Of a DNA stretch of 64,000 nucleotides, positions 1-64,000 are shown piece by piece; positions within the stretch are counted from its first letter, which is position 1, and the number at the start of each line of letters is the position of its first letter. The stretch is from Flagellatimonas centrodinii. Its GTDB lineage: Bacteria; Pseudomonadota; Gammaproteobacteria; Nevskiales; Nevskiaceae. The notes under the pieces are model-generated. The model was given only the letters and a program-made list of their open reading frames with translations, did no database searches and was not told the DNA's origin. Position numbers and translations under genes: made by a program. The stretch spans positions 2,480,001-2,544,000 of the forward strand of contig NZ_CP092104.1 of the NCBI RefSeq assembly GCF_016918765.2. The letters are read 5' to 3'.

Positions 1-661
1 TGCGCGCCTTCTTCCACAGCCCGCGCAGCTTGGCGCGGGATTCCGGCTTGATCCGTCCGGTGCGGGCCAGCTGGTCCATTTCGGAGTCGTGCAGCCCCAC
101 GCCCCATTGGAAGAACACCGCAAGCAGGGCGTTGTTGATCGGATTGAGCAGGTGCGCCGGATGCCACTTTTCGGCCTCGCTCATGCGCAGGATGCCGTAA
201 CCGACGTCACGATCCTTGCCCAGCACGTTGGTCCAGGTGTGATGTTCGACGTTGTGGGTGTTCTTCCACTGATCGGCGGGGCAAACCGTGTCCCACTCCC
301 AGGTGCTGGAGTGAATGGCGGGATCGCGCATCCAGTCCCACTGGCCGTGCATCACGTTATGGCCGATCTCCATGTTCTCGAGAATCTTGGCCAGCCCCAG
401 GCCGACCGCGCCGACCACCAGTGCAGGCGGGAACAGGATCCCACCGTAGATGATGCCGCGACTGGTGATCTCAATGCCGCGCTGCAGGCGGATGACCCGG
501 CGGATGTAGGCGGCGTCAGCAGCACCACGGTTGCCGATCACCTCTTCACGCAGGGCATCCATCTCGCGGCCGAAGGCGTCGACCTGTTCGGCGGTCATGC
601 GCGGCAGGCCGATCGGCCAGGCGCTGTCGGGACGATGTTGGGGGCGGGTATCGAAGGCCAT
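1..661 (-). CDS. desB: Membrane fatty acid (acyl-CoA) desaturase, 3' end cut by window edge
   Basis: Integral-membrane di-iron desaturase, expected to place a cis double bond into saturated acyl chains using O2 and electrons from the adjacent reductase. Translating the minus strand from the ATG at 661 gives about 220 residues before the window ends. Two of the three histidine boxes are visible: HNVMH at residues 101-105 and HNVEHH at 136-141; the third lies outside. A hydrophobic stretch around residues 70-92 fits a membrane segment. It follows desC by about 30 bases on the same strand, so the two are one operon. The DesB identity rests on the DesC/DesT neighbours as in Pseudomonas; other acyl-lipid desaturases share these boxes. 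Confidence 0.85.
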   Translation of the reverse strand, partial: MAFDTRPQHRPDSAWPIGLPRMTAEQVDAFGREMDALREEVIGNRGAADAAYIRRVIRLQRGIEITSRGIIYGGILFPPALVVGAVGLGLAKILENMEIGHNVMHGQWDWMRDPAIHSSTWEWDTVCPADQWKNTHNVEHHTWTNVLGKDRDVGYGILRMSEAEKWHPAHLLNPINNALLAVFFQWGVGLHDSEMDQLARTGRIKPESRAKLRGLWKKAR

Positions 662-692
662 GGGAGTCTCCCGTTGGTTCGTTGGGGTGGGT

Positions 693-1763
693 TCAGAGTT
701 CGATCGCGACGTCGCCCGCAGGGGCGCAGACACAGATCTGAATCAGGTCATCTTCGTCGCCGAAGCACTGGCCGGTTCGCAGATCGCGGACCTGGCCCTG
801 CTTCAACTTGACGGTGCAGCCGTGACAGATGCCCATGCGGCAGCCGTGTTTCGGCATCAGGCCGGCGGCTTCGGCGGTTTCCAGCATCGAGGTGCGGCCA
901 TCGCTGTCGACGCCACCGCCACTGCTGAGGAACGTGAGGCGACCGCCGGTCACGTCGGACAGCGGCACCGCACGGGGGCGGAACCGCTCAACCGTCAGCG
1001 GCGCGGCGTCGGGGGTTTCGGCCCACAGGGCCTCCACCGTTTCCAGCAGTGCCGTCGGTCCGCAACTCCAGGCCGGGCGCGTCGTCCAGTCCGGGCACCG
1101 GGATGCCAGGTCTGCCGGGGTGAGATGTTGGCCGCCCTCGCGGGTGCAGATCAGCTGCAGGTCAATCTGTGGGTGGGCGTCCGCAAGTGCCTGCAGCGCC
1201 GTGCCCAGAATGACGTCGTTCTGACGCGGTGCATAGTGCAGCCAGGTCAGCGCAGGCAGGCGACCCTGGGCGGCGGCATCGCGCGCCATGCTCATCAACG
1301 GCGTGATGCCGCTGCCGGCACTGATGAACAGCGCCCGTTGCGGGATCGCCTCGGGCCAGCAAAAGGCGCCCTCGGCGTCGCTGATCTCGAGGTAGTCGTT
1401 CACCCGGGTCTGGTGGGCCAACGCCTGCGACACACGGCCGTCGGCAATCGCCTTGACGGTGATCTGGATGTCGCCGCCGGCCGTCGTCGGCGCCGACGAG
1501 ATTGAATAGCAGCGGGAATGACGCACGCCGTCGACCACAGCGCCTACCCGCAGATACTGGCCGGCGCGATGGCCGCCCCAGCGCGCCGGGGGCCGCAGTG
1601 TCAGGGTGGTGGCATCATCGGTTTCTCGGTCGACGGCGACGATGCGGGCCTGCAGGGTCCGTTGCGACCATTGCGGATTGAACAGGGTCAGATAGTCGTC
1701 CGGCAGCAGCGGCGTGGTCAGGCGGTGCAGCAGTCGCTGTGCGAGGGGGGCGATGGCGGACAT
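693..1763 (-). CDS. desC: Ferredoxin reductase feeding the desaturase (FAD/NAD(P) plus 2Fe-2S)
   Basis: Electron-transfer partner of the desaturase. About 356 aa with a flavodoxin-reductase layout: FAD-binding RCYSISSAP, NAD(P)-binding GSGITPLMS, and a C-terminal plant-type 2Fe-2S ferredoxin domain with CRMGICHGC (C-x4-C-x2-C) and a last ligand in QICVC. The fused C-terminal ferredoxin is typical of DesC-like reductases. I chose the ATG at 1763 (MSAIAPL), which has GGAG upstream. The in-frame ATG at 1790 falls where transcription from the predicted promoter would start. The gene is transcribed away from desT and runs into desB. Confidence 0.9.
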   Translation of the reverse strand: MSAIAPLAQRLLHRLTTPLLPDDYLTLFNPQWSQRTLQARIVAVDRETDDATTLTLRPPARWGGHRAGQYLRVGAVVDGVRHSRCYSISSAPTTAGGDIQITVKAIADGRVSQALAHQTRVNDYLEISDAEGAFCWPEAIPQRALFISAGSGITPLMSMARDAAAQGRLPALTWLHYAPRQNDVILGTALQALADAHPQIDLQLICTREGGQHLTPADLASRCPDWTTRPAWSCGPTALLETVEALWAETPDAAPLTVERFRPRAVPLSDVTGGRLTFLSSGGGVDSDGRTSMLETAEAAGLMPKHGCRMGICHGCTVKLKQGQVRDLRTGQCFGDEDDLIQICVCAPAGDVAIEL

Positions 1764-1782
1764 GGTCCGGCGGTCTCCGTTG

Positions 1783-1800
1783 GTGAACATGTGTACACTG
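1783..1800. promoter_or_regulatory. Possible second, weaker DesT-like site over the desCB start point
   Basis: Read on the minus strand this is AGTGTACACATGTTCACC, which keeps the GTG-ACA/TGTTCAC spacing of the stronger operator 20 bases away but is less symmetric. It lies over the predicted transcription start of desCB. Whether a protein binds here is inference. Confidence 0.35.
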
Positions 1801-1825
1801 TAGGGGTGATTTCCCTTTGAGTCAA
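1797..1825 (-). promoter_or_regulatory. Sigma-70-like promoter of desCB
   Basis: On the minus strand TTGACT (-35, 1825-1820) is followed by exactly 17 bases and TACAGT (-10, 1802-1797). The -35 box is embedded in the palindromic operator at 1816-1841, so a bound repressor would block polymerase. Predicted start point is about 1790, giving a leader of roughly 27 bases to the chosen desC ATG. Confidence 0.6.
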
Positions 1826-1841
1826 CACCTGTTCACTCAAA
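1816..1841. promoter_or_regulatory. Palindromic DesT operator
   Basis: Near-perfect palindrome with outer arms TTTGAGT and ACTCAAA. Its core, read on the minus strand, is AGTGAACAGGTGTTGACT. It resembles the Pseudomonas DesT site as I remember it (AGTGAAC-n4-GTTGACT). It sits between the divergent desT and desC genes and covers the desCB -35 box, as expected for an operator at which DesT senses the acyl-CoA pool. Confidence 0.75.
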
Positions 1842-1900
1842 TGGCGAAATCGGCTCGCCGGAACGCGGCGGTCAGGCCGCCGGACGGGATAAAATGCGCC

Positions 1901-2560
1901 ATGCGCAGAAAGAAAACAGAGCCTGCCGGCGACCCCGGAACCCGCGACGAGCGCAAGCAGCGCACTCGGCGCGCCCTGATGGATGGCGCGCTGCAGTTGC
2001 TGGCGGGTGAACGCAGTTTCTCGTCGCTGTCGCTGCGGGAGGTGGCCAAGGTAGCCGGGGTGGTGCCGGCGGCGTTCTACCGGCATTTCAGCGGTATGGA
2101 CGACCTCGGCCTGGCGCTGGTGGATGACGCTTTCGGCACCCTCCATGACCTGATGCGGGAGGCGCGTGCGGCGCCCTTGCCGGCCTCCAACCTCATCGCC
2201 AATTCGATGGAGACCTTTCTGCGCTATGCCGCCACGCACCGGTTGCAGTTCCAGTTCCTCGCCAAGGAACGCTTCAGCGGCTCATCGACCGTGCGGCTGG
2301 CCATTCGCAAGGAGATCCGGCTCTGGGTCAGTGAGCTGGCGGCGGATCTGGCAGCGTTTCCGAAACTGAAGCGACTGAATGGCGAAGACCTGCGGATGGT
2401 GACCGGGCTGGTGGTGCAGTGCGTGATGGGGGCCACCGAACTGTTACTGGACGCCGACCCGGAGAATCACGACGAACTCGACCGGATCCAGCGCAACACC
2501 GGCAAGCAGGTGATGCTGATCTTCCTTGGCGCCGCACAGTGGAAGAGTCCCAAACGCTGA
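1901..2560 (+). CDS. desT: TetR-family regulator of desaturation (DesT-like)
   Basis: About 219 aa. The N-terminal basic segment (DERKQRTRRALMDGAL) leads into a TetR helix-turn-helix with LSLREVAKVAGVVPAAFYR followed by HFSGMDDL; the rest is a helical ligand domain. In Pseudomonas, DesT represses or activates desCB according to the unsaturated/saturated acyl-CoA balance. The divergent position and the operator support the same role here. The frame is open from a TTG at 1817, but that codon lies inside the operator, so the ATG at 1901 is preferred. A -10-like TAAAAT ends five bases before this ATG, so the message may be leaderless. Confidence 0.85.
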   Translation: MRRKKTEPAGDPGTRDERKQRTRRALMDGALQLLAGERSFSSLSLREVAKVAGVVPAAFYRHFSGMDDLGLALVDDAFGTLHDLMREARAAPLPASNLIANSMETFLRYAATHRLQFQFLAKERFSGSSTVRLAIRKEIRLWVSELAADLAAFPKLKRLNGEDLRMVTGLVVQCVMGATELLLDADPENHDELDRIQRNTGKQVMLIFLGAAQWKSPKR

Positions 2561-2572
2561 TTGCGCAGTAGC

Positions 2573-2585
2573 GGTAACCACAATT
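2573..2585 (+). promoter_or_regulatory. Motif GGTAACCACAATT shared with the acyl-CoA ligase upstream region
   Basis: GGTAACCACAATT here and GGTAACCATAATT at 10444-10456 differ at one of 13 positions. Each precedes a gene of the same putative catabolic set, 8 kb apart. The core TGGTAACCA type is nearly self-complementary. A shared operator or promoter element is an inference. Confidence 0.4.
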
Positions 2586-2595
2586 GTTGATAAAA

Positions 2596-2613
2596 ATCAG
2601 CTTTAATGCTGAT
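2596..2613. promoter_or_regulatory. Inverted repeat over the probable carboxylase-operon promoter
   Basis: Perfect arms ATCAGC and GCTGAT flank TTTAAT, which could itself be a -10 box. It lies 40 bases before the carboxylase beta-subunit start. It may be an operator or a short leader hairpin; the sequence does not decide. Confidence 0.4.
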
Positions 2614-2653
2614 ACGTAAAGACGTCGACACCTACAACAGGCAGAGGATGGAA

Positions 2654-4279
2654 ATGCCGGTTATCGAATCCAGAGTGGATCCCCTGAGCCCGCAGTTCGC
2701 GGCCAATCGTGATGGCATGCTGCAGTTCATTGCCGACTGGCGCGCGGTGGAGCAGAAGGGACGCGACGAGGAAGAATCGAAGCGCGAGCGCTTTCACAAG
2801 CGGGGACAGCTGTTGCCGCGTGAGCGGGTGCACCTGATGCTCGACCGCGGCAGCCCCTGGCTGGAGCTGTCGACCCTCTGCGGCTACAAGCAGCATGATG
2901 ACAAGGACGGTTCGCTGGCCGGCGGCAACATGATCGCTGGCATCGGCTACGTGGCCGGTACCCGGTGTCTGATCGTCGCCTCCAACTCGGCCATCAAGGG
3001 TGGCACGATGACCCCCTGGGGTGTGCAGAAGACGCTGCGCCTGCAGGAGATCGCCTTGCAGCAGAAGCTGCCGGTGGTGTCGATGATCGAGTCCGGGGGC
3101 GCCAATCTGCTGTACCAGGCCGAGGTCTTCATTCCTGGCGGCAAGACCTTCGCCAACCAGTGCCGGTTGTCGGCAGCTGGGATTCCCCAGATCACCGTGG
3201 TCCACGGCTCGAGTACCGCCGGCGGGGCCTACATGCCGGGCCTGTCGGACTATGTGGTGATGATCCGCAAGCAGGCGAAAGTGTTTCTCGCCGGGCCGCC
3301 GTTGCTGAAAGCCGCCACCGGCGAGGTGGCCGACGACGAGGACCTGGGTGGGGCCGACATGCACGCCTCGGTGGCTGGCACCTGCGAGTTCGTGGCCGAG
3401 AACGATGGTGACGGCATCCGCATCGCCCGCGACATCGTCCGCAACCTCGACTGGAACGCGCAGCGGCCGGTGCTGGGGCTGCGCGAAGTCCGCGCACCGC
3501 TGTATGACATCGACGAGCTGTGTGGTGTGGTGCCGCCGGACTACCGCAAGCCCTTCGACTGTCGCGAGGCGATCGCGCGTATCGTCGACGGCTCCGAGTT
3601 CCTGGAGTTCAAGAGCGAGTACGACCAGCAGACCATCTGTGGGCGGGCGGTGCTGCAGGGGCACCAGATCGGCATCATCTCCAACAACGGTCCGATCACC
3701 ACCAAGGGCGCCACCAAGGCCGGGCAGTTCATCCAGTTGTGCTGCCAGGCGCAGATTCCGATCGTCTACCTGATGAACACCACCGGATACATGGTGGGCA
3801 CCGAGAGCGAGCAGGGCGGTATCGTCAAGCATGGTTCCAAGATGATCCAGGCCGTGGCCAATGCCACCGTGCCGCAGATCACCATCGTCATGGGCGGCTC
3901 CTTCGGTGCCGGCAACTACGGCATGTGCGGCCGCGGTTTCGGCCCACACTTCATCTTCGCCTGGCCGAATTCCCGGACCTCGGTGATGGGCGGCGAACAG
4001 GCGGCCGGGGTGATGGAGATCATCACCCGGCAGAAATGGGCCAGCCAGGGCAAGGTCATGTCCGACGCCGACGAACAGATGCTGGGTGCCATCCGCAACA
4101 ACATCGTTGGCCAATTCGACAAGGAGTCGCATGCGTTTGCCGCCACCGCGCGGTTGTTCGACGACGGCCTGATCGATCCGCGCGATACCCGTCGCGTTCT
4201 CGGGCTCACGCTGTCGGTTTGTCGCGAGGCGCAGGCCCGGGCGGTGATGCCGAGCAGTTTCGGCGTAGCCCGCCTGTAA
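2654..4279 (+). CDS. Acyl-CoA carboxylase, carboxyltransferase (beta) subunit, AtuC/LiuB type
   Basis: Carboxyltransferase half of a biotin-dependent acyl-CoA carboxylase; moves carboxyl from carboxybiotin to an acyl-CoA. About 541 aa, the usual length. Typical acyl-CoA-binding segments are present: GGTMTPWGVQKTLRLQEIA, SSTAGGAYMPGLSDYVVM, LAGPPLLKAATGE and, in the C-terminal half, GGSFGAGNYGMCGRGF. The N-terminus MPVIESRVDPLS resembles geranyl-CoA and methylcrotonyl-CoA carboxylases. I chose ATG 2654 because AGAGGA lies five bases upstream; ATG 2648 and 2606 are in frame. It heads an operon with the hydratase and the biotin subunit. Exact substrate (geranyl-CoA, methylcrotonyl-CoA or other) cannot be read here. 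Confidence 0.85.
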   Translation: MPVIESRVDPLSPQFAANRDGMLQFIADWRAVEQKGRDEEESKRERFHKRGQLLPRERVHLMLDRGSPWLELSTLCGYKQHDDKDGSLAGGNMIAGIGYVAGTRCLIVASNSAIKGGTMTPWGVQKTLRLQEIALQQKLPVVSMIESGGANLLYQAEVFIPGGKTFANQCRLSAAGIPQITVVHGSSTAGGAYMPGLSDYVVMIRKQAKVFLAGPPLLKAATGEVADDEDLGGADMHASVAGTCEFVAENDGDGIRIARDIVRNLDWNAQRPVLGLREVRAPLYDIDELCGVVPPDYRKPFDCREAIARIVDGSEFLEFKSEYDQQTICGRAVLQGHQIGIISNNGPITTKGATKAGQFIQLCCQAQIPIVYLMNTTGYMVGTESEQGGIVKHGSKMIQAVANATVPQITIVMGGSFGAGNYGMCGRGFGPHFIFAWPNSRTSVMGGEQAAGVMEIITRQKWASQGKVMSDADEQMLGAIRNNIVGQFDKESHAFAATARLFDDGLIDPRDTRRVLGLTLSVCREAQARAVMPSSFGVARL

Positions 4280-4289
4280 GGGACCTCCG

Positions 4290-5111
4290 ATGAACGACTA
4301 CAGCGACCTGCTGGTGCAGGATGCCGACGGCATCCGCCACATCACCCTCAACCGTCCCGAAGCCCGCAACGCGATGCGGCCGGAGACCCTTGCCCAGCTC
4401 GAGGCGGTGTTTGGCGAATGCGCCGGCCGGGAGGATCTGCGCGCCATCGTGCTGCGGGGCGCCGGCGGGCACTTCTGCGCCGGGGCCGACCTGAAGGGCT
4501 TGATGGCCGGCGGCTTGAAGCCGCCGTCAGTGGGCGAAGCGGATCCCGTCATCGCCGTCAACCGCGCCTTCGGAACGCTGCTCCGCGCCGCCGAGGCCGT
4601 GCCACAGGTACTGGTCACGGTCTGCGAAGGAGCGGTGCTCGGCGGCGGCTTTGGCCTGGCCTGCGTGTCGGATATCGCGTTGGCGCACGTTGATGCTCGG
4701 TTCGGCATGCCCGAAACCACCCGCGGGCTGCCACCGGCCCAGATCGCGCCGTTCGTGGTCACCCGCATCGGCCTGACCCAGGCCCGTCGTCTGGCGCTCA
4801 CCGGTGCGCAGTTCGGGGGCACGGACGCATTACGCCTGGGCGTGGTCCACGAGCTGTTCGCCGACGATGCAGCACTGACCCGGGTGCTGCAATCGACGCT
4901 GGATGCGATTCGCCGATGTGCACCGCGGGCCAATGCGCTGACCAAGGCCATCGTGCTCCAGGTTGGTCAGCAGGACATGGACAGGGTGCTCGATGACGCA
5001 GCCGCCAAATTCGCGGCCTGCGTGCGCGGCACCGAAGCCCCCGAAGGGATAGCCGCCTTCATGCAGAAGCGGCCACCGGCCTGGGCCGTGCCGCCCGAGC
5101 GTGCCGACTGA
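4290..5111 (+). CDS. Enoyl-CoA hydratase family protein, possibly isohexenylglutaconyl/methylglutaconyl-CoA hydratase
   Basis: Crotonase-fold protein of 273 aa. The first oxyanion-hole segment is HFCAGADLKGLM, the second GAVLGGGFGLACVSD. The acid region reads MPETTRGLPPAQIAPFVV; the PAQIAPFV signature is, as I recall, common in hydratases acting after branched acyl-CoA carboxylation (AtuE/LiuC). It begins 10 bases after the carboxylase beta subunit and ends 35 bases before the alpha subunit, so the order beta-hydratase-alpha matches atuC-E-F and liuB-C-D. Substrate assignment is by context. Confidence 0.8.
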   Translation: MNDYSDLLVQDADGIRHITLNRPEARNAMRPETLAQLEAVFGECAGREDLRAIVLRGAGGHFCAGADLKGLMAGGLKPPSVGEADPVIAVNRAFGTLLRAAEAVPQVLVTVCEGAVLGGGFGLACVSDIALAHVDARFGMPETTRGLPPAQIAPFVVTRIGLTQARRLALTGAQFGGTDALRLGVVHELFADDAALTRVLQSTLDAIRRCAPRANALTKAIVLQVGQQDMDRVLDDAAAKFAACVRGTEAPEGIAAFMQKRPPAWAVPPERAD

Positions 5112-5146
5112 ACGCCCCGCCCGATTACCGATGTCGACTGTGACCC

Positions 5147-7147
5147 ATGAATAAAACCCAACGCTTCTCCAAGGTGCTGGTTGCCAATCGCGGTGAAATT
5201 GCCGTCCGCCTATTGCGGGGCGCCCGCAAGGCCGGCTATCGCACCGTGGCGGTCTATGCCGACGCCGACCGCGATGCCTTGCACGTTCGCGAAGCCGATC
5301 AGGCGGTGCATATCGGACCTTCACCGGCAAAAGAATCCTACCTGGTGATCGAGCGGATTCTCGAGGCCGCGCAGCGCAGCGGTGCCGAGGCCATTCACCC
5401 GGGCTACGGTTTTTTGTCGGAGCGCGCCGAATTCGCCCGAGCCGTGCAGGCCGCGGGTCTGGTGTTCATCGGGCCCGATCCCGATGCGATCGAGGCGATG
5501 GGGAACAAGAGCGAATCCAAGCGACGCATGATCGCTGCCGAGGTGCCCTGTGTGCCAGGCTATCAGGGCGACGATCAGTCCGACGACACCCTGGCGGCGG
5601 AGGCCCATGCGGTCGGTTTGCCGGTTATGGTCAAGGCGGCAGCCGGCGGTGGCGGGCGCGGCATGCGATTGGTGCATGATGCCGATCAGCTGTTGCCCGC
5701 CATCCGCTCGGCTCGCAGCGAAGCCGAAAACGCCTTCGGTTCGGGGCAACTGCTGATCGAAAAAGCGGTGATGAACGCCCGCCATGTCGAGATCCAGGTG
5801 TTCGGCGACCGTCACGGTAACGTGGTCCATCTGGGCGAGCGCGACTGCTCGGTTCAGCGCCGCAACCAGAAGGTGGTGGAGGAGGCGCCCAGCCCGGCGG
5901 TCGATCCGTCCCTTCGGGCGCGAATGGGCGCTGCCGCAGTGGCGGCCGCCAAGGCCGTCAACTACGTCGGTGCCGGCACGGTCGAGTTCATGCTCGCGGC
6001 CGATGGGGCGTTCTACTTCCTGGAAATGAATACCCGCTTGCAGGTTGAGCACCCGGTGACCGAATGCGTGTACGGGGTTGATCTGGTGGCGTGGCAACTT
6101 CGGGTTGCGCAGGGCGAAACGCTGCCGATGTCACAGGCCGAGATCGACGACAGCGCCTTGGGGCATGCCATCGAAGTGCGGTTGTGTGCCGAGGATCCGC
6201 TGGCCGACGATCTGCCCCAGACCGGTCGCGTACTGCACTGGCGCGCCCCGATGGGGGAGGGTGTGCGGGTCGACACCTATCTGACGTCGGGGATGACCAT
6301 CAGCCCCTACTACGATTCCATGCAGGCCAAGCTGATCGCCTGGGGCGAAGACCGGGAAACCGCGCGCACACGCTTGTTGGCGGCCTTGTCCGACACCACG
6401 CTGATGGGCGTGATCAGCAACAAGGACTACCTGGCAGAACTGATCGGTCACCCGCTGTTCGCTGCCGGGGGGTGCACCACCGGCTTCATCGCCGAGCACT
6501 TTGCCGGGCGCCAGCTGGTGGTCGCGCCAGACGGCCTGGATGCCGGTCTGGCGGCGCTCGGCCTCTACCTGGGCGACACCGAGGCACTGGCGGCCGAACA
6601 CGGGCTGCCGACCGAAATGATGGGCTGGCACAGCTCGCATGCCACGCCACTGGAGTTCGTGCTGCGCTGGCGTGAGCAGGACTTTGCGGTGGATCTGGCG
6701 GTTGGTGTCGACGGTCACTTCGAGATCACCTATGACGATGTCGTCATGCCGATACGGCTGACGCGCCGTACCGAGGAAGGCTTCCAGTACCTGCGTGATG
6801 GCGTCACCCACACCGTCAAGCTGACCCGCGACGGGGACGGCATCTGGCTCGAGCATGCCGGCCGAACCTGGCGGTGGGTCGACCGGACGCTGGCCCCCGC
6901 CGAGGGCCCTGCCGCAGGATCCGATGGTCGCCTGCTGGCGCACTCAGACGGCAAGGTGGTGGCCGTACACGTCGCCGCCGGCGACCGCGTGGAAAAAGGG
7001 CAAACCCTGGCGGTGCTGGAAGCGATGAAGATGGAGTTTCAGTTGCAGCTGCCGGTGACCGGCGTGGTCGAGAGCATCAGCGTTGCGCCCGGCACCCAGG
7101 TTCGCAACAAGCAGTTGCTGCTGGTGGTCACGCCCGACGCCAGGTAA
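5147..7147 (+). CDS. Acyl-CoA carboxylase, biotin carboxylase plus BCCP (alpha) subunit
   Basis: About 666 aa in the standard order. N-terminal biotin carboxylase starts KVLVANRGEIAVRLL. The ATP-grasp glycine loop is AAAGGGGRGMR near residue 165, and FLEMNTRLQVEHPVTE marks the active-site region. A linker follows, then a C-terminal biotinyl domain with EAMKMEF, where Lys628 would carry biotin. The neighbouring beta subunit completes the enzyme. Same architecture as LiuD and AtuF. The operon appears to end after this gene at the terminator at 7201-7235. Confidence 0.92.
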   Translation: MNKTQRFSKVLVANRGEIAVRLLRGARKAGYRTVAVYADADRDALHVREADQAVHIGPSPAKESYLVIERILEAAQRSGAEAIHPGYGFLSERAEFARAVQAAGLVFIGPDPDAIEAMGNKSESKRRMIAAEVPCVPGYQGDDQSDDTLAAEAHAVGLPVMVKAAAGGGGRGMRLVHDADQLLPAIRSARSEAENAFGSGQLLIEKAVMNARHVEIQVFGDRHGNVVHLGERDCSVQRRNQKVVEEAPSPAVDPSLRARMGAAAVAAAKAVNYVGAGTVEFMLAADGAFYFLEMNTRLQVEHPVTECVYGVDLVAWQLRVAQGETLPMSQAEIDDSALGHAIEVRLCAEDPLADDLPQTGRVLHWRAPMGEGVRVDTYLTSGMTISPYYDSMQAKLIAWGEDRETARTRLLAALSDTTLMGVISNKDYLAELIGHPLFAAGGCTTGFIAEHFAGRQLVVAPDGLDAGLAALGLYLGDTEALAAEHGLPTEMMGWHSSHATPLEFVLRWREQDFAVDLAVGVDGHFEITYDDVVMPIRLTRRTEEGFQYLRDGVTHTVKLTRDGDGIWLEHAGRTWRWVDRTLAPAEGPAAGSDGRLLAHSDGKVVAVHVAAGDRVEKGQTLAVLEAMKMEFQLQLPVTGVVESISVAPGTQVRNKQLLLVVTPDAR

Positions 7148-7200
7148 AGACCGTTCTGCGTTGAGGCGAACGGGCGGCGCGGTTCGCCGCAAGCCACAAA

Positions 7201-7235
7201 AAAAGCCGCCAGCCTTCTCGGGCTGGCGGCTTTTT
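7201..7235. terminator. Bidirectional rho-independent terminator between the carboxylase operon and ompA-like gene
   Basis: Stem AAAAGCCGCCAGCC / GGCTGGCGGCTTTTT with a six-base loop. T-runs occur on both strands, so it can end transcription from the carboxylase operon (plus) and from the convergent ompA-like gene (minus). Confidence 0.9.
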
Positions 7236-7255
7236 CGTGTCAAGCCCGGGGGCCT

Positions 7256-9094
7256 TCAGTCCTCGCGGACGGTCAGCTCCACGCGCCGGTTCTCTTCACG
7301 CCCCTCTTCGGTGGCATTGTCGGCGATCGGCTGGCTGAGGCCATAACCCACCGGCACCATGCGAGCGGCGGCAACGCCGCGTCCGGTCAGGTATTCCTTG
7401 ACGGCGATCGAGCGACGCTCCGACAGGCCGAGATTGTAGGCGGCGGTACCGACATTGTCGGTATGCCCTTCAAGCTCGACGTCAATGTCAGGGTAGGCCG
7501 ACAGGGTTTCGGAAACGCGGTCGAGAATGCGCTTCGCCTCTTCGGTCAGGCGGGCGGAGTCGAACTCGAACTTCACCCCTTTGAGGATGAAGCTGCTGTC
7601 GACCGCACAGCCGCGTGCGTCGACCTGCTCGCCCGGACGCGGACGGCGGCAATCGCCCTTGAGGGCACAGCCATTGGGCAGCACCTGGGCGCCGGCGGGC
7701 GAATTCGGGCAGTCGTCGAGGTAGTCGGGAATGCCGTCGCCATCGCTGTCGAGCGGGCAGCCGTCTTCACCCACGGCGATACCGGCCGGGCTGTCCGGGC
7801 ACAGGTCGCGGAAATCGGGGATGCCGTCACCATCGGAGTCCTTGGCGGGGCAACCATTGGCATCCACTTCGATGCCGGCGGGGGTGCCGGGGCACTGGTC
7901 GCGGGCGTCGGGGACACCGTCACCGTCGCTATCGAGCGGACATCCACGGGCATCCACTTCAACGCCGGCGGGGGTGCCGGGGCACTGGTCGAGATGGTCG
8001 GGGACGCCATCGCTATCGCTGTCGGTCGGGCAGCCCTTGGCGTCGACCACCGTGCCAGCCGGGGTGCCGGGGCACTGGTCGAGGGTGTCCGGGACGCCAT
8101 CGCCATCACTGTCCAATGGGCAACCATTGGCGTCCACCTGGACGCCACTGGGCGTGTTGGGGCAACGGTCATAACGGTCGCCGACGCCATCGCCATCACT
8201 GTCGACCAATGCGGCATCCTTGAAGGTGTAACGCAGGCCGGCCGTGACCTGCTGCGCGCGATGTTCGAAATCCTGGGTGGCGGTGCTGGTGAGGGTGGTA
8301 CCGCCACTGGTGGCGGTCGACGAAATCGTGTGGGCGACATCGTCCGATACCAGATAGCGATAGTCGAGGAACAGCGCAGTGCGCCGCGACAGCCAAGCGG
8401 AGACGCCGGCGCCGGCCTGATAAAAGACGCCGCTATCGCTGTCGTCGAGACCGTCGAATTCGACATCGGCATCCTGGTAGCCGACGCCAACCCCGAGGTA
8501 GGGCATGACGCTGCCGCCAAGGTCGATATCGAACCACATGTTGGCACCCAGGCGGGTGGCGCGGAAGCGGCCTTCCGAGGCCACGGCAGTAGCGCCGGTG
8601 CTGGGGAAGGCACGTGAGCCGGTGATGTCGTTTTCACTGTAGGACAGTGTCAGCTCGGGGCGGAAGCCGCCTTCGAACTGGTAGCCGACGCCGCCGCTGA
8701 TGGCGTAGCCGCCATCGAAGGTGACGCTCAACGGGACGTTGTTGAGGGTGCTGTTGTCAGTCGTGCCACCGGTGGTGGTGCCGGGACCGAGCAGGGTGAG
8801 CAGGCATCCGTTGCTGACACCGGTGGTGCCGAGCAGGGCATCAAGGCCGCCAACCAGCCCCCCCAGCAGCGGGGTCGTTCCGAGGACGTCGCTGAGCAGG
8901 CAGGGTTCGGTGACGGTGGTGTTGGACGAGCTCTGCAGGCCGGTCAGCAGTCGCCCATCGGCATCGTCAATTTCTGATGAGGCGCCACTGGCGGAAAAAT
9001 ACCAGCCGGGCTGAAAGGCGCTGGCCGCGCCGGACAGACCGACGGTCGCCACCAACGCGGCGCCCACAGCGAATCCCCTGAAACCCTTATTCAT
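7256..9094 (-). CDS. OmpA-family outer-membrane protein with thrombospondin type-3 repeats
   Basis: About 612 aa. A signal peptide (MNKGFRGFAVGAALVATVGL, then cleavage near GAASA) starts at ATG 9094, which has GGGAAG upstream; an in-frame GTG at 9103 is less likely. Residues about 25-295 look like an eight-stranded barrel with a long loop region. Then come about six 30-residue repeats of the form DSDGDGVPDxxDQCPGTPAG, predicted calcium binding. The C-terminal OmpA domain carries KFEFDSARL, LEGHTDNVGTAAYN and NRRVEL, which bind peptidoglycan. It resembles OprF-type proteins but with more repeats. It stands alone between two catabolic blocks. Confidence 0.88.
   Translation of the reverse strand: MNKGFRGFAVGAALVATVGLSGAASAFQPGWYFSASGASSEIDDADGRLLTGLQSSSNTTVTEPCLLSDVLGTTPLLGGLVGGLDALLGTTGVSNGCLLTLLGPGTTTGGTTDNSTLNNVPLSVTFDGGYAISGGVGYQFEGGFRPELTLSYSENDITGSRAFPSTGATAVASEGRFRATRLGANMWFDIDLGGSVMPYLGVGVGYQDADVEFDGLDDSDSGVFYQAGAGVSAWLSRRTALFLDYRYLVSDDVAHTISSTATSGGTTLTSTATQDFEHRAQQVTAGLRYTFKDAALVDSDGDGVGDRYDRCPNTPSGVQVDANGCPLDSDGDGVPDTLDQCPGTPAGTVVDAKGCPTDSDSDGVPDHLDQCPGTPAGVEVDARGCPLDSDGDGVPDARDQCPGTPAGIEVDANGCPAKDSDGDGIPDFRDLCPDSPAGIAVGEDGCPLDSDGDGIPDYLDDCPNSPAGAQVLPNGCALKGDCRRPRPGEQVDARGCAVDSSFILKGVKFEFDSARLTEEAKRILDRVSETLSAYPDIDVELEGHTDNVGTAAYNLGLSERRSIAVKEYLTGRGVAAARMVPVGYGLSQPIADNATEEGREENRRVELTVRED
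7668..8200 (-). repeat. Six coding tandem repeats (about 90 bp each), TSP type-3
   Basis: The DNA repeats in 90-base units encode DSDGDG-rich calcium-binding motifs with CP-GTPAG and D-GCP segments. Units have diverged at the third codon position, so this is an old protein repeat rather than a recent expansion. Confidence 0.85.
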
Positions 9095-9197
9095 CGATGT
9101 CACTTCCCAAGGTTGACCGGTGGCGCGCGGGCGCGCGCCGAAGCATCATCTTACGCCGGTGCCGGGGGCTTCCGCGAGGGGGGCGAAGGGATATTTG

Positions 9198-10349
9198 TCA
9201 CCATCCTGACTGTCGCGCTGTCAGATCTTTCATGATTTCTTGTGAGCCACCGCCGATGGTCAGCACCTTGGTTTCACGATAGATCCGTTCAACCGCCGCG
9301 CCGCGCAGATACCCGGCGCCGCCGAAGATCTGCAGGGCCTCGTTGGCAACCCATTCCAGCATGGTGCAGGCGTGGTTTTTCAGCAGGCAGACCTCGGCGA
9401 CCGGCAACTGTTTGTTGGAGACGCGCCAGGCGAGGATCTCCAGGTGGGCGCGCACCGCATCAATCCGCATCTTCATGTCGGCCAGCTTGTGACGGATGAC
9501 CTGGTTGCGGATCAACGGCTTGCCGAAGGTCTGGCGCTCCCGCGCGTAGGCCAGGCTGTCGTCAAAGCAGACCTGGGCGAAGGCCAGCGCCTGCGCCGCC
9601 AGCATCAGCCGCTCCTGATTGAAATTCATCATGATCGCCATGAACCCGGCGTTTTCAGGGCCCAGCCGGTTGCCGACCGGTACCCGGCAATTGTCGAAAT
9701 AGAGCGTGGCAGTGTCGGATGCATGCCAGCCCATCTTTTCCAGCGGCGTGCGCGTCAGTCCCGGGGTATCGCCTTCGATGACCAGCAACGAGACGCCACC
9801 CATGCCGGCCTCGCCGGTACGGACGGCGGTGGTGATGAAGTCGGCACGCATGCCGGAGGTGATGAAGGTCTTGCTGCCGTTGACCACATAGTGGTCGCCA
9901 TCGCGAACCGCCCGGGTCCGCAGATTGGCGACATCGGAGCCGCCCGAGGGCTCGGTGATGGCGAGCGCGGCGATCTTCTCGCCCGCCAGCACAGGTCGCG
10001 CGAAACGCGCTTTCTGGTCGGCCGTTCCCACCGCACATACCGGTGGGGTGGCGATGCCGTGGCTCATCAGCGAGGCAATCAGCCCGCCACTGCCGGCGCG
10101 GGCGAGCTCCTCGGTGAGGACGATCATGAAGAACAGGTCGGGGACCGGAATGCCCCCGCAGTCTTCGGGAAAGCCAATCTGCAACAGGCCGGCATCGGCA
10201 GCTGCCCGATGCAGTTCCCTCGGCAGTTGACCCTCGCGCTCCCACCGGTCAATGTGCGGCCGGCAGGCGTGGTCGACAAATCGGCGCGCCTGCACCCGCA
10301 GGGCCTCGTGGTCAGCGGTCAGGAAGGGATGAGGACGTGAATCGGTCAT
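9198..10349 (-). CDS. Acyl-CoA dehydrogenase (AtuD/isovaleryl-CoA-dehydrogenase-like)
   Basis: FAD-dependent alpha,beta-dehydrogenation of an acyl-CoA. About 383 aa from ATG 10349 (MTDSRPHPFL). FAD- and substrate-binding segments ALAITEPSGGSDVANLRT and GSKTFITSG are present, as is the C-terminal IFGGAGYLRG. At the usual medium-chain catalytic Glu position the sequence reads LTIGGGSQEI, with Gly instead of Glu. NQERLMLAAQALA supplies a Glu where isovaleryl- and long-chain dehydrogenases have their base, so branched or long substrates are plausible. Divergent from the acyl-CoA ligase. Substrate is inferred from context only. Confidence 0.87.
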   Translation of the reverse strand: MTDSRPHPFLTADHEALRVQARRFVDHACRPHIDRWEREGQLPRELHRAAADAGLLQIGFPEDCGGIPVPDLFFMIVLTEELARAGSGGLIASLMSHGIATPPVCAVGTADQKARFARPVLAGEKIAALAITEPSGGSDVANLRTRAVRDGDHYVVNGSKTFITSGMRADFITTAVRTGEAGMGGVSLLVIEGDTPGLTRTPLEKMGWHASDTATLYFDNCRVPVGNRLGPENAGFMAIMMNFNQERLMLAAQALAFAQVCFDDSLAYARERQTFGKPLIRNQVIRHKLADMKMRIDAVRAHLEILAWRVSNKQLPVAEVCLLKNHACTMLEWVANEALQIFGGAGYLRGAAVERIYRETKVLTIGGGSQEIMKDLTARQSGW

Positions 10350-10390
10350 GGAAATTACCGGTGAACGTGGTACACAATCGAGAGGTCGAC

Positions 10391-10419
10391 ACGGTATCTG
10401 CGGAATTACTCGCTGACAA
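10391..10419 (-). promoter_or_regulatory. Candidate promoter of the acyl-CoA dehydrogenase
   Basis: On the minus strand TTGTCA (10419-10414), 17 bases, TACCGT (10396-10391). Spacing is ideal, -10 match moderate. It lies about 45 bases before the gene start. Confidence 0.4.
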
Positions 10420-10443
10420 CGATCATCGAACACCATGTTGATT

Positions 10444-10456
10444 GGTAACCATAATT
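10444..10456 (+). promoter_or_regulatory. Motif GGTAACCATAATT, twin of the one before the carboxylase operon
   Basis: Twelve of 13 bases match 2573-2585. It sits 14 bases before the ligase ATG, so a protein bound here would occlude the start region; CATAAT inside it could act as a -10 box. Confidence 0.4.
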
Positions 10457-10469
10457 ACGAAGGAGAGCG

Positions 10470-12146
10470 ATGATGCAGGTCACCCCTGACATGCTGCCGC
10501 TGGCGCGTTTGGCCGAGTGGGCCGCCAGTCGCCCGGATGCCGTGGCCTATGTCCAGCCGATGGGCGATGGCGACAGCCGCGACTACACCTTTGCGCAGGT
10601 CTGGGATGAATCGCGGCGCATGGCGGCCTATCTGAAGTCGTTCGGCTGGCCTCCGGGCAGCTGCATCGCAATTCTGTCGAAGAACTGCGCCCATTGGCTG
10701 ATGAGCGATTTCGCCATCTGGATGGCCGGTTACGTGAGTGTGCCGGTGTATCCGACACTGACGGCGGAGTCGGTGCGACAGATTCTCGACCATGCGGAGG
10801 TGAAGGCCTGCTTTGTCGGCAAGCTCGACGACTGGCCGCAAATGCAGTCGGGTGTTCCGGAGGCGGTGGTCCGTATCGGCTACCCGTTGTCTCCGCCTGG
10901 TGATTTTCCCGGCTGGGACACCATCGTCGCGCAGACTGCAGCGCTGGAACCGGTGGCTGCACCGGCGGAGGATACTTTGGCGACGGTCATCTACACCTCC
11001 GGAACGACCGGCATGCCGAAGGGCGTGATGCACCCGTTCCGCACATTCGCAGTGGCCCCCGAGATCGTCCGTGAAGGCTTCGGGGCGACGCCGGAGGACC
11101 GTGTGCTGTCCTACTTGCCGTTGGCGCACGTGGCCGAGCGGGTGTTCGTCGAAGCCAATTCGCTGGCGATCGGCTTCCGTGTGTATTTTGCCGAATCGCT
11201 GGACACGTTCGTCGCCGACCTGCAGCGGGCCCGGCCAACCATGTTCTTTTCGGTGCCGCGACTTTGGACAAAATTTCAGCAGGGGGTCGAGGCCAAGATC
11301 CCGCCTGCGCGGCTGAAGCAATTGCTGGGCCTGCCGCTGATCGGTCGCGTGGTCCGGCGCAAGATTCTCCGCGGACTCGGCCTCGATGCCGTGCGCTTCG
11401 CTGGCGGCGGCGCATCTCCGATGCCGACCTCGCTGATGGCCTGGTATCGCGATCTCGGCCTGGAGATCGTCGAGGTCTATGGCATGACCGAGAACTTCGG
11501 TCTGTCGCATGGCTCGTTCCCCGGGACCGGTCGGGTCGGATATGTCGGGCTGCCGTGGCCGGGGGTTGAATGTCGGCTCGGCGACAACAATGAGGTGTTG
11601 GTCAAGGGGCCGACCACCATGCTGGGCTACTACAAGGCCCCCGAAAAGACCCGCGAGACCTTCACCGATGATGGCTGGTTGAAGACCGGTGACCTCGGCG
11701 CCTTCGATGAGGCCGGGCGTTTGCGGATCACCGGCCGTGCCAAGGAGCAGTTCAAGACGTCCAAGGGCAAATATGTATCACCGGCACCGATCGAAAATCG
11801 CCTCGCCGCCCATCCGCGGGTCGAGGCCTGCTGTGTCACCGGCGCCGGCTTGCCGCAGCCCTTCGCCCTGATCATGCTGCCGGCCGAGGTGACGCAGGCC
11901 GTGGCCACGGATGTCCATTTGCGGGAGCAGCTGTCGCAGTCGTTGACCGACCATATGGAATCGATCAACAGCGCGCTTGATCCGCACGAGCAACTCGACT
12001 TTCTGGTGGTGGTGCGCGACCAGTGGACTGTCGAGAACGGCTTGATCACGCCCACTCTGAAGATCAAGCGGGCAGAGCTTGAAGCCAGCTACGGGCCGCG
12101 GTTCGAAGCGTGGGCGTCGGCGCGACAGGTGGTGGTCTGGGCCTGA
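10470..12146 (+). CDS. AMP-dependent acyl-CoA synthetase/ligase
   Basis: ANL-superfamily enzyme of 558 aa that activates a carboxylic acid through acyl-AMP to its CoA ester. Core motifs in order: P-loop [13 protein letters not shown] near residue 175, [18 protein letters not shown] (substrate/adenylate), TGDLG and [11 protein letters not shown] with the hinge region. GGAG five bases before the ATG supports the start. Long-chain FACS-type spacing. Divergent from the acyl-CoA dehydrogenase, so it likely provides that enzyme's CoA substrate; AtuH is a comparable role. True substrate unknown. Confidence 0.88.
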
Positions 12147-12154
12147 TTCAGGGG

Positions 12155-12188
12155 CTGTCATATAAATGTCATCTGACTGTCATATGGT
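12155..12188 (+). promoter_or_regulatory. Pho box (PhoB-binding) with three half-sites, and -10, of the pst operon
   Basis: CTGTCAT at 12155, ATGTCAT at 12166 and CTGTCAT at 12177 are spaced exactly 11 bases apart, the signature of tandem PhoB binding. TATGGT at 12183 can be the -10, as PhoB replaces the -35 function. It lies about 60 bases before pstS, so the operon should be induced by phosphate starvation. Confidence 0.88.
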
Positions 12189-12244
12189 GTCCAACAGCGG
12201 CCCCCAAGATGGTGGCCACTGCCCATTCATTCGAGGACAGCTCC

Positions 12245-13321
12245 ATGATTTCTCGCGCTTTTCTGCTGGCGGTCACGCTGGCACCCGCCATTCTTCTGAG
12301 CGCTTGTGGCGGCGGCGAACCCGCGGCTCCCGCCCCGGCCGTCGCGCCGACACCGACCGCCGAGCCCGTCGCCACCGCAGTGCCGAGCGCCCCTCCTGCC
12401 AGCAGCGAGCAGGATGCCCGGGTCGACCCGGAGCTGCCCGCTTACGAGCCGGTGTCCGGTATCTCCGGCTCGCTGTCGAGTGTCGGCTCCGACACCCTCA
12501 ACAACCAGATGACCTTGTGGGCAGAAGAGTTCAAGCGCTTCTACCCCAACGTCAACATCCAGATCCAGGGGGCCGGATCCTCGACTGCGCCCCCGGCGCT
12601 GACCGAAGGCACGGCCAACGTCGGCCCGATGTCACGGCAGATGAAGGAACAGGAAATCCAGGCTTTCGAGCAGAAGTACGGCTACAAGCCGACCGCCGTC
12701 GGTGTCGCCATTGATGCGCTCGCGGTGTTCGTCAACAAGGACAACCCGATCGCCGGGCTGTCGATCCCGCAAGTGGATGCGATCTTCTCCGCCACCCGCA
12801 CCTGCGGCGGGTCCCAGGACCTGACGCGCTGGGGCGACCTCGGCCTGGAAGGTGACTGGGCAAATCGTCCGATTCAGCTCTATGGGCGCAATTCGGTCTC
12901 CGGTACCTACGGCTACTTCAAGGAAACCGCGCTGTGCAAGGGTGACTTCAAGGCCAATGTCAACGAGCAGCCGGGTTCCGCATCGGTGGTGCAGTCGGTG
13001 TCCACCGGCCTGAATGCCATCGGCTACTCCGGCATCGGTTACGTGACCTCGGGTGTGCGCGCCGTGCCGCTGTCCCAGACCGAAGGCGGCGAATTTGTGC
13101 CGGCGGACCCGGTGCACGCGATTGATGGCAGCTACCCGCTGTCGCGCCTGCTCTATGTCTACGTCAATCGGGCGCCCAATCAGCCGCTGGCGCCGATGGA
13201 GCGTGAATTCTTCCGCATGGTGCTGTCGCGCGACGGCCAGATGGTGGTCGCCAAGGACGGGTACATTCCGTTGCCAGCGCCGGTGGCAGCGCGCTTCCGT
13301 AGTGAACTCGGGATCGAATAA
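12245..13321 (+). CDS. pstS: Phosphate ABC transporter substrate-binding lipoprotein PstS
   Basis: Periplasmic phosphate-binding protein for the PstSCAB importer. 358 aa from ATG 12245. Signal peptide with lipobox ILLSAC predicts a lipid anchor. A Pro/Ala-rich tether (residues about 25-60) leads to the binding fold. Phosphate-loop features include [23 protein letters not shown] and [14 protein letters not shown]. The tethered form fits retention at a membrane. The frame is open from 12110, but the signal peptide decides the start. First gene after the Pho box. Confidence 0.93.
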
Positions 13322-13417
13322 CCATCAGAGTCGTTGGCGTAGCACGCCGCGATCCGGGGTCGCTCCCGGGCCGTGACGTGCTGCAGCCGATGACCGCAAT
13401 CAAGGGTGCAATCAACA

Positions 13418-14650
13418 ATGAAAAAGACCTTTTCTGCAGCGCTGACGCTCCTGGGGACCGCCGGCTTGCTGGCAGCGACGTCCGCCTCGGCGCAGACCGT
13501 TTCGACCAAAGGGGGGCTGTCGATTGCCTCCGAGGACGGCAATTTCGCCTTCCAACTGGGCGGGCGCATTCACTTCGACGGCTATCTCTTCTCCGAGCCG
13601 GAAATTGACGGTGTCGAGGTTCCGCGGGCAAGCGGACAGTCCAGCGGCACCGAGTTCCGGCGGGCGCGCCTGAGCCTCAGTGGCCAGGCATATGGATGGG
13701 CCTTCAAGTTCGAGGAAGAGTTCGCGGGTTCGGATGTCGACGAGCGCGAACTGTGGATCGGCCGCAGCATCGGACCGGGATTCCTGACCCTCGGCCAGTT
13801 CAAGCCCTATCGCGGCATGGACGAGCTGACCTCATCGAACGAACTGCTGATGATGGAACGGCCGTCGACCTCTGCCAGTGGTGTCTACAACGGTCGTCAG
13901 TTCCAGCAGGGCGTGGGCTATCTCGTCGGCCGCAAGGACGGTCGCTATACGCTGGGCGCATCGGCCTACACCCTGCGCAACGATGACAGCACTCGCAACG
14001 AAGGGGTTGGTTTCGCCGCCCGTGGTACCTACGCCTCACCGCTGGTCGACAACCGCGGCACATTGCATTTCGGCGGGTCCTACAGTGTCGACAACACATC
14101 GCAGAATCCCGCCAATGTTGGCGTGACCACGCGAGTCGGCTTTGCTGGCCGACGTTCCAACGTATCCAGCGATCCATTGCAAAGCGGCACCATTGGATCA
14201 GTGGCGCCGGGTGAATCGGCATCGACGTTGGGGCTGGAGCTGGCGGCGTCGATCGGCGCCTTCTTCCTGCAGGCCGAACATGCCTGGCAGCGGCTGGGGC
14301 AGGGCGCCGGCGGCAGCGACCAGGACGTGGCTGCCAAATACGTGATGATCGCTTACAACTTCAGCCACCTGCGCAAGGCCTACAAGGCTGACAAGGGGGT
14401 TTTCGCCGCCCTCAAGCCCAGTGATGGAGGGGCGCTGGAACTGACCGCGCGTTACGACAACATCGAGAATAGCGACAGCCCTGAGGCCCCGGAAGCCACC
14501 TCGATCACCGTCGGCGCCAATTACTACGTCAACCCGCAACTGCGCTTCATGGTCAATCTCACCCACGGCGAATTCGACGTCGGCGCGCCCGGTGCCCGCA
14601 CCAGCGCAGAGCTTGACCAGCTCGCGGTTCGCGCGCAGCTGCACTTCTGA
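13418..14650 (+). CDS. Phosphate-selective porin O/P family protein
   Basis: Outer-membrane porin of about 410 aa with signal peptide (MKKTFSAALTLLGTAGLLAA, then SASAQ). The mature start has GRIHFDGYLF and EFRRARLSLSGQ followed by YGWAFKFEEEF, characteristic of OprO/OprP. It ends LAVRAQLHF, a terminal aromatic beta strand. Alternating strands run throughout. Lying between pstS and pstC, it should pass phosphate or polyphosphate to PstS. Located 97 bases after pstS; a GC-rich hairpin without a T-run lies in the gap, so cotranscription is likely. Selectivity is by family and context. Confidence 0.9.
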   Translation: MKKTFSAALTLLGTAGLLAATSASAQTVSTKGGLSIASEDGNFAFQLGGRIHFDGYLFSEPEIDGVEVPRASGQSSGTEFRRARLSLSGQAYGWAFKFEEEFAGSDVDERELWIGRSIGPGFLTLGQFKPYRGMDELTSSNELLMMERPSTSASGVYNGRQFQQGVGYLVGRKDGRYTLGASAYTLRNDDSTRNEGVGFAARGTYASPLVDNRGTLHFGGSYSVDNTSQNPANVGVTTRVGFAGRRSNVSSDPLQSGTIGSVAPGESASTLGLELAASIGAFFLQAEHAWQRLGQGAGGSDQDVAAKYVMIAYNFSHLRKAYKADKGVFAALKPSDGGALELTARYDNIENSDSPEAPEATSITVGANYYVNPQLRFMVNLTHGEFDVGAPGARTSAELDQLAVRAQLHF

Positions 14651-14737
14651 TCCGAGAGCCCGGTATGGCACCTGCATCGACTTTCGCGCTGTTCAGGCTG
14701 GCATTCCCTCACCGTTGTGGGCGGAGGGCTTCTGTCC

Positions 14738-17002
14738 ATGTCTGACGCTGTGGATGCCGGGCCGGTGGCGTCGTCCGAGCGCTCCATCGTGGGCGGCAAG
14801 TCGGCGCAGATGCGAACCCGCTACCTGCGTGACAGTGTCGCCAGATGGGTCGTCTGGGGTGGGGGTCTCGGTGTGATCGGCGCCTTGATGCTGATCTTCT
14901 TTTATCTGGTGTCCGAGGTGATGCCCCTGTTCGGGGGCGCCACCGTCACGCCGCGGGCGCCGATGACATTGCCTGGAGGCGGTACCACCGTCTATTTGGC
15001 GGCCGAAGAGCAGGGCGAGGTCGGGTTCCGGTTGACCGAGGCCGGAGCCGGTCAGTTCTTCAATCTCGACAATGGTGAACCGCTGGCATCGCAGGCCCTG
15101 CCGATGGCGGGTGCGCGGGTGTCGGCGGTAACCGATGTGAATCGCGAGGACGCTCTACTGGCCGTGCAGCGCACTGATGGCGATGTGGTGCTGGTGCAAC
15201 AGAAATATGCCGTGCGGTTCGATCCGCAACAGCGGCGGATGATCACGCCGAGTCTGGCGTTCCCGTATGGCGAGGCCCCGTTGGCCTTTACGGCGACCGG
15301 CGGGCGATCGTTGGCGGTACGCATGGCTAACGGCCAGATGGTTTTGGCGGCAGTCGACGGCTCGGCCTCGGTGGCGTTGCGGCGGTATTCGGTCCAGTCC
15401 TCGCTGTTTGGCGACAGTACATTGGCGGCGCAGCCGCTGACCTCGGTAACTCTCCCGTTCGCGGCTGATCGGGTCCTGCTGGATCCGCTGATCGGATGGC
15501 TGTACGTCGCCAACGATGCGACGGGGCGGATCGCCCTGCTGTCGCTGCGGGGCGCCGAGCCGACGTTGGTGGACACGGTCGAGGTTGGGGGCGCCTTGCG
15601 AGACCTCAGTCATTTGGCCGGCGGCATCTCGGTGGTCGCGGCACAGGCTGACGGCAACATCAGTCAGTGGTTTCCCGCGCGCCGCGACGATGGCCGTTAC
15701 TACTTGGCCCGGGTGCGCGACATCAAGGCCTTCGGCAATGATCGGATTACCACCCTCGGCGTGGAGATGCGCCGCCGCACAATCGCGGTCGGCGATAGTG
15801 CTGGCGAGGCCGTGTTCCTGCACGGCACCGCCGGTGATGAGGTGTGGTCGGGCAAACTGCTGGATGCACCGATCGAAGCGTTGGTGTTCAACTCGCGCGC
15901 CAATTTTCTGATGGCGTTGGGCGCCGACGGCAGCTTCCAGGGATTCGACGTGCACAACGAGCACCCCGAAGTGTCGTTCAGTGCGCTCTGGCAGAAGGTC
16001 TGGTACGAGGGCTATGACGAGCCGCGGTGGTTATGGCAGTCGTCAGCCGCGAGCAGTGACTTCGAACCCAAGTTCAGTTTGACGCCGCTGGCGTTCGGGA
16101 CCCTCAAGGCCGCTTTTTACGCCATGCTGTTTGCCATTCCGATGGCGATACTCGGGGCGATCTACACGGCCAACTTCATGTCCTCGGAGATGCGTCAGGC
16201 GGTCAAGCCCACCATCGAGCTGATGGAAGCTCTGCCGACCGTGATTCTCGGATTTCTTGCCGGGTTGTGGTTGGCCCCGTTTGTCGAATCGAATCTCCCC
16301 GGGGTATTTCTGACCCTGGTGCTGCTGCCGTTGTCGATCCCGCTGTTCGGCTATCTCTGGATGCGGATGCCGCGTTCAATCCGCCTTCGCGTACCGCCAG
16401 GATGGGAGGCCGGCCTGTTGATCCCGGTCGTGAGTGTCATCGTCTGGTTGTGCTTCGTCGTCGCCAAGCCGATCGAGGCCCTGGCTTTTGGCGGCAATAT
16501 GCAGAGCTGGATGGACCACACGCTGGGGATCGGCTATGACCAGCGCAATGCCCTGGTGGTCGGCATCGCCATGGGGGTGGCGGTGATCCCCACCATCTAC
16601 TCGATCACCGAGGACGCTATCTTCAGCGTGCCCAAACAGTTGTCGCTGGGCTCGCTGGCGTTGGGGGCCACGCCCTGGCAGACCCTGATCGGCGTCGTGC
16701 TGCCGACCGCCAGCCCCGGCATATTCTCGGCCGTGATGATCGGCACCGGCCGCGCCGTAGGCGAAACCATGATCGTGCTCATGGCCACCGGCAATACCGC
16801 GGTGATGGACTTCAGCATGTTTGAAGGCTTGCGCACCATGTCCGCCAACATTGCGGTTGAAATGCCGGAATCCGAAGTCGGCAGTACCCATTTCCGGCTG
16901 TTGTTCCTGGCTGGGCTGGCGCTGTTCCTGTTCACCTTCCTGTTCAACACGCTGGCGGAGATCGTGCGCCAGCGGTTGCGACAGAAGTACGCCTCCATCT
17001 GA
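14738..17002 (+). CDS. pstC: Phosphate ABC transporter permease PstC, with large periplasmic insert
   Basis: Inner-membrane permease. At 754 aa it is much longer than the roughly 320 aa E. coli PstC. One membrane helix (about residues 45-68) is followed by about 370 residues with beta-propeller-like strands, then the normal permease core beginning near FGTLKAAFYAMLFAIPMAIL. The coupling region reads LGSLALGATPWQTLIGVVLP and GRAVGETMIVLMATGN. Long forms occur in pseudomonads, so the insert is a lineage trait. ATG 14738 has GGAGG ten bases upstream. Confidence 0.92.
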   Translation: MSDAVDAGPVASSERSIVGGKSAQMRTRYLRDSVARWVVWGGGLGVIGALMLIFFYLVSEVMPLFGGATVTPRAPMTLPGGGTTVYLAAEEQGEVGFRLTEAGAGQFFNLDNGEPLASQALPMAGARVSAVTDVNREDALLAVQRTDGDVVLVQQKYAVRFDPQQRRMITPSLAFPYGEAPLAFTATGGRSLAVRMANGQMVLAAVDGSASVALRRYSVQSSLFGDSTLAAQPLTSVTLPFAADRVLLDPLIGWLYVANDATGRIALLSLRGAEPTLVDTVEVGGALRDLSHLAGGISVVAAQADGNISQWFPARRDDGRYYLARVRDIKAFGNDRITTLGVEMRRRTIAVGDSAGEAVFLHGTAGDEVWSGKLLDAPIEALVFNSRANFLMALGADGSFQGFDVHNEHPEVSFSALWQKVWYEGYDEPRWLWQSSAASSDFEPKFSLTPLAFGTLKAAFYAMLFAIPMAILGAIYTANFMSSEMRQAVKPTIELMEALPTVILGFLAGLWLAPFVESNLPGVFLTLVLLPLSIPLFGYLWMRMPRSIRLRVPPGWEAGLLIPVVSVIVWLCFVVAKPIEALAFGGNMQSWMDHTLGIGYDQRNALVVGIAMGVAVIPTIYSITEDAIFSVPKQLSLGSLALGATPWQTLIGVVLPTASPGIFSAVMIGTGRAVGETMIVLMATGNTAVMDFSMFEGLRTMSANIAVEMPESEVGSTHFRLLFLAGLALFLFTFLFNTLAEIVRQRLRQKYASI

Positions 17003-17011
17003 CGCTCCGCC

Positions 17012-18730
17012 ATGACCGACCCGACTCCCCGATCGAGCCGCGACGCCCTGGTGGCGCGTGATACTGCAAGCGTCAGTGCCTACGTCAAGTCCGGTCAGCC
17101 CTATGTCTGGCTGACCGGCTCGGCGGTGGCGGCCAGCATCATCATCACCGTGGCGCTGTTGGTCCTGATCATGGTCCGTGGCATGGGGCATTTCTGGCCG
17201 GCGGACATGGTGCAGGCCGCGTACCAGCCTCCGGAACGAAGCGCCGAGGTGGTGCTGGCCGAGATTCGCAGCGAGGAAGAAGTGACCGTCGCCCGTCTGC
17301 TCAATGCAGGTTTGCCGGTCGACGCCGACCAGGCGCTGTATGACCGTCTGCTGTTGAAGGTGGGGAACCGCGATCTGCTTGGGGTTGATTTTCGCTACGT
17401 GCTGTCGGATTGGCTGGTCGAGCGCAGCTATCCGCGTGATGTGGTCGTCCTCGAGCGCACAGAGTGGGGCAACTTCCACGGCTTTCTCGATGCCGTGGTG
17501 GTTGACGGTCAGACGCTTGCGGGCGAGGAGGCTTGGACGGCCTACCGTGGTGCGCAGAAGCGGGCCAACGATCTACGTGACCAGATCCACGATATCGAGC
17601 GGGGTCGCATTGGTCGTATCAATTACGAGCTGGAGCGGCTGCGCCTGACCGAGCGTCGGTTGGCGTTGGATGGCCGCAGTCGCGACGCCGACCCGGGTGC
17701 GTACACCGAGCTGGACGCGCAGCGGACAGCGCTCGATGCCGAGTACGCGGAGATCAGTCAGCAGCGTACGGCCCTGTATCAGGCGCTGGGCCGCGACCAG
17801 CTGCAGCTCCGGACCGTAGATGGCCGTTCACTGACCATGCCGCTGTCGAAGGTACTGCATGGGCATCGTCCGAATGCGATGAATGTGTTGCAGAAGGTCG
17901 GATTCTGGTTTGCCAAGCTGTGGGAGTTCGTCAGCACCCAGCCGCGCGAGGCCAATACCGAAGGCGGCATTTTTCCGGCGATCTTCGGCACGGTGCTGAT
18001 GGTGCTGTTGATGTCGGTCTTCGTGACCCCGTTCGGTATCCTCGCCGCCCTGTATCTGCGCGAGTACGCCAAACAGGGCACGCTGACCCGCATCATCCGC
18101 ATTGCCGTGAACAATCTTGCCGGTGTGCCTTCCATCGTCTACGGCATGTTCGGGCTCGGCTTCTTCGTCTATCTGGTCGGCGGCAATATCGACCGGCTGC
18201 TCTACCCCGAAGCAGCGCCGGCCCCGGTGTTCGGAACGCCCGGTATTCTCTGGGCTTCGTTGACCTTGGCGATCCTCACATTGCCGGTGGTGATCGTCGC
18301 CACCGAAGAAGGGCTGGCGCGCATCCCCCGGCATCTTCGCGAAGCCTCGCTTGCACTGGGCGCCACCAAGGCAGAAACCTTGTGGCGGGTGGTGCTGCCG
18401 ATGGCCAGCCCGGCCATGATGACCGGACTCATTCTCGCCATCGCCCGCGCTGCCGGTGAAGTGGCGCCGCTGATGCTGGTCGGCGTGGTCAAGCTGGCGC
18501 CGAATCTGCCGCTGGACTTCAATTTCCCGTTCCTGCATCTCGACCGCAAGTTCATGCATCTCGGGTTTCATATCTATGATGTGGGCTTCCAGAGCCCCAA
18601 CGTGGAGGCCGCGCGGCCGCTGGTTTACGCGACCTCCTTCCTGCTGGTGGTGGTGATCATGGTGTTGAACCTCACGGCGGTGATGATCCGCAACCGGTTG
18701 CGCGAGCGCTATAAAGCGCTGGACAACTGA
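17012..18730 (+). CDS. pstA: Phosphate ABC transporter permease PstA, with coiled-coil insert
   Basis: Second permease subunit, 572 aa. A first helix (about residues 32-55) is followed by about 270 extra residues, including a long charged heptad-like segment around residues 170-275 (for example [20 protein letters not shown]) that looks like a coiled coil. The permease core begins near [20 protein letters not shown]; its coupling loop is [20 protein letters not shown] and [12 protein letters not shown]. Ten bases after pstC. The paired inserts in PstC and PstA probably contact each other outside the membrane (inference). Confidence 0.92.
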
Positions 18731-18758
18731 CCTCCCGCCCCGACACGAGGCAAGAGTC

Positions 18759-19619
18759 TTGGACAACGAAAACATGACCGGAACCCAGAACAAGACGCCC
18801 CTGACCCAGGGGATTGACGTCGACGCCCTCAGCCGCTCACGCGAACCCACGGCGATGGATCAGGAAACCATTGCTCTGGCGGTGGAAGATCTCAACCTCC
18901 ATTACGGCGACAACCATGCCCTGAAGGGGGTCAACCTGCAGATACCGGAAAAGAAGGTGACCGCCTTCATCGGCCCCTCAGGCTGCGGCAAGTCGACCCT
19001 GTTGCGGTGCTTCAATCGCATGAATGACCTGGTGGACGACTGTCGCATCGGGGGCCAGATCCGCCTGCATGACAAGAATATTTTTGATCGCGATGTCGAT
19101 GTTGCCATGTTGCGTCGTCGGGTCGGCATGGTGTTCCAGAAGGCCAATCCGTTTCCCAAGTCGATCTATGAAAACGTCGCATACGGGCTGCGTCTAGGCG
19201 GCGTCGACAAGAAGCGAACACTCGATGAAACGGTGGAATGGGCCTTGCGTGGCGCCGCCCTGTGGGACGAGGTCAAGGACCGGCTCGACCAGTCGGCACT
19301 GGGCCTGTCCGGCGGGCAGCAACAGCGACTGGTCATTGCCCGCGCCATCGCCATCCAGCCCGAAGTGATCCTGCTCGACGAACCCTGCTCGGCGCTGGAC
19401 CCGATTTCCACGCTCAAGGTCGAGGAGCTGATCAACGACCTCAAGCGCGATTACACCATCGTCATCGTTACCCACAACATGCAGCAGGCGGCGCGGGTTT
19501 CCGACTACACCGCGTTCATGTACGTCGGCAATCTGGTTGAAGTCGGCAATACCGACCAGGTGTTCACCAAGCCGCAGAAGAAGCAGACCGAGGACTACAT
19601 CACGGGGCGGTATGGCTGA
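18759..19619 (+). CDS. pstB: Phosphate ABC transporter ATP-binding protein PstB
   Basis: ATPase of the phosphate importer, 286 aa. Walker [10 protein letters not shown], signature [14 protein letters not shown], Walker [14 protein letters not shown] and switch His in [14 protein letters not shown]. The TTG start at 18759 has GAGG eight bases upstream; the ATG at 18774 has no ribosome-binding site, so the TTG is preferred. It sits 28 bases after pstA and carries an N-terminal extension of about 40 residues before the ABC fold. Confidence 0.94.
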
Positions 19620-19685
19620 TGATGGCACTGCGCGCCATCATCAGCATCGCACAGTCCGCAGCACGATCCATCAGAGACTTTCGTC

Positions 19686-20405
19686 ATGACCACACCCGCC
19701 TACAAGCAGCACATCTCCAGCCAGTTCAACGCCGAACTGGAGGATATCCGTCAGCGGGTATTGGCGATGGGGGGCATGGTCGAGCAGCAGATTGTCGACG
19801 CCACGCGCGCCCTGATCGACCTCGATAGCGACCTTGCCAGTTCGGTGATCAAGAACGACAGCAAGGTCAACCAGCTGGAAGTGGTGATCGACGAGGAGTG
19901 TTCCCGGGTGTTGGCGCGGCGGCAGCCGACCGCCAGCGACCTGCGGCTGGTGCTGGCGGTGACCAAGGTCATTACCGACCTTGAGCGTATCGGCGATGAG
20001 AGCGAAAAGATCGCGCGCATGGCGCTTGACCTGTCCAAGCAGGAGCGGCTCGGGCACGGCATGCTGGAGGTGCAGCACCTGTCGCGGCATGTTTCGCAAA
20101 TGGTGCGTGACGCACTCGATGCCCTGGCCCGTATGGATACCGACGCTGCCCTGGCCGTTGCGCGCGAGGATCAGGTCATCGATCGCGAATACGAGGCGGT
20201 GATGCGGCAGTGCATCACCTTCATGATGGAAGATCCGCGCACGATCCGGCGGGTGATGGACATCGTGTGGTCGGTGCGGGCGCTTGAGCGAATCGGTGAC
20301 CACGCCAAGAACATCGCCGAACACGTCATTTATTTCGTCAAGGGCAAGGATGTCCGCCATGTTTCGGTCGACGCCATGGAGAAGGCAGTCCGCAAGACCG
20401 AATAA
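19686..20405 (+). CDS. phoU: Phosphate-signalling regulator PhoU
   Basis: Helical metal-binding protein, 239 aa, that links PstB activity to the PhoR/PhoB system and damps phosphate uptake. Two PhoU repeats are visible, each with an acidic metal motif: TDLERIGDESEKIARM in the first and RALERIGDHAKNIAEHV in the second. Last gene of the pst operon. No phoB or phoR is present in this window, so they lie elsewhere. Confidence 0.93.
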   Translation: MTTPAYKQHISSQFNAELEDIRQRVLAMGGMVEQQIVDATRALIDLDSDLASSVIKNDSKVNQLEVVIDEECSRVLARRQPTASDLRLVLAVTKVITDLERIGDESEKIARMALDLSKQERLGHGMLEVQHLSRHVSQMVRDALDALARMDTDAALAVAREDQVIDREYEAVMRQCITFMMEDPRTIRRVMDIVWSVRALERIGDHAKNIAEHVIYFVKGKDVRHVSVDAMEKAVRKTE

Positions 20406-20467
20406 CGGTCGCTGCCGTCGGCCGGTGGCAGTGCCGTGCCGGCCGCCTTCCACTACACTCGCGCTCT

Positions 20468-22816
20468 ATGGCCTCCCGTCGCTCCCGGGGCGCGTCGCGT
20501 CCCTCACTCCGCCGCCGTCTGCTGTGGATCGCCCTGTCGGTGTCGCTGCTGGCGCTTTGCGTTGGCGGTTTGTTGCTTACCGCGTATCTGGTTCGGCTCG
20601 ATGGCGAGATCCGCACCCGCTTCGCCGGCGCCCGATGGGCCTTGCCGGCGCAGGTCTATGCGGCGCCGCTCGAGCTTTACCCCGGCGCACGGATGGATGC
20701 CGACGGCCTGATTCATGAACTGCAGCGCCTCGGTTACCGCGCCCTGACCACGCTGGAGGGCCCCGGCACCTTCGTGCAGCGGCAGGGCGGCCGGGTCGAC
20801 GTCCATGCACGCGGTTTCGACTTTTGGGACGGTGAGCAGCCGGCGCTGCCGATGATCGTGCAGTTCACCGGCAAGACCCTGAGCGGGCTGTCCAGCGCCG
20901 AAACCGGTGCGCCGATGAGCCTCGCCCGGCTCGACCCGATGCTGATCGGCAGTATCTATCCTCAGCAGGGCGAGGACCGCGTGCTGGTGCGTTTGCAGGA
21001 TGTGCCGACCTTGCTGCCTGACGGGTTGATGGCGGTCGAGGATCGCGGCTTTTACCGCCATTCCGGGATCAGCCTCAAAGGCATCCTGCGCGCCTCGATT
21101 GCCAACTTCAAAGCTGGGCGCGTCGTGCAGGGTGGGTCCACGGTGACCCAGCAGCTGGTCAAGAACTTCTTTCTCGACCACCGCCAGACCTGGACCCGCA
21201 AGATCAACGAAGCCTTCATGGCGCTGCTGCTCGAGGCCCACTACGAGAAGGACGAGATTCTCGAGGCCTACCTCAACGAAGTGAACCTCGGGCAGGATGG
21301 CGGCCGCTCGGTCAACGGCTTCGGACTCGGTGCCAAGTTCTATTTCAACAAGCCCCTCGCGGAGTTGATGCCGCACGAGATCGCACTGCTGGTCGGCCTG
21401 GTCAAGGGGCCGTCGTTCTACAACCCGCGGCGCAATCCGGAACGCGCCCTGGAGCGCCGCAACCTGGTGCTGCGAGTGTTCGCCGAGGACGGCCTGATTG
21501 ACGAGCCGACCTATGTCGCCGCGGTGGCCCAGCCGCTCGACATCGCCGGTGGTCGCGATGGCGGCGTCGAGCGCTACCCAGCCTTCGTCGACCTGGTGAA
21601 GCGACAGTTGCGCCTGCAATACGAAGAGGACGACCTGACCCGCGAAGGGCTGCGGATCTTCACCACGCTCAACCCGCGGGATCAGGAAGTGCTGGAAGGC
21701 CAGATTGTCAGCCGCCTGCCCGAGATCGAGCGCAACCGGAAGATGGAAGACGGTGTACTGGAGGCGGCCGGTGTAGTCACCAACGTCGAGGGGGGTGAAG
21801 TGCTGGCGCTGGTGGGCGGACGCAGGGTTCGCTACCCCGGCTTCAATCGTGCTCTGGATGCGCGGCGGTCGGTTGGCTCATTGATCAAGCCGTTCGTCTA
21901 TCTCACCGCGCTCAGCCGACCCGAGCGGTTCAACCTCTACAGCTGGCTTGCAGACGAGCCGGTCGAAGTGAAGATGGCGCACGGGCCGATCTGGCGGCCA
22001 CAGAACTACGACAAGAAACTCCACGGCCCCCAACCGCTCTACGCCGCCTTGGCCCACTCGTACAACCTGCCGACCGTGAATCTGGGTCTGCAGGTGGGCG
22101 AGGCCGAGGTGATGAAGACCCTCAAGGCCGCCGGTTATCCCGGCGATGCCACGCCGTTGCCGTCGCTGTTCCTCGGCGCCATCGACATTGCACCGGTGGA
22201 TGTCGCCCAGATGTACGCGACGCTCGCGGCCGGTGGTTTCCAGGCGCCCCTGTCGGCCATTCGCGAAGTGCTCGATGATGAGGGTCAGCCGCTCAAACGG
22301 TATCCGCTGAAGGTTCGGCAGGCGTTGCCGGAGGGGCCGGTCTACCTGCTCAACTGGGCCCTGGAGCAGGTGATGCTGTTCGGCACTGGGCGGGCCGCCT
22401 ACAACCAGGTGTCGGGTGCGGTGACGCTGGCCGGCAAGTCCGGCACCACCGACGATTTCCGCGATGCCTGGTTCGCCGGCTTCGGCGGCGACCGGGTCGC
22501 CGTGATCTGGGTCGGCCGTGACGACAACAAGAGTGTGGGGCTGTCGGGCTCCTCGGGCGCTTTGCCGATCTGGGCCGGGGTGATGCGCGGAATGGATGTG
22601 CAGCCGCGTGATCCTCTGCAACCGGCGAGCGTGGAGAACCTGCTGATTGACCCGGTCAGCGGACTGCGTGCCGATGAGGGCTGCGCAAGTCCGGTGTCGG
22701 TCCCGTTTCTCAGTGGTCATCCGCCGGCCGAGTGGGCGCCTTGTGCCCGCGCGGCTGTCCCGGCGACGCCCCTGGACTGGTTCATGAACCTGTTCCAGCG
22801 TCCCGGTCTCGACTAG
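20468..22816 (+). CDS. mrcB: Bifunctional penicillin-binding protein 1B
   Basis: Class A PBP that polymerises and crosslinks peptidoglycan. 782 aa: cytoplasmic basic tail, one membrane helix (residues 18-44), UB2H-like region, glycosyltransferase with catalytic Glu191 in AVEDRGFYRHSGI and QGGSTVTQQLVKN, then transpeptidase with Ser471 in SVGSLIKPF (SxxK), SYN, and KSGTTDDFRDAWFAG. Independent of the pst operon in function. A -10-like TACACT ends eight bases before the ATG, with no ribosome-binding site, so translation may start on a nearly leaderless message. Confidence 0.93.
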   Translation: MASRRSRGASRPSLRRRLLWIALSVSLLALCVGGLLLTAYLVRLDGEIRTRFAGARWALPAQVYAAPLELYPGARMDADGLIHELQRLGYRALTTLEGPGTFVQRQGGRVDVHARGFDFWDGEQPALPMIVQFTGKTLSGLSSAETGAPMSLARLDPMLIGSIYPQQGEDRVLVRLQDVPTLLPDGLMAVEDRGFYRHSGISLKGILRASIANFKAGRVVQGGSTVTQQLVKNFFLDHRQTWTRKINEAFMALLLEAHYEKDEILEAYLNEVNLGQDGGRSVNGFGLGAKFYFNKPLAELMPHEIALLVGLVKGPSFYNPRRNPERALERRNLVLRVFAEDGLIDEPTYVAAVAQPLDIAGGRDGGVERYPAFVDLVKRQLRLQYEEDDLTREGLRIFTTLNPRDQEVLEGQIVSRLPEIERNRKMEDGVLEAAGVVTNVEGGEVLALVGGRRVRYPGFNRALDARRSVGSLIKPFVYLTALSRPERFNLYSWLADEPVEVKMAHGPIWRPQNYDKKLHGPQPLYAALAHSYNLPTVNLGLQVGEAEVMKTLKAAGYPGDATPLPSLFLGAIDIAPVDVAQMYATLAAGGFQAPLSAIREVLDDEGQPLKRYPLKVRQALPEGPVYLLNWALEQVMLFGTGRAAYNQVSGAVTLAGKSGTTDDFRDAWFAGFGGDRVAVIWVGRDDNKSVGLSGSSGALPIWAGVMRGMDVQPRDPLQPASVENLLIDPVSGLRADEGCASPVSVPFLSGHPPAEWAPCARAAVPATPLDWFMNLFQRPGLD

Positions 22817-22900
22817 CAGGGATCGCCGCAGGCGCCCGTTCGGGGCGGCTTCGCCGCGCGCGCGGGTACAATGGACGTCCTCTTCCTCGATGACCCGACC

Positions 22901-23488
22901 ATGCCGTTTCGTATCGCCGCACTGGTGGCCGTGTTGTTCGTGACCGGATGCCAGACCGCAAGTGGAGTGCGTGAGCCGATCTGGCCGTACCCGACGCCCC
23001 CGGCTGCGCCGACCGATCAGCCGCCCGCCGACCAAGGTCCGGTTTCGGTGCCCTCGGCGCCGCCGACTGCGTTGCCGCCCTACGGCCTGCCGGATGGGCA
23101 GGGTGACTCAGCGCAGCCCGACTGGCCGCGCGACGCCAAGGCCGTGAGCGGTCCGGCGGTTCAGGCGTTGATGGCGCAAGCGGAGGCCAGTCGCGCCGCC
23201 CAGCGCCCCGATGACGCCGCCGCCAGTCTCGAGCGGGCGGCGCGTATCGAGCCGCGCAATGCCTTTGTCTGGTCGAGCCTGGCGGCGGTTTACATTGACC
23301 AGGGCAATTACGATCAGGCCGAAGCACTGGCGCAACGGTCGAACAGCATGGCGCGCGGCAACCCCTTTGTTCAGGTGCAGAACTGGCGGGTGATCGCCGC
23401 TGCCCGCAGTGGCCGAGGCGATGCCGGTGGCAGCCTGCAGGCGCAAGCCCGTGTCGAGGAGCTGCAGGCGGGGCTGCCGCGCGAGTGA
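22901..23488 (+). CDS. TPR-containing lipoprotein of unknown role
   Basis: 195 aa from ATG 22901 with signal peptide MPFRIAALVAVLFVTGC; the Cys fits a lipobox (FVTGC). A Pro-rich stretch (about residues 30-75) is followed by two or three tetratricopeptide-like helices, for example AWSSL-like LAAVYIDQGNYDQAEALAQR. Probably a protein-binding module at the outer membrane or periplasmic face. It follows mrcB and overlaps the helicase start by four bases (GTGA), so it is coupled to yoaA. Whether it serves PBP1B like an LpoB-type partner is a guess from position; sequence does not show it. Confidence 0.8.
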   Translation: MPFRIAALVAVLFVTGCQTASGVREPIWPYPTPPAAPTDQPPADQGPVSVPSAPPTALPPYGLPDGQGDSAQPDWPRDAKAVSGPAVQALMAQAEASRAAQRPDDAAASLERAARIEPRNAFVWSSLAAVYIDQGNYDQAEALAQRSNSMARGNPFVQVQNWRVIAAARSGRGDAGGSLQAQARVEELQAGLPRE

Positions 23489-25386
23489 GCCAGGCGGCGG
23501 AATGGCTCGGGCCCGATGGCGTGCTGGCGGCCCGGCTGCCGGGGTTCTCGCCGCGGCCGGCGCAGCTGGCCATGGCCGAGGCGGTCGCGCAGGCGTTTTC
23601 CAATGCCAGCACGGTGATGATCGAGGCCGGCACCGGGACCGGCAAGACCTACGCCTACCTCGCCCCGGCACTGGCATCGGGCCAGCGGGTGCTGGTCTCC
23701 ACCGGCACCAAGAACCTGCAGGACCAGCTCTATCGGCGCGACCTGCCGCGCCTGGTCGAGGCGCTCGGTGTGCCGGTCCGTACCGCGCTGCTGAAGGGCC
23801 GCGCCAACTATCTGTGCCTGCACCGGATGAAGCGGGCCCGCGACAACCCGGCAGCGCGGACGCATTGGCGAGCCCTGGACGAGGTGGCGCGCTGGTCACG
23901 TCAGACCGCCGACGGTGACCTCGCGGATCTCGGGGCCCGTGGCGACGACGACGCCCTGGCCCGGCAGATCACCTCGACCGCCGAGAACTGTCTCGGCAGC
24001 CGCTGCGAGGATTACAACGACTGCTTTGTGGTCAAGGCCCGACGACAGGCCCAGGGCGCCGAGTTGCTGGTGGTCAATCACCACCTGCTGTTTGCCGACT
24101 ACGTACTCAAGCAGGAGGGCTTCGGCCAGCTGCTGAGCGGAGTCGATGCGGTGGTCATTGACGAGGCACATCAACTGCCGGCGCTGGCCGCCCAGTTCTT
24201 CGGGCAGCGTCTGTCCACCCGCCAGCTGCGGGATCTGGCCCGCGATATCGCCTCCGAAACCGACACCCTCGGGGATCTCCCCGACCTGCGCCAGGCGGCG
24301 GATCGGTTGGAGGCGGCCTGCGCACCGTTGGAAGCTTGCTTCGTGCGGATGAACCAGCGCGCGACGCTGACCCAGTTTCTGGCGCTGCCCGGCGTGACCG
24401 AGGCCCTGGCGGCGTTGCGACAGGAGCTGTCCGGCCTACTGGCGCAACTGGCGCCGGTGGAAGAGCGAAATGCCGAGCTGGCGGCCGCGGTGGCGCGGGC
24501 GCTGGATGTGAGCGAGCGGATGGACGCCATCCTCGACGGCCGTGGCGAGGCGCAGGTGCGCTGGGTGGAGCCGCTGGCCCGTGGCGGCAGCCTCAATGCC
24601 ACGCCCATCGTGGTGGCCGACGGGTTTCGGAAGATGCTGGAGACCTACCCGGGCGCCTGGGTGCTGACCTCGGCGACGTTGGCGGCGGGCGGACGCTTCG
24701 ACCACTTCGCCGGGCAACTGGGCCTCGACCCCGACACCGGTTTGGCGCTGGAGTCCCCGTTCGACTTCATGCAGCAGGCGCGCCTGTGGCTACCGGAGGG
24801 CCTGCCCGACCCCGGGCAGGCCCATCATCCACAGGCGGTGGCGGAGGCCTGCCTGCCCTTGCTGGAGGCCAGCAACGGCGGGATCTTCTTTCTCTGCACC
24901 AGCCGTCGTGCGCTGTCGCAGATTGCCGCCTGGTTGCGGCCGCGGCTGCGGCACACCCTGTTGGTGCAGGGCGAAGCGGACCGTGCCCAGTTGCTGCAAC
25001 AGTTCGCGGATGATGGCAACGCCGTGCTGGTGGGCACCAGCAGCTTCTGGGAAGGCGTGGATGTGCGTGGCCGGGCGCTGCGGGTGGTGGTGATCGACAA
25101 GCTGCCGTTCGCGGCGCCGGGCGACCCGGTATTCGATGCGCGGCTGCAGGCCTTGCGGGCGCAGGGGCGCAATCCGTTCAATGATCATCAGCTGCCCGAG
25201 GCCATCATGACCCTGCGCCAGGGGGTCGGGCGGTTGATCCGCGATGTCGAAGATCGCGGCCTGCTGGTGCTCTGCGACCCGCGTCTGCGCAGCAAGCCCT
25301 ACGGCCGGCGCGTGCTCGCCAGCCTGCCGGCGATGCCGCAGCTTGACGGCGTCGAGGCTGCACTGGAATGGGTGGCGACGCTGTGA
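23485..25386 (+). CDS. yoaA: ATP-dependent DNA helicase YoaA (DinG/XPD family)
   Basis: Superfamily-2 iron-sulfur helicase of 633 aa, used in repair of stalled replication. GTG start at 23485. Walker A EAGTGTGKTYAYL, four Cys for a 4Fe-4S cluster (one in NYLCLH, three in NCLGSRCEDYNDC), DEAH box VVIDEAHQLP. C-terminal motifs include GTSSFWEGVDVRG and QGVGRLIRD. In E. coli YoaA works with the chi subunit of the clamp loader; dnaX is close by here. The tsaB GTG overlaps its TGA by four bases. Confidence 0.92.
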   Translation: MSQAAEWLGPDGVLAARLPGFSPRPAQLAMAEAVAQAFSNASTVMIEAGTGTGKTYAYLAPALASGQRVLVSTGTKNLQDQLYRRDLPRLVEALGVPVRTALLKGRANYLCLHRMKRARDNPAARTHWRALDEVARWSRQTADGDLADLGARGDDDALARQITSTAENCLGSRCEDYNDCFVVKARRQAQGAELLVVNHHLLFADYVLKQEGFGQLLSGVDAVVIDEAHQLPALAAQFFGQRLSTRQLRDLARDIASETDTLGDLPDLRQAADRLEAACAPLEACFVRMNQRATLTQFLALPGVTEALAALRQELSGLLAQLAPVEERNAELAAAVARALDVSERMDAILDGRGEAQVRWVEPLARGGSLNATPIVVADGFRKMLETYPGAWVLTSATLAAGGRFDHFAGQLGLDPDTGLALESPFDFMQQARLWLPEGLPDPGQAHHPQAVAEACLPLLEASNGGIFFLCTSRRALSQIAAWLRPRLRHTLLVQGEADRAQLLQQFADDGNAVLVGTSSFWEGVDVRGRALRVVVIDKLPFAAPGDPVFDARLQALRAQGRNPFNDHQLPEAIMTLRQGVGRLIRDVEDRGLLVLCDPRLRSKPYGRRVLASLPAMPQLDGVEAALEWVATL

Positions 25387-26105
25387 AGCTGCTGGCCCTC
25401 GATACCGCCACCGATGCCTGTTCGGCCGCCTTGCAGACCCCGGCGGGCGTCCTGCATCGCCATGAAGTCATCGGGCGCGACCACACGCGACGGCTGCCGG
25501 CCATGGTTGGCGCGCTGCTGGCCGAGGCCGGCCTGCGGGTCGCCGATCTCGACGGCATTGCCTGTGGTATCGGCCCCGGCAGCTTCGCCGGGGTACGCAT
25601 CGGTGTCAGCTTCGCCAAGGGGATGGCACTGGTAACCGATATTCCGCTGATCGGCGTCACGTCGCTGGAAATGCTGGCGGAAGGCGCCAACGCCGATGCC
25701 GTGTTGACGGTGATCGATGCCCGCCTGGCAGCGGTCTATGCCGCCGCCTGGGTTCGGCAGGGGGTCGACTGGGTGCCACACCTCGCGCCCAGCGTTTGTC
25801 TGCCGGCCGCCCTGCCAGCCGCGCCCGCTGCACCCGACGCGCTGGCCTGGGTCGGTGTCGGCAGCGGGTTCGCGGCCTATGCCGACACCCTGGTTTCGTC
25901 GTGGGGGGTACCGCTGCAGCGGGTCGATGCAGACGCCTTGCCCGATGCGCGGCAGGCCCTGCGTCTGGCAACCCTGCGGCTGCAGGCAGGGGAGGGGCAG
26001 GACGCCGCTGCACTGCAGCCCTGCTATCTGCGCAACAAGGTTGCATTGACCGCCCGCGAACAGATCGCCGCGCGTGAAAGCCGCCGCAGTGAGGGTGGTC
26101 CATAA
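25383..26105 (+). CDS. tsaB: tRNA threonylcarbamoyladenosine biosynthesis protein TsaB
   Basis: Partner of TsaD in making t6A37 on ANN-decoding tRNAs. 240 aa from GTG 25383 (VKLLALDTATDACSAAL). The ASKHA-fold N-terminus and GIGPGSFAGVRIGVSFAKG match the family. The C-terminal half is divergent as usual. Translationally coupled to yoaA by a GTGA overlap, the same order as in many gammaproteobacteria. An ATG 15 bases earlier is in frame but lies inside yoaA without a better signal. Confidence 0.92.
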   Translation: MKLLALDTATDACSAALQTPAGVLHRHEVIGRDHTRRLPAMVGALLAEAGLRVADLDGIACGIGPGSFAGVRIGVSFAKGMALVTDIPLIGVTSLEMLAEGANADAVLTVIDARLAAVYAAAWVRQGVDWVPHLAPSVCLPAALPAAPAAPDALAWVGVGSGFAAYADTLVSSWGVPLQRVDADALPDARQALRLATLRLQAGEGQDAAALQPCYLRNKVALTAREQIAARESRRSEGGP

Positions 26106-26142
26106 CCCCATTTCGGGCCCGATTTCAGGCACACTTGTCCCT

Positions 26143-26246
<104 letters not shown>

Positions 26247-26281
26247 AACTCATTTTGCAGACCGCTGAAGAGACTTCCGGC

Positions 26282-27961
26282 ATGAGCTATCTCGCGCTCG
26301 CCCGCAAATGGCGGCCCCGTCGGTTCGAGGATGTGCTCGGGCAGGCCCCCGTGGTACAGGCGCTGACCCATGCGCTCAACCAGGACCGGTTGCATCCGGC
26401 GATTCTGCTGACCGGTACCCGCGGTGTCGGCAAGACCACGCTGGCGCGCATCATCTCCAAGGGCCTCAACTGTGAGACCGGCGTGTCGGCACAGCCCTGC
26501 GGCATCTGCAGCAGCTGCAAGGAGATCGACGAGGGCCGCTCGGTTGACATGCTGGAAATTGATGCCGCCAGCAACACCGGCGTCGACAACATCCGCGAGA
26601 TCATCGAGAACAGTCAGTACGCGCCGGCCCGCAGCCGCTACAAGGTGTACCTGATCGACGAGGTTCACATGCTGTCGAAGGGCGCCTTCAACGCGCTGCT
26701 GAAGACGCTGGAGGAGCCGCCGCCGCACGTCAAGTTCATTCTCGCCACCACCGACCCGCAGAAGCTGCCGGTGACGGTACTGTCGCGTTGCCTGCAGTTC
26801 GGCCTGCGCCGCATGCCGGTAGCCCTGATCCGCCAGCAGCTGTCGCAGATTGCCGAAGCCGAGGGCGTCGAGGCCGAGGCGGCTGCGTTGGGGGCGATTG
26901 CCCGTGCGGCCGACGGCTCGATGCGTGATGGCCTCTCATTGCTGGATCAGGCCATCGCCTTCGCCGGCGGCGCGGCGGTGCAGGGTGACGCGGTTGACGC
27001 CTTGCTGGGCACCGCCACTCGTGCCGTGCTGTGGCCACTGTTGCAGGCGCTGGTGTCTGATGACCGCGACACCTTGGCTGCCCAGTTCGGTCATCTCGAG
27101 GCGCTGGCACCTGACTACGCGGCCTTGCTCGACGAAATGGCGCTGGTCCTGCAGCGTATGGCGGTGGTGCAGCTGTTGCCCCAGGCCCGCAGCGACGATG
27201 ATGAAGCCGAATTGCTGGCGTTGGCAGAGACCACTGACCCGGAAACGCTTCAGCTTTACTATCAGATCGTGGTGCTGGGACGACGTGACCTTACCTGGAG
27301 CCCCGACCCGCGAATCGGTTTCGAGATGACCGTGTTGCGGATGCTGGCCTTCCGGCCAGATGCTGGCGAAGGGCTCCCGGCCGGCAACGCCGGCGGCCGC
27401 CGTGCCGCGCCGGCAGCGGCAGCGCGCCCAGCCGGGTCCGCGCCTTCTGCAGCGTCCGACCGGCCGGCCGCCACCCGGCCGTCACCCGCGGTTCCACCGC
27501 CGCCGCCGACGGATGCGGTCGATGATGCCGTCGGGTCCCCGACGCGCGCTTCAAGTGGCCGGGTGGCCTCAATGGTCAGCGGTCAGCCGTGGGAAGTTCA
27601 AGTGGAACGCCTCGGCCTCGAGGCCTTCACCAAAGGCCTGGCCCGAAACTGCTGTGTGCTGTCTGAAGCCGATGGTGTGCTGCATTTGAGTCTGGATCCC
27701 GGCGCAGCGCATCTGCTGAGCGACGATCGCTGCCGTGCCCTCGGTGAGGCGCTGAGCGCCGCGCGTGGAAGCCCGGTGACGGTCCAGGTCACGCCGGCCC
27801 CGGCGCCCTTGGCTGATACACCGGCAAAGCGGGAGGCCCAGCGGCTGACTGAACAGCAGCAGCAGGTCGAAGCTCGCCTGCAGGCCGACCCGACGCTGCA
27901 GGCGCTGCAGCAGCAGTTCGGGGCGACCGTCAAGCGCGGTTCGATGCGGCCTGCATCCTGA
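26282..27961 (+). CDS. dnaX: DNA polymerase III subunits tau/gamma
   Basis: Clamp-loader ATPase. 559 aa from ATG 26282 (MSYLALARKWRPRRFEDVLG). Walker A GTRGVGKTT, zinc site C-x8-C-x2-C-x2-C (CETGVSAQPCGICSSC), DEVHMLSKGAFNALLKTLEE and sensor TTDPQKLPVTVLSRC. A Pro/Ala-rich linker (about residues 365-425) leads to a tau C-terminal region. I saw no A-AAA-AAG frameshift site as in E. coli, so a shorter gamma form is not evident. An upstream in-frame ATG at 26222 lies inside ffs and is rejected. Confidence 0.94.
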   Translation: MSYLALARKWRPRRFEDVLGQAPVVQALTHALNQDRLHPAILLTGTRGVGKTTLARIISKGLNCETGVSAQPCGICSSCKEIDEGRSVDMLEIDAASNTGVDNIREIIENSQYAPARSRYKVYLIDEVHMLSKGAFNALLKTLEEPPPHVKFILATTDPQKLPVTVLSRCLQFGLRRMPVALIRQQLSQIAEAEGVEAEAAALGAIARAADGSMRDGLSLLDQAIAFAGGAAVQGDAVDALLGTATRAVLWPLLQALVSDDRDTLAAQFGHLEALAPDYAALLDEMALVLQRMAVVQLLPQARSDDDEAELLALAETTDPETLQLYYQIVVLGRRDLTWSPDPRIGFEMTVLRMLAFRPDAGEGLPAGNAGGRRAAPAAAARPAGSAPSAASDRPAATRPSPAVPPPPPTDAVDDAVGSPTRASSGRVASMVSGQPWEVQVERLGLEAFTKGLARNCCVLSEADGVLHLSLDPGAAHLLSDDRCRALGEALSAARGSPVTVQVTPAPAPLADTPAKREAQRLTEQQQQVEARLQADPTLQALQQQFGATVKRGSMRPAS

Positions 27962-28002
27962 ACGCGCCCCCACTCACATCCAACGTTGGAGATCCGAATC
28001 CC

Positions 28003-28326
28003 ATGAAAGGACCGCTTGCCCAGATGATGCGCCAGGCGCAGCAGTTGCAGGACAACCTCAAGCGCGCGCAGGACGAGGTGGCCCGCATGGAAATCACCGG
28101 AGAATCCGGGGCCGGCCTGGTCAAGGTCACCCTGACCGGCAAGTACCAGGCACGCAAGGTGGAAATCGCCGCCGATGCCCTGGGCGAGGACAAGGAGTTC
28201 CTCGAAGACCTGATCGCCGCCGCCATCAACGACGCCAGCCAGAAGGTGGAAGCGGCCGCTGCCGAGAAGATGCGCGGTGCCACCGGTGGCATGGCGTTGC
28301 CGCCGGGTATGAACCTCGGGCTCTGA
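28003..28326 (+). CDS. ybaB: YbaB/EbfC nucleoid-associated protein
   Basis: 107 aa dimeric DNA-binding protein of the EbfC family. [20 protein letters not shown] near the start, then [20 protein letters not shown] and the acidic helix [16 protein letters not shown]. Between dnaX and recR, the near-universal order dnaX-ybaB-recR, with 41 bases to dnaX. Confidence 0.95.
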
Positions 28327-28333
28327 TGTCGCG

Positions 28334-28945
28334 ATGAGCGCGTACTCGCCGCGGGTCGGCCGCCTGATCGAAAGCCTCCGGCGGTTGCCGGGGGTAGGGC
28401 CGAAGTCGGCACAGCGCATGGCCTTTCATCTGCTTGACCGCGACCGCGAAGGGGCCAGTCAGCTGGCGCGGGCGATGGTGGATGCGCTCGACGGGGTGGG
28501 GCGCTGCGCCCGTTGTCGCATGTTCTGCGAAGACGAGGCCTGCGCCTACTGCAGTCCGCAGCGTGAGGCCAGTGGGCAGCTCTGCGTGGTCGAAACCCCG
28601 GCGGATCTGGTCGCGATTGATCGTCACACCGGCTACGGCGGACGGTACTTCGTGCTGATGGGGCGATTATCGCCGCTGGACGGCATTGGCCCCGAACAAC
28701 TCGGGCTCGATCTACTGGAACAGCAGCTTGCGGACGGCATCAGCGAGATGATTCTCGCGCTCAACCCGTCGGTAGAAGGCGAGGCAACCGCCTACTACCT
28801 CGCTGACCTCGCCGCACGGGCGGGTGTGCCGGTCAGTCGCATTGCCCACGGTATCCCCATGGGCGGTGAACTGGAGTATGTCGACGGCGGCACCCTGTCG
28901 CATGCGCTGAGCCGGCGTCAACCACTGCAGGGCTCAGGGCAGTAG
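28334..28945 (+). CDS. recR: Recombination protein RecR
   Basis: 203 aa; with RecO/RecF loads RecA at gaps. Helix-hairpin-helix [20 protein letters not shown], zinc motif around [16 protein letters not shown], Toprim domain with [12 protein letters not shown], and [17 protein letters not shown] near the end. Starts eight bases after ybaB. Its last 12 bases overlap the convergent phhB. Confidence 0.95.
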
Positions 28946-29275
28946 CGCGTCGACCTTGGCGGCACAGATGAAGTCATTCTCTGTTAGACCCTTCACTGCG
29001 TGGGTCCAATACTGCACCGTGCATTCGTTGTAACCAAAGCGTATTTCGGGGTGATGATCTTCGGTGTGGGCAATCCACGCCACGGCGTTGACGAAGGCAG
29101 CCGTCCGCCAGTAGTCACTGAACGAGAAGCGCGCTTCGATTCGTTCCCCGTTGTGGCCAATCTTCCAGCGTTCGTGCAGCTGCTGCCGCAGACGGGTGGC
29201 GGCGGCCAGGTCGAGTGGCGGAATGCCGCCTTCGCAGGGCACGCAGTGTTTGGTGATCAGGTCGTTTGCGGGCAT
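28934..29275 (-). CDS. phhB: 4a-hydroxytetrahydrobiopterin dehydratase (PCD/DCoH)
   Basis: Recycles the pterin cofactor of phenylalanine hydroxylase. 113 aa from ATG 29275 ([11 protein letters not shown]). Catalytic pattern: [16 protein letters not shown], then [17 protein letters not shown], giving the conserved HHP and later His. The frame is open to 29314, but the short form matches family length. No phhA is visible nearby. Convergent with, and overlapping, recR by 12 bases. Confidence 0.9.
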
Positions 29276-29440
29276 GACTGGGTGCTCCGAACAAGATGCG
29301 GGGTGGCAGGCCAATCACAGCCGCCGAGGGGGAGGAGGATACGCCAAGCGGGGCCCTGGGTATCGCAACGATGCCGCCATCGCGGGACTGTCATCTTTCG
29401 CTGATAGCGTTCAGATCGACGTATCGCGGCAGTGCTAAAG

Positions 29441-29489
29441 CCAACACCGGCCACTCGTTCGCACCTGCACGCGCGTAACGCGGTGTTGG
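29441..29489. repeat. Inverted repeat, 9-bp perfect arms
   Basis: CCAACACCG (29441-29449) and CGGTGTTGG (29481-29489) separated by 31 bases, about 30 bases upstream of the Pho box. Could be an operator, or a stem ending antisense transcription from phhB side; no T-run. Confidence 0.45.
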
Positions 29490-29520
29490 GCGGCGTCCAT
29501 CGCGGCAACCATCGCCGCGT

Positions 29521-29557
29521 CTGTCATGAAGGTGTCATCCAACTTTCACAAGATAGC
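29521..29557 (+). promoter_or_regulatory. Pho box in front of the TonB-dependent receptor
   Basis: CTGTCAT at 29521, GTGTCAT at 29532 and CTTTCAC at 29543 repeat at exactly 11 bases, the same three-part architecture as at pstS. GATAGC at 29552 is a possible weak -10. This predicts PhoB control of the receptor and lipoprotein genes. Confidence 0.75.
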
Positions 29558-29697
29558 GACCGTCGATTCGTAGCCTGACGCAGGTGGCGAATCGATCGAA
29601 GCGGGCAGCCCCCGTTTTGCCGACCTTGGATTCTCGCGATGTCCCGTAGCGCGCTCGGCGCGGCCTCGGATCGCGCAATAGATGGAAGCCCTTGCGA

Positions 29698-32600
29698 ATG
29701 ATGCGGTCTCTGAAAGTGGTGATGTTGTCGAGCGCCCTGCTGCTGTCGCCGGCCGCAATCGCGGCGGACCTGCTGGTCAACACGTTTCTGCAGAGTCGGC
29801 CATTCAAGGGTGTCGAGCTGGAGCTGAACGGCAAGCTGGTGGGTGAAACCGGTGCTCTGGGCGAAGCCAAGGCGACGCTGGACGTCGGCCGCCATTCGCT
29901 GCGTCTGCTCAAGAACGGTATCCCGCTGGCGGACTACGATTTTCGACTGGCGGAGGGCGAAAACGCTGAGCTGAGCATCACCTTCACCAATTTCGACACG
30001 CCCCCTGATTTCGCCCTTGAAACCTATGCTGAGGGCGAGGGCGCCGATGTCGACGCGACCGGTACGATCGGTGGTGATGTCATGTCGGCTGACGGCCAGC
30101 CGATCGTGGGCGCGACCGTCGGCGTCGCAGAGGCCGCGGGCACCGCGCTGACCAACGACAACGGCGTGTTTGAGCTTGAGTTGCCGCGGGGCGCTTACAC
30201 CCTGCAGATCTCACATCCCGATTATCAGCCTGTCGAAACGGCGGGCTTCCGGGTGGTGGCCAATGTTGGATTGGCGACCCAGGTCAAGCTCTACCCCATT
30301 GCAGGGAGTTCCAGTACAGCGTTGACCGCGACCGCTGATGAAGAAGTGGTGGTGCTGGGGACCTACAAGCCGAGTGAAAACACGGTCGACCTTGAGCGCT
30401 TCTCCGTCGCCATCACCGATGCCATCAGCATTGACGAACTGCTGCGCCTGGGTGACAGCGATGTGGCGGCCAGTCTTCGGCGTCTGGTGGGGGTGTCAGT
30501 GACGGGCGGTCGGTACGCGATCGTTCGGGGCCTGGATGGACGCTATATCTCGTCGAGCTTCAATGGCAACTTGATGCCGAGCACCGATCCCTACCGCCGG
30601 GATATCCAGCTTGATCTGTTTCCCTCTGACATCCTCTCTGGAATTGAAGTCCAGAAGACCTTTTCGGCTGATCTCCCCGGTGACACGACGGGTGGGAACA
30701 TCAAGGTCAAGACCTTGGGCATGCCAACCGAAAACTTCACCAAGATCGGCCTTTCGACAGGGTGGGTGTCGGGCGTGACAGGGAAGGACAGCCTGACCTA
30801 CCAGGGTGGCGACGGTGATCGATTTACCTTCGATGATGGCACCCGGGAACTGCCGAATGCGGCCCGTCCGCTGACCCGGCCTGGCGCATCTCTGAGCACC
30901 GATCAGCGCCGCGCTGCCAGTCTTGCGCTCAACAATATCCTGAACCCTCAGCGCAGCGAACACGACCTCAATTATGGCTTTTCCGCTTCGCTTGGGAGGC
31001 TATTCAGCCTGGCAAATGGCGAGCTCGGCATCGTCGTTGTCGGCGCCTACGATCAAGAGAGCGCGGCGAAGCAGGATGCCTTCGAGGCACGTGACTATTT
31101 CGTCGCCCTGAATCCCGGCCAGTTTGGCATTGCCGAACCCCTGACGCGCTATACCGAAGACTTCAAGCTCGCCAAGCTCACCGGCTACGGCGCGGTGACG
31201 TTCGAATCGAATGCCGGTTGGACAGTGGCCAGCAAGACGACCTTTCTCCGCGACTCTGAAGACAGTGTGCGAACGGACCTCGGCCCCAGTCTGGCGGAGC
31301 CAGACCGGATCATCGACCGTACCACCCTGGAATGGGTGGAGCGCGAATTCATCGCGCAACAGTTCGACGGCGCGCTACCGCTATTCGGCGGTGGCCATGA
31401 GTTGACCGGCTCACTCGCCTACTTCCGTACCCTGCGCGATGCGCCGGATCGTCGTCGCTACGACTACTCCAATGGTCGTTTCAGCGGCTTGGAGCGCAAC
31501 TATTCGTTGCTCGACGAGGACGGTATCTCGCTTGCCTCCGCTTATGCAATTGACCATCAGCTGTTCGGTCTCCAGAGCGGCACCTTGCGGGTTGGACTTG
31601 AACTGTCGAAGTTTGACCGAACCGCTGACGTGTTCAGTTTGCTGCTGTCACCGACCGAAATCGTCGATACCGATGAGCGAAACCTCGAGCTGGCAGTCGC
31701 CGAGTCGCTGAGGCAGGGCCGTGGCCTGTATGGCCCCGGGAGCCTGTCGACCGATTCCTATACCGCCGATCAGACCCTGACTGCCGCCTTCGTTACGCAT
31801 GAGGCCGATCTCAACGACGCCTGGAATATCGTCGCCGGGGTTCGCTTCGAGCAGTATGAACTCGATCTGGTTTATCCGAACCAACTGAGCGCGGGCAGCC
31901 TCACTGAAGATACCGACGCGCTCCCCAGCATCCTGGTCACCTATCGACTGTCGGACGCGTGGCAATTGCGAGGCGGCTACAGCAAGACCATCAGTCGGCC
32001 GAACATCACCGAGCGCAGTCGTTCGCGTTTCTTTGACGACGAGGGGCGGCTGATCATCGGCTGCCTGCAGGCCGGCGGTTGCCGTCAGGCCGAGATCGAC
32101 AACTTCGATGTCCGGGCTGAGTACTACTTCAACGAAGCCGACAGCGTCAGTGTCGCCGTGTTCTACAAAGACATCACCGATCCGTTGGAGTTGTCGCTGG
32201 CGACGCGCACCGCAGACATCCGACCGCTGCAGTACCTGAACAATCCCGGCGCAACCTTGCAGGGCATTGAGCTGGATTTGAACAAGCGGCTGAGCTGGGA
32301 CGCCTGGGGTGCGGAAATCGGCGCCAATCTGTCGGTGATCGATTCGGAAGTCGAGCTTGGAACCGCGGCGAGCCAGTTCGAGGGCGGCGGCGATCGGGAG
32401 CTGCAGGGTCAGTCCGAGTTGCTAGGCAACCTCCGGGCAACGCTCGAACACTTTGCCACCCGGCAGATGGTGACGCTTTCCGCCAACTATTTCGATGACC
32501 GCATCGACCGCCTCGGTCTGGGTCAGGAGCCGTCGATCCTTGAGGCCGGACGCCTACTGATCAATCTCAACTATGAGTGGGATGTGACCGAGGCCCTGGG

Positions 32601-32721
32601 TCTCAGCGCGAAGGTGATCAACCTGCTGAACGAGCCGGTGGAGTACACACAGGGTGCGTTGCTGGTTGAACGTTACGAAACCGGGACCGGTGTCACCGCC
32701 GGGATTTCCTATCAATTTTAG
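29698..32721 (+). CDS. TonB-dependent outer-membrane receptor with two N-terminal accessory domains
   Basis: 1007 aa. Signal peptide (SLKVVMLSSALLLSPAAIAA) is followed by a small beta domain (residues about 25-110), a carboxypeptidase-regulatory-like domain (TIGGDVMSADGQPIVGATVG, about 120-200), a TonB-box-like EEVVVLGTY, the plug (RRLVGVSVTGGRYAIVRGLD, then SDILSGIEVQKTFSADLPGD), and a 22-strand barrel ending in ITAGISYQF-like VTAGISYQF. ATG 29698 has GGAAG nine bases upstream; TTG 29692 and ATG 29701 are in frame. Substrate unknown; the Pho box suggests a phosphorus compound. It pairs with the lipoprotein downstream and the TonB system after it. Confidence 0.92.
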   Translation: MMRSLKVVMLSSALLLSPAAIAADLLVNTFLQSRPFKGVELELNGKLVGETGALGEAKATLDVGRHSLRLLKNGIPLADYDFRLAEGENAELSITFTNFDTPPDFALETYAEGEGADVDATGTIGGDVMSADGQPIVGATVGVAEAAGTALTNDNGVFELELPRGAYTLQISHPDYQPVETAGFRVVANVGLATQVKLYPIAGSSSTALTATADEEVVVLGTYKPSENTVDLERFSVAITDAISIDELLRLGDSDVAASLRRLVGVSVTGGRYAIVRGLDGRYISSSFNGNLMPSTDPYRRDIQLDLFPSDILSGIEVQKTFSADLPGDTTGGNIKVKTLGMPTENFTKIGLSTGWVSGVTGKDSLTYQGGDGDRFTFDDGTRELPNAARPLTRPGASLSTDQRRAASLALNNILNPQRSEHDLNYGFSASLGRLFSLANGELGIVVVGAYDQESAAKQDAFEARDYFVALNPGQFGIAEPLTRYTEDFKLAKLTGYGAVTFESNAGWTVASKTTFLRDSEDSVRTDLGPSLAEPDRIIDRTTLEWVEREFIAQQFDGALPLFGGGHELTGSLAYFRTLRDAPDRRRYDYSNGRFSGLERNYSLLDEDGISLASAYAIDHQLFGLQSGTLRVGLELSKFDRTADVFSLLLSPTEIVDTDERNLELAVAESLRQGRGLYGPGSLSTDSYTADQTLTAAFVTHEADLNDAWNIVAGVRFEQYELDLVYPNQLSAGSLTEDTDALPSILVTYRLSDAWQLRGGYSKTISRPNITERSRSRFFDDEGRLIIGCLQAGGCRQAEIDNFDVRAEYYFNEADSVSVAVFYKDITDPLELSLATRTADIRPLQYLNNPGATLQGIELDLNKRLSWDAWGAEIGANLSVIDSEVELGTAASQFEGGGDRELQGQSELLGNLRATLEHFATRQMVTLSANYFDDRIDRLGLGQEPSILEAGRLLINLNYEWDVTEALGLSAKVINLLNEPVEYTQGALLVERYETGTGVTAGISYQF

Positions 32722-32726
32722 TCATC

Positions 32727-32745
32727 GTGGGCGGGCGTCGCCCAC
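32727..32745 (+). repeat. Hairpin between receptor and lipoprotein genes
   Basis: GTGGGCG / CGCCCAC with a five-base loop, five bases after the receptor stop. There is no T-run, so it is more likely an mRNA-stability or processing stem than a terminator. Confidence 0.45.
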
Positions 32746-32789
32746 ATTCCGTAGGCCAGTTGGCCAGTTCAATGCAGAGGAGTTTTAGC

Positions 32790-34196
32790 ATGCGTAAGCA
32801 GCTCTATGTGGCACCGATGGTGAGCGCTTTCACGCTGGCCATGGCCGCGTGTTCGAGTGGCGGTGGTGGTGGTGGCACGCCGATTCCGGATCCGGATTTC
32901 GTCAGCTGCCAAGGCTCGCAGTGCACCCTCCAGGGTGTCATTGATGAAAACTATACCTTGACCGCCGATCGTGAATGGACCCTTCGGGGGTTCGTGCGTG
33001 TGGGTCGTGGCAACGAATCGCTGGACACCTCGGCAGCGATCGCCCAGGCGAAGGCTGATGGCGTGACGCTGACGATCGATGCCGGTACCCACGTCCGCGC
33101 CGAGCGTCTGGCGTCACTTGCGGTAACCCGTGGCTCCAAGATCAATGCAGTGGGCCGCGCTGACGCGCCGATCACCTTCAGCTCCGCCGAAGATGACGAT
33201 TTTGCAGGTGAGGGCGAATGGGGTGGCATCATCCTCCAGGGGTTCTCCCGTCAGTTTGGCAAGGGCGATACCGGCGCCTGTGATTCCAGCGGTCAGCTCT
33301 GCAATGTGCCCGGTGAGGGCGGCCCCGATGTCGGCTTCTACGGCGGCAGCGACGTCGGCGACAGCAGCGGCACCATGCGGTATGTCCGCATGGCCGAGGG
33401 CGGTGTGGCTTTCGATGCAAACAACGAAATCAACGGTCTGACCCTTCAGGGTGTGGGGCACGGCACCACGCTTGAGTACATTCAGGTGCAGGGCAACCAG
33501 GACGATGCCGTCGAGTGGTTTGGCGGTACGGTGAACGCCCGATATCTGGTGCTGACCGGCAATGACGACGACGATATTGACTACGACGAAGGCTATCGCG
33601 GCAATATCCAGTTCGTGATTGCGCAGAAAGATCCGAACAAAGCTGCGCCTACCGGTGGTAACGATCCGCGTGGCATTGAGGCCAATAGCGGTGGTAGCGA
33701 CTTCGTCAGCACCACCGAAGCCAAGATTGCCAACCTGACGCTGATCAGCGGGCCGATCAGCAACTCGCCGAATTCCGCACAGCCTGGAGCATTGTTGCGC
33801 GGTGCGGTCAAGACCGACCTGATCAACACCGCCATCAAGGGCTACAACGGGGGCTGTATCCGTATTCAGGACGCTCCGTCTGTCAATGCGGTGGTGAACC
33901 TTGTCAATGTGTTCGGCGATTGTGGTGGCAACTACTACTTTGATGCCCGTCAGGCCGACAGCTCCAACGTCGCGTCGGCAGAGCGCGGCGTGTCGTTCGA
34001 CGCCGCCTGTGCCATCACCAATGGCGATGCCGTGTTGGCTGCGCCGGTCTCGGTGACCGCGGTGAACAACGGCTCCGGCTTCCAGTTCACGTCGACCAAC
34101 TATGTCGGCGCTGTTCAGCCGGGTACGGCTGCCAATCAGGCTTGGTGGGCGGGCTGGACCTTCCCCGGCACGGTGACCTGCAACACCGCCCCGTAA
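32790..34196 (+). CDS. Beta-helix surface/periplasmic lipoprotein paired with the TonB receptor
   Basis: 468 aa from ATG 32790, which has GAGGAG upstream. Signal peptide MRKQLYVAPMVSAFTLAMAAC ends at a Cys followed by a Ser/Gly linker, so probably a lipoprotein although the lipobox is imperfect. The body is rich in short repeating strands: TIDAGTHVRAERLASLAVTR, EWGGIILQGFS, SGTMRYVRMAEGG, LTLQGVGHGTTLEYIQVQGN. DAVEWFGGTVNARYLVL and the acidic GNDDDDIDYDEGYRG follow, fitting a parallel beta-helix with a cation-binding patch. Proteins of this kind often sit beside TonB receptors; some databases mislabel them as multidrug transporters (memory). Function unproven; substrate capture for the receptor is inferred. 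Confidence 0.8.
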   Translation: MRKQLYVAPMVSAFTLAMAACSSGGGGGGTPIPDPDFVSCQGSQCTLQGVIDENYTLTADREWTLRGFVRVGRGNESLDTSAAIAQAKADGVTLTIDAGTHVRAERLASLAVTRGSKINAVGRADAPITFSSAEDDDFAGEGEWGGIILQGFSRQFGKGDTGACDSSGQLCNVPGEGGPDVGFYGGSDVGDSSGTMRYVRMAEGGVAFDANNEINGLTLQGVGHGTTLEYIQVQGNQDDAVEWFGGTVNARYLVLTGNDDDDIDYDEGYRGNIQFVIAQKDPNKAAPTGGNDPRGIEANSGGSDFVSTTEAKIANLTLISGPISNSPNSAQPGALLRGAVKTDLINTAIKGYNGGCIRIQDAPSVNAVVNLVNVFGDCGGNYYFDARQADSSNVASAERGVSFDAACAITNGDAVLAAPVSVTAVNNGSGFQFTSTNYVGAVQPGTAANQAWWAGWTFPGTVTCNTAP

Positions 34197-34226
34197 GGGG
34201 ATGATGGTTGGAGCATTTCAGCCAGG

Positions 34227-34260
34227 GAGGCGGCGATCATTTGATCGCCGCCTCTTTTTT
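34227..34260 (+). terminator. Strong rho-independent terminator after receptor-lipoprotein operon
   Basis: Perfect 13-bp stem (GAGGCGGCGATCA / TGATCGCCGCCTC) with a two-base loop, then six T. It separates the receptor/lipoprotein pair from the TonB energising genes, which therefore need readthrough or their own promoter. Confidence 0.93.
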
Positions 34261-34287
34261 GCGGTACCGAAAGTTGAGGAAAAGCTT

Positions 34288-35061
34288 ATGAAGGGACCCA
34301 TTCGATTGATCACGGCGCTACCGTTGGCGCTGTTGTTCTCGGCAGGGGCAGTCCACGCCCAGGCGCTCGACAGCGTCGTCAAGGAAGGTGAAGCCAAGGC
34401 ACAGGAAGGGCGCGCTTCTCAAAAGAAAATCGACAGCATTGTCGATGCGCAGCAGGAGCGGTTGATCACCTACCGCGCATTATTGAAGCAGGTCGAAGGG
34501 CTCGAACAGTACAACGAGCAGTTGACCACCCAAATTTCCGGCCAGCAGGCGCTGATCGAACGCTTTGACGCGTCGATCAAGCAGGTGGCCACCATCGAGC
34601 GGCAGATGCAGCCGCTGATCACACGGATGTCGGAGAGCCTGGCGGATTTCGTCGATCTCGACCGCCCGTTCCATGTGGCGGAGCGCCAGGAGCGCATCGC
34701 CCATCTCAATGACACCCTGGCGAAGGCCGATATCGATGTCGCCGAGAAGTTCCGGCAGGTCATCGAGGCCTACCAGATCGAGACCGAGTACGGCCGCAAG
34801 ATCGATACCTACCAGGACATCATCCAGATTGACGGACAGGACCTCGAGGTCGACGTGCTGCGCTTCGGGCGCATTGCACTGGTGGCGCAGAGCAAGGACA
34901 CCTCGACCACGGTCGTCTGGAACACTCAGACCGAGGCATGGGAGCCTCTGGATGCCGGTGACTATCGCAACAGTGTTCGTCGCGGAATTCTGATGGCGAG
35001 CAAGCAGGCGTCGATTGATGTCGTGACGCTCCCCATCGCTGCACCGGAGGCCGCGGAATGA
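34288..35061 (+). CDS. DUF3450 family periplasmic coiled-coil protein
   Basis: 257 aa with signal peptide (MKGPIRLITALPLALLFSAG, cleavage near VHAQA). Mostly long helices with heptads (residues about 30-180), then a C-terminal beta-like part containing GRIALVAQSKDTSTTVVWN. ATG 34288 has TGAGGA upstream; an in-frame start at 34201 would translate through the terminator and is rejected. It overlaps the next gene by ATGA. The DUF3450 protein is the usual first gene of TtpC-type TonB clusters in Vibrio and relatives; its role there is poorly defined, perhaps a periplasmic partner of TtpC. Confidence 0.87.
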   Translation: MKGPIRLITALPLALLFSAGAVHAQALDSVVKEGEAKAQEGRASQKKIDSIVDAQQERLITYRALLKQVEGLEQYNEQLTTQISGQQALIERFDASIKQVATIERQMQPLITRMSESLADFVDLDRPFHVAERQERIAHLNDTLAKADIDVAEKFRQVIEAYQIETEYGRKIDTYQDIIQIDGQDLEVDVLRFGRIALVAQSKDTSTTVVWNTQTEAWEPLDAGDYRNSVRRGILMASKQASIDVVTLPIAAPEAAE

Positions 35062-36422
35062 AGCCCTTGAATCTTGTTGCCCCGTTGGGGCTGGCCATGG
35101 CTGCGCTGCTGCTTCCTGTGCACAGCCTGGCGCAGGAAGGCAAGGATGCCGTGTCGATGACCCAGTTGCTCAAGGAAGTGCGCGCGGGACGTACCCGCGA
35201 TGCCGCCGAGAACAAGCAGCGTGAAGCGGCGTTTCTGGCAGACCGCGCCCAGCAGGATGCCCTGATCCGGCAGGCCGAGCAGCGCATCGCTGCACTCGAG
35301 GCCCGCAGTGCCGAGCTGGAGCGCAGCTTCAATGCCAATGAGTTGCAGGTCGAGGAAAAGCGTGCGCAGCGCGATGAGCGGCTGGGGTCATTGAAGGAAC
35401 TGTTCGGTCACCTGACCGGTGCTGCCGGCGATCTTCGCGCCCGTCTCGGCGCGTCGATCACGACCAGTCAGTTCGCCGGCCGCCAGCAGTTTCTCAGCGA
35501 TCTGATTTCCAAGATGAATGATGACACCGAGCTGCCAACGGTCGCCGAGATCGAACAGCTGTGGTTCGAAATGCACCGCGAGCTCACCGAGTCGGGGCGG
35601 GTGGTGAAGTATCCGGCACAGGTCGGCACCGAAGACGCCCGTGAGATCGTCCGTGTCGGGTTGTTCAATCTGGTATCCGACGGCAAGTACCTGGCTTACG
35701 ACGAGAACACCCGCAGTGTCTCGGTGTTGCCGCGTCAGCCCGAGGGCTTCACCCGTGGCGCCGCCGCCCTGCAGGCTGCCTCGGCCGGGTTCACCCCGCT
35801 CGGCATCGACCCCACCGGGTCCGCCGGCGGCGGGTATCTGAAGGCGCTGATCAACACGCCGACACTGGTCGAGCGCTGGCACCAGGGTCGTCTGGTGGGC
35901 TACGTGATCACCGCCGTTGGCGCACTGGGCCTGCTGTTGGCGTTGTGGCGCCTGGTGGTGCTGACGCAGGTGGCCGCCAAGGTCCGCCGTCAGCGGACGG
36001 CCGCCACGGCCAGCGACGACAATCCGCTGGGCCGTGTGCTGCTGGCCGGGGAGGCCCATGCCGGTGACGATATCGAAACCCTCGAGGTCAAGCTGGGCGA
36101 GGCCATCATCAAGGAGCGTCCCGCGCTGCAGAGCGGCCTGCCACTGCTGAAGATCATCGCCATGGTGGCGCCGTTGCTGGGGCTGCTGGGTACCGTGACT
36201 GGCATGATCATCGTGTTCCAGGCCATCACCATCTATGGTGCCGGTGATCCCAAGGCGATGGCCGGTGGTATCTCCAGCGCACTGGTGACGACGGTGTTGG
36301 GCTTGCTGGTGGCGATCCCGATGCTGTTGCTGCACACCGTGCTGAATGGTCGGGCCCGCGAGCTACTGCACGTGCTGGAAGAGCAGACCGCCGGTCTGGT
36401 CGCCCAGCGTGTCGGTCGCTGA
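35058..36422 (+). CDS. TtpC-like MotA/TolQ/ExbB proton-channel fusion
   Basis: 454 aa. Signal-like N-terminus (MKPLNLVAPLGLAMAALLLP), then a periplasmic coiled coil (about residues 30-125) and a folded region. A membrane helix follows (VGYVITAVGALGLLLALWRL), then the ExbB core: LKIIAMVAPLLGLLGTVTGM and SSALVTTVLGLLVAIPMLLL. The long periplasmic domain fused to an ExbB channel matches TtpC, needed by Vibrio TonB2 systems. Overlaps the DUF3450 gene by four bases and precedes a normal ExbB. Confidence 0.88.
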   Translation: MKPLNLVAPLGLAMAALLLPVHSLAQEGKDAVSMTQLLKEVRAGRTRDAAENKQREAAFLADRAQQDALIRQAEQRIAALEARSAELERSFNANELQVEEKRAQRDERLGSLKELFGHLTGAAGDLRARLGASITTSQFAGRQQFLSDLISKMNDDTELPTVAEIEQLWFEMHRELTESGRVVKYPAQVGTEDAREIVRVGLFNLVSDGKYLAYDENTRSVSVLPRQPEGFTRGAAALQAASAGFTPLGIDPTGSAGGGYLKALINTPTLVERWHQGRLVGYVITAVGALGLLLALWRLVVLTQVAAKVRRQRTAATASDDNPLGRVLLAGEAHAGDDIETLEVKLGEAIIKERPALQSGLPLLKIIAMVAPLLGLLGTVTGMIIVFQAITIYGAGDPKAMAGGISSALVTTVLGLLVAIPMLLLHTVLNGRARELLHVLEEQTAGLVAQRVGR

Positions 36423-36446
36423 TCGCCACCGCAACGGACATCGGCC

Positions 36447-37016
36447 ATGCTGCTGTTTCTACTGGACGCACGGGAGGCCATCGGCGAGTTCTTTACCGCC
36501 GGTGGCCCCATCCTGCGCCTGATCGCGCTGCTGACCTTCGTCATGTGGGTGATGATTCTCGAGCGCTTCGCCTACTACACCCGGCCGTTCCATCAGGACC
36601 TGCGGCAGGCGCTCGCCGTCTGGTCCGGGCGCCGTGACCACTACTCCTGGTATGGCGATGCGGTTCGTCGCCAACTGGTATCGGAACTGCGGGCGAAGGT
36701 GAACCAGCATTTGCGATTGATCAAGGTGATGATCGCCCTCTGCCCATTGTTCGGGCTGCTGGGCACCGTCACCGGGATGATCGACGTGTTCAGCATCCTC
36801 GCCATCACCGGTGGCGGCGATGCCCGCTCGATGGCCGGAGGCGTGTCGCGCGCCACCATCCCGACGATGGCCGGCATGGTCGCCGCGCTGTCCGGGGTTT
36901 TCGGAAATATCTATCTGTCCCGGTTGGCGACCCAGCGGCGCGAGCATATCGACGCACTGCTGCCGATCCATCACCTGGACGCCGCGCCCGAGGAGGGCAC
37001 TGCCCATGGCACGTAA
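36447..37016 (+). CDS. exbB: ExbB proton-channel subunit
   Basis: 189 aa MotA/TolQ/ExbB protein. Helix 1 about residues 20-40 (PILRLIALLTFVMWVMILER), core IALCPLFGLLGTVTGMIDVF and TIPTMAGMVAALSGVFGN. Short ExbB2 type without a periplasmic domain. With ExbD it should form the proton channel driving TonB. The exbD start lies inside its last 11 bases. Confidence 0.92.
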   Translation: MLLFLLDAREAIGEFFTAGGPILRLIALLTFVMWVMILERFAYYTRPFHQDLRQALAVWSGRRDHYSWYGDAVRRQLVSELRAKVNQHLRLIKVMIALCPLFGLLGTVTGMIDVFSILAITGGGDARSMAGGVSRATIPTMAGMVAALSGVFGNIYLSRLATQRREHIDALLPIHHLDAAPEEGTAHGT

Positions 37017-37416
37017 TTACGTCAGTCAGGACGAGTCGGAAGACGAAGGCGCGATCGACCTCACGCCGATGCTCGACGTCGTCTTCATCATGCTGATCTT
37101 CTTCATCGTCACCGCCAGCTTCATCAAGGAGACCGGTGTCGAGGTGAACCGGCCGCAGGCGCAGACGGCGGAAAACAAGAACGCCGCCGTGCTGATTGCC
37201 ATCAATGCCGACAACACCATCTGGATGGACCAGCGCCGTATCGACATCCGTTCGGTGCGCGCCAATGTCGAGCGGATGCACGCCGAGAACCCCGAAGGGG
37301 CGGTGGTGATCCAGGCCGACGAGCTGGCTTCGGTGAAAACCTTCACCGAAGTGCTGGACCAGGCACGCCAGGTGGTGCCGCCTGAGCGGGTGTCGCTGGC
37401 GACGAAGTCGAAGTAA
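37006..37416 (+). CDS. exbD: ExbD/TolR energising protein
   Basis: 136 aa from ATG 37006, with GAGGAG upstream. A single membrane helix contains the proton-carrying Asp: DLTPMLDVVFIMLIFFIVTA. The periplasmic domain ends with VIQADELASVKTFTEVLDQA. Overlaps exbB by 11 bases, so translation is coupled. Confidence 0.93.
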   Translation: MARNYVSQDESEDEGAIDLTPMLDVVFIMLIFFIVTASFIKETGVEVNRPQAQTAENKNAAVLIAINADNTIWMDQRRIDIRSVRANVERMHAENPEGAVVIQADELASVKTFTEVLDQARQVVPPERVSLATKSK

Positions 37417-37428
37417 CGGAGAACAGTC

Positions 37429-38037
37429 ATGCGTTTGATGATGGTGTTGGTACCTGCGGCCCTGGTGACCTTTGGCTTGCAGATGGTGATGGTGACCCTG
37501 ATTCAGTTCGCCGACGGTCGGCTCGACAAGACGCCGGTCATCAAACTGCCGGACATCTACATGCCGAAGGCCGAGATCCAGACGCAGCGATCGGTCGAGA
37601 AGCCCGAAAAGCCGCAGCTGGACGACACGCCGCCGCCCGACGTACCGCAACAGGCCTTCGATCAGGTCGATGGCAACGCCCAGGTCGGGTTGCTGTCCGG
37701 CCCCAGCCAGGTCGCGACCAACCTTGATCTGAGCATGGGGTCGGGCCTGTCGGCGACCGACGGGGAGTATTTGCCGATCGTCAAGGTTGCGCCGAACTAC
37801 CCCCGGGCTGCACTCAGCCGGGGTCTGGAGGGCGATGTCATCCTCGAGTACACCGTGACCAAGCAGGGCTCGGTGCGGGACCCGGTGGTGATCGAAAGCA
37901 GTAACCCGACCTTCAATGCCGCCGCCATGGAATCGGCAATGCGCTACAAGTACAAGCCGCGGGTGGTCGACGGTTCGCCGATCGAAGTCCCGGGCGTGCG
38001 CACGCGCGTGATGTTCCGCCTCGACAAGTCGTCCTGA
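37429..38037 (+). CDS. tonB: TonB energy transducer
   Basis: 202 aa. N-terminal membrane anchor (PAALVTFGLQMVMVTLIQFA), a short Pro-rich span (EKPEKPQLDDTPPPDVP) and a C-terminal TonB domain: VAPNYPRAALSRGLEGDVIL, then SNPTFNAAAMESAMRYKYKP. The Pro-rich spacer is short compared with E. coli TonB, as in TonB2 types; TtpC may bridge the gap to the outer membrane (inference). Twelve bases after exbD. Confidence 0.92.
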   Translation: MRLMMVLVPAALVTFGLQMVMVTLIQFADGRLDKTPVIKLPDIYMPKAEIQTQRSVEKPEKPQLDDTPPPDVPQQAFDQVDGNAQVGLLSGPSQVATNLDLSMGSGLSATDGEYLPIVKVAPNYPRAALSRGLEGDVILEYTVTKQGSVRDPVVIESSNPTFNAAAMESAMRYKYKPRVVDGSPIEVPGVRTRVMFRLDKSS

Positions 38038-38041
38038 GGCG

Positions 38042-39364
38042 ATGTCGATGATCTTTCGGATACTCCGTGCCGTGTGGCTGGTGGCTGCCGTATCGGTGGC
38101 TGCTCCGGCCTGGTCGCAGCAGGGCGCCATCGATGCGCGGACGTTCGAGCAGCTGAGCAAGGCGCAGACGCTGGCCGAGGAAGGACAGCATGATGAGGCC
38201 ATCGCCGTGCTCGACGGGCTTAAGGACAACCCGCGTCTGAACAGCTATGCCCGTTCGCAGCTCTGGAACTTCTATGCCTACATCCATGCCAGCCGCAATC
38301 AGTATGCCAAGGCGATCGATGCCTACCAGAACGTGCTGGCCGAAGAGGACGCCTCCGACGGCCTCAAGCTGACCGCCAAGTACACCACGGCGCAGTTGTA
38401 CTTCCAGTTGGAGAAGTACGATGAGTGCATCCGCTTCATGGAAGACTGGCTGATCACGGTCGACGATCCCACGCCGACCGCGCACATCATGCTGGCGCAG
38501 GCCTACTACCAGAAGTCCGACTTCGATCGGGCGCTGCGCAACGTCGACCGCGCCATTCTGCTGGCCGACAAGGCCGGGGCCAAGATCGACGAATCGTGGC
38601 TGCGTCTGAAGGCGGCGATGTACTACGGCAAGAAGGACTACAAGAACACGGCAGCGGTCTACGAGCAGATGATCAGCCTGTATCCCAAGCTGAGCTACAT
38701 GCGGCAGCTGGCGGGCATGTACAGCGAGTTGGGAGAGGATTCGCGGCGCTTGGCGATCTATGACGCCGTGTACGAGCACGGCGGCCTCAGTTCCGAGAAC
38801 GAGGTGCTGAACCTCGCGTACATGTGGCTGGGGCAGCAGGTGCCCTACAAGGCCGGGCGGATCATTGAAACGGGTATGGCCAACGGCCAGATCAAGGAGA
38901 ATCCGAAGAACATCGAGACTCTCGCCAACGCCTGGGCGCAGGCCAACGAGGCGAACAAGGCGGTGCCGGCATTACGTCGCGCTGCCGAGCTGTCGGGGGA
39001 CGGTGTGATGTACGCGCGTCTGGCCGGTGTTCATTTCAACGCCGGTGACTACGACGAAGCGGCCACGGCGGCTGCCAAGGCGGACCAGCTGGGCAACCTC
39101 AAAAGCCGTAGCGGCAACCTGATGCTGATGGGCATGGCCTACTTCAATGCGGCCGAGTACGAGCCGGCACTACAGGCCTTTCGCCGTGCCAAGCAGGACA
39201 AGGCCACCTATGCGACGGCCGCCAAGTGGGAGTCCTACACCCTGGCGGAGGTCGAGCGTCTGCGGGCGATCGAGGCCAGCCGCTTCGAACTGCAACGGCG
39301 CACCGAAGAAGCGCTCGACGCTCAGGAGAACAATCTCGACGCGCTGGGTCTCGGCGGTTCCTGA
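38042..39364 (+). CDS. Periplasmic TPR-repeat protein closing the TonB cluster
   Basis: 440 aa with signal peptide (MIFRILRAVWLVAAVSVAAPA, cleavage near WSQQ). Helical repeats of the tetratricopeptide kind through most of the protein, such as AYQNVLAEEDASDGLKL and LAQAYYQKSDFDRALRNVDR. TPR proteins commonly end TtpC/TonB2 operons. ATG 38042 lies 5 bases after tonB with TGAGG upstream. Probably a scaffold for the TonB complex in the periplasm; no direct evidence. Confidence 0.85.
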   Translation: MSMIFRILRAVWLVAAVSVAAPAWSQQGAIDARTFEQLSKAQTLAEEGQHDEAIAVLDGLKDNPRLNSYARSQLWNFYAYIHASRNQYAKAIDAYQNVLAEEDASDGLKLTAKYTTAQLYFQLEKYDECIRFMEDWLITVDDPTPTAHIMLAQAYYQKSDFDRALRNVDRAILLADKAGAKIDESWLRLKAAMYYGKKDYKNTAAVYEQMISLYPKLSYMRQLAGMYSELGEDSRRLAIYDAVYEHGGLSSENEVLNLAYMWLGQQVPYKAGRIIETGMANGQIKENPKNIETLANAWAQANEANKAVPALRRAAELSGDGVMYARLAGVHFNAGDYDEAATAAAKADQLGNLKSRSGNLMLMGMAYFNAAEYEPALQAFRRAKQDKATYATAAKWESYTLAEVERLRAIEASRFELQRRTEEALDAQENNLDALGLGGS

Positions 39365-39388
39365 GGTCGGGACGGGCAGGGGCTCTGG

Positions 39389-39394
39389 TATTCT
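39389..39394 (+). promoter_or_regulatory. Extended -10 box directly before orn
   Basis: TGGTATTCT carries an extended -10 (TGnTATTCT). The hexamer ends six bases before the orn ATG, so transcription would start at or next to the A of ATG: a leaderless message. Confidence 0.5.
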
Positions 39395-39400
39395 CTGCGG

Positions 39401-39964
39401 ATGTCCGAAAACCGCGAGCAGAACCTCATCTGGATCGATCTGGAGATGACCGGCCTGGTGCCGGAAACCCACCGGATCATCGAGATTGCCACCCTGATCA
39501 CTGATACCCAGCTGACGGTGCTGGCCGAAGGGCCGGTCATCGCCATTCACCAGTCCGAGCTGGAGCTGAACAAGATGGACGACTGGAACGTGCGTCAGCA
39601 CGGCCAGTCAGGGCTGGCGCAGCGTGTGCGCGCCAGCACGCTGACCGAGGCCGATGCCGAACGCGAGACCCTGGCCTTTCTGCAGCAGTGGGTGCCAGCC
39701 GGGGTATCGCCGATGTGTGGCAACTCCATCTGTCAGGACCGACGGTTCCTGGCCCGGCACATGCCGCAGCTCGAGCGCTACTTCCACTACCGCCACATTG
39801 ACGTATCGACGCTCAAGGAGCTGTGCAACCGCTGGGCGCCGGACGTGGCCCGTGGGTTTACGAAACAGTCGACCCATCTGGCGATGGACGATATCCGCGA
39901 TTCCGTGGCGGAGCTTCGGCACTATCGCCGGCACTTCATCCAGCTCGACATCAAGCCGGCCTGA
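39401..39964 (+). CDS. orn: Oligoribonuclease
   Basis: 187 aa DEDDh exonuclease that degrades 2-5 nt RNAs and pGpG. Motif [12 protein letters not shown], Exo II around [16 protein letters not shown], Exo [14 protein letters not shown]. Length and motifs match E. coli Orn. No ribosome-binding site precedes the ATG, in line with the leaderless promoter. Convergent with the phoQ-like gene, 15 bases apart. Confidence 0.96.
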
Positions 39965-39979
39965 TTCGCAGTTGCCGGC

Positions 39980-41305
39980 TCAGACCGGTAGCCGAACGTG
40001 TACCCGGGCGCCCCCCAAGTGCGTGCTCCGTGCCAGCTGCAATTGACCATGGTAGGCCTGCACCAGCTCATGACTGGCCGCTAGCCCGATCCCCTGACCT
40101 GGCGTCCGGGTGTCGGCGCGGACTCCGCGAGCCAACAGGCGTTCTGGTGCTTCGGGAAAGCCAGGGCCGTCGTCCTCGATGGACAGCAGTAATTCGCGCC
40201 CCTGGCGTCGGGCGCTGACGCGCACCTGGCCATGCCCGTACTTGACGGCATTGTCGAGCAGATTGCCCAACAGCTCGTAGAGATCGCCGCTGTCCATGCG
40301 GACTTTGAATCCGCGCGGAACGACCCATTGGAAGCGAGGCTGTCGTTCGGTGTAGACCTTTCGCAGGGTACGGCTCAGCCGCTCGAGAATATCGAGCAGG
40401 TCGACTGCACCCGCCAGTGAACGGCTGCCGGCAGTGACTGCACGGCGCAGTTGGTGATCGACGATGTCGAGCATGCGATTGACCGGCTCGTCGATGGCGC
40501 TGCGGTCGCCCGGCGCAAGTCGTGGGTCCTCGCTGAGTGCCCGCAACGCGGCCAATGGGGTCTTCAGACTGTGGGCGAGATCGTCGAGCGCATTGCGTTG
40601 GCGCGCGACCTGAGCCTGACCGCTGCGAATCATGCCGTTGATGGCGTCAGTCAGCGGGGTCAGCTCGGCGGGGTACTCGCCGTCGATCTGTCCCTGGCCT
40701 CCCTGTTCCACGCGGCTAAGTTCGCTGCGTAACTGGCGTAATGGCACCAGGCCCCACGCGAGGATGGTGCCCTGAACTGACAGCAGGGCCACGGCGGCAA
40801 CCGCGAGCCAACCCCAGAGCGTTCGGCGATAGGCTCGCATCTGCTGGTCGAACGCGGTGCGATCCTCCATCACCAGCAAGGTATAGCGTTGCTCCCCCTC
40901 GATCGGGTTAAGCCAGCGCAGGCCGAAACTGAGACTGAAGCGGAGCGGATCGGGGGTGAATTCAAAGGCGCCCGGCGCCACCTCGCCCGGCAGGGGGAAA
41001 TCATCGGACAGGCTCACGCTGCCCCAGGTGAGCGCGTTGCGTTCGTCCAGCAGTGCGGCTTCAAGGCCGGACCCGGGGTTCTGCAACCGTGCGTCCGGCA
41101 AGCGGAATGGCGACAAGCCGAGCGCGCCATCGGCGGTAGGTTCAGCGGCCGACAGCAGGGCGTAGACCAGCCCCTGCAGGCGGTCGCGCTGGGTCGACAG
41201 CGCCCGCTCCTCGAAGGCATGGTCCAGCGCGGCAGCACAGGCAAAGACGAAGCCCGCCAGTACCAGCGATGCCGCCAGCAACAGCCGCGTGCGAAGCGAC
41301 GTCAC
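39980..41305 (-). CDS. phoQ: PhoQ-like sensor histidine kinase
   Basis: 441 aa. Two membrane helices (about residues 5-28 and 155-178) flank a periplasmic sensor of about 125 residues. HAMP-like linker, H-box LAHSLKTPLAALRAL (phosphorylated His), N-box LLGNLLDNAVKYG and G-boxes IEDDGPGFP and GQGIGLAAS. The GTG at 41305 overlaps the regulator's TGA by four bases. The PhoP-type regulator upstream suggests the PhoPQ (Mg2+/peptide) class; this is distinct from phosphate-sensing PhoR. Ligand cannot be read. Confidence 0.85.
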   Translation of the reverse strand: MTSLRTRLLLAASLVLAGFVFACAAALDHAFEERALSTQRDRLQGLVYALLSAAEPTADGALGLSPFRLPDARLQNPGSGLEAALLDERNALTWGSVSLSDDFPLPGEVAPGAFEFTPDPLRFSLSFGLRWLNPIEGEQRYTLLVMEDRTAFDQQMRAYRRTLWGWLAVAAVALLSVQGTILAWGLVPLRQLRSELSRVEQGGQGQIDGEYPAELTPLTDAINGMIRSGQAQVARQRNALDDLAHSLKTPLAALRALSEDPRLAPGDRSAIDEPVNRMLDIVDHQLRRAVTAGSRSLAGAVDLLDILERLSRTLRKVYTERQPRFQWVVPRGFKVRMDSGDLYELLGNLLDNAVKYGHGQVRVSARRQGRELLLSIEDDGPGFPEAPERLLARGVRADTRTPGQGIGLAASHELVQAYHGQLQLARSTHLGGARVHVRLPV

Positions 41306-41988
41306 TCGGCGTTCGGGCGCGGCAGATCCCAACGATAGCCGGCGCCGCGCAGGGTGGCGATCGGACTCAGGGTGCCGTCCGGATCGAGCTTGCTGCGCAG
41401 GCGCCGAATGAATACTTCGATGACATTACTGTCACGTTCGGCGTCTTCCGCATACAGATGCTCGTGCAGTTGGGTTTTCGAGATGACCTTGCCAGCATGG
41501 GTCAGCAGGTATTCGAGTACCCGGAACTCGTAACTGGTGAGCTCGACCTGCTGGCCGTCGACAGCGACCGTGTGAGCCGATGTGTCGAGGGCGACCGGGC
41601 CCGATACCAGCACGGCCTGCGCCCAGCCACCGCTGCGTCTCAGCAGTGCACGCAGGCGCGCCAACAGTTCTTCCTTGTGGAAAGGCTTGACCAGGTAGTC
41701 ATCGGCTCCGGCCTCAAGCCCCTCAACCTTGTTCTGCCAGCCGTCGCGCGCGGTGAGAATCAGGATCGGGAATTCGCGGCCGGCGGCACGTGCGTGACGG
41801 ATGATGTCGATACCGGGGGTCTCCGGCAGACCGAGGTCAATGATCGCGACGTCGGTCGGATACTCCTCAGCCATGAAGCGTCCATCAGTGCCATTGGCTG
41901 CAGCGTCAACGGCAAAGCCGTTCTGCGTGAGCACATCAACGATGTGCTGGCGCAGAACATCGTCATCTTCGATCACAAGCGCGCGCAT
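41302..41988 (-). CDS. phoP: PhoP-like OmpR-family response regulator
   Basis: 228 aa. Receiver with acidic pocket VIEDDDVL, phospho-Asp in AIIDLGLPETPG and Lys in YLVKPFHKEELLARL; winged-helix domain with LTSYEFRVLEYLLTHAGKVI and RDSNVIEVFIRRLRSKL. The segment TARDGWQNKVEGLEAGADDY closely resembles E. coli PhoP. It lies between a PepSY protein and the kinase, all on the minus strand. Confidence 0.87.
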   Translation of the reverse strand: MRALVIEDDDVLRQHIVDVLTQNGFAVDAAANGTDGRFMAEEYPTDVAIIDLGLPETPGIDIIRHARAAGREFPILILTARDGWQNKVEGLEAGADDYLVKPFHKEELLARLRALLRRSGGWAQAVLVSGPVALDTSAHTVAVDGQQVELTSYEFRVLEYLLTHAGKVISKTQLHEHLYAEDAERDSNVIEVFIRRLRSKLDPDGTLSPIATLRGAGYRWDLPRPNAE

Positions 41989-42015
41989 GAAATTCCCAGT
42001 GTGGGGTGGAGCCGG

Positions 42016-42291
42016 TCAGCGCTCCGTGATGTGAACGATCCGAACTTCGCCGTCGATCAGCAGTTTGACGCGATAGCCGTGTCCGGCGGGATCGACGGAC
42101 AAAACGCGGCCGCCGTATTGTCCCTGCGCAATACGGGCAGCCTCGCTGGCCGTCAGATCGTCGGCAAGTGGTTTGTTTGCCGACCACTCGCGCAGCAACT
42201 GCCGGGTGAGACGTTCGTCGCGCAGCTGGGCGCTGGCCGGCCCGAGGGCGGCCAAGCCCAGCAGCAGCAACAGAACCGTCCGCATGATCAT
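42016..42291 (-). CDS. Small secreted PepSY-domain protein
   Basis: 91 aa with signal peptide (MRTVLLLLLGLAALGPASAQ). The rest is one PepSY domain: LTASEAARIAQGQYGGRVLS, then GYRVKLLIDGEVRIVHI. ATG at 42291 or 42285. Starts the operon PepSY-phoP-phoQ. PepSY proteins next to PhoPQ-like systems may modulate the sensor; that role is inferred. Confidence 0.85.
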   Translation of the reverse strand: MIMRTVLLLLLGLAALGPASAQLRDERLTRQLLREWSANKPLADDLTASEAARIAQGQYGGRVLSVDPAGHGYRVKLLIDGEVRIVHITER

Positions 42292-42314
42292 GGCGTCAGT
42301 TTAGCCATGGTCAT

Positions 42315-42893
42315 TCAGTACCGCACAGGTTCGACATGAACATTGATCGGAAGTCGTGCACCTGGGTCGTAGGGCATGCGCGTCGAGTAGGTGCGCCCCT
42401 GGTAGCGGTAGGTGACGTCGTAACCATCCAGTCGTTGCTCGTAGTAGCTGTTGGAAAGCGTCCGACAGCGGGTTTCGTAGCCGTTGCCGTTGCCGTCGTA
42501 GCGTGGCGCGCGGCTGTTGACCACGCGTTGGCCGACCCCGGCGCCAATGATGGCGCCCAGCGCTGTGGCTGCGTCCTTGCCGCGACCCTTGCCGAACTGA
42601 TGCCCGGCGACACCACCGGCGATGGCGCCAACGACCGAGCCGGCGACGCCGTCCGTGAACCAATAGTTGCCGCTGTTGCCGCCGCGGTAGGCAACCGGTT
42701 CCTGCCAGCATTCCTGACGCGGCTGGGATACCTGCACCTGCTGGTAGACCGGGCGCGTCTCGATGACCTGGGCGTACTCGGGAGCAGGCGCATGGGCAGG
42801 GGGATAGGTGATTTGCTGCCAGCGGCTGTCAGCGAGCGCGGGGGGCGCAGCCAGCGCCGCTGTCAGGGCCAGGGAAAGTCGGCGAAGCATCAT
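42315..42893 (-). CDS. Glycine-zipper (2TM) outer-membrane-type protein
   Basis: 192 aa from ATG 42893, with AGGAG upstream. Signal peptide MMLRRLSLALTAALAAPPA. A central glycine zipper (GVAGSVVGAIAGGVAGHQFG, then LGAIIGAGVG) is flanked by Tyr/Gln-rich parts with Cys residues. Resembles the 17-kDa surface-antigen/SlyB group. The C-terminal part contains a Tyr-rich segment (LDGYDVTYRYQGRTYSTRMP) usual for this family. Function unknown; envelope structure or stress likely. Confidence 0.82.
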   Translation of the reverse strand: MMLRRLSLALTAALAAPPALADSRWQQITYPPAHAPAPEYAQVIETRPVYQQVQVSQPRQECWQEPVAYRGGNSGNYWFTDGVAGSVVGAIAGGVAGHQFGKGRGKDAATALGAIIGAGVGQRVVNSRAPRYDGNGNGYETRCRTLSNSYYEQRLDGYDVTYRYQGRTYSTRMPYDPGARLPINVHVEPVRY

Positions 42894-42972
42894 GGGAGGT
42901 CTCCTGCAAATGCCCACCCTTGGGCACACCCGGAGACTAGGGGTTCAAGCTGAACCCGGACTGACTCGGCCG

Positions 42973-44034
42973 TCAGTCGGTGGTGGTGCGACGCTGCACG
43001 GCAACCCGGGAACCGGGCGAGACCTTTTGCAGGCCCGAGGTCATGACGATATCGCCAGCGGACAGGCCCTCGATGACTTCGACCCAGCCTGGCTCGCGCT
43101 GGCCCAGGATCACGGCGGCCTCGGCGACCTGCCCCGACACCACGCGGTAGACGTAGTTGAGGTCTCCGCGCGGAAACACCGCTGCCTCGGGGATGACGAG
43201 CGCATCGGTCTGCGTCTCGAGGTCCAGCGTGATGCGCGCGAACAGGCCCGGACGTAGCTGGCCATCGGGGTTGTCGAGCCGTGCCCTGACGGCCACCGAT
43301 CGCGACGACTCGCTGATGCGCGGCGCCAATGCGTAGACCGTGGCCTCGCGCGAGGTGCCCGGGAATGCATCGAGTTGAAGTCGCAGCGTTTGACCCACCG
43401 CGAGGTGGGCGAGCACGGACTCCGGGACCCGGAACTCGACCTTCATCGGATCGACCGCTTCCAGTTGTACCAAGGCGTCGCCAGCGCCGACGTAGGCCCC
43501 CGGGCTGACCTGACGCAAGCCGGCGATACCGTCGAACGGAGCGATGATGCGATGCTTGTCGAGACGCGCACCGGTGAGCTCAGCGGCGGCTTCGGCAACC
43601 GCACGCGCAGCATTGGCACCGTCCACCTCCGCCACCGAGACCAGCTTGCGTGTGGCCAACTCGCGGCTGCGCGACTCGGTTCGCCGTGCCAGCGCGAGCG
43701 TGGCCTGCGCCTGCTTGTGCTCCGCCTGCGCCAGGGAGTCGTCCAGCTGGAACAGGAGGTCCCCTTGGCGGACCGGTTGACCCTCGTCGAAGGCGACGCG
43801 CGCGATCCGTCCCGTCAGCTCCGAGGCGATGATGGTGGATTCCCGCGACTGCAAGCTGCCGACGGCGTTCACCTGCCGGGTGAGGCGACGGCCCTGAACC
43901 TCGTGCACTTCAACGCTGACCGCCGGAGAAGCGCTGGGCGTCGGTGGTGATGCCACTTGACTGTCGGCGTCGTTGCAGGCCTGCAGAGCAGACAGGAGCA
44001 ACGGCATTGCGATCGACAGCAGCAGACGATTCAT
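42973..44034 (-). CDS. RND-type efflux periplasmic adaptor lipoprotein (no pump adjacent)
   Basis: 353 aa MFP/AcrA family. Signal peptide with lipobox ALQAC (Cys20). Lipoyl/barrel-sandwich half IARVAFDEGQPVRQGDLLFQ, helical hairpin (about residues 105-150), returning half IIAPFDGIAGLRQVSPGAYV, then beta-barrel with FRVPESVLAHLAVGQ. It should link an inner-membrane RND pump to an outer-membrane channel, but the next gene downstream is the glycine-zipper protein. Upstream TetR regulator is on the same strand. Confidence 0.87.
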   Translation of the reverse strand: MNRLLLSIAMPLLLSALQACNDADSQVASPPTPSASPAVSVEVHEVQGRRLTRQVNAVGSLQSRESTIIASELTGRIARVAFDEGQPVRQGDLLFQLDDSLAQAEHKQAQATLALARRTESRSRELATRKLVSVAEVDGANAARAVAEAAAELTGARLDKHRIIAPFDGIAGLRQVSPGAYVGAGDALVQLEAVDPMKVEFRVPESVLAHLAVGQTLRLQLDAFPGTSREATVYALAPRISESSRSVAVRARLDNPDGQLRPGLFARITLDLETQTDALVIPEAAVFPRGDLNYVYRVVSGQVAEAAVILGQREPGWVEVIEGLSAGDIVMTSGLQKVSPGSRVAVQRRTTTD

Positions 44035-44092
44035 GATGGGAGAAGGTGACAGGGGACGTTCCTAGACCCCGTCCGGGTGGCAAGGTTCGGCT

Positions 44093-44734
44093 TCACGGTC
44101 GCGCGAACCGGTCGAGCAGGGCCAGTGATTCGGGCGCCGCATAGGCACGAAACAAGGTGCGCACGAGGACGCCCAGGGTTCGGCGAACCTCATCGGGGGC
44201 CTGGTGTCGCATCGGCAGGATGATGGCCTCGACCAGCGAGATGATCGCGCGGCTCATGTCATCGATCTCGACGCCCAGGGAGATCACGCCGTTCTGCTGA
44301 CCACGCTCGAGGGTTGCACGGACGGTCTCGACCGCCGCCGCTTCGAAGGTTCTCTGGGCGTGCAGGATCGGCGTGGCCTCGGGGCTGGCGGGGAGCAGCC
44401 AGTAGCCTGCGACGCCGTCGCGGATACGGGGGTCTTTCATCAGGTCCTCGAGCCCCTCGAAGAGCCTCAGAATCCCCAGGCCAGGACGTGATTCCTGCGC
44501 CATTGGCAGGAAGATGTGTTCGTTGAAGATGTCATGCACGCGTCGCAGGCAGCTGAGGAACAGCGCGTCCTTGCCCTGGAAATGCCAATACAGGGCGCCC
44601 TTGGAGAGCTTGGCTTGTTTGGCGATATCACCGATCGAAACACCCTCATAACCATAGCGACCGAACAGCTGGAATGCCTGTTCGTGAATGATGTTGAGCG
44701 TATCGCCTTGTTCGCGCGCGGGTTTTCTGGGCAT
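44093..44734 (-). CDS. TetR/AcrR-family transcriptional regulator
   Basis: 213 aa from ATG 44734 (MPRKPAREQGDTL). HTH: GVSIGDIAKQAKLSKGALYW followed by HFQGKDALF. The C-terminal ligand domain resembles AcrR/TtgR regulators. 58 bases before the adaptor on the same strand; likely controls it and itself (inference). A longer in-frame start at 44806 lies in the tRNA terminator area and is rejected. Confidence 0.87.
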   Translation of the reverse strand: MPRKPAREQGDTLNIIHEQAFQLFGRYGYEGVSIGDIAKQAKLSKGALYWHFQGKDALFLSCLRRVHDIFNEHIFLPMAQESRPGLGILRLFEGLEDLMKDPRIRDGVAGYWLLPASPEATPILHAQRTFEAAAVETVRATLERGQQNGVISLGVEIDDMSRAIISLVEAIILPMRHQAPDEVRRTLGVLVRTLFRAYAAPESLALLDRFARP

Positions 44735-44804
44735 GCGTCTGTGCTGAGCAGGATGGCCCCATGCTAGCCCGATTCGCTGGCGGGTGGGCGGTGACAGAAA
44801 CGAC

Positions 44805-44826
44805 AAACCCGCCTTGTGGGCGGGCT
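44805..44826 (-). terminator. Terminator after the tRNA pair
   Basis: On the minus strand AGCCCGCC-caca-GGCGGGTTTG: a GC-rich stem followed by TTTG and another TTT nearby. It lies just beyond tRNA-Glu. Confidence 0.7.
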
Positions 44827-44847
44827 GAAGTTTCTCGACGCCAAGTT

Positions 44848-44923
44848 TGGCGTTCCCACGGGGATTCGAACCCCGGTCGCCTCCGTGAAAGGGAGGTGTC
44901 CTAGGCCTCTAGACGATGGGAAC
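44848..44923 (-). tRNA. tRNA-Glu (UUC)
   Basis: 76 nt including encoded CCA. Minus strand: 5' GTTCCCATCGTC..., anticodon stem/loop CTCCC-TTTCA-region with anticodon TTC, T-loop GGTTCGAATCC, acceptor closed by GGGAAC and discriminator G. Confidence 0.96.
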
Positions 44924-44945
44924 GAGGCTTGACCGATCCTTGAGG

Positions 44946-45021
<76 letters not shown>

Positions 45022-45036
45022 TCTCAAGGGAGCGCG

Positions 45037-45042
45037 ATTATA
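45037..45042 (-). promoter_or_regulatory. -10 box of the tRNA-Ala/Glu operon
   Basis: Perfect TATAAT on the minus strand, followed by the GC-rich discriminator CGCGCTCCC, as in stringently controlled stable-RNA promoters. It lies about 15 bases before tRNA-Ala. No good -35 is visible. Confidence 0.7.
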
Positions 45043-45114
45043 CGGGCATCATTTCCGGTTTGGGAATACCTCGCGCACATTTTTTTGAAAACCCGGCGCA
45101 ACGCGGTCGCGGCG

Positions 45115-47493
45115 CTACTGTTGCTGTCCGGCAAGAAACAGCCACGTCTCGACAACCGTGTCCGGATTCAGTGACATCGACTCGATACCCTCGTCGAGCA
45201 ACCAGCGGGCAAGGTCCGGGTGATCGCTGGGGCCCTGGCCGCAGATGCCCACATACTTGCCGCGATCACGACAGGCCTTGATGGCCAGGTGGAGCATGCG
45301 CTTCACCGCCGGATCCCGCTCGTCGAACAGGTGCGCGATGAGGCCGGAATCGCGGTCCAGTCCCAGGGTCAGCTGCGTCATGTCGTTGGAGCCGATCGAG
45401 AACCCGTCAAAATGATCGAGGAACTGGTCGGCCAGCACTGCGTTGGACGGCAGCTCGCACATCATGATGACCTGCAGGTCATTGTCGCCGCGTGCGAGTC
45501 CGTTCTCGGCGAGAATCTCGTTGACCTGTTTCGCTTCGTCGAGTGTGCGTACGAAGGGAATCATGATCTTGACATTGGTCAGCCCCATATCATTGCGGAC
45601 GAAACGCAATGCCTCGCACTCCATATCGAAGCAGGGCCGGAAGTCCTTGGAGATGTAGCGCGAGGCGCCCCGGAACCCCAGCATGGGATTCTCTTCGTGT
45701 GGCTCGTACCGGGTGCCGGCGACCAGATTGGCGTACTCGTTCGACTTGAAGTCGCTCATGCGGACGATGACCGGCTCCGGGGCGAAGGCGGCGGCGATGG
45801 TCGCCACCCCCTCGGCCAGACGCTTGACGAAGTAGTCGCGTGGGCTGTCGTAGGCGGCGATCATCGGGTCGATGATCCGTCGCAGCTCCGGCGGTTGCTC
45901 ATCGAGCGCCAGCAGCGCCTGCGGGTGAATGCCGATCTGCCGGTTGATGATGAACTCGAGCCGTGCCAGGCCGACGCCACGGTGGGGCAGGCTGGCAAAG
46001 TCGAAGGCCTGTTCGGGTGTGCCGACGTTCATCATGATCTTGACCGGAACATCCGGCATGCGGTCGAGCGCAATCTCGTCCACGGCAAAGTCGATATTGC
46101 CGTCATAGATGAAGCCGGTGTCGCCCTCGGCACAGGATACGGTCACGGCCTGGCCATCTTTCAGTAATTCGGTAGCGTTGCCGCAGCCCACCACTGCGGG
46201 AATGCCGAGCTCGCGGGCGATGATGGCGGCATGACAGGTGCGACCGCCGCGGTTGGTGACGATGGCACTGGCCCGTTTCATGATCGGTTCCCAGTCGGGG
46301 TCGGTCATGTCGGTGACCAGCACGTCGCCCTTCTGCACCCGATTCATCTGGTCGATGTTGTTGAGCAACCGCACCTGGCCGGCGCCTATTTTCTGGCCAA
46401 TGGCGCGGCCCTCGGTGATCCGGGCGCCCGAGCCCTTCAGCTTGTAGCGACGCAATACGTTTGCACTGGTGCGGCTCTGTACGGTTTCCGGTCGGGCCTG
46501 AAGGATGTACAGCTGGCCGTCGATGCCGTCTTTGCCCCATTCGATATCCATCGGTCGGCCGTAGTGGTCTTCGATGATCAGGGCCTGGCGGGCCAGCGCC
46601 TCAATGTCGCTGTCGGTCAGCGAGAAGCGGCTGCGCCGTTCGCTGGGAACCGGTTCGAAGACCACGGTGCGGCCGAGGGTGCGGTCCTGCGAGTACACCA
46701 TCTGCTTGGCCTTCTCACCGAGGCCGCGCTTGAGTATGGCGGGGCGCCCGGCCCGCAGCGCGGGTTTGTAGACATAGAACTCGTCGGGGTTCACGGCGCC
46801 CTGCACCACGGCCTCGCCGAGGCCGTAGCTGGCGGTGATGAAGACGGCCTCACGGAACCCCGACTCCGTATCCATGGTGAACATGACCCCGGAGCTGCCG
46901 CGGTCCGAGCGCACCATCCGCTGCACGCCCGCCGACAGGGCCACCAGCGAGTGCTCGAAGCCGTGATGGACGCGGTAGGCGATGGCGCGGTCGTTGAACA
47001 GGCTGGCGAACACTTCCTTGATCGCCTTGAGAACGTTGTCGATGCCGTCGACGTTGAGGAAGGTTTCCTGCTGCCCGGCGAAACTGGCGTCCGGCAGGTC
47101 TTCGGCTGTGGCCGACGACCGCACCGCCACCGAGATCTCCTTGCCCGACTCCGCGACCAGCCGGTCGTAACCCTCACGGATCTCGCTTTCCAGTCGCGTC
47201 GGGAACGGCGCCGCCATTACCGCGTCACGAATCTCCTTGCCGACGGCCGCCAGTCGCTGAACATCATCGACATCCAGGCCGTCCAGTAGCCCCTTGATGC
47301 GGGCATCAAGGTCCTCGTGGGCGAGAAACTCACGATAGGCATCAGCAGTGGTGGCGAAGCCATTGGGGACCTTGACTCCGGTCTCGGCGAGCTGGCTGAT
47401 CATCTCGCCAAGACTGGCGTTCTTGCCGCCGACGGTTTCGACGTCGTGCATGCCAAGCGCGGAGTACCACAGGACGTGCGGCTGGGGGGTCAT
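45115..47493 (-). CDS. ppsA: Phosphoenolpyruvate synthase
   Basis: Makes PEP from pyruvate and ATP for gluconeogenesis. 792 aa from ATG 47493 ([14 protein letters not shown]). N-terminal ATP-grasp domain ([31 protein letters not shown]), swivelling domain with catalytic His in [20 protein letters not shown], and C-terminal PEP/pyruvate barrel ([16 protein letters not shown]-like [12 protein letters not shown]). Divergent from ppsR, its kinase/phosphatase regulator. Confidence 0.96.
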
Positions 47494-47520
47494 GGGGATC
47501 AGGGATGGGAAGGGGCACCG

Positions 47521-47549
47521 ATTATCGAAATGCCGGGGAGGCACTGCAA
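47521..47549 (-). promoter_or_regulatory. Promoter of ppsA
   Basis: Minus strand TTGCAG (47549-47544), 17 bases, GATAAT (47526-47521), about 28 bases before the ppsA ATG. Good matches to sigma-70 consensus with ideal spacing. Confidence 0.55.
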
Positions 47550-47597
47550 CACCGCGGCCCGATGGCGCACACTTCAACCCTGACTTCAGGGGGCATC

Positions 47598-48422
47598 ATG
47601 AGCACGCCAAGGCCGGTCTTTTTCCTGTCCGACGGGACGGGTATCACCGCGGAAACACTAGGGAACACGCTGTTGACCCAGTTCGAGGGGGTGACCTTCC
47701 ACAAGACCACCTTGCCCTTCATCACCAGCGTCGAACGGGCACGCACTACAGTGGAGTACATCAACCACCTTGCGCAGCGGCAGGGGGTTAAGCCGATTTT
47801 GTTCAGTACCACGGTAAATGATGCGGTGCGGGCCATATTGCGCGAATCGCAGGCCCTGTTTGTCGACCTTTTCGACCATTTCATCCCGCTGTTGGAGGCC
47901 GAACTGGCGGCGAAATCATCGCACGCCCAGGGCCGCGCACACGGCGTCGCTGACTCGCTCCGCTACAACGCCCGAATCGCGGCCATGAACTACGCGATGG
48001 AGCACGATGACGGACAATCGGTGCGGGATCTGGCGCGGGCCGAGTTGATCCTGATCGCGCCATCGCGCTGTGGCAAGACGCCGACCAGCCTCTATCTGGC
48101 GCTGCAGCACGGTGTTTTTGCCACCAATTTTCCGCTGATCGAGGAGGATCTGGACCAGGGCCGCCTGCCGGACGCGCTGAAGGCCCAGACCGCCAAGTTG
48201 TTCGGCCTGACCTCGGAGCCGGAGCGACTGATGCAGGTGCGGACAGAGCGCCGGCCAGGCTCAAAGTACGCGTCGCTGGCGCAGTGCGCCTTCGAGCTGC
48301 GTCAGGCCGAACAGCTATATCGCAAGCACCGGATCCCCTTCGTCAACTCGGCGAACATGTCGATCGAGGAGATGGCCACAGTGATCATGCAAGAGAAAGG
48401 CCTGCGCAAAAACAGCTTCTGA
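47598..48422 (+). CDS. ppsR: PEP synthase regulatory protein (bifunctional kinase/pyrophosphorylase)
   Basis: 274 aa DUF299 protein that inactivates PpsA by ADP-dependent phosphorylation and reactivates it with phosphate. FFLSDGTGITAETLGNTLL at the N-terminus and P-loop-like IAPSRCGKTPTSLYLA are diagnostic; NSANMSIEEMA near the end. Start ATG 47598 chosen (GGGGG upstream); an upstream in-frame ATG at 47505 would extend through the ppsA promoter. Confidence 0.94.
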   Translation: MSTPRPVFFLSDGTGITAETLGNTLLTQFEGVTFHKTTLPFITSVERARTTVEYINHLAQRQGVKPILFSTTVNDAVRAILRESQALFVDLFDHFIPLLEAELAAKSSHAQGRAHGVADSLRYNARIAAMNYAMEHDDGQSVRDLARAELILIAPSRCGKTPTSLYLALQHGVFATNFPLIEEDLDQGRLPDALKAQTAKLFGLTSEPERLMQVRTERRPGSKYASLAQCAFELRQAEQLYRKHRIPFVNSANMSIEEMATVIMQEKGLRKNSF

Positions 48423-48469
48423 TCTGCGGCCACCGCTGCCATCGCGACGCTGCCGGAGCGCCGGCCGGA

Positions 48470-49405
48470 TCAGTTGCCGCCGGGCAGCGTCGGCGCCAGA
48501 AACCGTCGCATCGCCTCGTGCGTGGCGGCCGGCTTTTCCAGCTGCGGCAGGTGCCCGGCGGCGTCAATGACCTGCAGGCTTGCAGCCGGTCCGATCTGCT
48601 GCAACAGCGCCGGTGCCTCGGCCAGCGGAACGACGCGATCGTCGCGTCCCCATAACAGCAGCGTTGGCGGCGGCTCAGCGGCAAGTTGCCGGTAGACCGG
48701 CGTGGGATCCCGGACGATGATTTCCCGCAGGGTCGACAGGATGGCGCGACGATACCCCCGATAGGCCAGTTGGGCCTCGAACCCGGGCAAATAGCGGGTG
48801 TGCAACCGGGCATCGGTGAAATTGGCCCGCTGCAGGCCGGGCTGACGTGGAAAGTAGGCGAGGTGGGCCAGCAAGTCGCCAATGCCGGGCAGCGCCAGCG
48901 GCCCGACGTCGACGGCAGTGTTGAACGGCGCCATCAGGATCAGGCGGTCGATGCGCTGCGGATGGGCCTGTGCATAGTCCGCCGCAATCAGCCCGCCCAT
49001 CGACAGCCCCACCAGCTGGACCGGAAGCCCCGGCGCCAGCAGCGCCAACAGCTCGTCCAGCTGGCGGCGGAACCGCGGCAGGTCGTAGGGCCCGCCCGGA
49101 CGGTCCGACCAGCCGCGTCCGTAGAGGTCATAGCGCAGTGTCCGGAAGCCGGCGGCCTGCAATGCCAACGCGGTGTCGATCCACAGGCTGCTGGGGTAAG
49201 AAAAGCCGTGCACCAACACCACCAGGGGGGCAGAGGGCGGCCCCTCCAGCCGGAAGGCGGTGACGCCATCGGACAGCGTCGCGAACTGCATGGGCGCGCG
49301 GGCGCGCGCACCGCCGTCGAGGGTCAGCCGCTCGGGATTCTGCAGCCAGGCCCACAGGCCGGCGAGCCCGACGATCACCAGCAACCACAGCAGCAGTCGG
49401 CGCAT
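48470..49405 (-). CDS. Alpha/beta-fold hydrolase, membrane-anchored
   Basis: 311 aa. N-terminal hydrophobic segment (MRRLLLWLLVIVGLAGLWAW) is an anchor or signal. Alpha/beta hydrolase core: oxyanion HGFSYPSS, nucleophile Ser in GLSMGG, Asp in LLWGRDDRVV, His in DAAGHLPQLE. Eleven bases after phosphoglucomutase on the same strand, so probably cotranscribed. Substrate unknown; esterase or lipase-like. Confidence 0.85.
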   Translation of the reverse strand: MRRLLLWLLVIVGLAGLWAWLQNPERLTLDGGARARAPMQFATLSDGVTAFRLEGPPSAPLVVLVHGFSYPSSLWIDTALALQAAGFRTLRYDLYGRGWSDRPGGPYDLPRFRRQLDELLALLAPGLPVQLVGLSMGGLIAADYAQAHPQRIDRLILMAPFNTAVDVGPLALPGIGDLLAHLAYFPRQPGLQRANFTDARLHTRYLPGFEAQLAYRGYRRAILSTLREIIVRDPTPVYRQLAAEPPPTLLLWGRDDRVVPLAEAPALLQQIGPAASLQVIDAAGHLPQLEKPAATHEAMRRFLAPTLPGGN

Positions 49406-49416
49406 GCGGGCTGGCC

Positions 49417-51042
49417 TCAGGTGACGATGTCGGGGCCGCTGCGGCCGGTCAGCCGCTTCAGTCCGACCAGCTGTTCGGCCAGCGTCTCCAGCGCCGCCAA
49501 CGCCGACGGCGGGTCGAGATCCAGCCGGTCTTGCCGCCAGTGCTCCAAATAAAGGCGAAGTGTCGCGCCCTGGGTGCCGGTGCCGGACTTCCGCAGCACG
49601 ATGCGGGCATCGTCACCGAACACGATCCGCAACCCCTGGCGCTGTGCATGACTGCCATCGACGGGATCGGTGTAGGCGAAGTTGTCGGCGAGGGTCACCG
49701 TCAGGGCGTCGAAACGTTGGCCCACCAGGGCGGGAAGGCCGGCTTCGAGGGCATTCATGACCGCGTCGGCCGCCTCCAGCGACAGATCCTCATAGTCATG
49801 GCGCATGAAGTAGTGACGGCCGAACCGTGCCCAATGCGCCTGTGCCAGCTCGGGCACGGTCAGCCCACTTGCGGCGAGGACATTGAGCCAGGCGAGAACC
49901 GCCCACAGGCCATCTTTCTCGCGCACATGCGACGAGCCGGTACCGAAACTTTCTTCGCCGCAGATCGTGATCTGGCCGTCATCGAGCAGGTTGCAGAAGA
50001 ACTTCCATCCCGTCGGGGTCTCGTGGCAGGGCACGCCGAGCGTCGCCGCCACCCGATCCGCCGCACGGCATGTCGGCATCGAGCGCGCGACGCCGCGCAG
50101 GCCGCCGCGGTAGCCCGGGCACCGGTGCAGGTGCGCCGCCAGCATGGCCAGGGAGTCGCCGGGGGAGATGAAGAGCCCGGGCCCGAGGATCATATTGCGG
50201 TCGCCATCGCCGTCGCTGGCGGCGCCGAGTGCGGGCGCGTCCTCCGCCATCATGTGGTCGACCAGTTCACGTGCGTAGACCAGATTGGGGTCGGGGTGCC
50301 CGCCGCCGAAATCCTCCAATGGCACCGCGTTGACCACGTCGGCCGCCGCAGCCCCCAGTTGGTCCACCAGAATTCGACGGGCATACGGGCCGGTGACCGC
50401 GTGGAGCGCGTCGTATCGGATACGGTTGCCGGCCTTGAGCCATGCGCGGATGGCGTCAAAATCGAACAGGTCCTGCATCAGCCGGGCGTAGTCGTCCAGC
50501 CCGTCAACCACTTCGACCGAGAACCCGTCGAAGGTGCTGATTCCGCAACGATCGATATCAACATTAATAGAAGTATCAATAAGATAACGACTTATCTTAA
50601 GACTCGACGCGAAGATCTGATCGGTGAGGGCCTCGCCCGCCTGGCCGCCGCCCGCCACGTTGAACTTGATGCCGAAGTCGCCGTCCGGCCCAGCCGGGTT
50701 GTGGCTTGCGGTCAGTACCAAGCCCCCCGAGGCGCCGCGCAGGCGGATCAGGTGGGAGGCTGCCGGTGTCGACAGCAGCCCGCCAAGCCCGACGATGACC
50801 CTTGAAATTCCGTTGGCAGCCGCCATCGATAAGGCAGTGGCGATGGCCTGTCGGTTGTAGAAGCGGCCGTCACCGCCGATGACCAGGGTGGAACCTTTCA
50901 GGGGGGTGACGCAGTCAAAGATCGCCTGAAGGAAATTTTCGAGGTAGCGTGGCTGCTGAAAGATTCGGACCTGCTTGCGCAGGCCGGCCGTACCCGGCTT
51001 CTGGTCGGAGAACGGTTGGGTGGGGATTTCCTCGACGGACAT
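49417..51042 (-). CDS. pgm: Phosphoglucomutase (alpha-D-glucose-phosphate specific)
   Basis: Interconverts glucose-1- and glucose-6-phosphate. 541 aa of the eukaryote-like class, starting MSVEEIPTQPFSDQKPGTAG. Catalytic Ser in LVLTASHNPAGPDGDFGIK, metal loop DGDGDR, sugar-binding CGEESFGTGSSH, and phosphate-binding RKSGTGT near the C-terminus. An AT-rich patch with a palindrome lies inside the gene (50563-50605), encoding ordinary-looking residues. Divergent from the DUF1249 gene. Confidence 0.95.
   Translation of the reverse strand: MSVEEIPTQPFSDQKPGTAGLRKQVRIFQQPRYLENFLQAIFDCVTPLKGSTLVIGGDGRFYNRQAIATALSMAAANGISRVIVGLGGLLSTPAASHLIRLRGASGGLVLTASHNPAGPDGDFGIKFNVAGGGQAGEALTDQIFASSLKISRYLIDTSINVDIDRCGISTFDGFSVEVVDGLDDYARLMQDLFDFDAIRAWLKAGNRIRYDALHAVTGPYARRILVDQLGAAAADVVNAVPLEDFGGGHPDPNLVYARELVDHMMAEDAPALGAASDGDGDRNMILGPGLFISPGDSLAMLAAHLHRCPGYRGGLRGVARSMPTCRAADRVAATLGVPCHETPTGWKFFCNLLDDGQITICGEESFGTGSSHVREKDGLWAVLAWLNVLAASGLTVPELAQAHWARFGRHYFMRHDYEDLSLEAADAVMNALEAGLPALVGQRFDALTVTLADNFAYTDPVDGSHAQRQGLRIVFGDDARIVLRKSGTGTQGATLRLYLEHWRQDRLDLDPPSALAALETLAEQLVGLKRLTGRSGPDIVT
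50580..50599. promoter_or_regulatory. AT-rich palindrome inside pgm
   Basis: TAAGATAA-CGAC-TTATCTTA, perfect 8-bp arms, in a markedly AT-rich patch of a GC-rich gene. The 8-mer TTATCTTA recurs at 51071-51078 in the pgm/DUF1249 intergenic region. Possible regulator-binding site; not demonstrated. Confidence 0.4.
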
Positions 51043-51052
51043 GCAGCCTTCA

Positions 51053-51082
51053 TTGTGGGAACTTGGTTCCTTATCTTATAGT
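51053..51082 (+). promoter_or_regulatory. Promoter of the DUF1249 gene
   Basis: TTGTGG, 18 bases, TATAGT. The -10 ends six bases before the ATG at 51089, predicting a leaderless message. TTATCTTA (51071-51078) overlaps the -10. Confidence 0.5.
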
Positions 51083-51088
51083 CAGCGT

Positions 51089-51571
51089 ATGCAGACGTCT
51101 CAAGAACGACCCTCCGCACCTGTTGCGTCGGCTTCTCGTCGGCTGGCGGTCCTGATTGACCTCTACGAGCGGAATTTCCGCTTGTTGCAGCGTTTGATCC
51201 CGGCGTTGGACCTGCCGCCGCAGAAGGCCATCTCCCACAGCCTGGCGGATCCACCGTTGCACCTGACGGTGACCGAGCGCGATCGCTATACCCTCACCTG
51301 CAAGCTCACCTACGAGTTTGTCGATGATGAGGGTGTGCGCCGGCAGCCCGACCTGTGGGTGCGCATTTATCGCGACGCCGGGGTGGCAGAGGCGCTGAAT
51401 CAACCCAACCGTCCGCCCTGGGAGGCGGAAGGCGAGGGTGATCCCTGGGCGGAGCGATTTCTTGACGAGCAGTGGCGACGCAATCTCACCCTCGGCAAGT
51501 GGCTCGAATACCTGATCGACAACGGCCATGGCTTTGGTCGGAACGACGCCAACGTGTCGGCTGCCGCCTGA
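51089..51571 (+). CDS. DUF1249 (YqiB-like) protein
   Basis: 160 aa from ATG 51089 (MQTSQERPSAP). Family segments LYERNFRLLQRLIPALDLP, DPPLHLTVTERDRYTLTCKL and DLWVRIYRDAGVAE, then KWLEYLIDNGHGF. Function is unknown across the family. Its TGA overlaps the next ATG. No ribosome-binding site, matching the leaderless promoter. Confidence 0.87.
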   Translation: MQTSQERPSAPVASASRRLAVLIDLYERNFRLLQRLIPALDLPPQKAISHSLADPPLHLTVTERDRYTLTCKLTYEFVDDEGVRRQPDLWVRIYRDAGVAEALNQPNRPPWEAEGEGDPWAERFLDEQWRRNLTLGKWLEYLIDNGHGFGRNDANVSAAA

Positions 51572-52089
51572 TGCCTTTCAGTCTGGGAGGGCGTGTTCCG
51601 GAGGTTGCCGAGGATGTCTGGATCGCGCCGACCGCATCGGTCATCGGGTCCGTTCAGCTTCGACCCGGCGCCAGTGTCTGGTTTGGGTGCGTGCTTCGGG
51701 GTGATGTCGACGACATCTTGATCGGCGAAGGCACCAACGTGCAGGATGGCGCGGTGTTGCACACCGATGTGGGGATCAAGCTGACGGTCGGGCGTGACTG
51801 CACGATCGGTCATCAGGTGATGCTGCATGGCTGCACCATCGGCGACAACAGCCTGATCGGGATCCAGAGTGTGATTCTCAATCGTGCCGTGATCGGGCGG
51901 AACAGCCTGGTCGGCGCTGGTAGCCTCGTGCCCGAGGGCAAGGTCTTTCCCGACGGGGTGCTGCTGATGGGGCGTCCAGCCAAGGTCGTGCGTGAACTCA
52001 GTCCGGCGGAGCAGCAGATCATCACGCTCTCGGCGCAGCATTACGTGCGCAATGCCGCACGCTTCAAGGCTGAACTGACACCCGCCTGA
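51571..52089 (+). CDS. Gamma-carbonic-anhydrase-like hexapeptide protein
   Basis: 172 aa left-handed beta-helix (YrdA/CaiE group). Hexapeptide pattern across the protein: VIGSVQLRPGASVWFGCVLR, QDGAVLHTDVG, IGHQVMLHGCTIGDNSLIGI. Three His (in LHTD, GHQV, LHGC) match the metal ligands of gamma carbonic anhydrases. Starts on the overlapping TGATG after DUF1249. Confidence 0.9.
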   Translation: MPFSLGGRVPEVAEDVWIAPTASVIGSVQLRPGASVWFGCVLRGDVDDILIGEGTNVQDGAVLHTDVGIKLTVGRDCTIGHQVMLHGCTIGDNSLIGIQSVILNRAVIGRNSLVGAGSLVPEGKVFPDGVLLMGRPAKVVRELSPAEQQIITLSAQHYVRNAARFKAELTPA

Positions 52090-52113
52090 TCGGATGGCGG
52101 TGACCGCCCCCGG

Positions 52114-52614
52114 TCAGTCTTGTGGGTGCTTCGGGCTTCGCCACCCGCTCAGGGTGGCGCCATCGCGCTGACACTCGAACCAATGGGCATCTGGAAGTAC
52201 GAAGCGCGCCGCTGCGCAGGTCGGCAGATGCGTGGGCGCTGATGCCGCCAGCCATTGGCCCAGCAGGGTCAAGCCGGGGTTATGACCGAACAGCCAGACC
52301 CGGTGCGCAGTCTCCGGCAGTTGCCGAACGGCAGCGATCAGGGTGTCCAGCGAGGCCTCATAGAGTGACGGCAGCAGCCGGATGGCATCGACGGGTTGAT
52401 TCAGCGCGTCTGCGAACATCCGCGCTGTCATCACGGCGCGCGTCGCCGGGCTGCTGACCCACAGGTCCGGCAGGCCGTCGGTGGCGGCGATCTGCTGGGC
52501 CATCAGCGGTGCGTCGCGGCGGCCGCGTGGATTGAGCGGCCGCTCGAAATCGGTGATTTCTGGGTGCGCCCAGCTTGATTTGGCGTGTCGAATCAGGGTC
52601 AGGTGCCGCATCAT
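52114..52614 (-). CDS. sixA: SixA-like histidine phosphatase
   Basis: 166 aa histidine-phosphatase superfamily. RHG motif LTLIRHAKSSWAHP at the N-terminus (catalytic His) and a second His in WLFGHNPGLTLLGQWLA. Short SixA type, which removes phosphate from phosphohistidine in phosphorelay or PTS proteins. Its first four bases overlap the end of rsmJ. Confidence 0.85.
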   Translation of the reverse strand: MMRHLTLIRHAKSSWAHPEITDFERPLNPRGRRDAPLMAQQIAATDGLPDLWVSSPATRAVMTARMFADALNQPVDAIRLLPSLYEASLDTLIAAVRQLPETAHRVWLFGHNPGLTLLGQWLAASAPTHLPTCAAARFVLPDAHWFECQRDGATLSGWRSPKHPQD

Positions 52615-53246
52615 CGGCTCCAGTAGAGGTCGAATCGGGCTTGGGTGCCGCGAAGGCTCTGGTCGGCTTCAAGGCCGCCCAGCGGGGGCGCTGCCAGCGG
52701 GCGTTTGACCGCGACTCGCCAACCGACGTTGTGGATTGCGGGAGCCAGCAGCGCGTCAGCGTCGGGATCGCCATCGGTCAGTTCTCGAAAGAACTGCATT
52801 TCTTTGCTGGGTAACGCGGCCTTGTTGCGATGCGGATACATCGGATCGAGATAGATGACGTCCCACATCGGCCGGGGTGTGTCCAGCAGCGGGCGGGCAT
52901 CTCCCTGCACGACCTCGATGCGGGCCGCCAGCAGCGGATTGACCTGCCGCAATCGTTGCAGCGCGTCCTGGAGCAGTGCGGCAATCATCGGCTGGCGTTC
53001 CACCAGCGTGACGGTGGCGCCCAGCGCAGCGAGGGTCAGCCCGTCGCGCCCTAGGCCGGCGGTGGCATCGAGCACTCGCCAGGGCAGGGTGCGGCCGATG
53101 CCGCAGGCGCGCGCCAGAAGCTGCCGTTTGCCTGCGGCAATGCGCCGCTGCTGTTCGGCGCCCTGCCAGTCTGCGCAGACGACACCGACGTCCGGCCGAT
53201 GCGTTGCCTTCAGTGCCAGCCGCCCGTGGGCATCCGCGACCAACAA
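52611..53246 (-). CDS. rsmJ: 16S rRNA (guanine1516-N2)-methyltransferase RsmJ
   Basis: Methylates G1516 of 16S rRNA. SAM motif DATAGLGRDGLTLAALGA, acidic VTLVERQPMIAALL, catalytic DVIYLDPMYPHR, and GKRQLLARACG before them. The frame is open to a TTG at 53318, but a terminator hairpin (53245-53275) lies inside that extension and family alignment begins about LLVADAHG. I therefore place the start near the TTG at 53246 (212 aa) with low certainty. Overlaps the SixA-like gene by four bases. Confidence 0.85.
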   Translation of the reverse strand: MLVADAHGRLALKATHRPDVGVVCADWQGAEQQRRIAAGKRQLLARACGIGRTLPWRVLDATAGLGRDGLTLAALGATVTLVERQPMIAALLQDALQRLRQVNPLLAARIEVVQGDARPLLDTPRPMWDVIYLDPMYPHRNKAALPSKEMQFFRELTDGDPDADALLAPAIHNVGWRVAVKRPLAAPPLGGLEADQSLRGTQARFDLYWSR

Positions 53247-53275
53247 AAAGCCCCGAGCGGCATCGCCCGGGGCTT
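53245..53275 (-). terminator. Rho-independent terminator at the 5' end of rsmJ
   Basis: Minus strand AAGCCCCG...CGGGGCTT, with the stem extended by two more pairs after a mismatch, followed by TTTTT. It would end the SCP2 transcript, yet it touches the rsmJ coding start. Confidence 0.75.
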
Positions 53276-53295
53276 GGTCTTGCGACAACGTCGTC

Positions 53296-53613
53296 TCAGC
53301 CGAGCTTGTCGGCTTCAAACAGGCTGCTCATGCGTTGCGCGAGCATCAGGTCGCCTTCGATCTGCAACTTGCCGGTCATGAAAGCGGTCATGCCGTTGAG
53401 TTCACCCTTGAACAGCGCCACCAGATCATCGTCTTCCATGGTGATGGTGACGTCCGGGCTGCTGGCAGCGCCTTCGCCAACCGAGCATTCGCCGCCCTTG
53501 ATCACCGCGTGCATCGGGCTCGAAATGTTGAACTGCAGGGTCGCATCGAGGCCGGAAGCGGCGTCGGCATTGAAGGCGGCGGGCAGTTGCTTCAGTAGTT
53601 CGACAGCGGACAT
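53296..53613 (-). CDS. SCP2 sterol-carrier-domain protein
   Basis: 105 aa, a single SCP2 fold. Conserved pattern LQFNISSPMHAVIKGGEC, then VTITMEDDDLVALFKGELNG, then FMTGKLQIEGDLMLAQRMSS. Binds lipids or acyl-CoA; bacterial roles are poorly known. GGAG before the ATG at 53613. Ends ahead of the terminator at 53245-53275. Confidence 0.9.
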   Translation of the reverse strand: MSAVELLKQLPAAFNADAASGLDATLQFNISSPMHAVIKGGECSVGEGAASSPDVTITMEDDDLVALFKGELNGMTAFMTGKLQIEGDLMLAQRMSSLFEADKLG

Positions 53614-53702
53614 TCAAGGCACTCCAAATGGAAATATCGAGCGGGCATGCTACCGCTGGCAGCGCGGGGAGGCAACGAAAAGTCGCTGAATAGTAATGTC
53701 CA

Positions 53703-53975
53703 TTACGCTGCAGGATCGTCCATGCTTGCGGCCGCCGCTGGTGATAACAGAACAGCATGAACGGTACTGATGTACAGACGATTACCGCACTTCAGCGACG
53801 CAATCAATGCGGCATCGGTTTGGGCGTCGAGCCGCCGGTAGTCGCGGTTCTCGCGCCACCGGGGTCGCCATCGCTTGAAGGCCCGGAAGGCAGTGCCCTT
53901 GGCGTGGCCGCGCCGTTCGTCCCATTCGCGCAGGGTAATCCAGTGTTCCGGGTTCAGCTCGGTATCATGGGCCAT
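53703..53975 (-). CDS. Small possible DNA-binding protein of unknown function
   Basis: 90 aa from ATG 53975 (MAHDTELNPEHWITLREWDE). Strongly basic centre (AFRAFKRWRPRWRENRDYRR) and a wHTH-like order: WITLREWDERRG, then a helix, then RLYISTVHAVLL. It resembles the shape of MerR/excisionase-like or phage-regulator DNA-binding proteins, but I do not recognise a family. It is divergent from the Nudix gene, the two start codons 32 bases apart. A 14-bp palindrome (GTAATG-TC-CATTAC, 53693-53706) covers its stop codon. Confidence 0.6.
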   Translation of the reverse strand: MAHDTELNPEHWITLREWDERRGHAKGTAFRAFKRWRPRWRENRDYRRLDAQTDAALIASLKCGNRLYISTVHAVLLSPAAAASMDDPAA

Positions 53976-54006
53976 GCCTGCCAGTGTAGAAGAGCTCCGA
54001 GGTCTT

Positions 54007-54675
54007 ATGGAACCTGATGCCGCATCCTCCGCTGGCGCGGATTTCGACACCGTCACCGTGCCCCTGCTGCAGGCGGCACTGGTGGGCACCACTGAGCTCC
54101 CGCCGCGGCGATTCAGCCCGGCCGACTTTCCGACCGGTTTCGAGCGATGGGTTCCGGATGGCCTGCTGCAAAGCCTGCGGCCTGCTGCGGTGCTGATCGC
54201 CGTCCTGCGCCGTCCGGAGGGGCCGACGGTGCTGTTGACCAAGCGTTCTGAGCAGTTGCGAGCCCACCAGGGACAGGTGAGCTTTCCCGGCGGCCGACGC
54301 GATGACGACGACGATACGCTGGCCTGGACCGCTTTGCGCGAGGCGAATGAGGAAGTCGGTCTGGCGCCCGAGTCAGTCCGGGTGCTCGGTTACCTCGATG
54401 ACTATCCGACGCTGACCCGGTATCGCGTCACCCCGGTCGTGGGTGTGGTGGACGTGCCGCCGCCGGTGTGGCGGCCTGAACCAGGTGAGGTGGCGGAGGT
54501 ATTCGAGTTGCCCCTGGCGCGGGTGTTGCAGCTGTCGACCTACCGGCAACGCAGCCTCTTGCGGGAGGGCATCCGTCTGCCGTTCTACGAGCTGGAGCAC
54601 GGGCGACATCGAATATGGGGTGCCACTGCGGGCATGCTTCGGCAACTGGCGCTCACCGTGAATGGCCATGTCTGA
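54007..54675 (+). CDS. nudL: Nudix CoA pyrophosphatase (NudL-like)
   Basis: 222 aa. Nudix box GGRRDDDDDTLAWTALREAN then EEVGL, with Asp in the first acidic place as in CoA pyrophosphatases; the preceding LTKRSEQLRAHQGQVSFPGG is the NuCoA signature. Hydrolyses CoA or acyl-CoA to 3',5'-ADP and phosphopantetheine. ATG 54007 has GAGG upstream; ATG 53974 is in frame but would overlap the divergent gene's start. Confidence 0.9.
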   Translation: MEPDAASSAGADFDTVTVPLLQAALVGTTELPPRRFSPADFPTGFERWVPDGLLQSLRPAAVLIAVLRRPEGPTVLLTKRSEQLRAHQGQVSFPGGRRDDDDDTLAWTALREANEEVGLAPESVRVLGYLDDYPTLTRYRVTPVVGVVDVPPPVWRPEPGEVAEVFELPLARVLQLSTYRQRSLLREGIRLPFYELEHGRHRIWGATAGMLRQLALTVNGHV

Positions 54676-55060
54676 TGGCGCCTTCGAACGGGCGTTGGCG
54701 CTTCAGGCCCACGCGGCGCGGCTTGGGTTCGACTGGCCCGGCCTCGATGGGGTGCTCGACAAGATGGCGGAGGAACTGCGCGAGTTCGAGCAGGCGCGTG
54801 CCGAATCGCCATTGCGGCAGCAGGAGGAATTGGGTGACCTTTTGCTGACAGCGGTCAACCTGGCGCGGCATCTCGGGGTTGATCCCGCCGCCAGCCTGGA
54901 TGCCGCTACAGCCCGCTTTGCTGCAAGGTTTTCGGGCATCGAGGCGGCGCTCGACCAACTGCCACCGCTCGGAACGACGGCGCGCCTTCGGGCCATGGAG
55001 GCCTTGTGGCAAAAGGCCAAGCTCGAGGGTGTCGTCCACGGTCACGACGAAGACGCGTGA
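54662..55060 (+). CDS. Single-domain MazG nucleotide pyrophosphohydrolase
   Basis: 132 aa. It matches only the C-terminal catalytic domain of full MazG (about 260 aa). GFDWPGLDGVLDKMAEELRE holds the first acidic pair (EELREFE), QEELGDLLLTAVNLARHLGV the second (EELGD), as in the ExxE-ExxD metal site, then a final helix (TARLRAMEALWQKAKLEG). Overlaps the Nudix gene by 14 bases. The N-terminal domain is absent; no trace is seen upstream. Confidence 0.85.
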   Translation: MAMSDGAFERALALQAHAARLGFDWPGLDGVLDKMAEELREFEQARAESPLRQQEELGDLLLTAVNLARHLGVDPAASLDAATARFAARFSGIEAALDQLPPLGTTARLRAMEALWQKAKLEGVVHGHDEDA

Positions 55061-55102
55061 TAGAGTTCGAGCGACGATAACCCGCGTTCAACGGGAGGAG
55101 AT

Positions 55103-56044
55103 ATGCGAATTGGTTTGGTGGTGGACTCGGCTTGCGACCTGCCGCCGTCGTTTATCGAAGCCAATAACATCGTGATTCTGCCGATCACGCTGCATCTGGG
55201 CTCCCGGGACCAGATCGACGAGCGCGATGTCGAGCAGACCCGCCGCTTCTATGCCGAAAACTGGGATGGCCACGGCGATGCCGGCACGTCCGCCTTCTCG
55301 ACCGATCAGATCAAGTCGCTGTTCCTGTCGAAACTGGTCATCGATTTCGACTTCGTCTTCTGCCTGACGATCGCTTCCAGCCGCAGCCCGATGTTCGACA
55401 ACGCGGTGAAGGCCTCGTTCGCGATCCTCAACGATTACAAGCCGCACCGCGCCGAAGCCGGCATTGCCGGGCCATTCGCCTTGCGCGTCATCGACTGCCA
55501 GAACCTGTTTGCCGCTCAGGGCGTGCTGGCGGCCGAGGCCGTGAGAATGATCAAGTCCGGAGAGAACCCGGTCAAGATCCGCGAGCGCATCGAATATCTG
55601 GTGCAGAACCTGCACGGCTACATGTTGCCTCAGGACCTGTTCTACCTGCGGGCGCGTGCGCAGAAGAAGGGCGATCGCAGTCTCGGGTGGGTGGGTGCCA
55701 TGTTGGGCACCGCACTGGACATCAAGCCCCTGATCAAGGGGCATCGGAATACCACCGGTCCGGTGGCCAAGCTCCGGCATTTCGACGACGGCGCACGCCG
55801 GGTATTCGAATATGCGGCAAGCCGGGTTCGCCGAGGCCTGCTGGCGCCGACACTGGTGGTTAGCTTCGGGGGCGACCTGGAGCGTTTGCATGCGCTGCCG
55901 GGATTCGAGGAACTTCAGCGGGTTTGTGGCGATTGTGGTGTCGAGTTGATAGAAAGCATGCTGTCCATGACAGGCGGAATCAACGTCGGCCCTGGCGCTT
56001 TGACGCTGGCCTTCGCCGACGAGCCTCACGACCTGCCGTTCTGA
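55103..56044 (+). CDS. DegV-family fatty-acid-binding protein
   Basis: 313 aa. DegV fold: RIGLVVDSACDLPPSFIEAN, PITLHLGSRDQIDERDVEQT, GTSAFSTDQI, FCLTIASSRSPMFDNA, and ESMLSMTGGINVGPGALTLA near the end. Such proteins hold a fatty acid; Firmicute relatives (FakB) hand it to FakA kinase. No FakA is seen here, so the role is unclear. GGGAGGAG precedes the ATG. The next gene is dapB. Confidence 0.85.
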   Translation: MRIGLVVDSACDLPPSFIEANNIVILPITLHLGSRDQIDERDVEQTRRFYAENWDGHGDAGTSAFSTDQIKSLFLSKLVIDFDFVFCLTIASSRSPMFDNAVKASFAILNDYKPHRAEAGIAGPFALRVIDCQNLFAAQGVLAAEAVRMIKSGENPVKIRERIEYLVQNLHGYMLPQDLFYLRARAQKKGDRSLGWVGAMLGTALDIKPLIKGHRNTTGPVAKLRHFDDGARRVFEYAASRVRRGLLAPTLVVSFGGDLERLHALPGFEELQRVCGDCGVELIESMLSMTGGINVGPGALTLAFADEPHDLPF

Positions 56045-56085
56045 TCCTGTCTGCCCCTGACGCCCCTTCCGCTGAACTGACCGCC

Positions 56086-56901
56086 ATGACATCACCCGAT
56101 ACCTCCGCTCCCCGCATTGGCATTCTTGGGGCGGGCGGACGCATGGGCCGCAGCTTGATCCAGGCCGTGGCGGCGACCCAGGGACGGGCCTCATTGGGTG
56201 CCGCCATTGAGCGTTCGGGCGCCGACGGGATCGGCGAGGATGCGGGCCTGCTTGCGGGCATCGGCGCGATCGGCGTCAGGTTGGCCTCGACGGTCGACAC
56301 GGCGACATTCGATGTGTTGATCGATTTCACGCGCCCCGAGGCGATCGCCGACACCCTGGGCGCTTGTACGGCGGCCCAACGGGGCCTGGTGATTGGGACC
56401 ACCGGCTTTGACGCCGGGCAGATTGCGGCGATTCAGGCGGCTTCGGCGGTGATCCCGATCTGCATGTCCGGCAATTTCAGCGTTGGCATCTACCTTTTGC
56501 AGCAGCTTGTGGAGCAGGCGGCGCGGACGCTCGGCCCGGATTTCGATATCGAAGTGGTCGAAGCGCATCACCGTCATAAGGTCGACGCGCCCAGCGGTAC
56601 GGCCCTGATGCTGGGGCAGGCAGCGGCGGCCGGGGCAGGGCGGTCGCTGGCGGAAGACGCCGTTTATGCCCGTCAGGGCCACACTGGTGCCCGTCCCGCG
56701 GGTTCGATCGGGTTCGCTACGATACGGGGCGGCGATGTGGTCGGTGACCATACCGTTCACTTTCTCGGTGACGGCGAGCGTCTGGCCCTGAGCCATCATG
56801 CCTCCAGCCGCATGAACTTCGCGCGCGGCGCCGTGCGTGCCGCCCAGTGGCTGGCGCGCCAGAACCCGGGGCTGTACAGCATGCGCGACGTGCTCGGCTG
56901 A
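56086..56901 (+). CDS. dapB: 4-hydroxy-tetrahydrodipicolinate reductase
   Basis: 271 aa from ATG 56086. NAD(P)-binding GILGAGGRMGRSLIQA and catalytic EVVEAHHRHKVDAPSGTALM. Lysine and diaminopimelate synthesis. Followed by carA as in many gammaproteobacteria (dapB-carA-carB); the usual dnaJ upstream is replaced by degV. Confidence 0.96.
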   Translation: MTSPDTSAPRIGILGAGGRMGRSLIQAVAATQGRASLGAAIERSGADGIGEDAGLLAGIGAIGVRLASTVDTATFDVLIDFTRPEAIADTLGACTAAQRGLVIGTTGFDAGQIAAIQAASAVIPICMSGNFSVGIYLLQQLVEQAARTLGPDFDIEVVEAHHRHKVDAPSGTALMLGQAAAAGAGRSLAEDAVYARQGHTGARPAGSIGFATIRGGDVVGDHTVHFLGDGERLALSHHASSRMNFARGAVRAAQWLARQNPGLYSMRDVLG

Positions 56902-56979
56902 GACGCCCCCGGGGGGGCCAATCGGTGGTGTGCGAAGTCCCGAAATCAGGTCATTTCGCCGCGCTGCAGCAATTTTTCG

Positions 56980-57008
56980 TGGACCTTTGGCGGGCGCGGC
57001 AGTATCAT
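56980..57008 (+). promoter_or_regulatory. Candidate promoter of carAB
   Basis: TGGACC (56980), 17 bases, TATCAT (57003-57008). Predicted start about 57015, exactly where a paired leader begins. Confidence 0.45.
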
Positions 57009-57014
57009 GCGCGC

Positions 57015-57080
57015 CTAATCCGAGACGGGGGCTCCTGGCCCCCGTTTCCGTGTGAAACGCTGGAAACAGCCCCGGATTAG
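57015..57080 (+). promoter_or_regulatory. Structured leader of carA
   Basis: CTAATCCG (57015-57022) can pair with CGGATTAG (57073-57080) as an outer stem. Inside are a GC stem ACGGGGGC / GCCCCCGT (57025-57045, weak T-run) and GTTTCC (57044-57049), which can pair with GAAAC (57054) or GGAAAC (57062). Competing stems suggest attenuation or a start-site switch for pyrimidine/arginine control. Confidence 0.5.
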
Positions 57081-57100
57081 TGATTCAAGACAACCTGCCG

Positions 57101-58231
57101 ATGACCCGAACAAAACCGGCTGTACTCGCCCTCTCTGATGGTTCCGTTTTCCGAGGGGTATCCATTGGCATCGATGGAATTTCGGCGGGTGAGGTGGTCT
57201 TCAACACGGCGATGACCGGGTATCAGGAGATCCTGACCGACCCCTCCTATCGCCAGCAGATCGTCACCTTGACCTACCCGCACATCGGGAATGTCGGCGT
57301 CAACGATGAAGACGCCGAGTCCGACCAGGTACATATCGCCGGATTGGTGCTTCGCGAAGTGCCTCGGCGGCCTAGCAATTTCCGTTCGACCGAGGGGTTC
57401 AGTGACTTTCTGGCCCGTCGGGGCGTGGTCGCCATCGCGGGTATCGACACTCGTGCCTTGACCCGGGTGCTGCGTGACAAGGGCGCCCAGGGGGGCGCCA
57501 TCGTTGCCGGTGAGCAGGCGACGCCAGAGGTCGCGCTGGCGGCGGCCCGCGAGTTTCCCGGTCTCCAGGGCGCAGACCTCGCGCAAGTGGTTTCGTGCAG
57601 TGCACCGCATGTCTGGACGACCGGTAGCTGGACCCTGGACTCCAATCGCGAGTCCACCCCCGAGCCGGGTTCCCGGCATGTGGTGGTGCTCGATTTCGGC
57701 GTCAAGCGCAACATCCTGAGAATGCTGGTCGACCGTGGGTGCCGGGTGACCGTCATGCCGGCGCAGACCCCCGCTGAGGCGGTCCTGGCGCTGAAACCCG
57801 ACGGGGTTCTGCTGTCCAATGGCCCAGGCGATCCGGAGCCCTGTACCTATGCCATCGAGACCGCGCGAGCACTGCTGGCAGCGAAGGTGCCGACCTTCGG
57901 CATTTGCCTGGGGCATCAGATTCTGGCGCTCGCCGCCGGCGCACGCACGCTGAAAATGAAGTTCGGGCATCACGGTGCCAACCACCCGGTTCAGGAGCTG
58001 TCGACCGGGCGGGTAATGATCACCAGCCAGAATCATGGCTTCGCCGTTGACGCCGACAGTCTTCCGGACAATGTGCGGGTCACCCACGTCTCACTGTTTG
58101 ATGGTTCGCTGCAGGGCATTGCTCTCGGGGACGCGCCGGCGTTCAGTTTCCAGGGACATCCCGAGGCCAGCCCCGGCCCCCATGACCTCGACGGTCTGTT
58201 CGATCACTTTCTGGCGCTGATGGCCCGCTGA
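57101..58231 (+). CDS. carA: Carbamoyl-phosphate synthase small (glutaminase) subunit
   Basis: 376 aa from ATG 57101 ([11 protein letters not shown]). [20 protein letters not shown] near the start, catalytic Cys in [14 protein letters not shown] and the His-Glu pair in [12 protein letters not shown]. An in-frame GTG at 57080 is sequestered in the leader stem, so the ATG is preferred. One base before carB. Confidence 0.96.
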
Positions 58232-58232
58232 C

Positions 58233-61200
58233 ATGCCCAAACGTACCGATATCCAGAGCATCCTCATCATCGGCGCCGGCCCTATCGTGATTGGCCAGGC
58301 CTGTGAGTTCGACTACTCCGGTGCGCAGGCTTGCAAGGCACTGCGGGAAGAGGGTTATCGGGTGATTCTGGTCAACTCCAATCCGGCCACCATCATGACC
58401 GACCCGGAGATGGCCGACAGCACCTACATCGAGCCGATCCGCTGGCAGACCGTTGCGCGCATCATCGAGCAGGAGCGTCCGGATGCGCTGCTGCCGACCA
58501 TGGGCGGGCAGACCGCCTTGAATTGCGCGCTGGATCTCGAGCGCGAAGGCGTGCTCACCAAGTTCGGCGTGCAGATGATTGGTGCCAACGCCGAAGCAAT
58601 CGATCTCGCTGAAGACCGGCTCAAGTTCCGCGATGCCATGACCGAAATCGGTCTCGGCAGTGCCCGCTCAGGCGTGGCGCATTCGATGCCGGAGGCCCGC
58701 GCCCTGCAGGCGGAGATCGGGTTCCCGGTGATCATTCGGCCCAGTTTCACCCTCGGCGGGTCCGGTGGCGGTGTCGCTTACAACGTCGAAGAATTTGAAG
58801 AGATCGTGACGCGTGGCCTCGATCTTTCACCCACCACCGAAGTCCTGATCGAAGAGTCGTTGCTCGGATGGAAAGAATTCGAGATGGAGGTGGTGCGTGA
58901 CCGCAAGGACAACTGCATCATCATCTGCTCGATCGAGAACTTCGATCCGATGGGGGTGCATACCGGGGACTCGATTACCGTGGCCCCGGCGCAGACGCTG
59001 ACCGACAAGGAATATCAGCTGCTGCGGGACGCCTCGATCAAGGTGCTGCGGCGTGTTGGTGTCGAGACTGGTGGGTCGAACGTGCAGTTCGCCATCAATC
59101 CCGCCGACGGCCGGATCATCGTCATCGAGATGAACCCGCGGGTGTCACGCTCCTCGGCGCTGGCCTCCAAGGCCACCGGGTTCCCGATCGCCAAGGTTGC
59201 GGCCAAATTGGCGGTTGGGTACACGCTTGACGAGCTCAAGAACGACATCACCGGCGGACGCACGCCGGCCTCCTTCGAGCCGGCCATCGACTATGTGGTC
59301 ACCAAGATCCCGCGATTCACCTTCGAGAAGTTCCCGCAGGCCGACTCCAGGCTGACGACACAGATGAAAAGTGTCGGTGAGGTGATGGCGATCGGGCGCA
59401 ACTTCCAGGAATCGCTGCAAAAGGCGCTGCGTGGGCTGGAGGTTGGAAGCGACGGGTTCGAGTCCATGCTGACGCTGGATCAGGCCGAGTCCGAGACGCG
59501 CGTCCGTTCCGAACTGGCCATTCCGCGGGCACATCGGATCTGGTATGTCGGCGATGCCTTCAGGCTCGGCATGAGTGTCGACGAAGTGCATCGCATCTCG
59601 AAGATTGATCCGTGGTTCCTCGACCAGATCGAGGAGATCATTCAGGTCGAAGCCGCAGTGGTCGCGACGCCGTTGGCGGAAACCGATGCCGGGACGCTCC
59701 GCAGCTACAAGCGTCTGGGCTTTTCCGACCGGCGACTGGCCACCCTGTGGCGGGTCAACGAGTCGGCCGTGCGCCAGCGGCGTCTGGCGCTCGATGTGCG
59801 TCCGGTGTTCAAGCGGGTGGATACCTGCGCGGCTGAATTCCCGACCAGCACCGCCTATCTGTACTCCTCCTATGACGAGGTCTGTGAAGCGGAGCCGACC
59901 GAACGCGAGAAGATCATGATTCTCGGCGGCGGGCCTAACCGCATCGGGCAGGGGATTGAATTCGACTACTGCTGTGTCCACGCGGCGCTGGCGCTGCGGG
60001 AAGATGGGTACGAAACCATCATGGTCAATTGCAACCCGGAAACGGTGTCGACGGATTACGACACCTCCGACCGGCTCTACTTCGAGCCGCTGACCTTCGA
60101 AGACGTGATGGCGATCATCGACATCGAGAAGCCGAAGGGCGTGATCGTGCAGTTCGGGGGCCAGACGCCGCTGAAGTTGGCGCGCCAGCTGGAAGCGGCG
60201 GGCGCTCCGATCATCGGTACTACGCCGGATGCGATCGACCTCGCAGAGGACCGCGACCGCTTCCAGAAGCTGGTGGTTCAGCTTGACCTGCTGCAGCCGC
60301 CCAACGGCACCGCCACCTCGCTTGAGCAGGCGTTGCGGATTGCGGAACAGGTCGGTTACCCGTTGGTGGTGCGGCCCAGCTACGTTCTGGGTGGCCGCGC
60401 CATGGAAATCGTTCATGACGGCGACGATCTTCGGCGCTACATGACGGAAGCGGTGCGGGTGTCGAACGACTCGCCGGTCCTGCTGGACCACTTCCTCAAC
60501 AATGCCATCGAGGTCGACATCGATGCCCTGGCCGACGGCGAGAACGTGGTCATTGGCGGCATCATGGAACATATCGAGGAGGCCGGCGTGCATTCCGGCG
60601 ATTCCGCCTGCTCGTTGCCGGCCTATTCGCTGTCGAAGGCGATCCAGGACGTCATTCGCGAGCAGGTGGTGAAATTGGCACGGGCGTTGAATGTCGTGGG
60701 CCTGATGAATGCCCAATTCGCGGTGCAGGACGACCGGGTTTACCTGCTCGAGGTCAATCCGCGCGCCTCTCGCACCAGCCCGTTCGTCTCGAAGGCGACC
60801 GGGCGACCACTGGCCAAGATCGCCGCCCGCTGCATGGCCGGTCGGACCCTTGCTGACCAGGGGATCACGCATGAGATCGTGCCTGACTACTTCTCGGTCA
60901 AGGAGTCGGTATTCCCCTTCAGCAAGTTCCCTGGCGTCGACCCCTTGCTGGGTCCAGAGATGCGCTCGACGGGCGAGGTCATGGGAGTGGGCAACCATTT
61001 CGGCGAGGCCTTCAACAAGGCATTGTTGGCGGGCGGGATGGTGGTACCCGCCAGTGGGACCGCGTTCATCTCGGTTCGCGAGCCCGACAAGCCGAAAGCG
61101 GTGGAGTTGGCGAGGTTGTTGGCATCTCGTGGCATCTCGGTAGTGGCGACGCACGGCACGGCAGCGGTGATCCGGGCGGCCGGCATTCCCTGCGAAGGCG

Positions 61201-61451
61201 TGAACAAGGTCAAGGAAGGCCGACCGCACTGCGTCGACATGATCAAGAACGGCGAAATCCACTTCATCGCCAATACCACCGAGGGCAAGCAGTCGATAGA
61301 AGAGTCACGCTCGATTCGCGCGGCGGCAATCCAGAACAAGGTCTGCTACTTCACCACCATCGCGGGCGCGCTGGCGGCAGCGGTGGCGATGGCGCACCTC
61401 GACAAACTCGACGTCAACCGGCTACAGACGTTGCACGAACGTCTCCACTGA
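58233..61451 (+). CDS. carB: Carbamoyl-phosphate synthase large subunit
   Basis: 1072 aa. Two ATP-grasp halves, each with the family core: [13 protein letters not shown] and [34 protein letters not shown] and [17 protein letters not shown]. The C-terminal regulatory domain ([20 protein letters not shown]) binds effectors. Supplies carbamoyl phosphate for pyrimidines and arginine. Directly after carA. Confidence 0.97.
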
Positions 61452-61516
61452 GCGGTGCCTTCCGGAGCCTGAAGGCCGCCGGGGGGCGTGATAAAGTCAT
61501 CGCCCAATCTGATCCT

Positions 61517-61554
61517 GCTTCGCGGCCACTCCGCTGGCTGCGAAGCGTTTTTTT
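61517..61554 (+). terminator. Strong rho-independent terminator between carB and greA
   Basis: 11-bp stem GCTTCGCGGCC / GGCTGCGAAGC (one G-T pair), eight-base loop, then seven T. It either ends the carAB transcript or lies in a greA leader, as with GraL in E. coli. Confidence 0.92.
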
Positions 61555-61578
61555 GCCTGGAGCCGAGGGAGCCCGGAC

Positions 61579-62055
61579 ATGAATTTGACCCCCATGACGG
61601 CGCGTGGCGCCGACAAGCTGCGCGAGGAACTGCGGTATCGCAAGAGCGAACTGCGGCCGAAGATCATTGCCGATATCGACGAGGCCCGCTCGCACGGGGA
61701 CCTTCGTGAGAACGCCGAATATCACGCTGCCCGAGAGCAGCATGGCTTCAATGAGGGGCGCATCACCGAGATCGAGGCGAAGCTGGGATCGGCGCAGGTG
61801 ATCGACGTGACCCAGATCAAGACGCACGGAAAGGTGGTGTTCGGGACCACCGTGGCGGTGGCAGACGCCGATACGGGCGAGGAAATGCAGTACCAGATCG
61901 TTGGCGAGGATGAGGCCGACATCAAGGCCGGCATGATCTCCTTCAACTCGCCGATCGCCCGCGCACTGATCGGCAAAGCCGAAGGTGATGTTGTCAGCGT
62001 GCAGGTGCCCAGCGGCATCCGCGAGCTGGAAATCATCTCGCTGCGCTACGAGTAG
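61579..62055 (+). CDS. greA: Transcription elongation factor GreA
   Basis: 158 aa. Coiled-coil tip with the acidic pair in [21 protein letters not shown]-terminal globe with [20 protein letters not shown] and [14 protein letters not shown]. Rescues backtracked RNA polymerase. GAGGGAG-like ribosome-binding site before ATG 61579. 24 bases after the terminator T-run. Confidence 0.96.
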
Positions 62056-62072
62056 CGACCGGGCCGGCCGCC

Positions 62073-62702
62073 GTGGGACAGAAGCGAAGTCGCAGTTCGT
62101 CCCGATGGCTTGCCGAGCACGAAGCGGATCGCTACGTGCAGGAGGCCCGCAAGCTAGGATATCGATCGCGGGCGGTGTTCAAACTGCAGGAACTGCAGGA
62201 GCGCGACCGCATTCTCAAGCCGGGGCAGGTCGTGGTGGACCTTGGCGCTGCCCCCGGTGGCTGGAGTCAGTACGCGCGACCCCTGCTTGGCCGGAAGGGG
62301 CGGTTGTTCGCGCTCGATATCCTGCCGATGGACAGCCTGGCGGAAGTGGACTTCATCTGTGGGGACTTCCGCGAGGCGACCGTCCTCGAGGCCCTGGAGG
62401 CCGAAGTCGGCTCGCACGGCGTGGACCTTGTAATGTCCGACATGGCCCCCAACTTGATCGGGGTGGATGTGGCCGACCAGGCGTCCAGCATTTATCTGTG
62501 TGAACTGGCTCTGGATTTCGCCGTCAGGCACCTTAAACCGGGCGGGGCCTTTCTGGTCAAGGTATTCCAGGGAGAGGGTTCAGACGCGTTTCTCCGTTCG
62601 GTGCGGTCTGCATTCCCCCGGGTGGTGGTGCGCAAGCCCAAGGCCAGTCGGCCGAGATCGCGTGAAGTGTATGTGCTGGCGCGGAATTTTAGTCCGGTGT
62701 AA
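62073..62702 (+). CDS. rlmE: 23S rRNA (uridine2552-2'-O)-methyltransferase
   Basis: 209 aa from GTG 62073. K-D-K-E tetrad: Lys in SRAVFKLQEL, Asp in VMSDMAPNL, Lys in FLVKVFQGEG, Glu in SREVYVLARN; SAM loop VDLGAAPGGWSQ. Helps 50S assembly. Followed by ftsH as usual. The small gene yhbY, often next to greA/rlmE, is absent here on both strands. Confidence 0.95.
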   Translation: MGQKRSRSSSRWLAEHEADRYVQEARKLGYRSRAVFKLQELQERDRILKPGQVVVDLGAAPGGWSQYARPLLGRKGRLFALDILPMDSLAEVDFICGDFREATVLEALEAEVGSHGVDLVMSDMAPNLIGVDVADQASSIYLCELALDFAVRHLKPGGAFLVKVFQGEGSDAFLRSVRSAFPRVVVRKPKASRPRSREVYVLARNFSPV

Positions 62703-62739
62703 CGTGTCCAAAAGCCCTTGAGTTGACGGAAAGACCACT

Positions 62740-64000
<1,261 letters not shown>

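Follow-up and report, generated by a model that had tools for sequence, protein, structure and literature searches.

A candidate PhoB-controlled, TonB-driven outer-membrane uptake cassette with an ElpS-type lipoprotein in Flagellatimonas centrodinii

ElpS (CC0170) of Caulobacter crescentus is a surface lipoprotein that the cell produces when starved of phosphate, and its gene adjoins that of a TonB receptor, CC0171, and type II secretion genes; the available portion of the report describes no TonB motor with them (PMC2996285). In Flavobacterium johnsoniae, a member of Bacteroidota, the outer-membrane lipoproteins FI, FII and FIII, found with TBDTs (Fjoh_0545/0546, 3856/3857), are related to ElpS (31–36% over 50–54% coverage); FI and FII adjoin a TBDT and are induced by phosphate depletion, and the accessible text mentions no dedicated motor (PMC8115612). 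Among motors, the closest are the TonB2 and TonB3 (Ttp) systems of Vibrio vulnificus and Teredinibacter, which consist of ttpB (DUF3450), ttpC, exbB, exbD, tonB and ttpD (TPR) in this order (PMC6957404). TonB2 is iron-regulated and TonB3 is under Lrp/CRP; TonB3, whose operon opens with a receptor gene, is listed as being of unknown function, and for neither system does the part of the source at hand describe a phosphate link or an ElpS-type lipoprotein.

The PUMA3 genes phdA-pdtB-exbB2-exbD2-tonB4 of Pseudomonas aeruginosa encode a TonB motor, and PhoB binds a Pho box in their promoter; the system needs the sigma factor VreI and belongs with PdtA/PdtB, and the excerpted description includes no ElpS-type lipoprotein or Ttp genes. 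The PusCD (SusCD-like) phosphate utilisation systems, which are induced by low phosphate, pair a receptor with a surface lipoprotein, PusD, of the SusD family. Phosphate limits growth across much of the ocean and soil. To our knowledge, phosphate as a general rule crosses the outer membrane only via passive porins, and powered phosphorus uptake across this membrane has hardly been described outside Bacteroidota.

The eight-gene block and its Pho box

The window, that is, the whole 64,000-nucleotide stretch of F. centrodinii DNA analysed here, contains the following features (TtpB and TtpD are named according to PMC6957404).

12155..12183, +, another Pho box, 5' of pstS (context, outside the cassette)
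12206..20405, +, pstS (start uncertain), OprO/OprP-type porin, pstC, pstA, pstB and phoU (context, outside the cassette)
29521..29549, +, Pho box of three repeats (11-bp period), 148 bp 5' of the receptor ATG
29698..32721, +, TonB-dependent receptor, 1007 aa (Pfam Plug, barrel, CarboxypepD_reg)
32790..34196, +, ElpS-type lipoprotein with a lipobox and a right-handed parallel beta-helix (468 aa, counted from the inferred ATG)
34226..34260, +, GC-rich hairpin plus 3' T-run, resembling a terminator, in the lipoprotein-motor gap
34288..35061, +, DUF3450 protein (TtpB-type) with a signal-peptide-like N-terminus
35058..36422, +, TtpC-like protein, long N-terminal region and C-terminal ExbB/TolQ domain
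36447..37016, +, ExbB
37006..37416, +, ExbD, one transmembrane helix, Asp24
37429..38037, +, TonB, 202 aa, TonB_C
38042..39364, +, TPR protein (TtpD-type)

A sequence-only reading of this DNA had proposed a three-repeat Pho box before a TonB receptor and a beta-helix lipoprotein, followed by DUF3450, TtpC-like ExbB fusion, ExbB, ExbD, TonB and TPR genes, and all of these parts were recovered. The box (CTGTCAT-GAAG-GTGTCAT-CCAA-CTTTCAC) agreed with the CTGTCAY direct-repeat consensus at 19/21 positions over three repeats with an exact 11-bp period. When the whole 3.6-Mb genome was searched with the three-unit pattern at up to 3 mismatches, 7 matches were found, some of them overlapping, and none was found with the backwards control; three sites had 1 mismatch, this box and the one 5' of the pst operon of the window among them. 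No site in a 2-Mb second-order Markov null reached the score of 19. The other genomic sites inspected (all but the pair at C1:1736137-1736176) lie 5' of pstS, of a glycosyltransferase gene and of a metallophosphoesterase gene. PhoB is encoded in the genome, over the NCBIfam cut-off; the response regulator at 41302-41988 was dropped as a PhoB candidate, its best match being PhoP and its score below the PhoB cut-off. Across the loci of relatives, 53 of the 91 scored receptor/lipoprotein promoters had a box score of at least 15/21 vs 30 of 386 other ORFs at the same loci, and this enrichment, together with the box in the window, argues for the Pho control of the receptor and the lipoprotein that had been predicted.

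In the receptor, a signal peptide is followed by an N-terminal beta region with CarboxypepD_reg, a TonB-box-like EEVVVLG (by eye), the plug and the barrel, and the start is most likely the ATG at 29698 rather than the TTG at 29692 (by eye). Its invariant Arg/Lys residues were considered as a hint of anion binding and set aside because several fall in motifs that we take to be general to this receptor class. The receptor model matched many kinds of TonB-dependent transporters, and no substrate hint was found in the folds of the receptor and the lipoprotein.

The lipoprotein starts with FTLAMAAC-SSGGG, in which AMAAC is the lipobox (by eye). It had no match in Pfam at E 1e-3, SusD family included, or in NCBIfam, and its profile found no PDB sequence at E ≤ 10. 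Its AlphaFold2 model (pLDDT 89.6) matched right-handed parallel beta-helix proteins of the PDB. Relatives were found in 76/100 genomes from the order of one Caulobacterales locus (L122), and at another (L218) the lipoprotein and receptor stand with GspC, D, E, F and G, which is the elpS-cc0171-gsp arrangement; GspD also adjoins at L214. Judged by this within-order homology and gene order, the lipoprotein belongs with ElpS of Caulobacter. It is not new, and the receptor/lipoprotein half is of a known kind (ElpS; FI/FII of Flavobacterium).

Linkage of the receptor/lipoprotein unit to the motor

The six motor genes stand in the order of Vibrio TonB2/TonB3, and in the TtpC-like fusion the MotA_ExbB domain spans residues 321-441 of 454. 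The genome has four DUF3450 motors. Between unit and motor lies the hairpin, which was absent from the sequence-only reading; its RNA fold had a z of -4.3, with 0/200 shuffles equally stable, and it was picked up by a dedicated script and not listed by a consensus terminator scan. In the 450 bp upstream of the motor no Pho box was found (best score 12/21). Pho control of this motor would therefore need read-through.

The eight-gene block was intact in six other loci (L041, L042, L043, L045, L047 and L050), with motor proteins about 61-87% identical. Among 79 named loci, receptor and lipoprotein were on one strand in 70, and purpose-built profiles that catch divergent DUF3450 genes placed both DUF3450 and ExbD beside the unit in 24, ExbD only in 1 and a partial motor in 3, so that motor genes were found in 28/79; no motor gene was found in the other 51, several on cut contigs. 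Receptor, lipoprotein and motor occurred together in several gammaproteobacterial families and in other classes, and pstS joins all three on plasmid pBGP9 of Alteromonas macleodii. Three genomes as small as 0.9-1.3 Mb retained the receptor and lipoprotein. The unit adjoins different motor lineages in several gene orders. In the motor tree, from which L179 was excluded although the promoter test included it, the linked motors fell mostly in one lineage; their strict monophyly was rejected (AU 6e-9), and L062, L063 and L171 were nested within the main lineage.

Pho boxes were frequent before linked motors. A score of at least 15 was found for 15/24 motors adjoining an ElpS-type unit vs 0/16 unlinked DUF3450 motors (one-sided Fisher 3.3e-5), and the linked motor outscored the unlinked one in 9/9 other genomes with both scored, with a tie in this genome. 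The box was absent before the motor in the window, in five of the loci with the intact block (L041, L042, L043, L045, L047) and in L064 (scores 11-13). Six further linked loci included only 2 with a score of at least 15, and three Pseudoalteromonas chromids had weak boxes (11-15). Of the proposal that a Pho-controlled unit stands beside its dedicated motor, the recurrent tie speaks for the pairing, whereas here the motor has no box of its own and a hairpin in front.

Proposed mechanism and alternatives

The box, the gene identities, the family membership, the recurrent linkage and the Pho-box enrichment together suggest, at the sequence level, a PhoB-controlled, TonB-driven outer-membrane uptake cassette, to which we assign a probability of about 0.58. 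When phosphate is scarce, PhoB would bind the three-repeat box and induce both genes of the unit. The ElpS-type lipoprotein would sit at the outer membrane, facing outwards by analogy with ElpS, where it may capture a phosphorus source and pass it to the receptor. A TtpB-TtpC-ExbB-ExbD-TonB-TtpD complex would feed proton-motive force to this receptor, so that its plug opens, and the cargo, or phosphate freed from it, would be imported by PstSCAB. The motor genes here are probably transcribed via partial read-through of the hairpin, and there would then be less motor than receptor; elsewhere, motors of many lineages carry a Pho box of their own. Against this model, the available part of the Caulobacter report gives cc0171 as constitutive, with ElpS still produced after cc0171 had been deleted (PMC2996285).

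As for the cargo, a large phosphorus compound had been suggested, and no result points to one. The commonest neighbours of the unit are phosphate-transport, regulator and secretion genes; among the 25 commonest of 135 families in 129 neighbour ORFs (one per side, at most 900 aa, taken by a simple length rule, so that some may be spurious) there was no phosphatase family, though this view would miss a rarer one. Inorganic phosphate is thus a possible cargo. We tentatively consider, with the odds against it, that the cassette serves as an outer-membrane equivalent of Pst, namely TonB-driven high-affinity uptake of inorganic phosphate or a phosphate complex, the ion being captured at the surface by the beta-helix lipoprotein. 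If true, this would overturn the rule of passive porins only and give a cargo class to at least some TonB3-type motors.

It is unlikely, in our estimate, that the Pho-controlled receptor and lipoprotein use any TonB and that the neighbouring motor is a general, constitutive one of TonB2/TonB3 type serving other receptors. The hairpin and missing box here, the four DUF3450 motors of the genome and the 51/79 units with no motor gene found beside them would fit this explanation, as would one genome (G005) in which the same motor lineage adjoins another receptor (Pfam) and no Pho box precedes the motor (score 13); a second genome (G016) has the same lineage, likewise without a box (score 13), the other receptor being found only in G005. 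However, the repeated adjacency with different motor lineages in several gene orders, and boxes before linked and not unlinked motors, argue against it.

Still less probable is that the lipoprotein, at the surface or released, assists extracellular phosphatases linked to a type II secretion system, as proposed for ElpS, with the receptor loosely involved and import not the main task. According to the accessible part of the report, ElpS stimulates extracellular alkaline phosphatase and its release depends on type II secretion (PMC2996285), and gspD was present in the stretch of 9/102 loci and GspC made up 7/129 immediate neighbour ORFs; yet gspD was not found in 93/102 loci, motor genes were found in 28/79, and the eight-gene block has no type II secretion gene. 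Equally improbable is a carbohydrate-active beta-helix protein in a system importing phosphate-rich or phosphorylated glycans, an idea that the model's matches to alginate epimerases, PL6 lyases, polygalacturonases and tailspikes (Z about 19-22), the invariant acidic residues D239, D240, E243, D261, D262 and D265, and a glycan role suggested for FI/FII in the part of that source available (PMC8115612) might favour, but sharing this fold, whose PDB matches span many activities, does not reveal a function, and no carbohydrate enzyme family was among the 25 commonest of the 129 neighbour ORFs.

Comparison with known systems

The uptake cassette proposed here joins ElpS-type lipoproteins, phosphate-starvation-induced receptors and TonB3-type motors, and the link between unit and motor can be tested directly, given the difference in Pho boxes between linked and unlinked motors. 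PUMA3 shares with many relatives of this locus a Pho box before a TonB motor, but none of the eight genes resembles its ECF sigma/anti-sigma and exoprotein pair. PusCD likewise pairs a receptor with a lipoprotein, whereas ours matches no SusD family and is predicted to fold as a beta-helix. The Flavobacterium proteins are likened to ours by description. The same-family lipoprotein, the adjoining TonB receptor and the tie to phosphate starvation are shared with ElpS/CC0171, but in the window the receptor gene precedes that of the lipoprotein, and six motor genes come after them. That motor has the genes and the order of TonB2/TonB3. In the TonB3 operon a receptor gene comes first; here a receptor lies two genes 5' of the motor, with the lipoprotein and the hairpin intervening, so that it may or may not share an operon with the motor. 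The coupling of an ElpS-type unit to a TonB motor is the new element.

Pho boxes and phosphate genes

The 3.6-Mb genome (two contigs; the window is positions 2480001-2544000) was scanned with the Pho pattern, and 7 matches with up to three mismatches were found, some of them overlapping, whereas the backwards control of the same scan gave 0 matches genome-wide. Only three sites had one mismatch: the box of the cassette, the box of the pst operon and a site before a glycosyltransferase gene (Pfam Glyco_trans_1_3). A two-mismatch site precedes a metallophosphoesterase gene, and the matches include two overlapping sites with three mismatches. The three-repeat Pho box that the sequence-only reading had placed before the receptor was borne out, as one of the three one-mismatch sites and with an exact 11-bp period.

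Features of the window
12155: Pho box, one mismatch, before pstS-porin-pstC-pstA-pstB-phoU
12155-20405: pst operon together with this box; genes pstS, OprO/OprP-type porin, pstC, pstA, pstB, phoU
29521-29549: Pho box CTGTCAT-GAAG-GTGTCAT-CCAA-CTTTCAC, three repeats, 148 bp before the receptor ATG
29698 onward: TonB-dependent receptor, 1007 aa
32790-34196: lipoprotein, predicted beta-helix
34226-34260: terminator-like hairpin with T-run
34288-39364: motor, in the order DUF3450, TtpC-like ExbB fusion, ExbB, ExbD, TonB, TPR protein

The pst operon has long frames for PstC (761 aa) and PstA (572 aa), and PstC scored slightly under its NCBIfam cut-off. One PhoB in the genome exceeds its cut-off. 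Downstream of the cassette (39980-41988) lie a PhoQ/PhoP-like sensor kinase and regulator, under the PhoB and PhoR cut-offs. In the low-phosphate response of Flavobacterium, the lipid-remodelling genes include a glycosyltransferase and PlcP (excerpts of PMC8115612).

The receptor/lipoprotein unit and its cargo

The lipoprotein has no Pfam or NCBIfam match; its N-terminus carries a lipobox, FTLAMAAC, recognized by eye. It was modelled as a right-handed parallel beta-helix (AlphaFold2, 54 sequences; pLDDT 89.6, pTM 0.90), whose top PDB matches were tailspikes, alginate epimerases, PL6 lyases and NosD (Z about 19-22). With a profile from 17 relatives, the family was detected in 76 of 100 genomes from the order to which one Caulobacterales locus belongs. 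At locus L218, from one of those 76 genomes, the gene order is lipoprotein, receptor, GspC, GspD, GspE, GspF, GspG, the same arrangement as that of elpS (cc0170), cc0171 and the T2SS genes in Caulobacter crescentus (excerpts of PMC2996285). Our putative assignment of the lipoprotein to the ElpS family rests on this gene order and on homology within the order.

ElpS is described as a surface-exposed outer-membrane lipoprotein of about 50 kDa, upregulated specifically by phosphate starvation (PMC2996285, in part). In Flavobacterium johnsoniae, three proteins, FI, FII and FIII, share 31-36% identity with ElpS at 50-54% coverage and are upregulated upon phosphate depletion (leading table value 9.9-14.5, in units not specified here), and FI and FII adjoin TBDTs that are themselves induced (PMC8115612, in part). 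Given these precedents, the receptor/lipoprotein half is of a known kind.

The window lipoprotein has one domain. Two-domain forms of about 900 aa are frequent among relatives (L041, L042, L065, L066, L067, L068), and that of the Alteromonas plasmid pBGP9 (L251 1861-5931) has three domains in 1356 aa. Six acidic residues are invariant (D239, D240, E243, D261, D262, D265, numbered from base 32787) and might form a metal or catalytic site. A 2OG-Fe(II) oxygenase gene adjoins the lipoprotein gene at L218 (10834-11784) and L251 (863-1654). Receptor and two-domain lipoprotein are retained in genomes of 0.9-1.3 Mb (L246, L233, L237, in G226, G370, G476).

As for the cargo, 17 of 102 loci had a PstS, PstC or PhoU gene in the stretch (16 of them a PstS-type gene), and gspD was there at 9 of 102, both raw counts without a background rate. 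Three of four PstS-type proteins tested best matched NCBIfam PstS yet fell under its cut-off, and at four loci (L081, L084, L085, L090) the receptor lies downstream of pst genes and phoU. The 129 immediate neighbour ORFs included Response_reg (7), Trans_reg_C (7), GspC (7), PstS-type domain (4), PhoU (4), DUF3450 (4) and PHO4 (2), and no phosphatase family was among their 25 commonest families. Such neighbours point to phosphate supply in general rather than to one phosphoester, and inorganic phosphate is a possible cargo. The structure models of receptor and lipoprotein indicate no cargo, and the large phosphorus compound proposed earlier gains nothing from either line.

Linkage of unit and motor

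The motor has the same six genes, in the same order, as the Vibrio vulnificus tonB2 operon: ttpB (DUF3450), ttpC, exbB, exbD, tonB and ttpD (TPR); in the TonB3 operon of that species, whose function is unknown, a receptor gene comes first (excerpts of PMC6957404, PMC10734418). Gene by gene, the window motor is about 61-87% identical to block members in other families and about 25-59% to its three paralogues, the genome having four DUF3450 matches above cut-off.

The closest DUF3450 relatives (E <= 1e-65) occurred in 10 of 85 genomes of the order; all ten have the lipoprotein (E <= 1e-35), and in eight it adjoins the motor. In the other two, G005 and G016, no such adjacency was seen; in G005 the motor adjoins a different TonB receptor. 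In G065 and in G062, the latter of the same family as the window genome, the motor that comes after the unit shares only about 39% identity in DUF3450. Among 79 named loci from the best 80 matches listed for the lipoprotein profile, DUF3450 and ExbD were in the stretch at 24, ExbD without DUF3450 at 1 and a single motor gene at 3, and no motor gene was found in the stretch at 51. The proposed linkage of the halves thus held for the closest relatives and for a part of the wider family, but not for most of the matches listed.

About ten of the 24 loci, mostly delta-type, Myxococcota and other bacterial contigs, have a divergent DUF3450, with the motor between lipoprotein and receptor or adjoining them. 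Divergent motors, comprising a distant DUF3450, two ExbB-type genes, ExbD and often TonB, were seen beside or between lipoprotein and receptor at L093, L107, L121, L123, L124, L126, L128, L136 and L146 (delta-type, Myxococcota and gammaproteobacterial contigs).

Among 369 sampled gammaproteobacterial genomes, 28 had the lipoprotein at E <= 1e-40, and motor genes lay within about 10 kb at 11 of 20 loci from 19 of those genomes, a set in which L247 overlaps an earlier locus and L229 is perhaps not independent of L087. A plasmid collection gave a DUF3450 relative in 22 records, the lipoprotein in 21 and both within 8 kb in 12; on pBGP9 of Alteromonas macleodii, pstS, a 2OG-Fe(II) oxygenase gene, lipoprotein, receptor and six motor genes stand in a row.

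A tree of 39 DUF3450 sequences, which leaves out the divergent motors described above, grouped 24 linked and 3 unlinked motors in one lineage with support of 92/88, under the strict mark, and placed the remaining 12 unlinked motors outside it. Strict monophyly of linked motors was rejected in this tree. The pattern fits a single early association followed by losses or exchanges, or else two associations.

Motor promoters and known systems

We scored promoters by counting how many of 21 positions agree with three CTGTCAY units spaced at an 11-bp period, taking the best within 450 bp upstream. Scores of at least 15 were obtained for 53 of 91 receptor/lipoprotein units, compared with 30 of the 386 other long ORFs at these loci. 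Some of those ORFs are phosphate genes (PstS-type proteins and porins are among the ORFs behind such boxes). The 91 units come from 103 loci; at the others, one of the genes was absent from the strand or too little DNA lay upstream. Among motors, 15 of the 24 that are linked to an ElpS-type unit reached 15, against 0 of 16 unlinked ones (maximum 13; one-sided Fisher 3.3e-5), although these promoters are related rather than independent, so that p-values overstate the evidence. About 2% of resampled promoters reached 15 (the set includes nine regions in opposite-strand orientation, with little effect on composition). The 15 motors come from at least seven families and two contigs without family assignment. 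In all nine other genomes with both scored, the linked motor outscored the unlinked one; the window genome gave a tie, 12 each. Six further linked loci, scored later, gave at least 15 in 2 and 13-14 in 4, and an unlinked Vibrio motor scored 11.

At L101 a Pho box (19/21) at 16156-16184 stands shortly before gspD, which follows a lipoprotein-receptor pair. Pho-box-like sites also lie between receptor and lipoprotein at L235 (12635), L240 (9310), L241 (8446), L243 (5877) and L052 (12127), which would suggest a separate Pho promoter for the lipoprotein at these loci.

The window is an exception to Pho boxes before linked motors: none was found there or at L041, L042, L043, L045, L047 and L064 (scores 11-13). 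Of the earlier suggestion that a Pho-controlled receptor and lipoprotein form a dedicated system with the complete motor beside them, the complete six-gene motor stood, but the motor has no Pho box of its own. The hairpin between the halves has an RNA fold z of -4.3, and a similar one occurs in 15 of 22 gaps examined, the window's included (a raw count without shuffled control). The T-run of the window hairpin ends only about 27 bases before the DUF3450 gene begins, and no sigma-70-like promoter turned up in a simple scan of this region, so the simplest reading is partial read-through, by which transcription from the Pho promoter would pass the hairpin and reach the motor.

In the titles, abstract openings and passages of the open-access papers searched, we found no description of a TonB motor dedicated to an ElpS-type unit. 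Various TonB receptors of Caulobacter are reported to be under PhoB control (PMC11208175, in part). Among TonB motors, the closest known case of Pho control is phdA-pdtB-exbB2D2-tonB4 of Pseudomonas aeruginosa; its promoter contains a Pho box and binds PhoB (PMC4971064, in part). Set against these precedents, the cassette therefore appears to be a new coupling of known parts.
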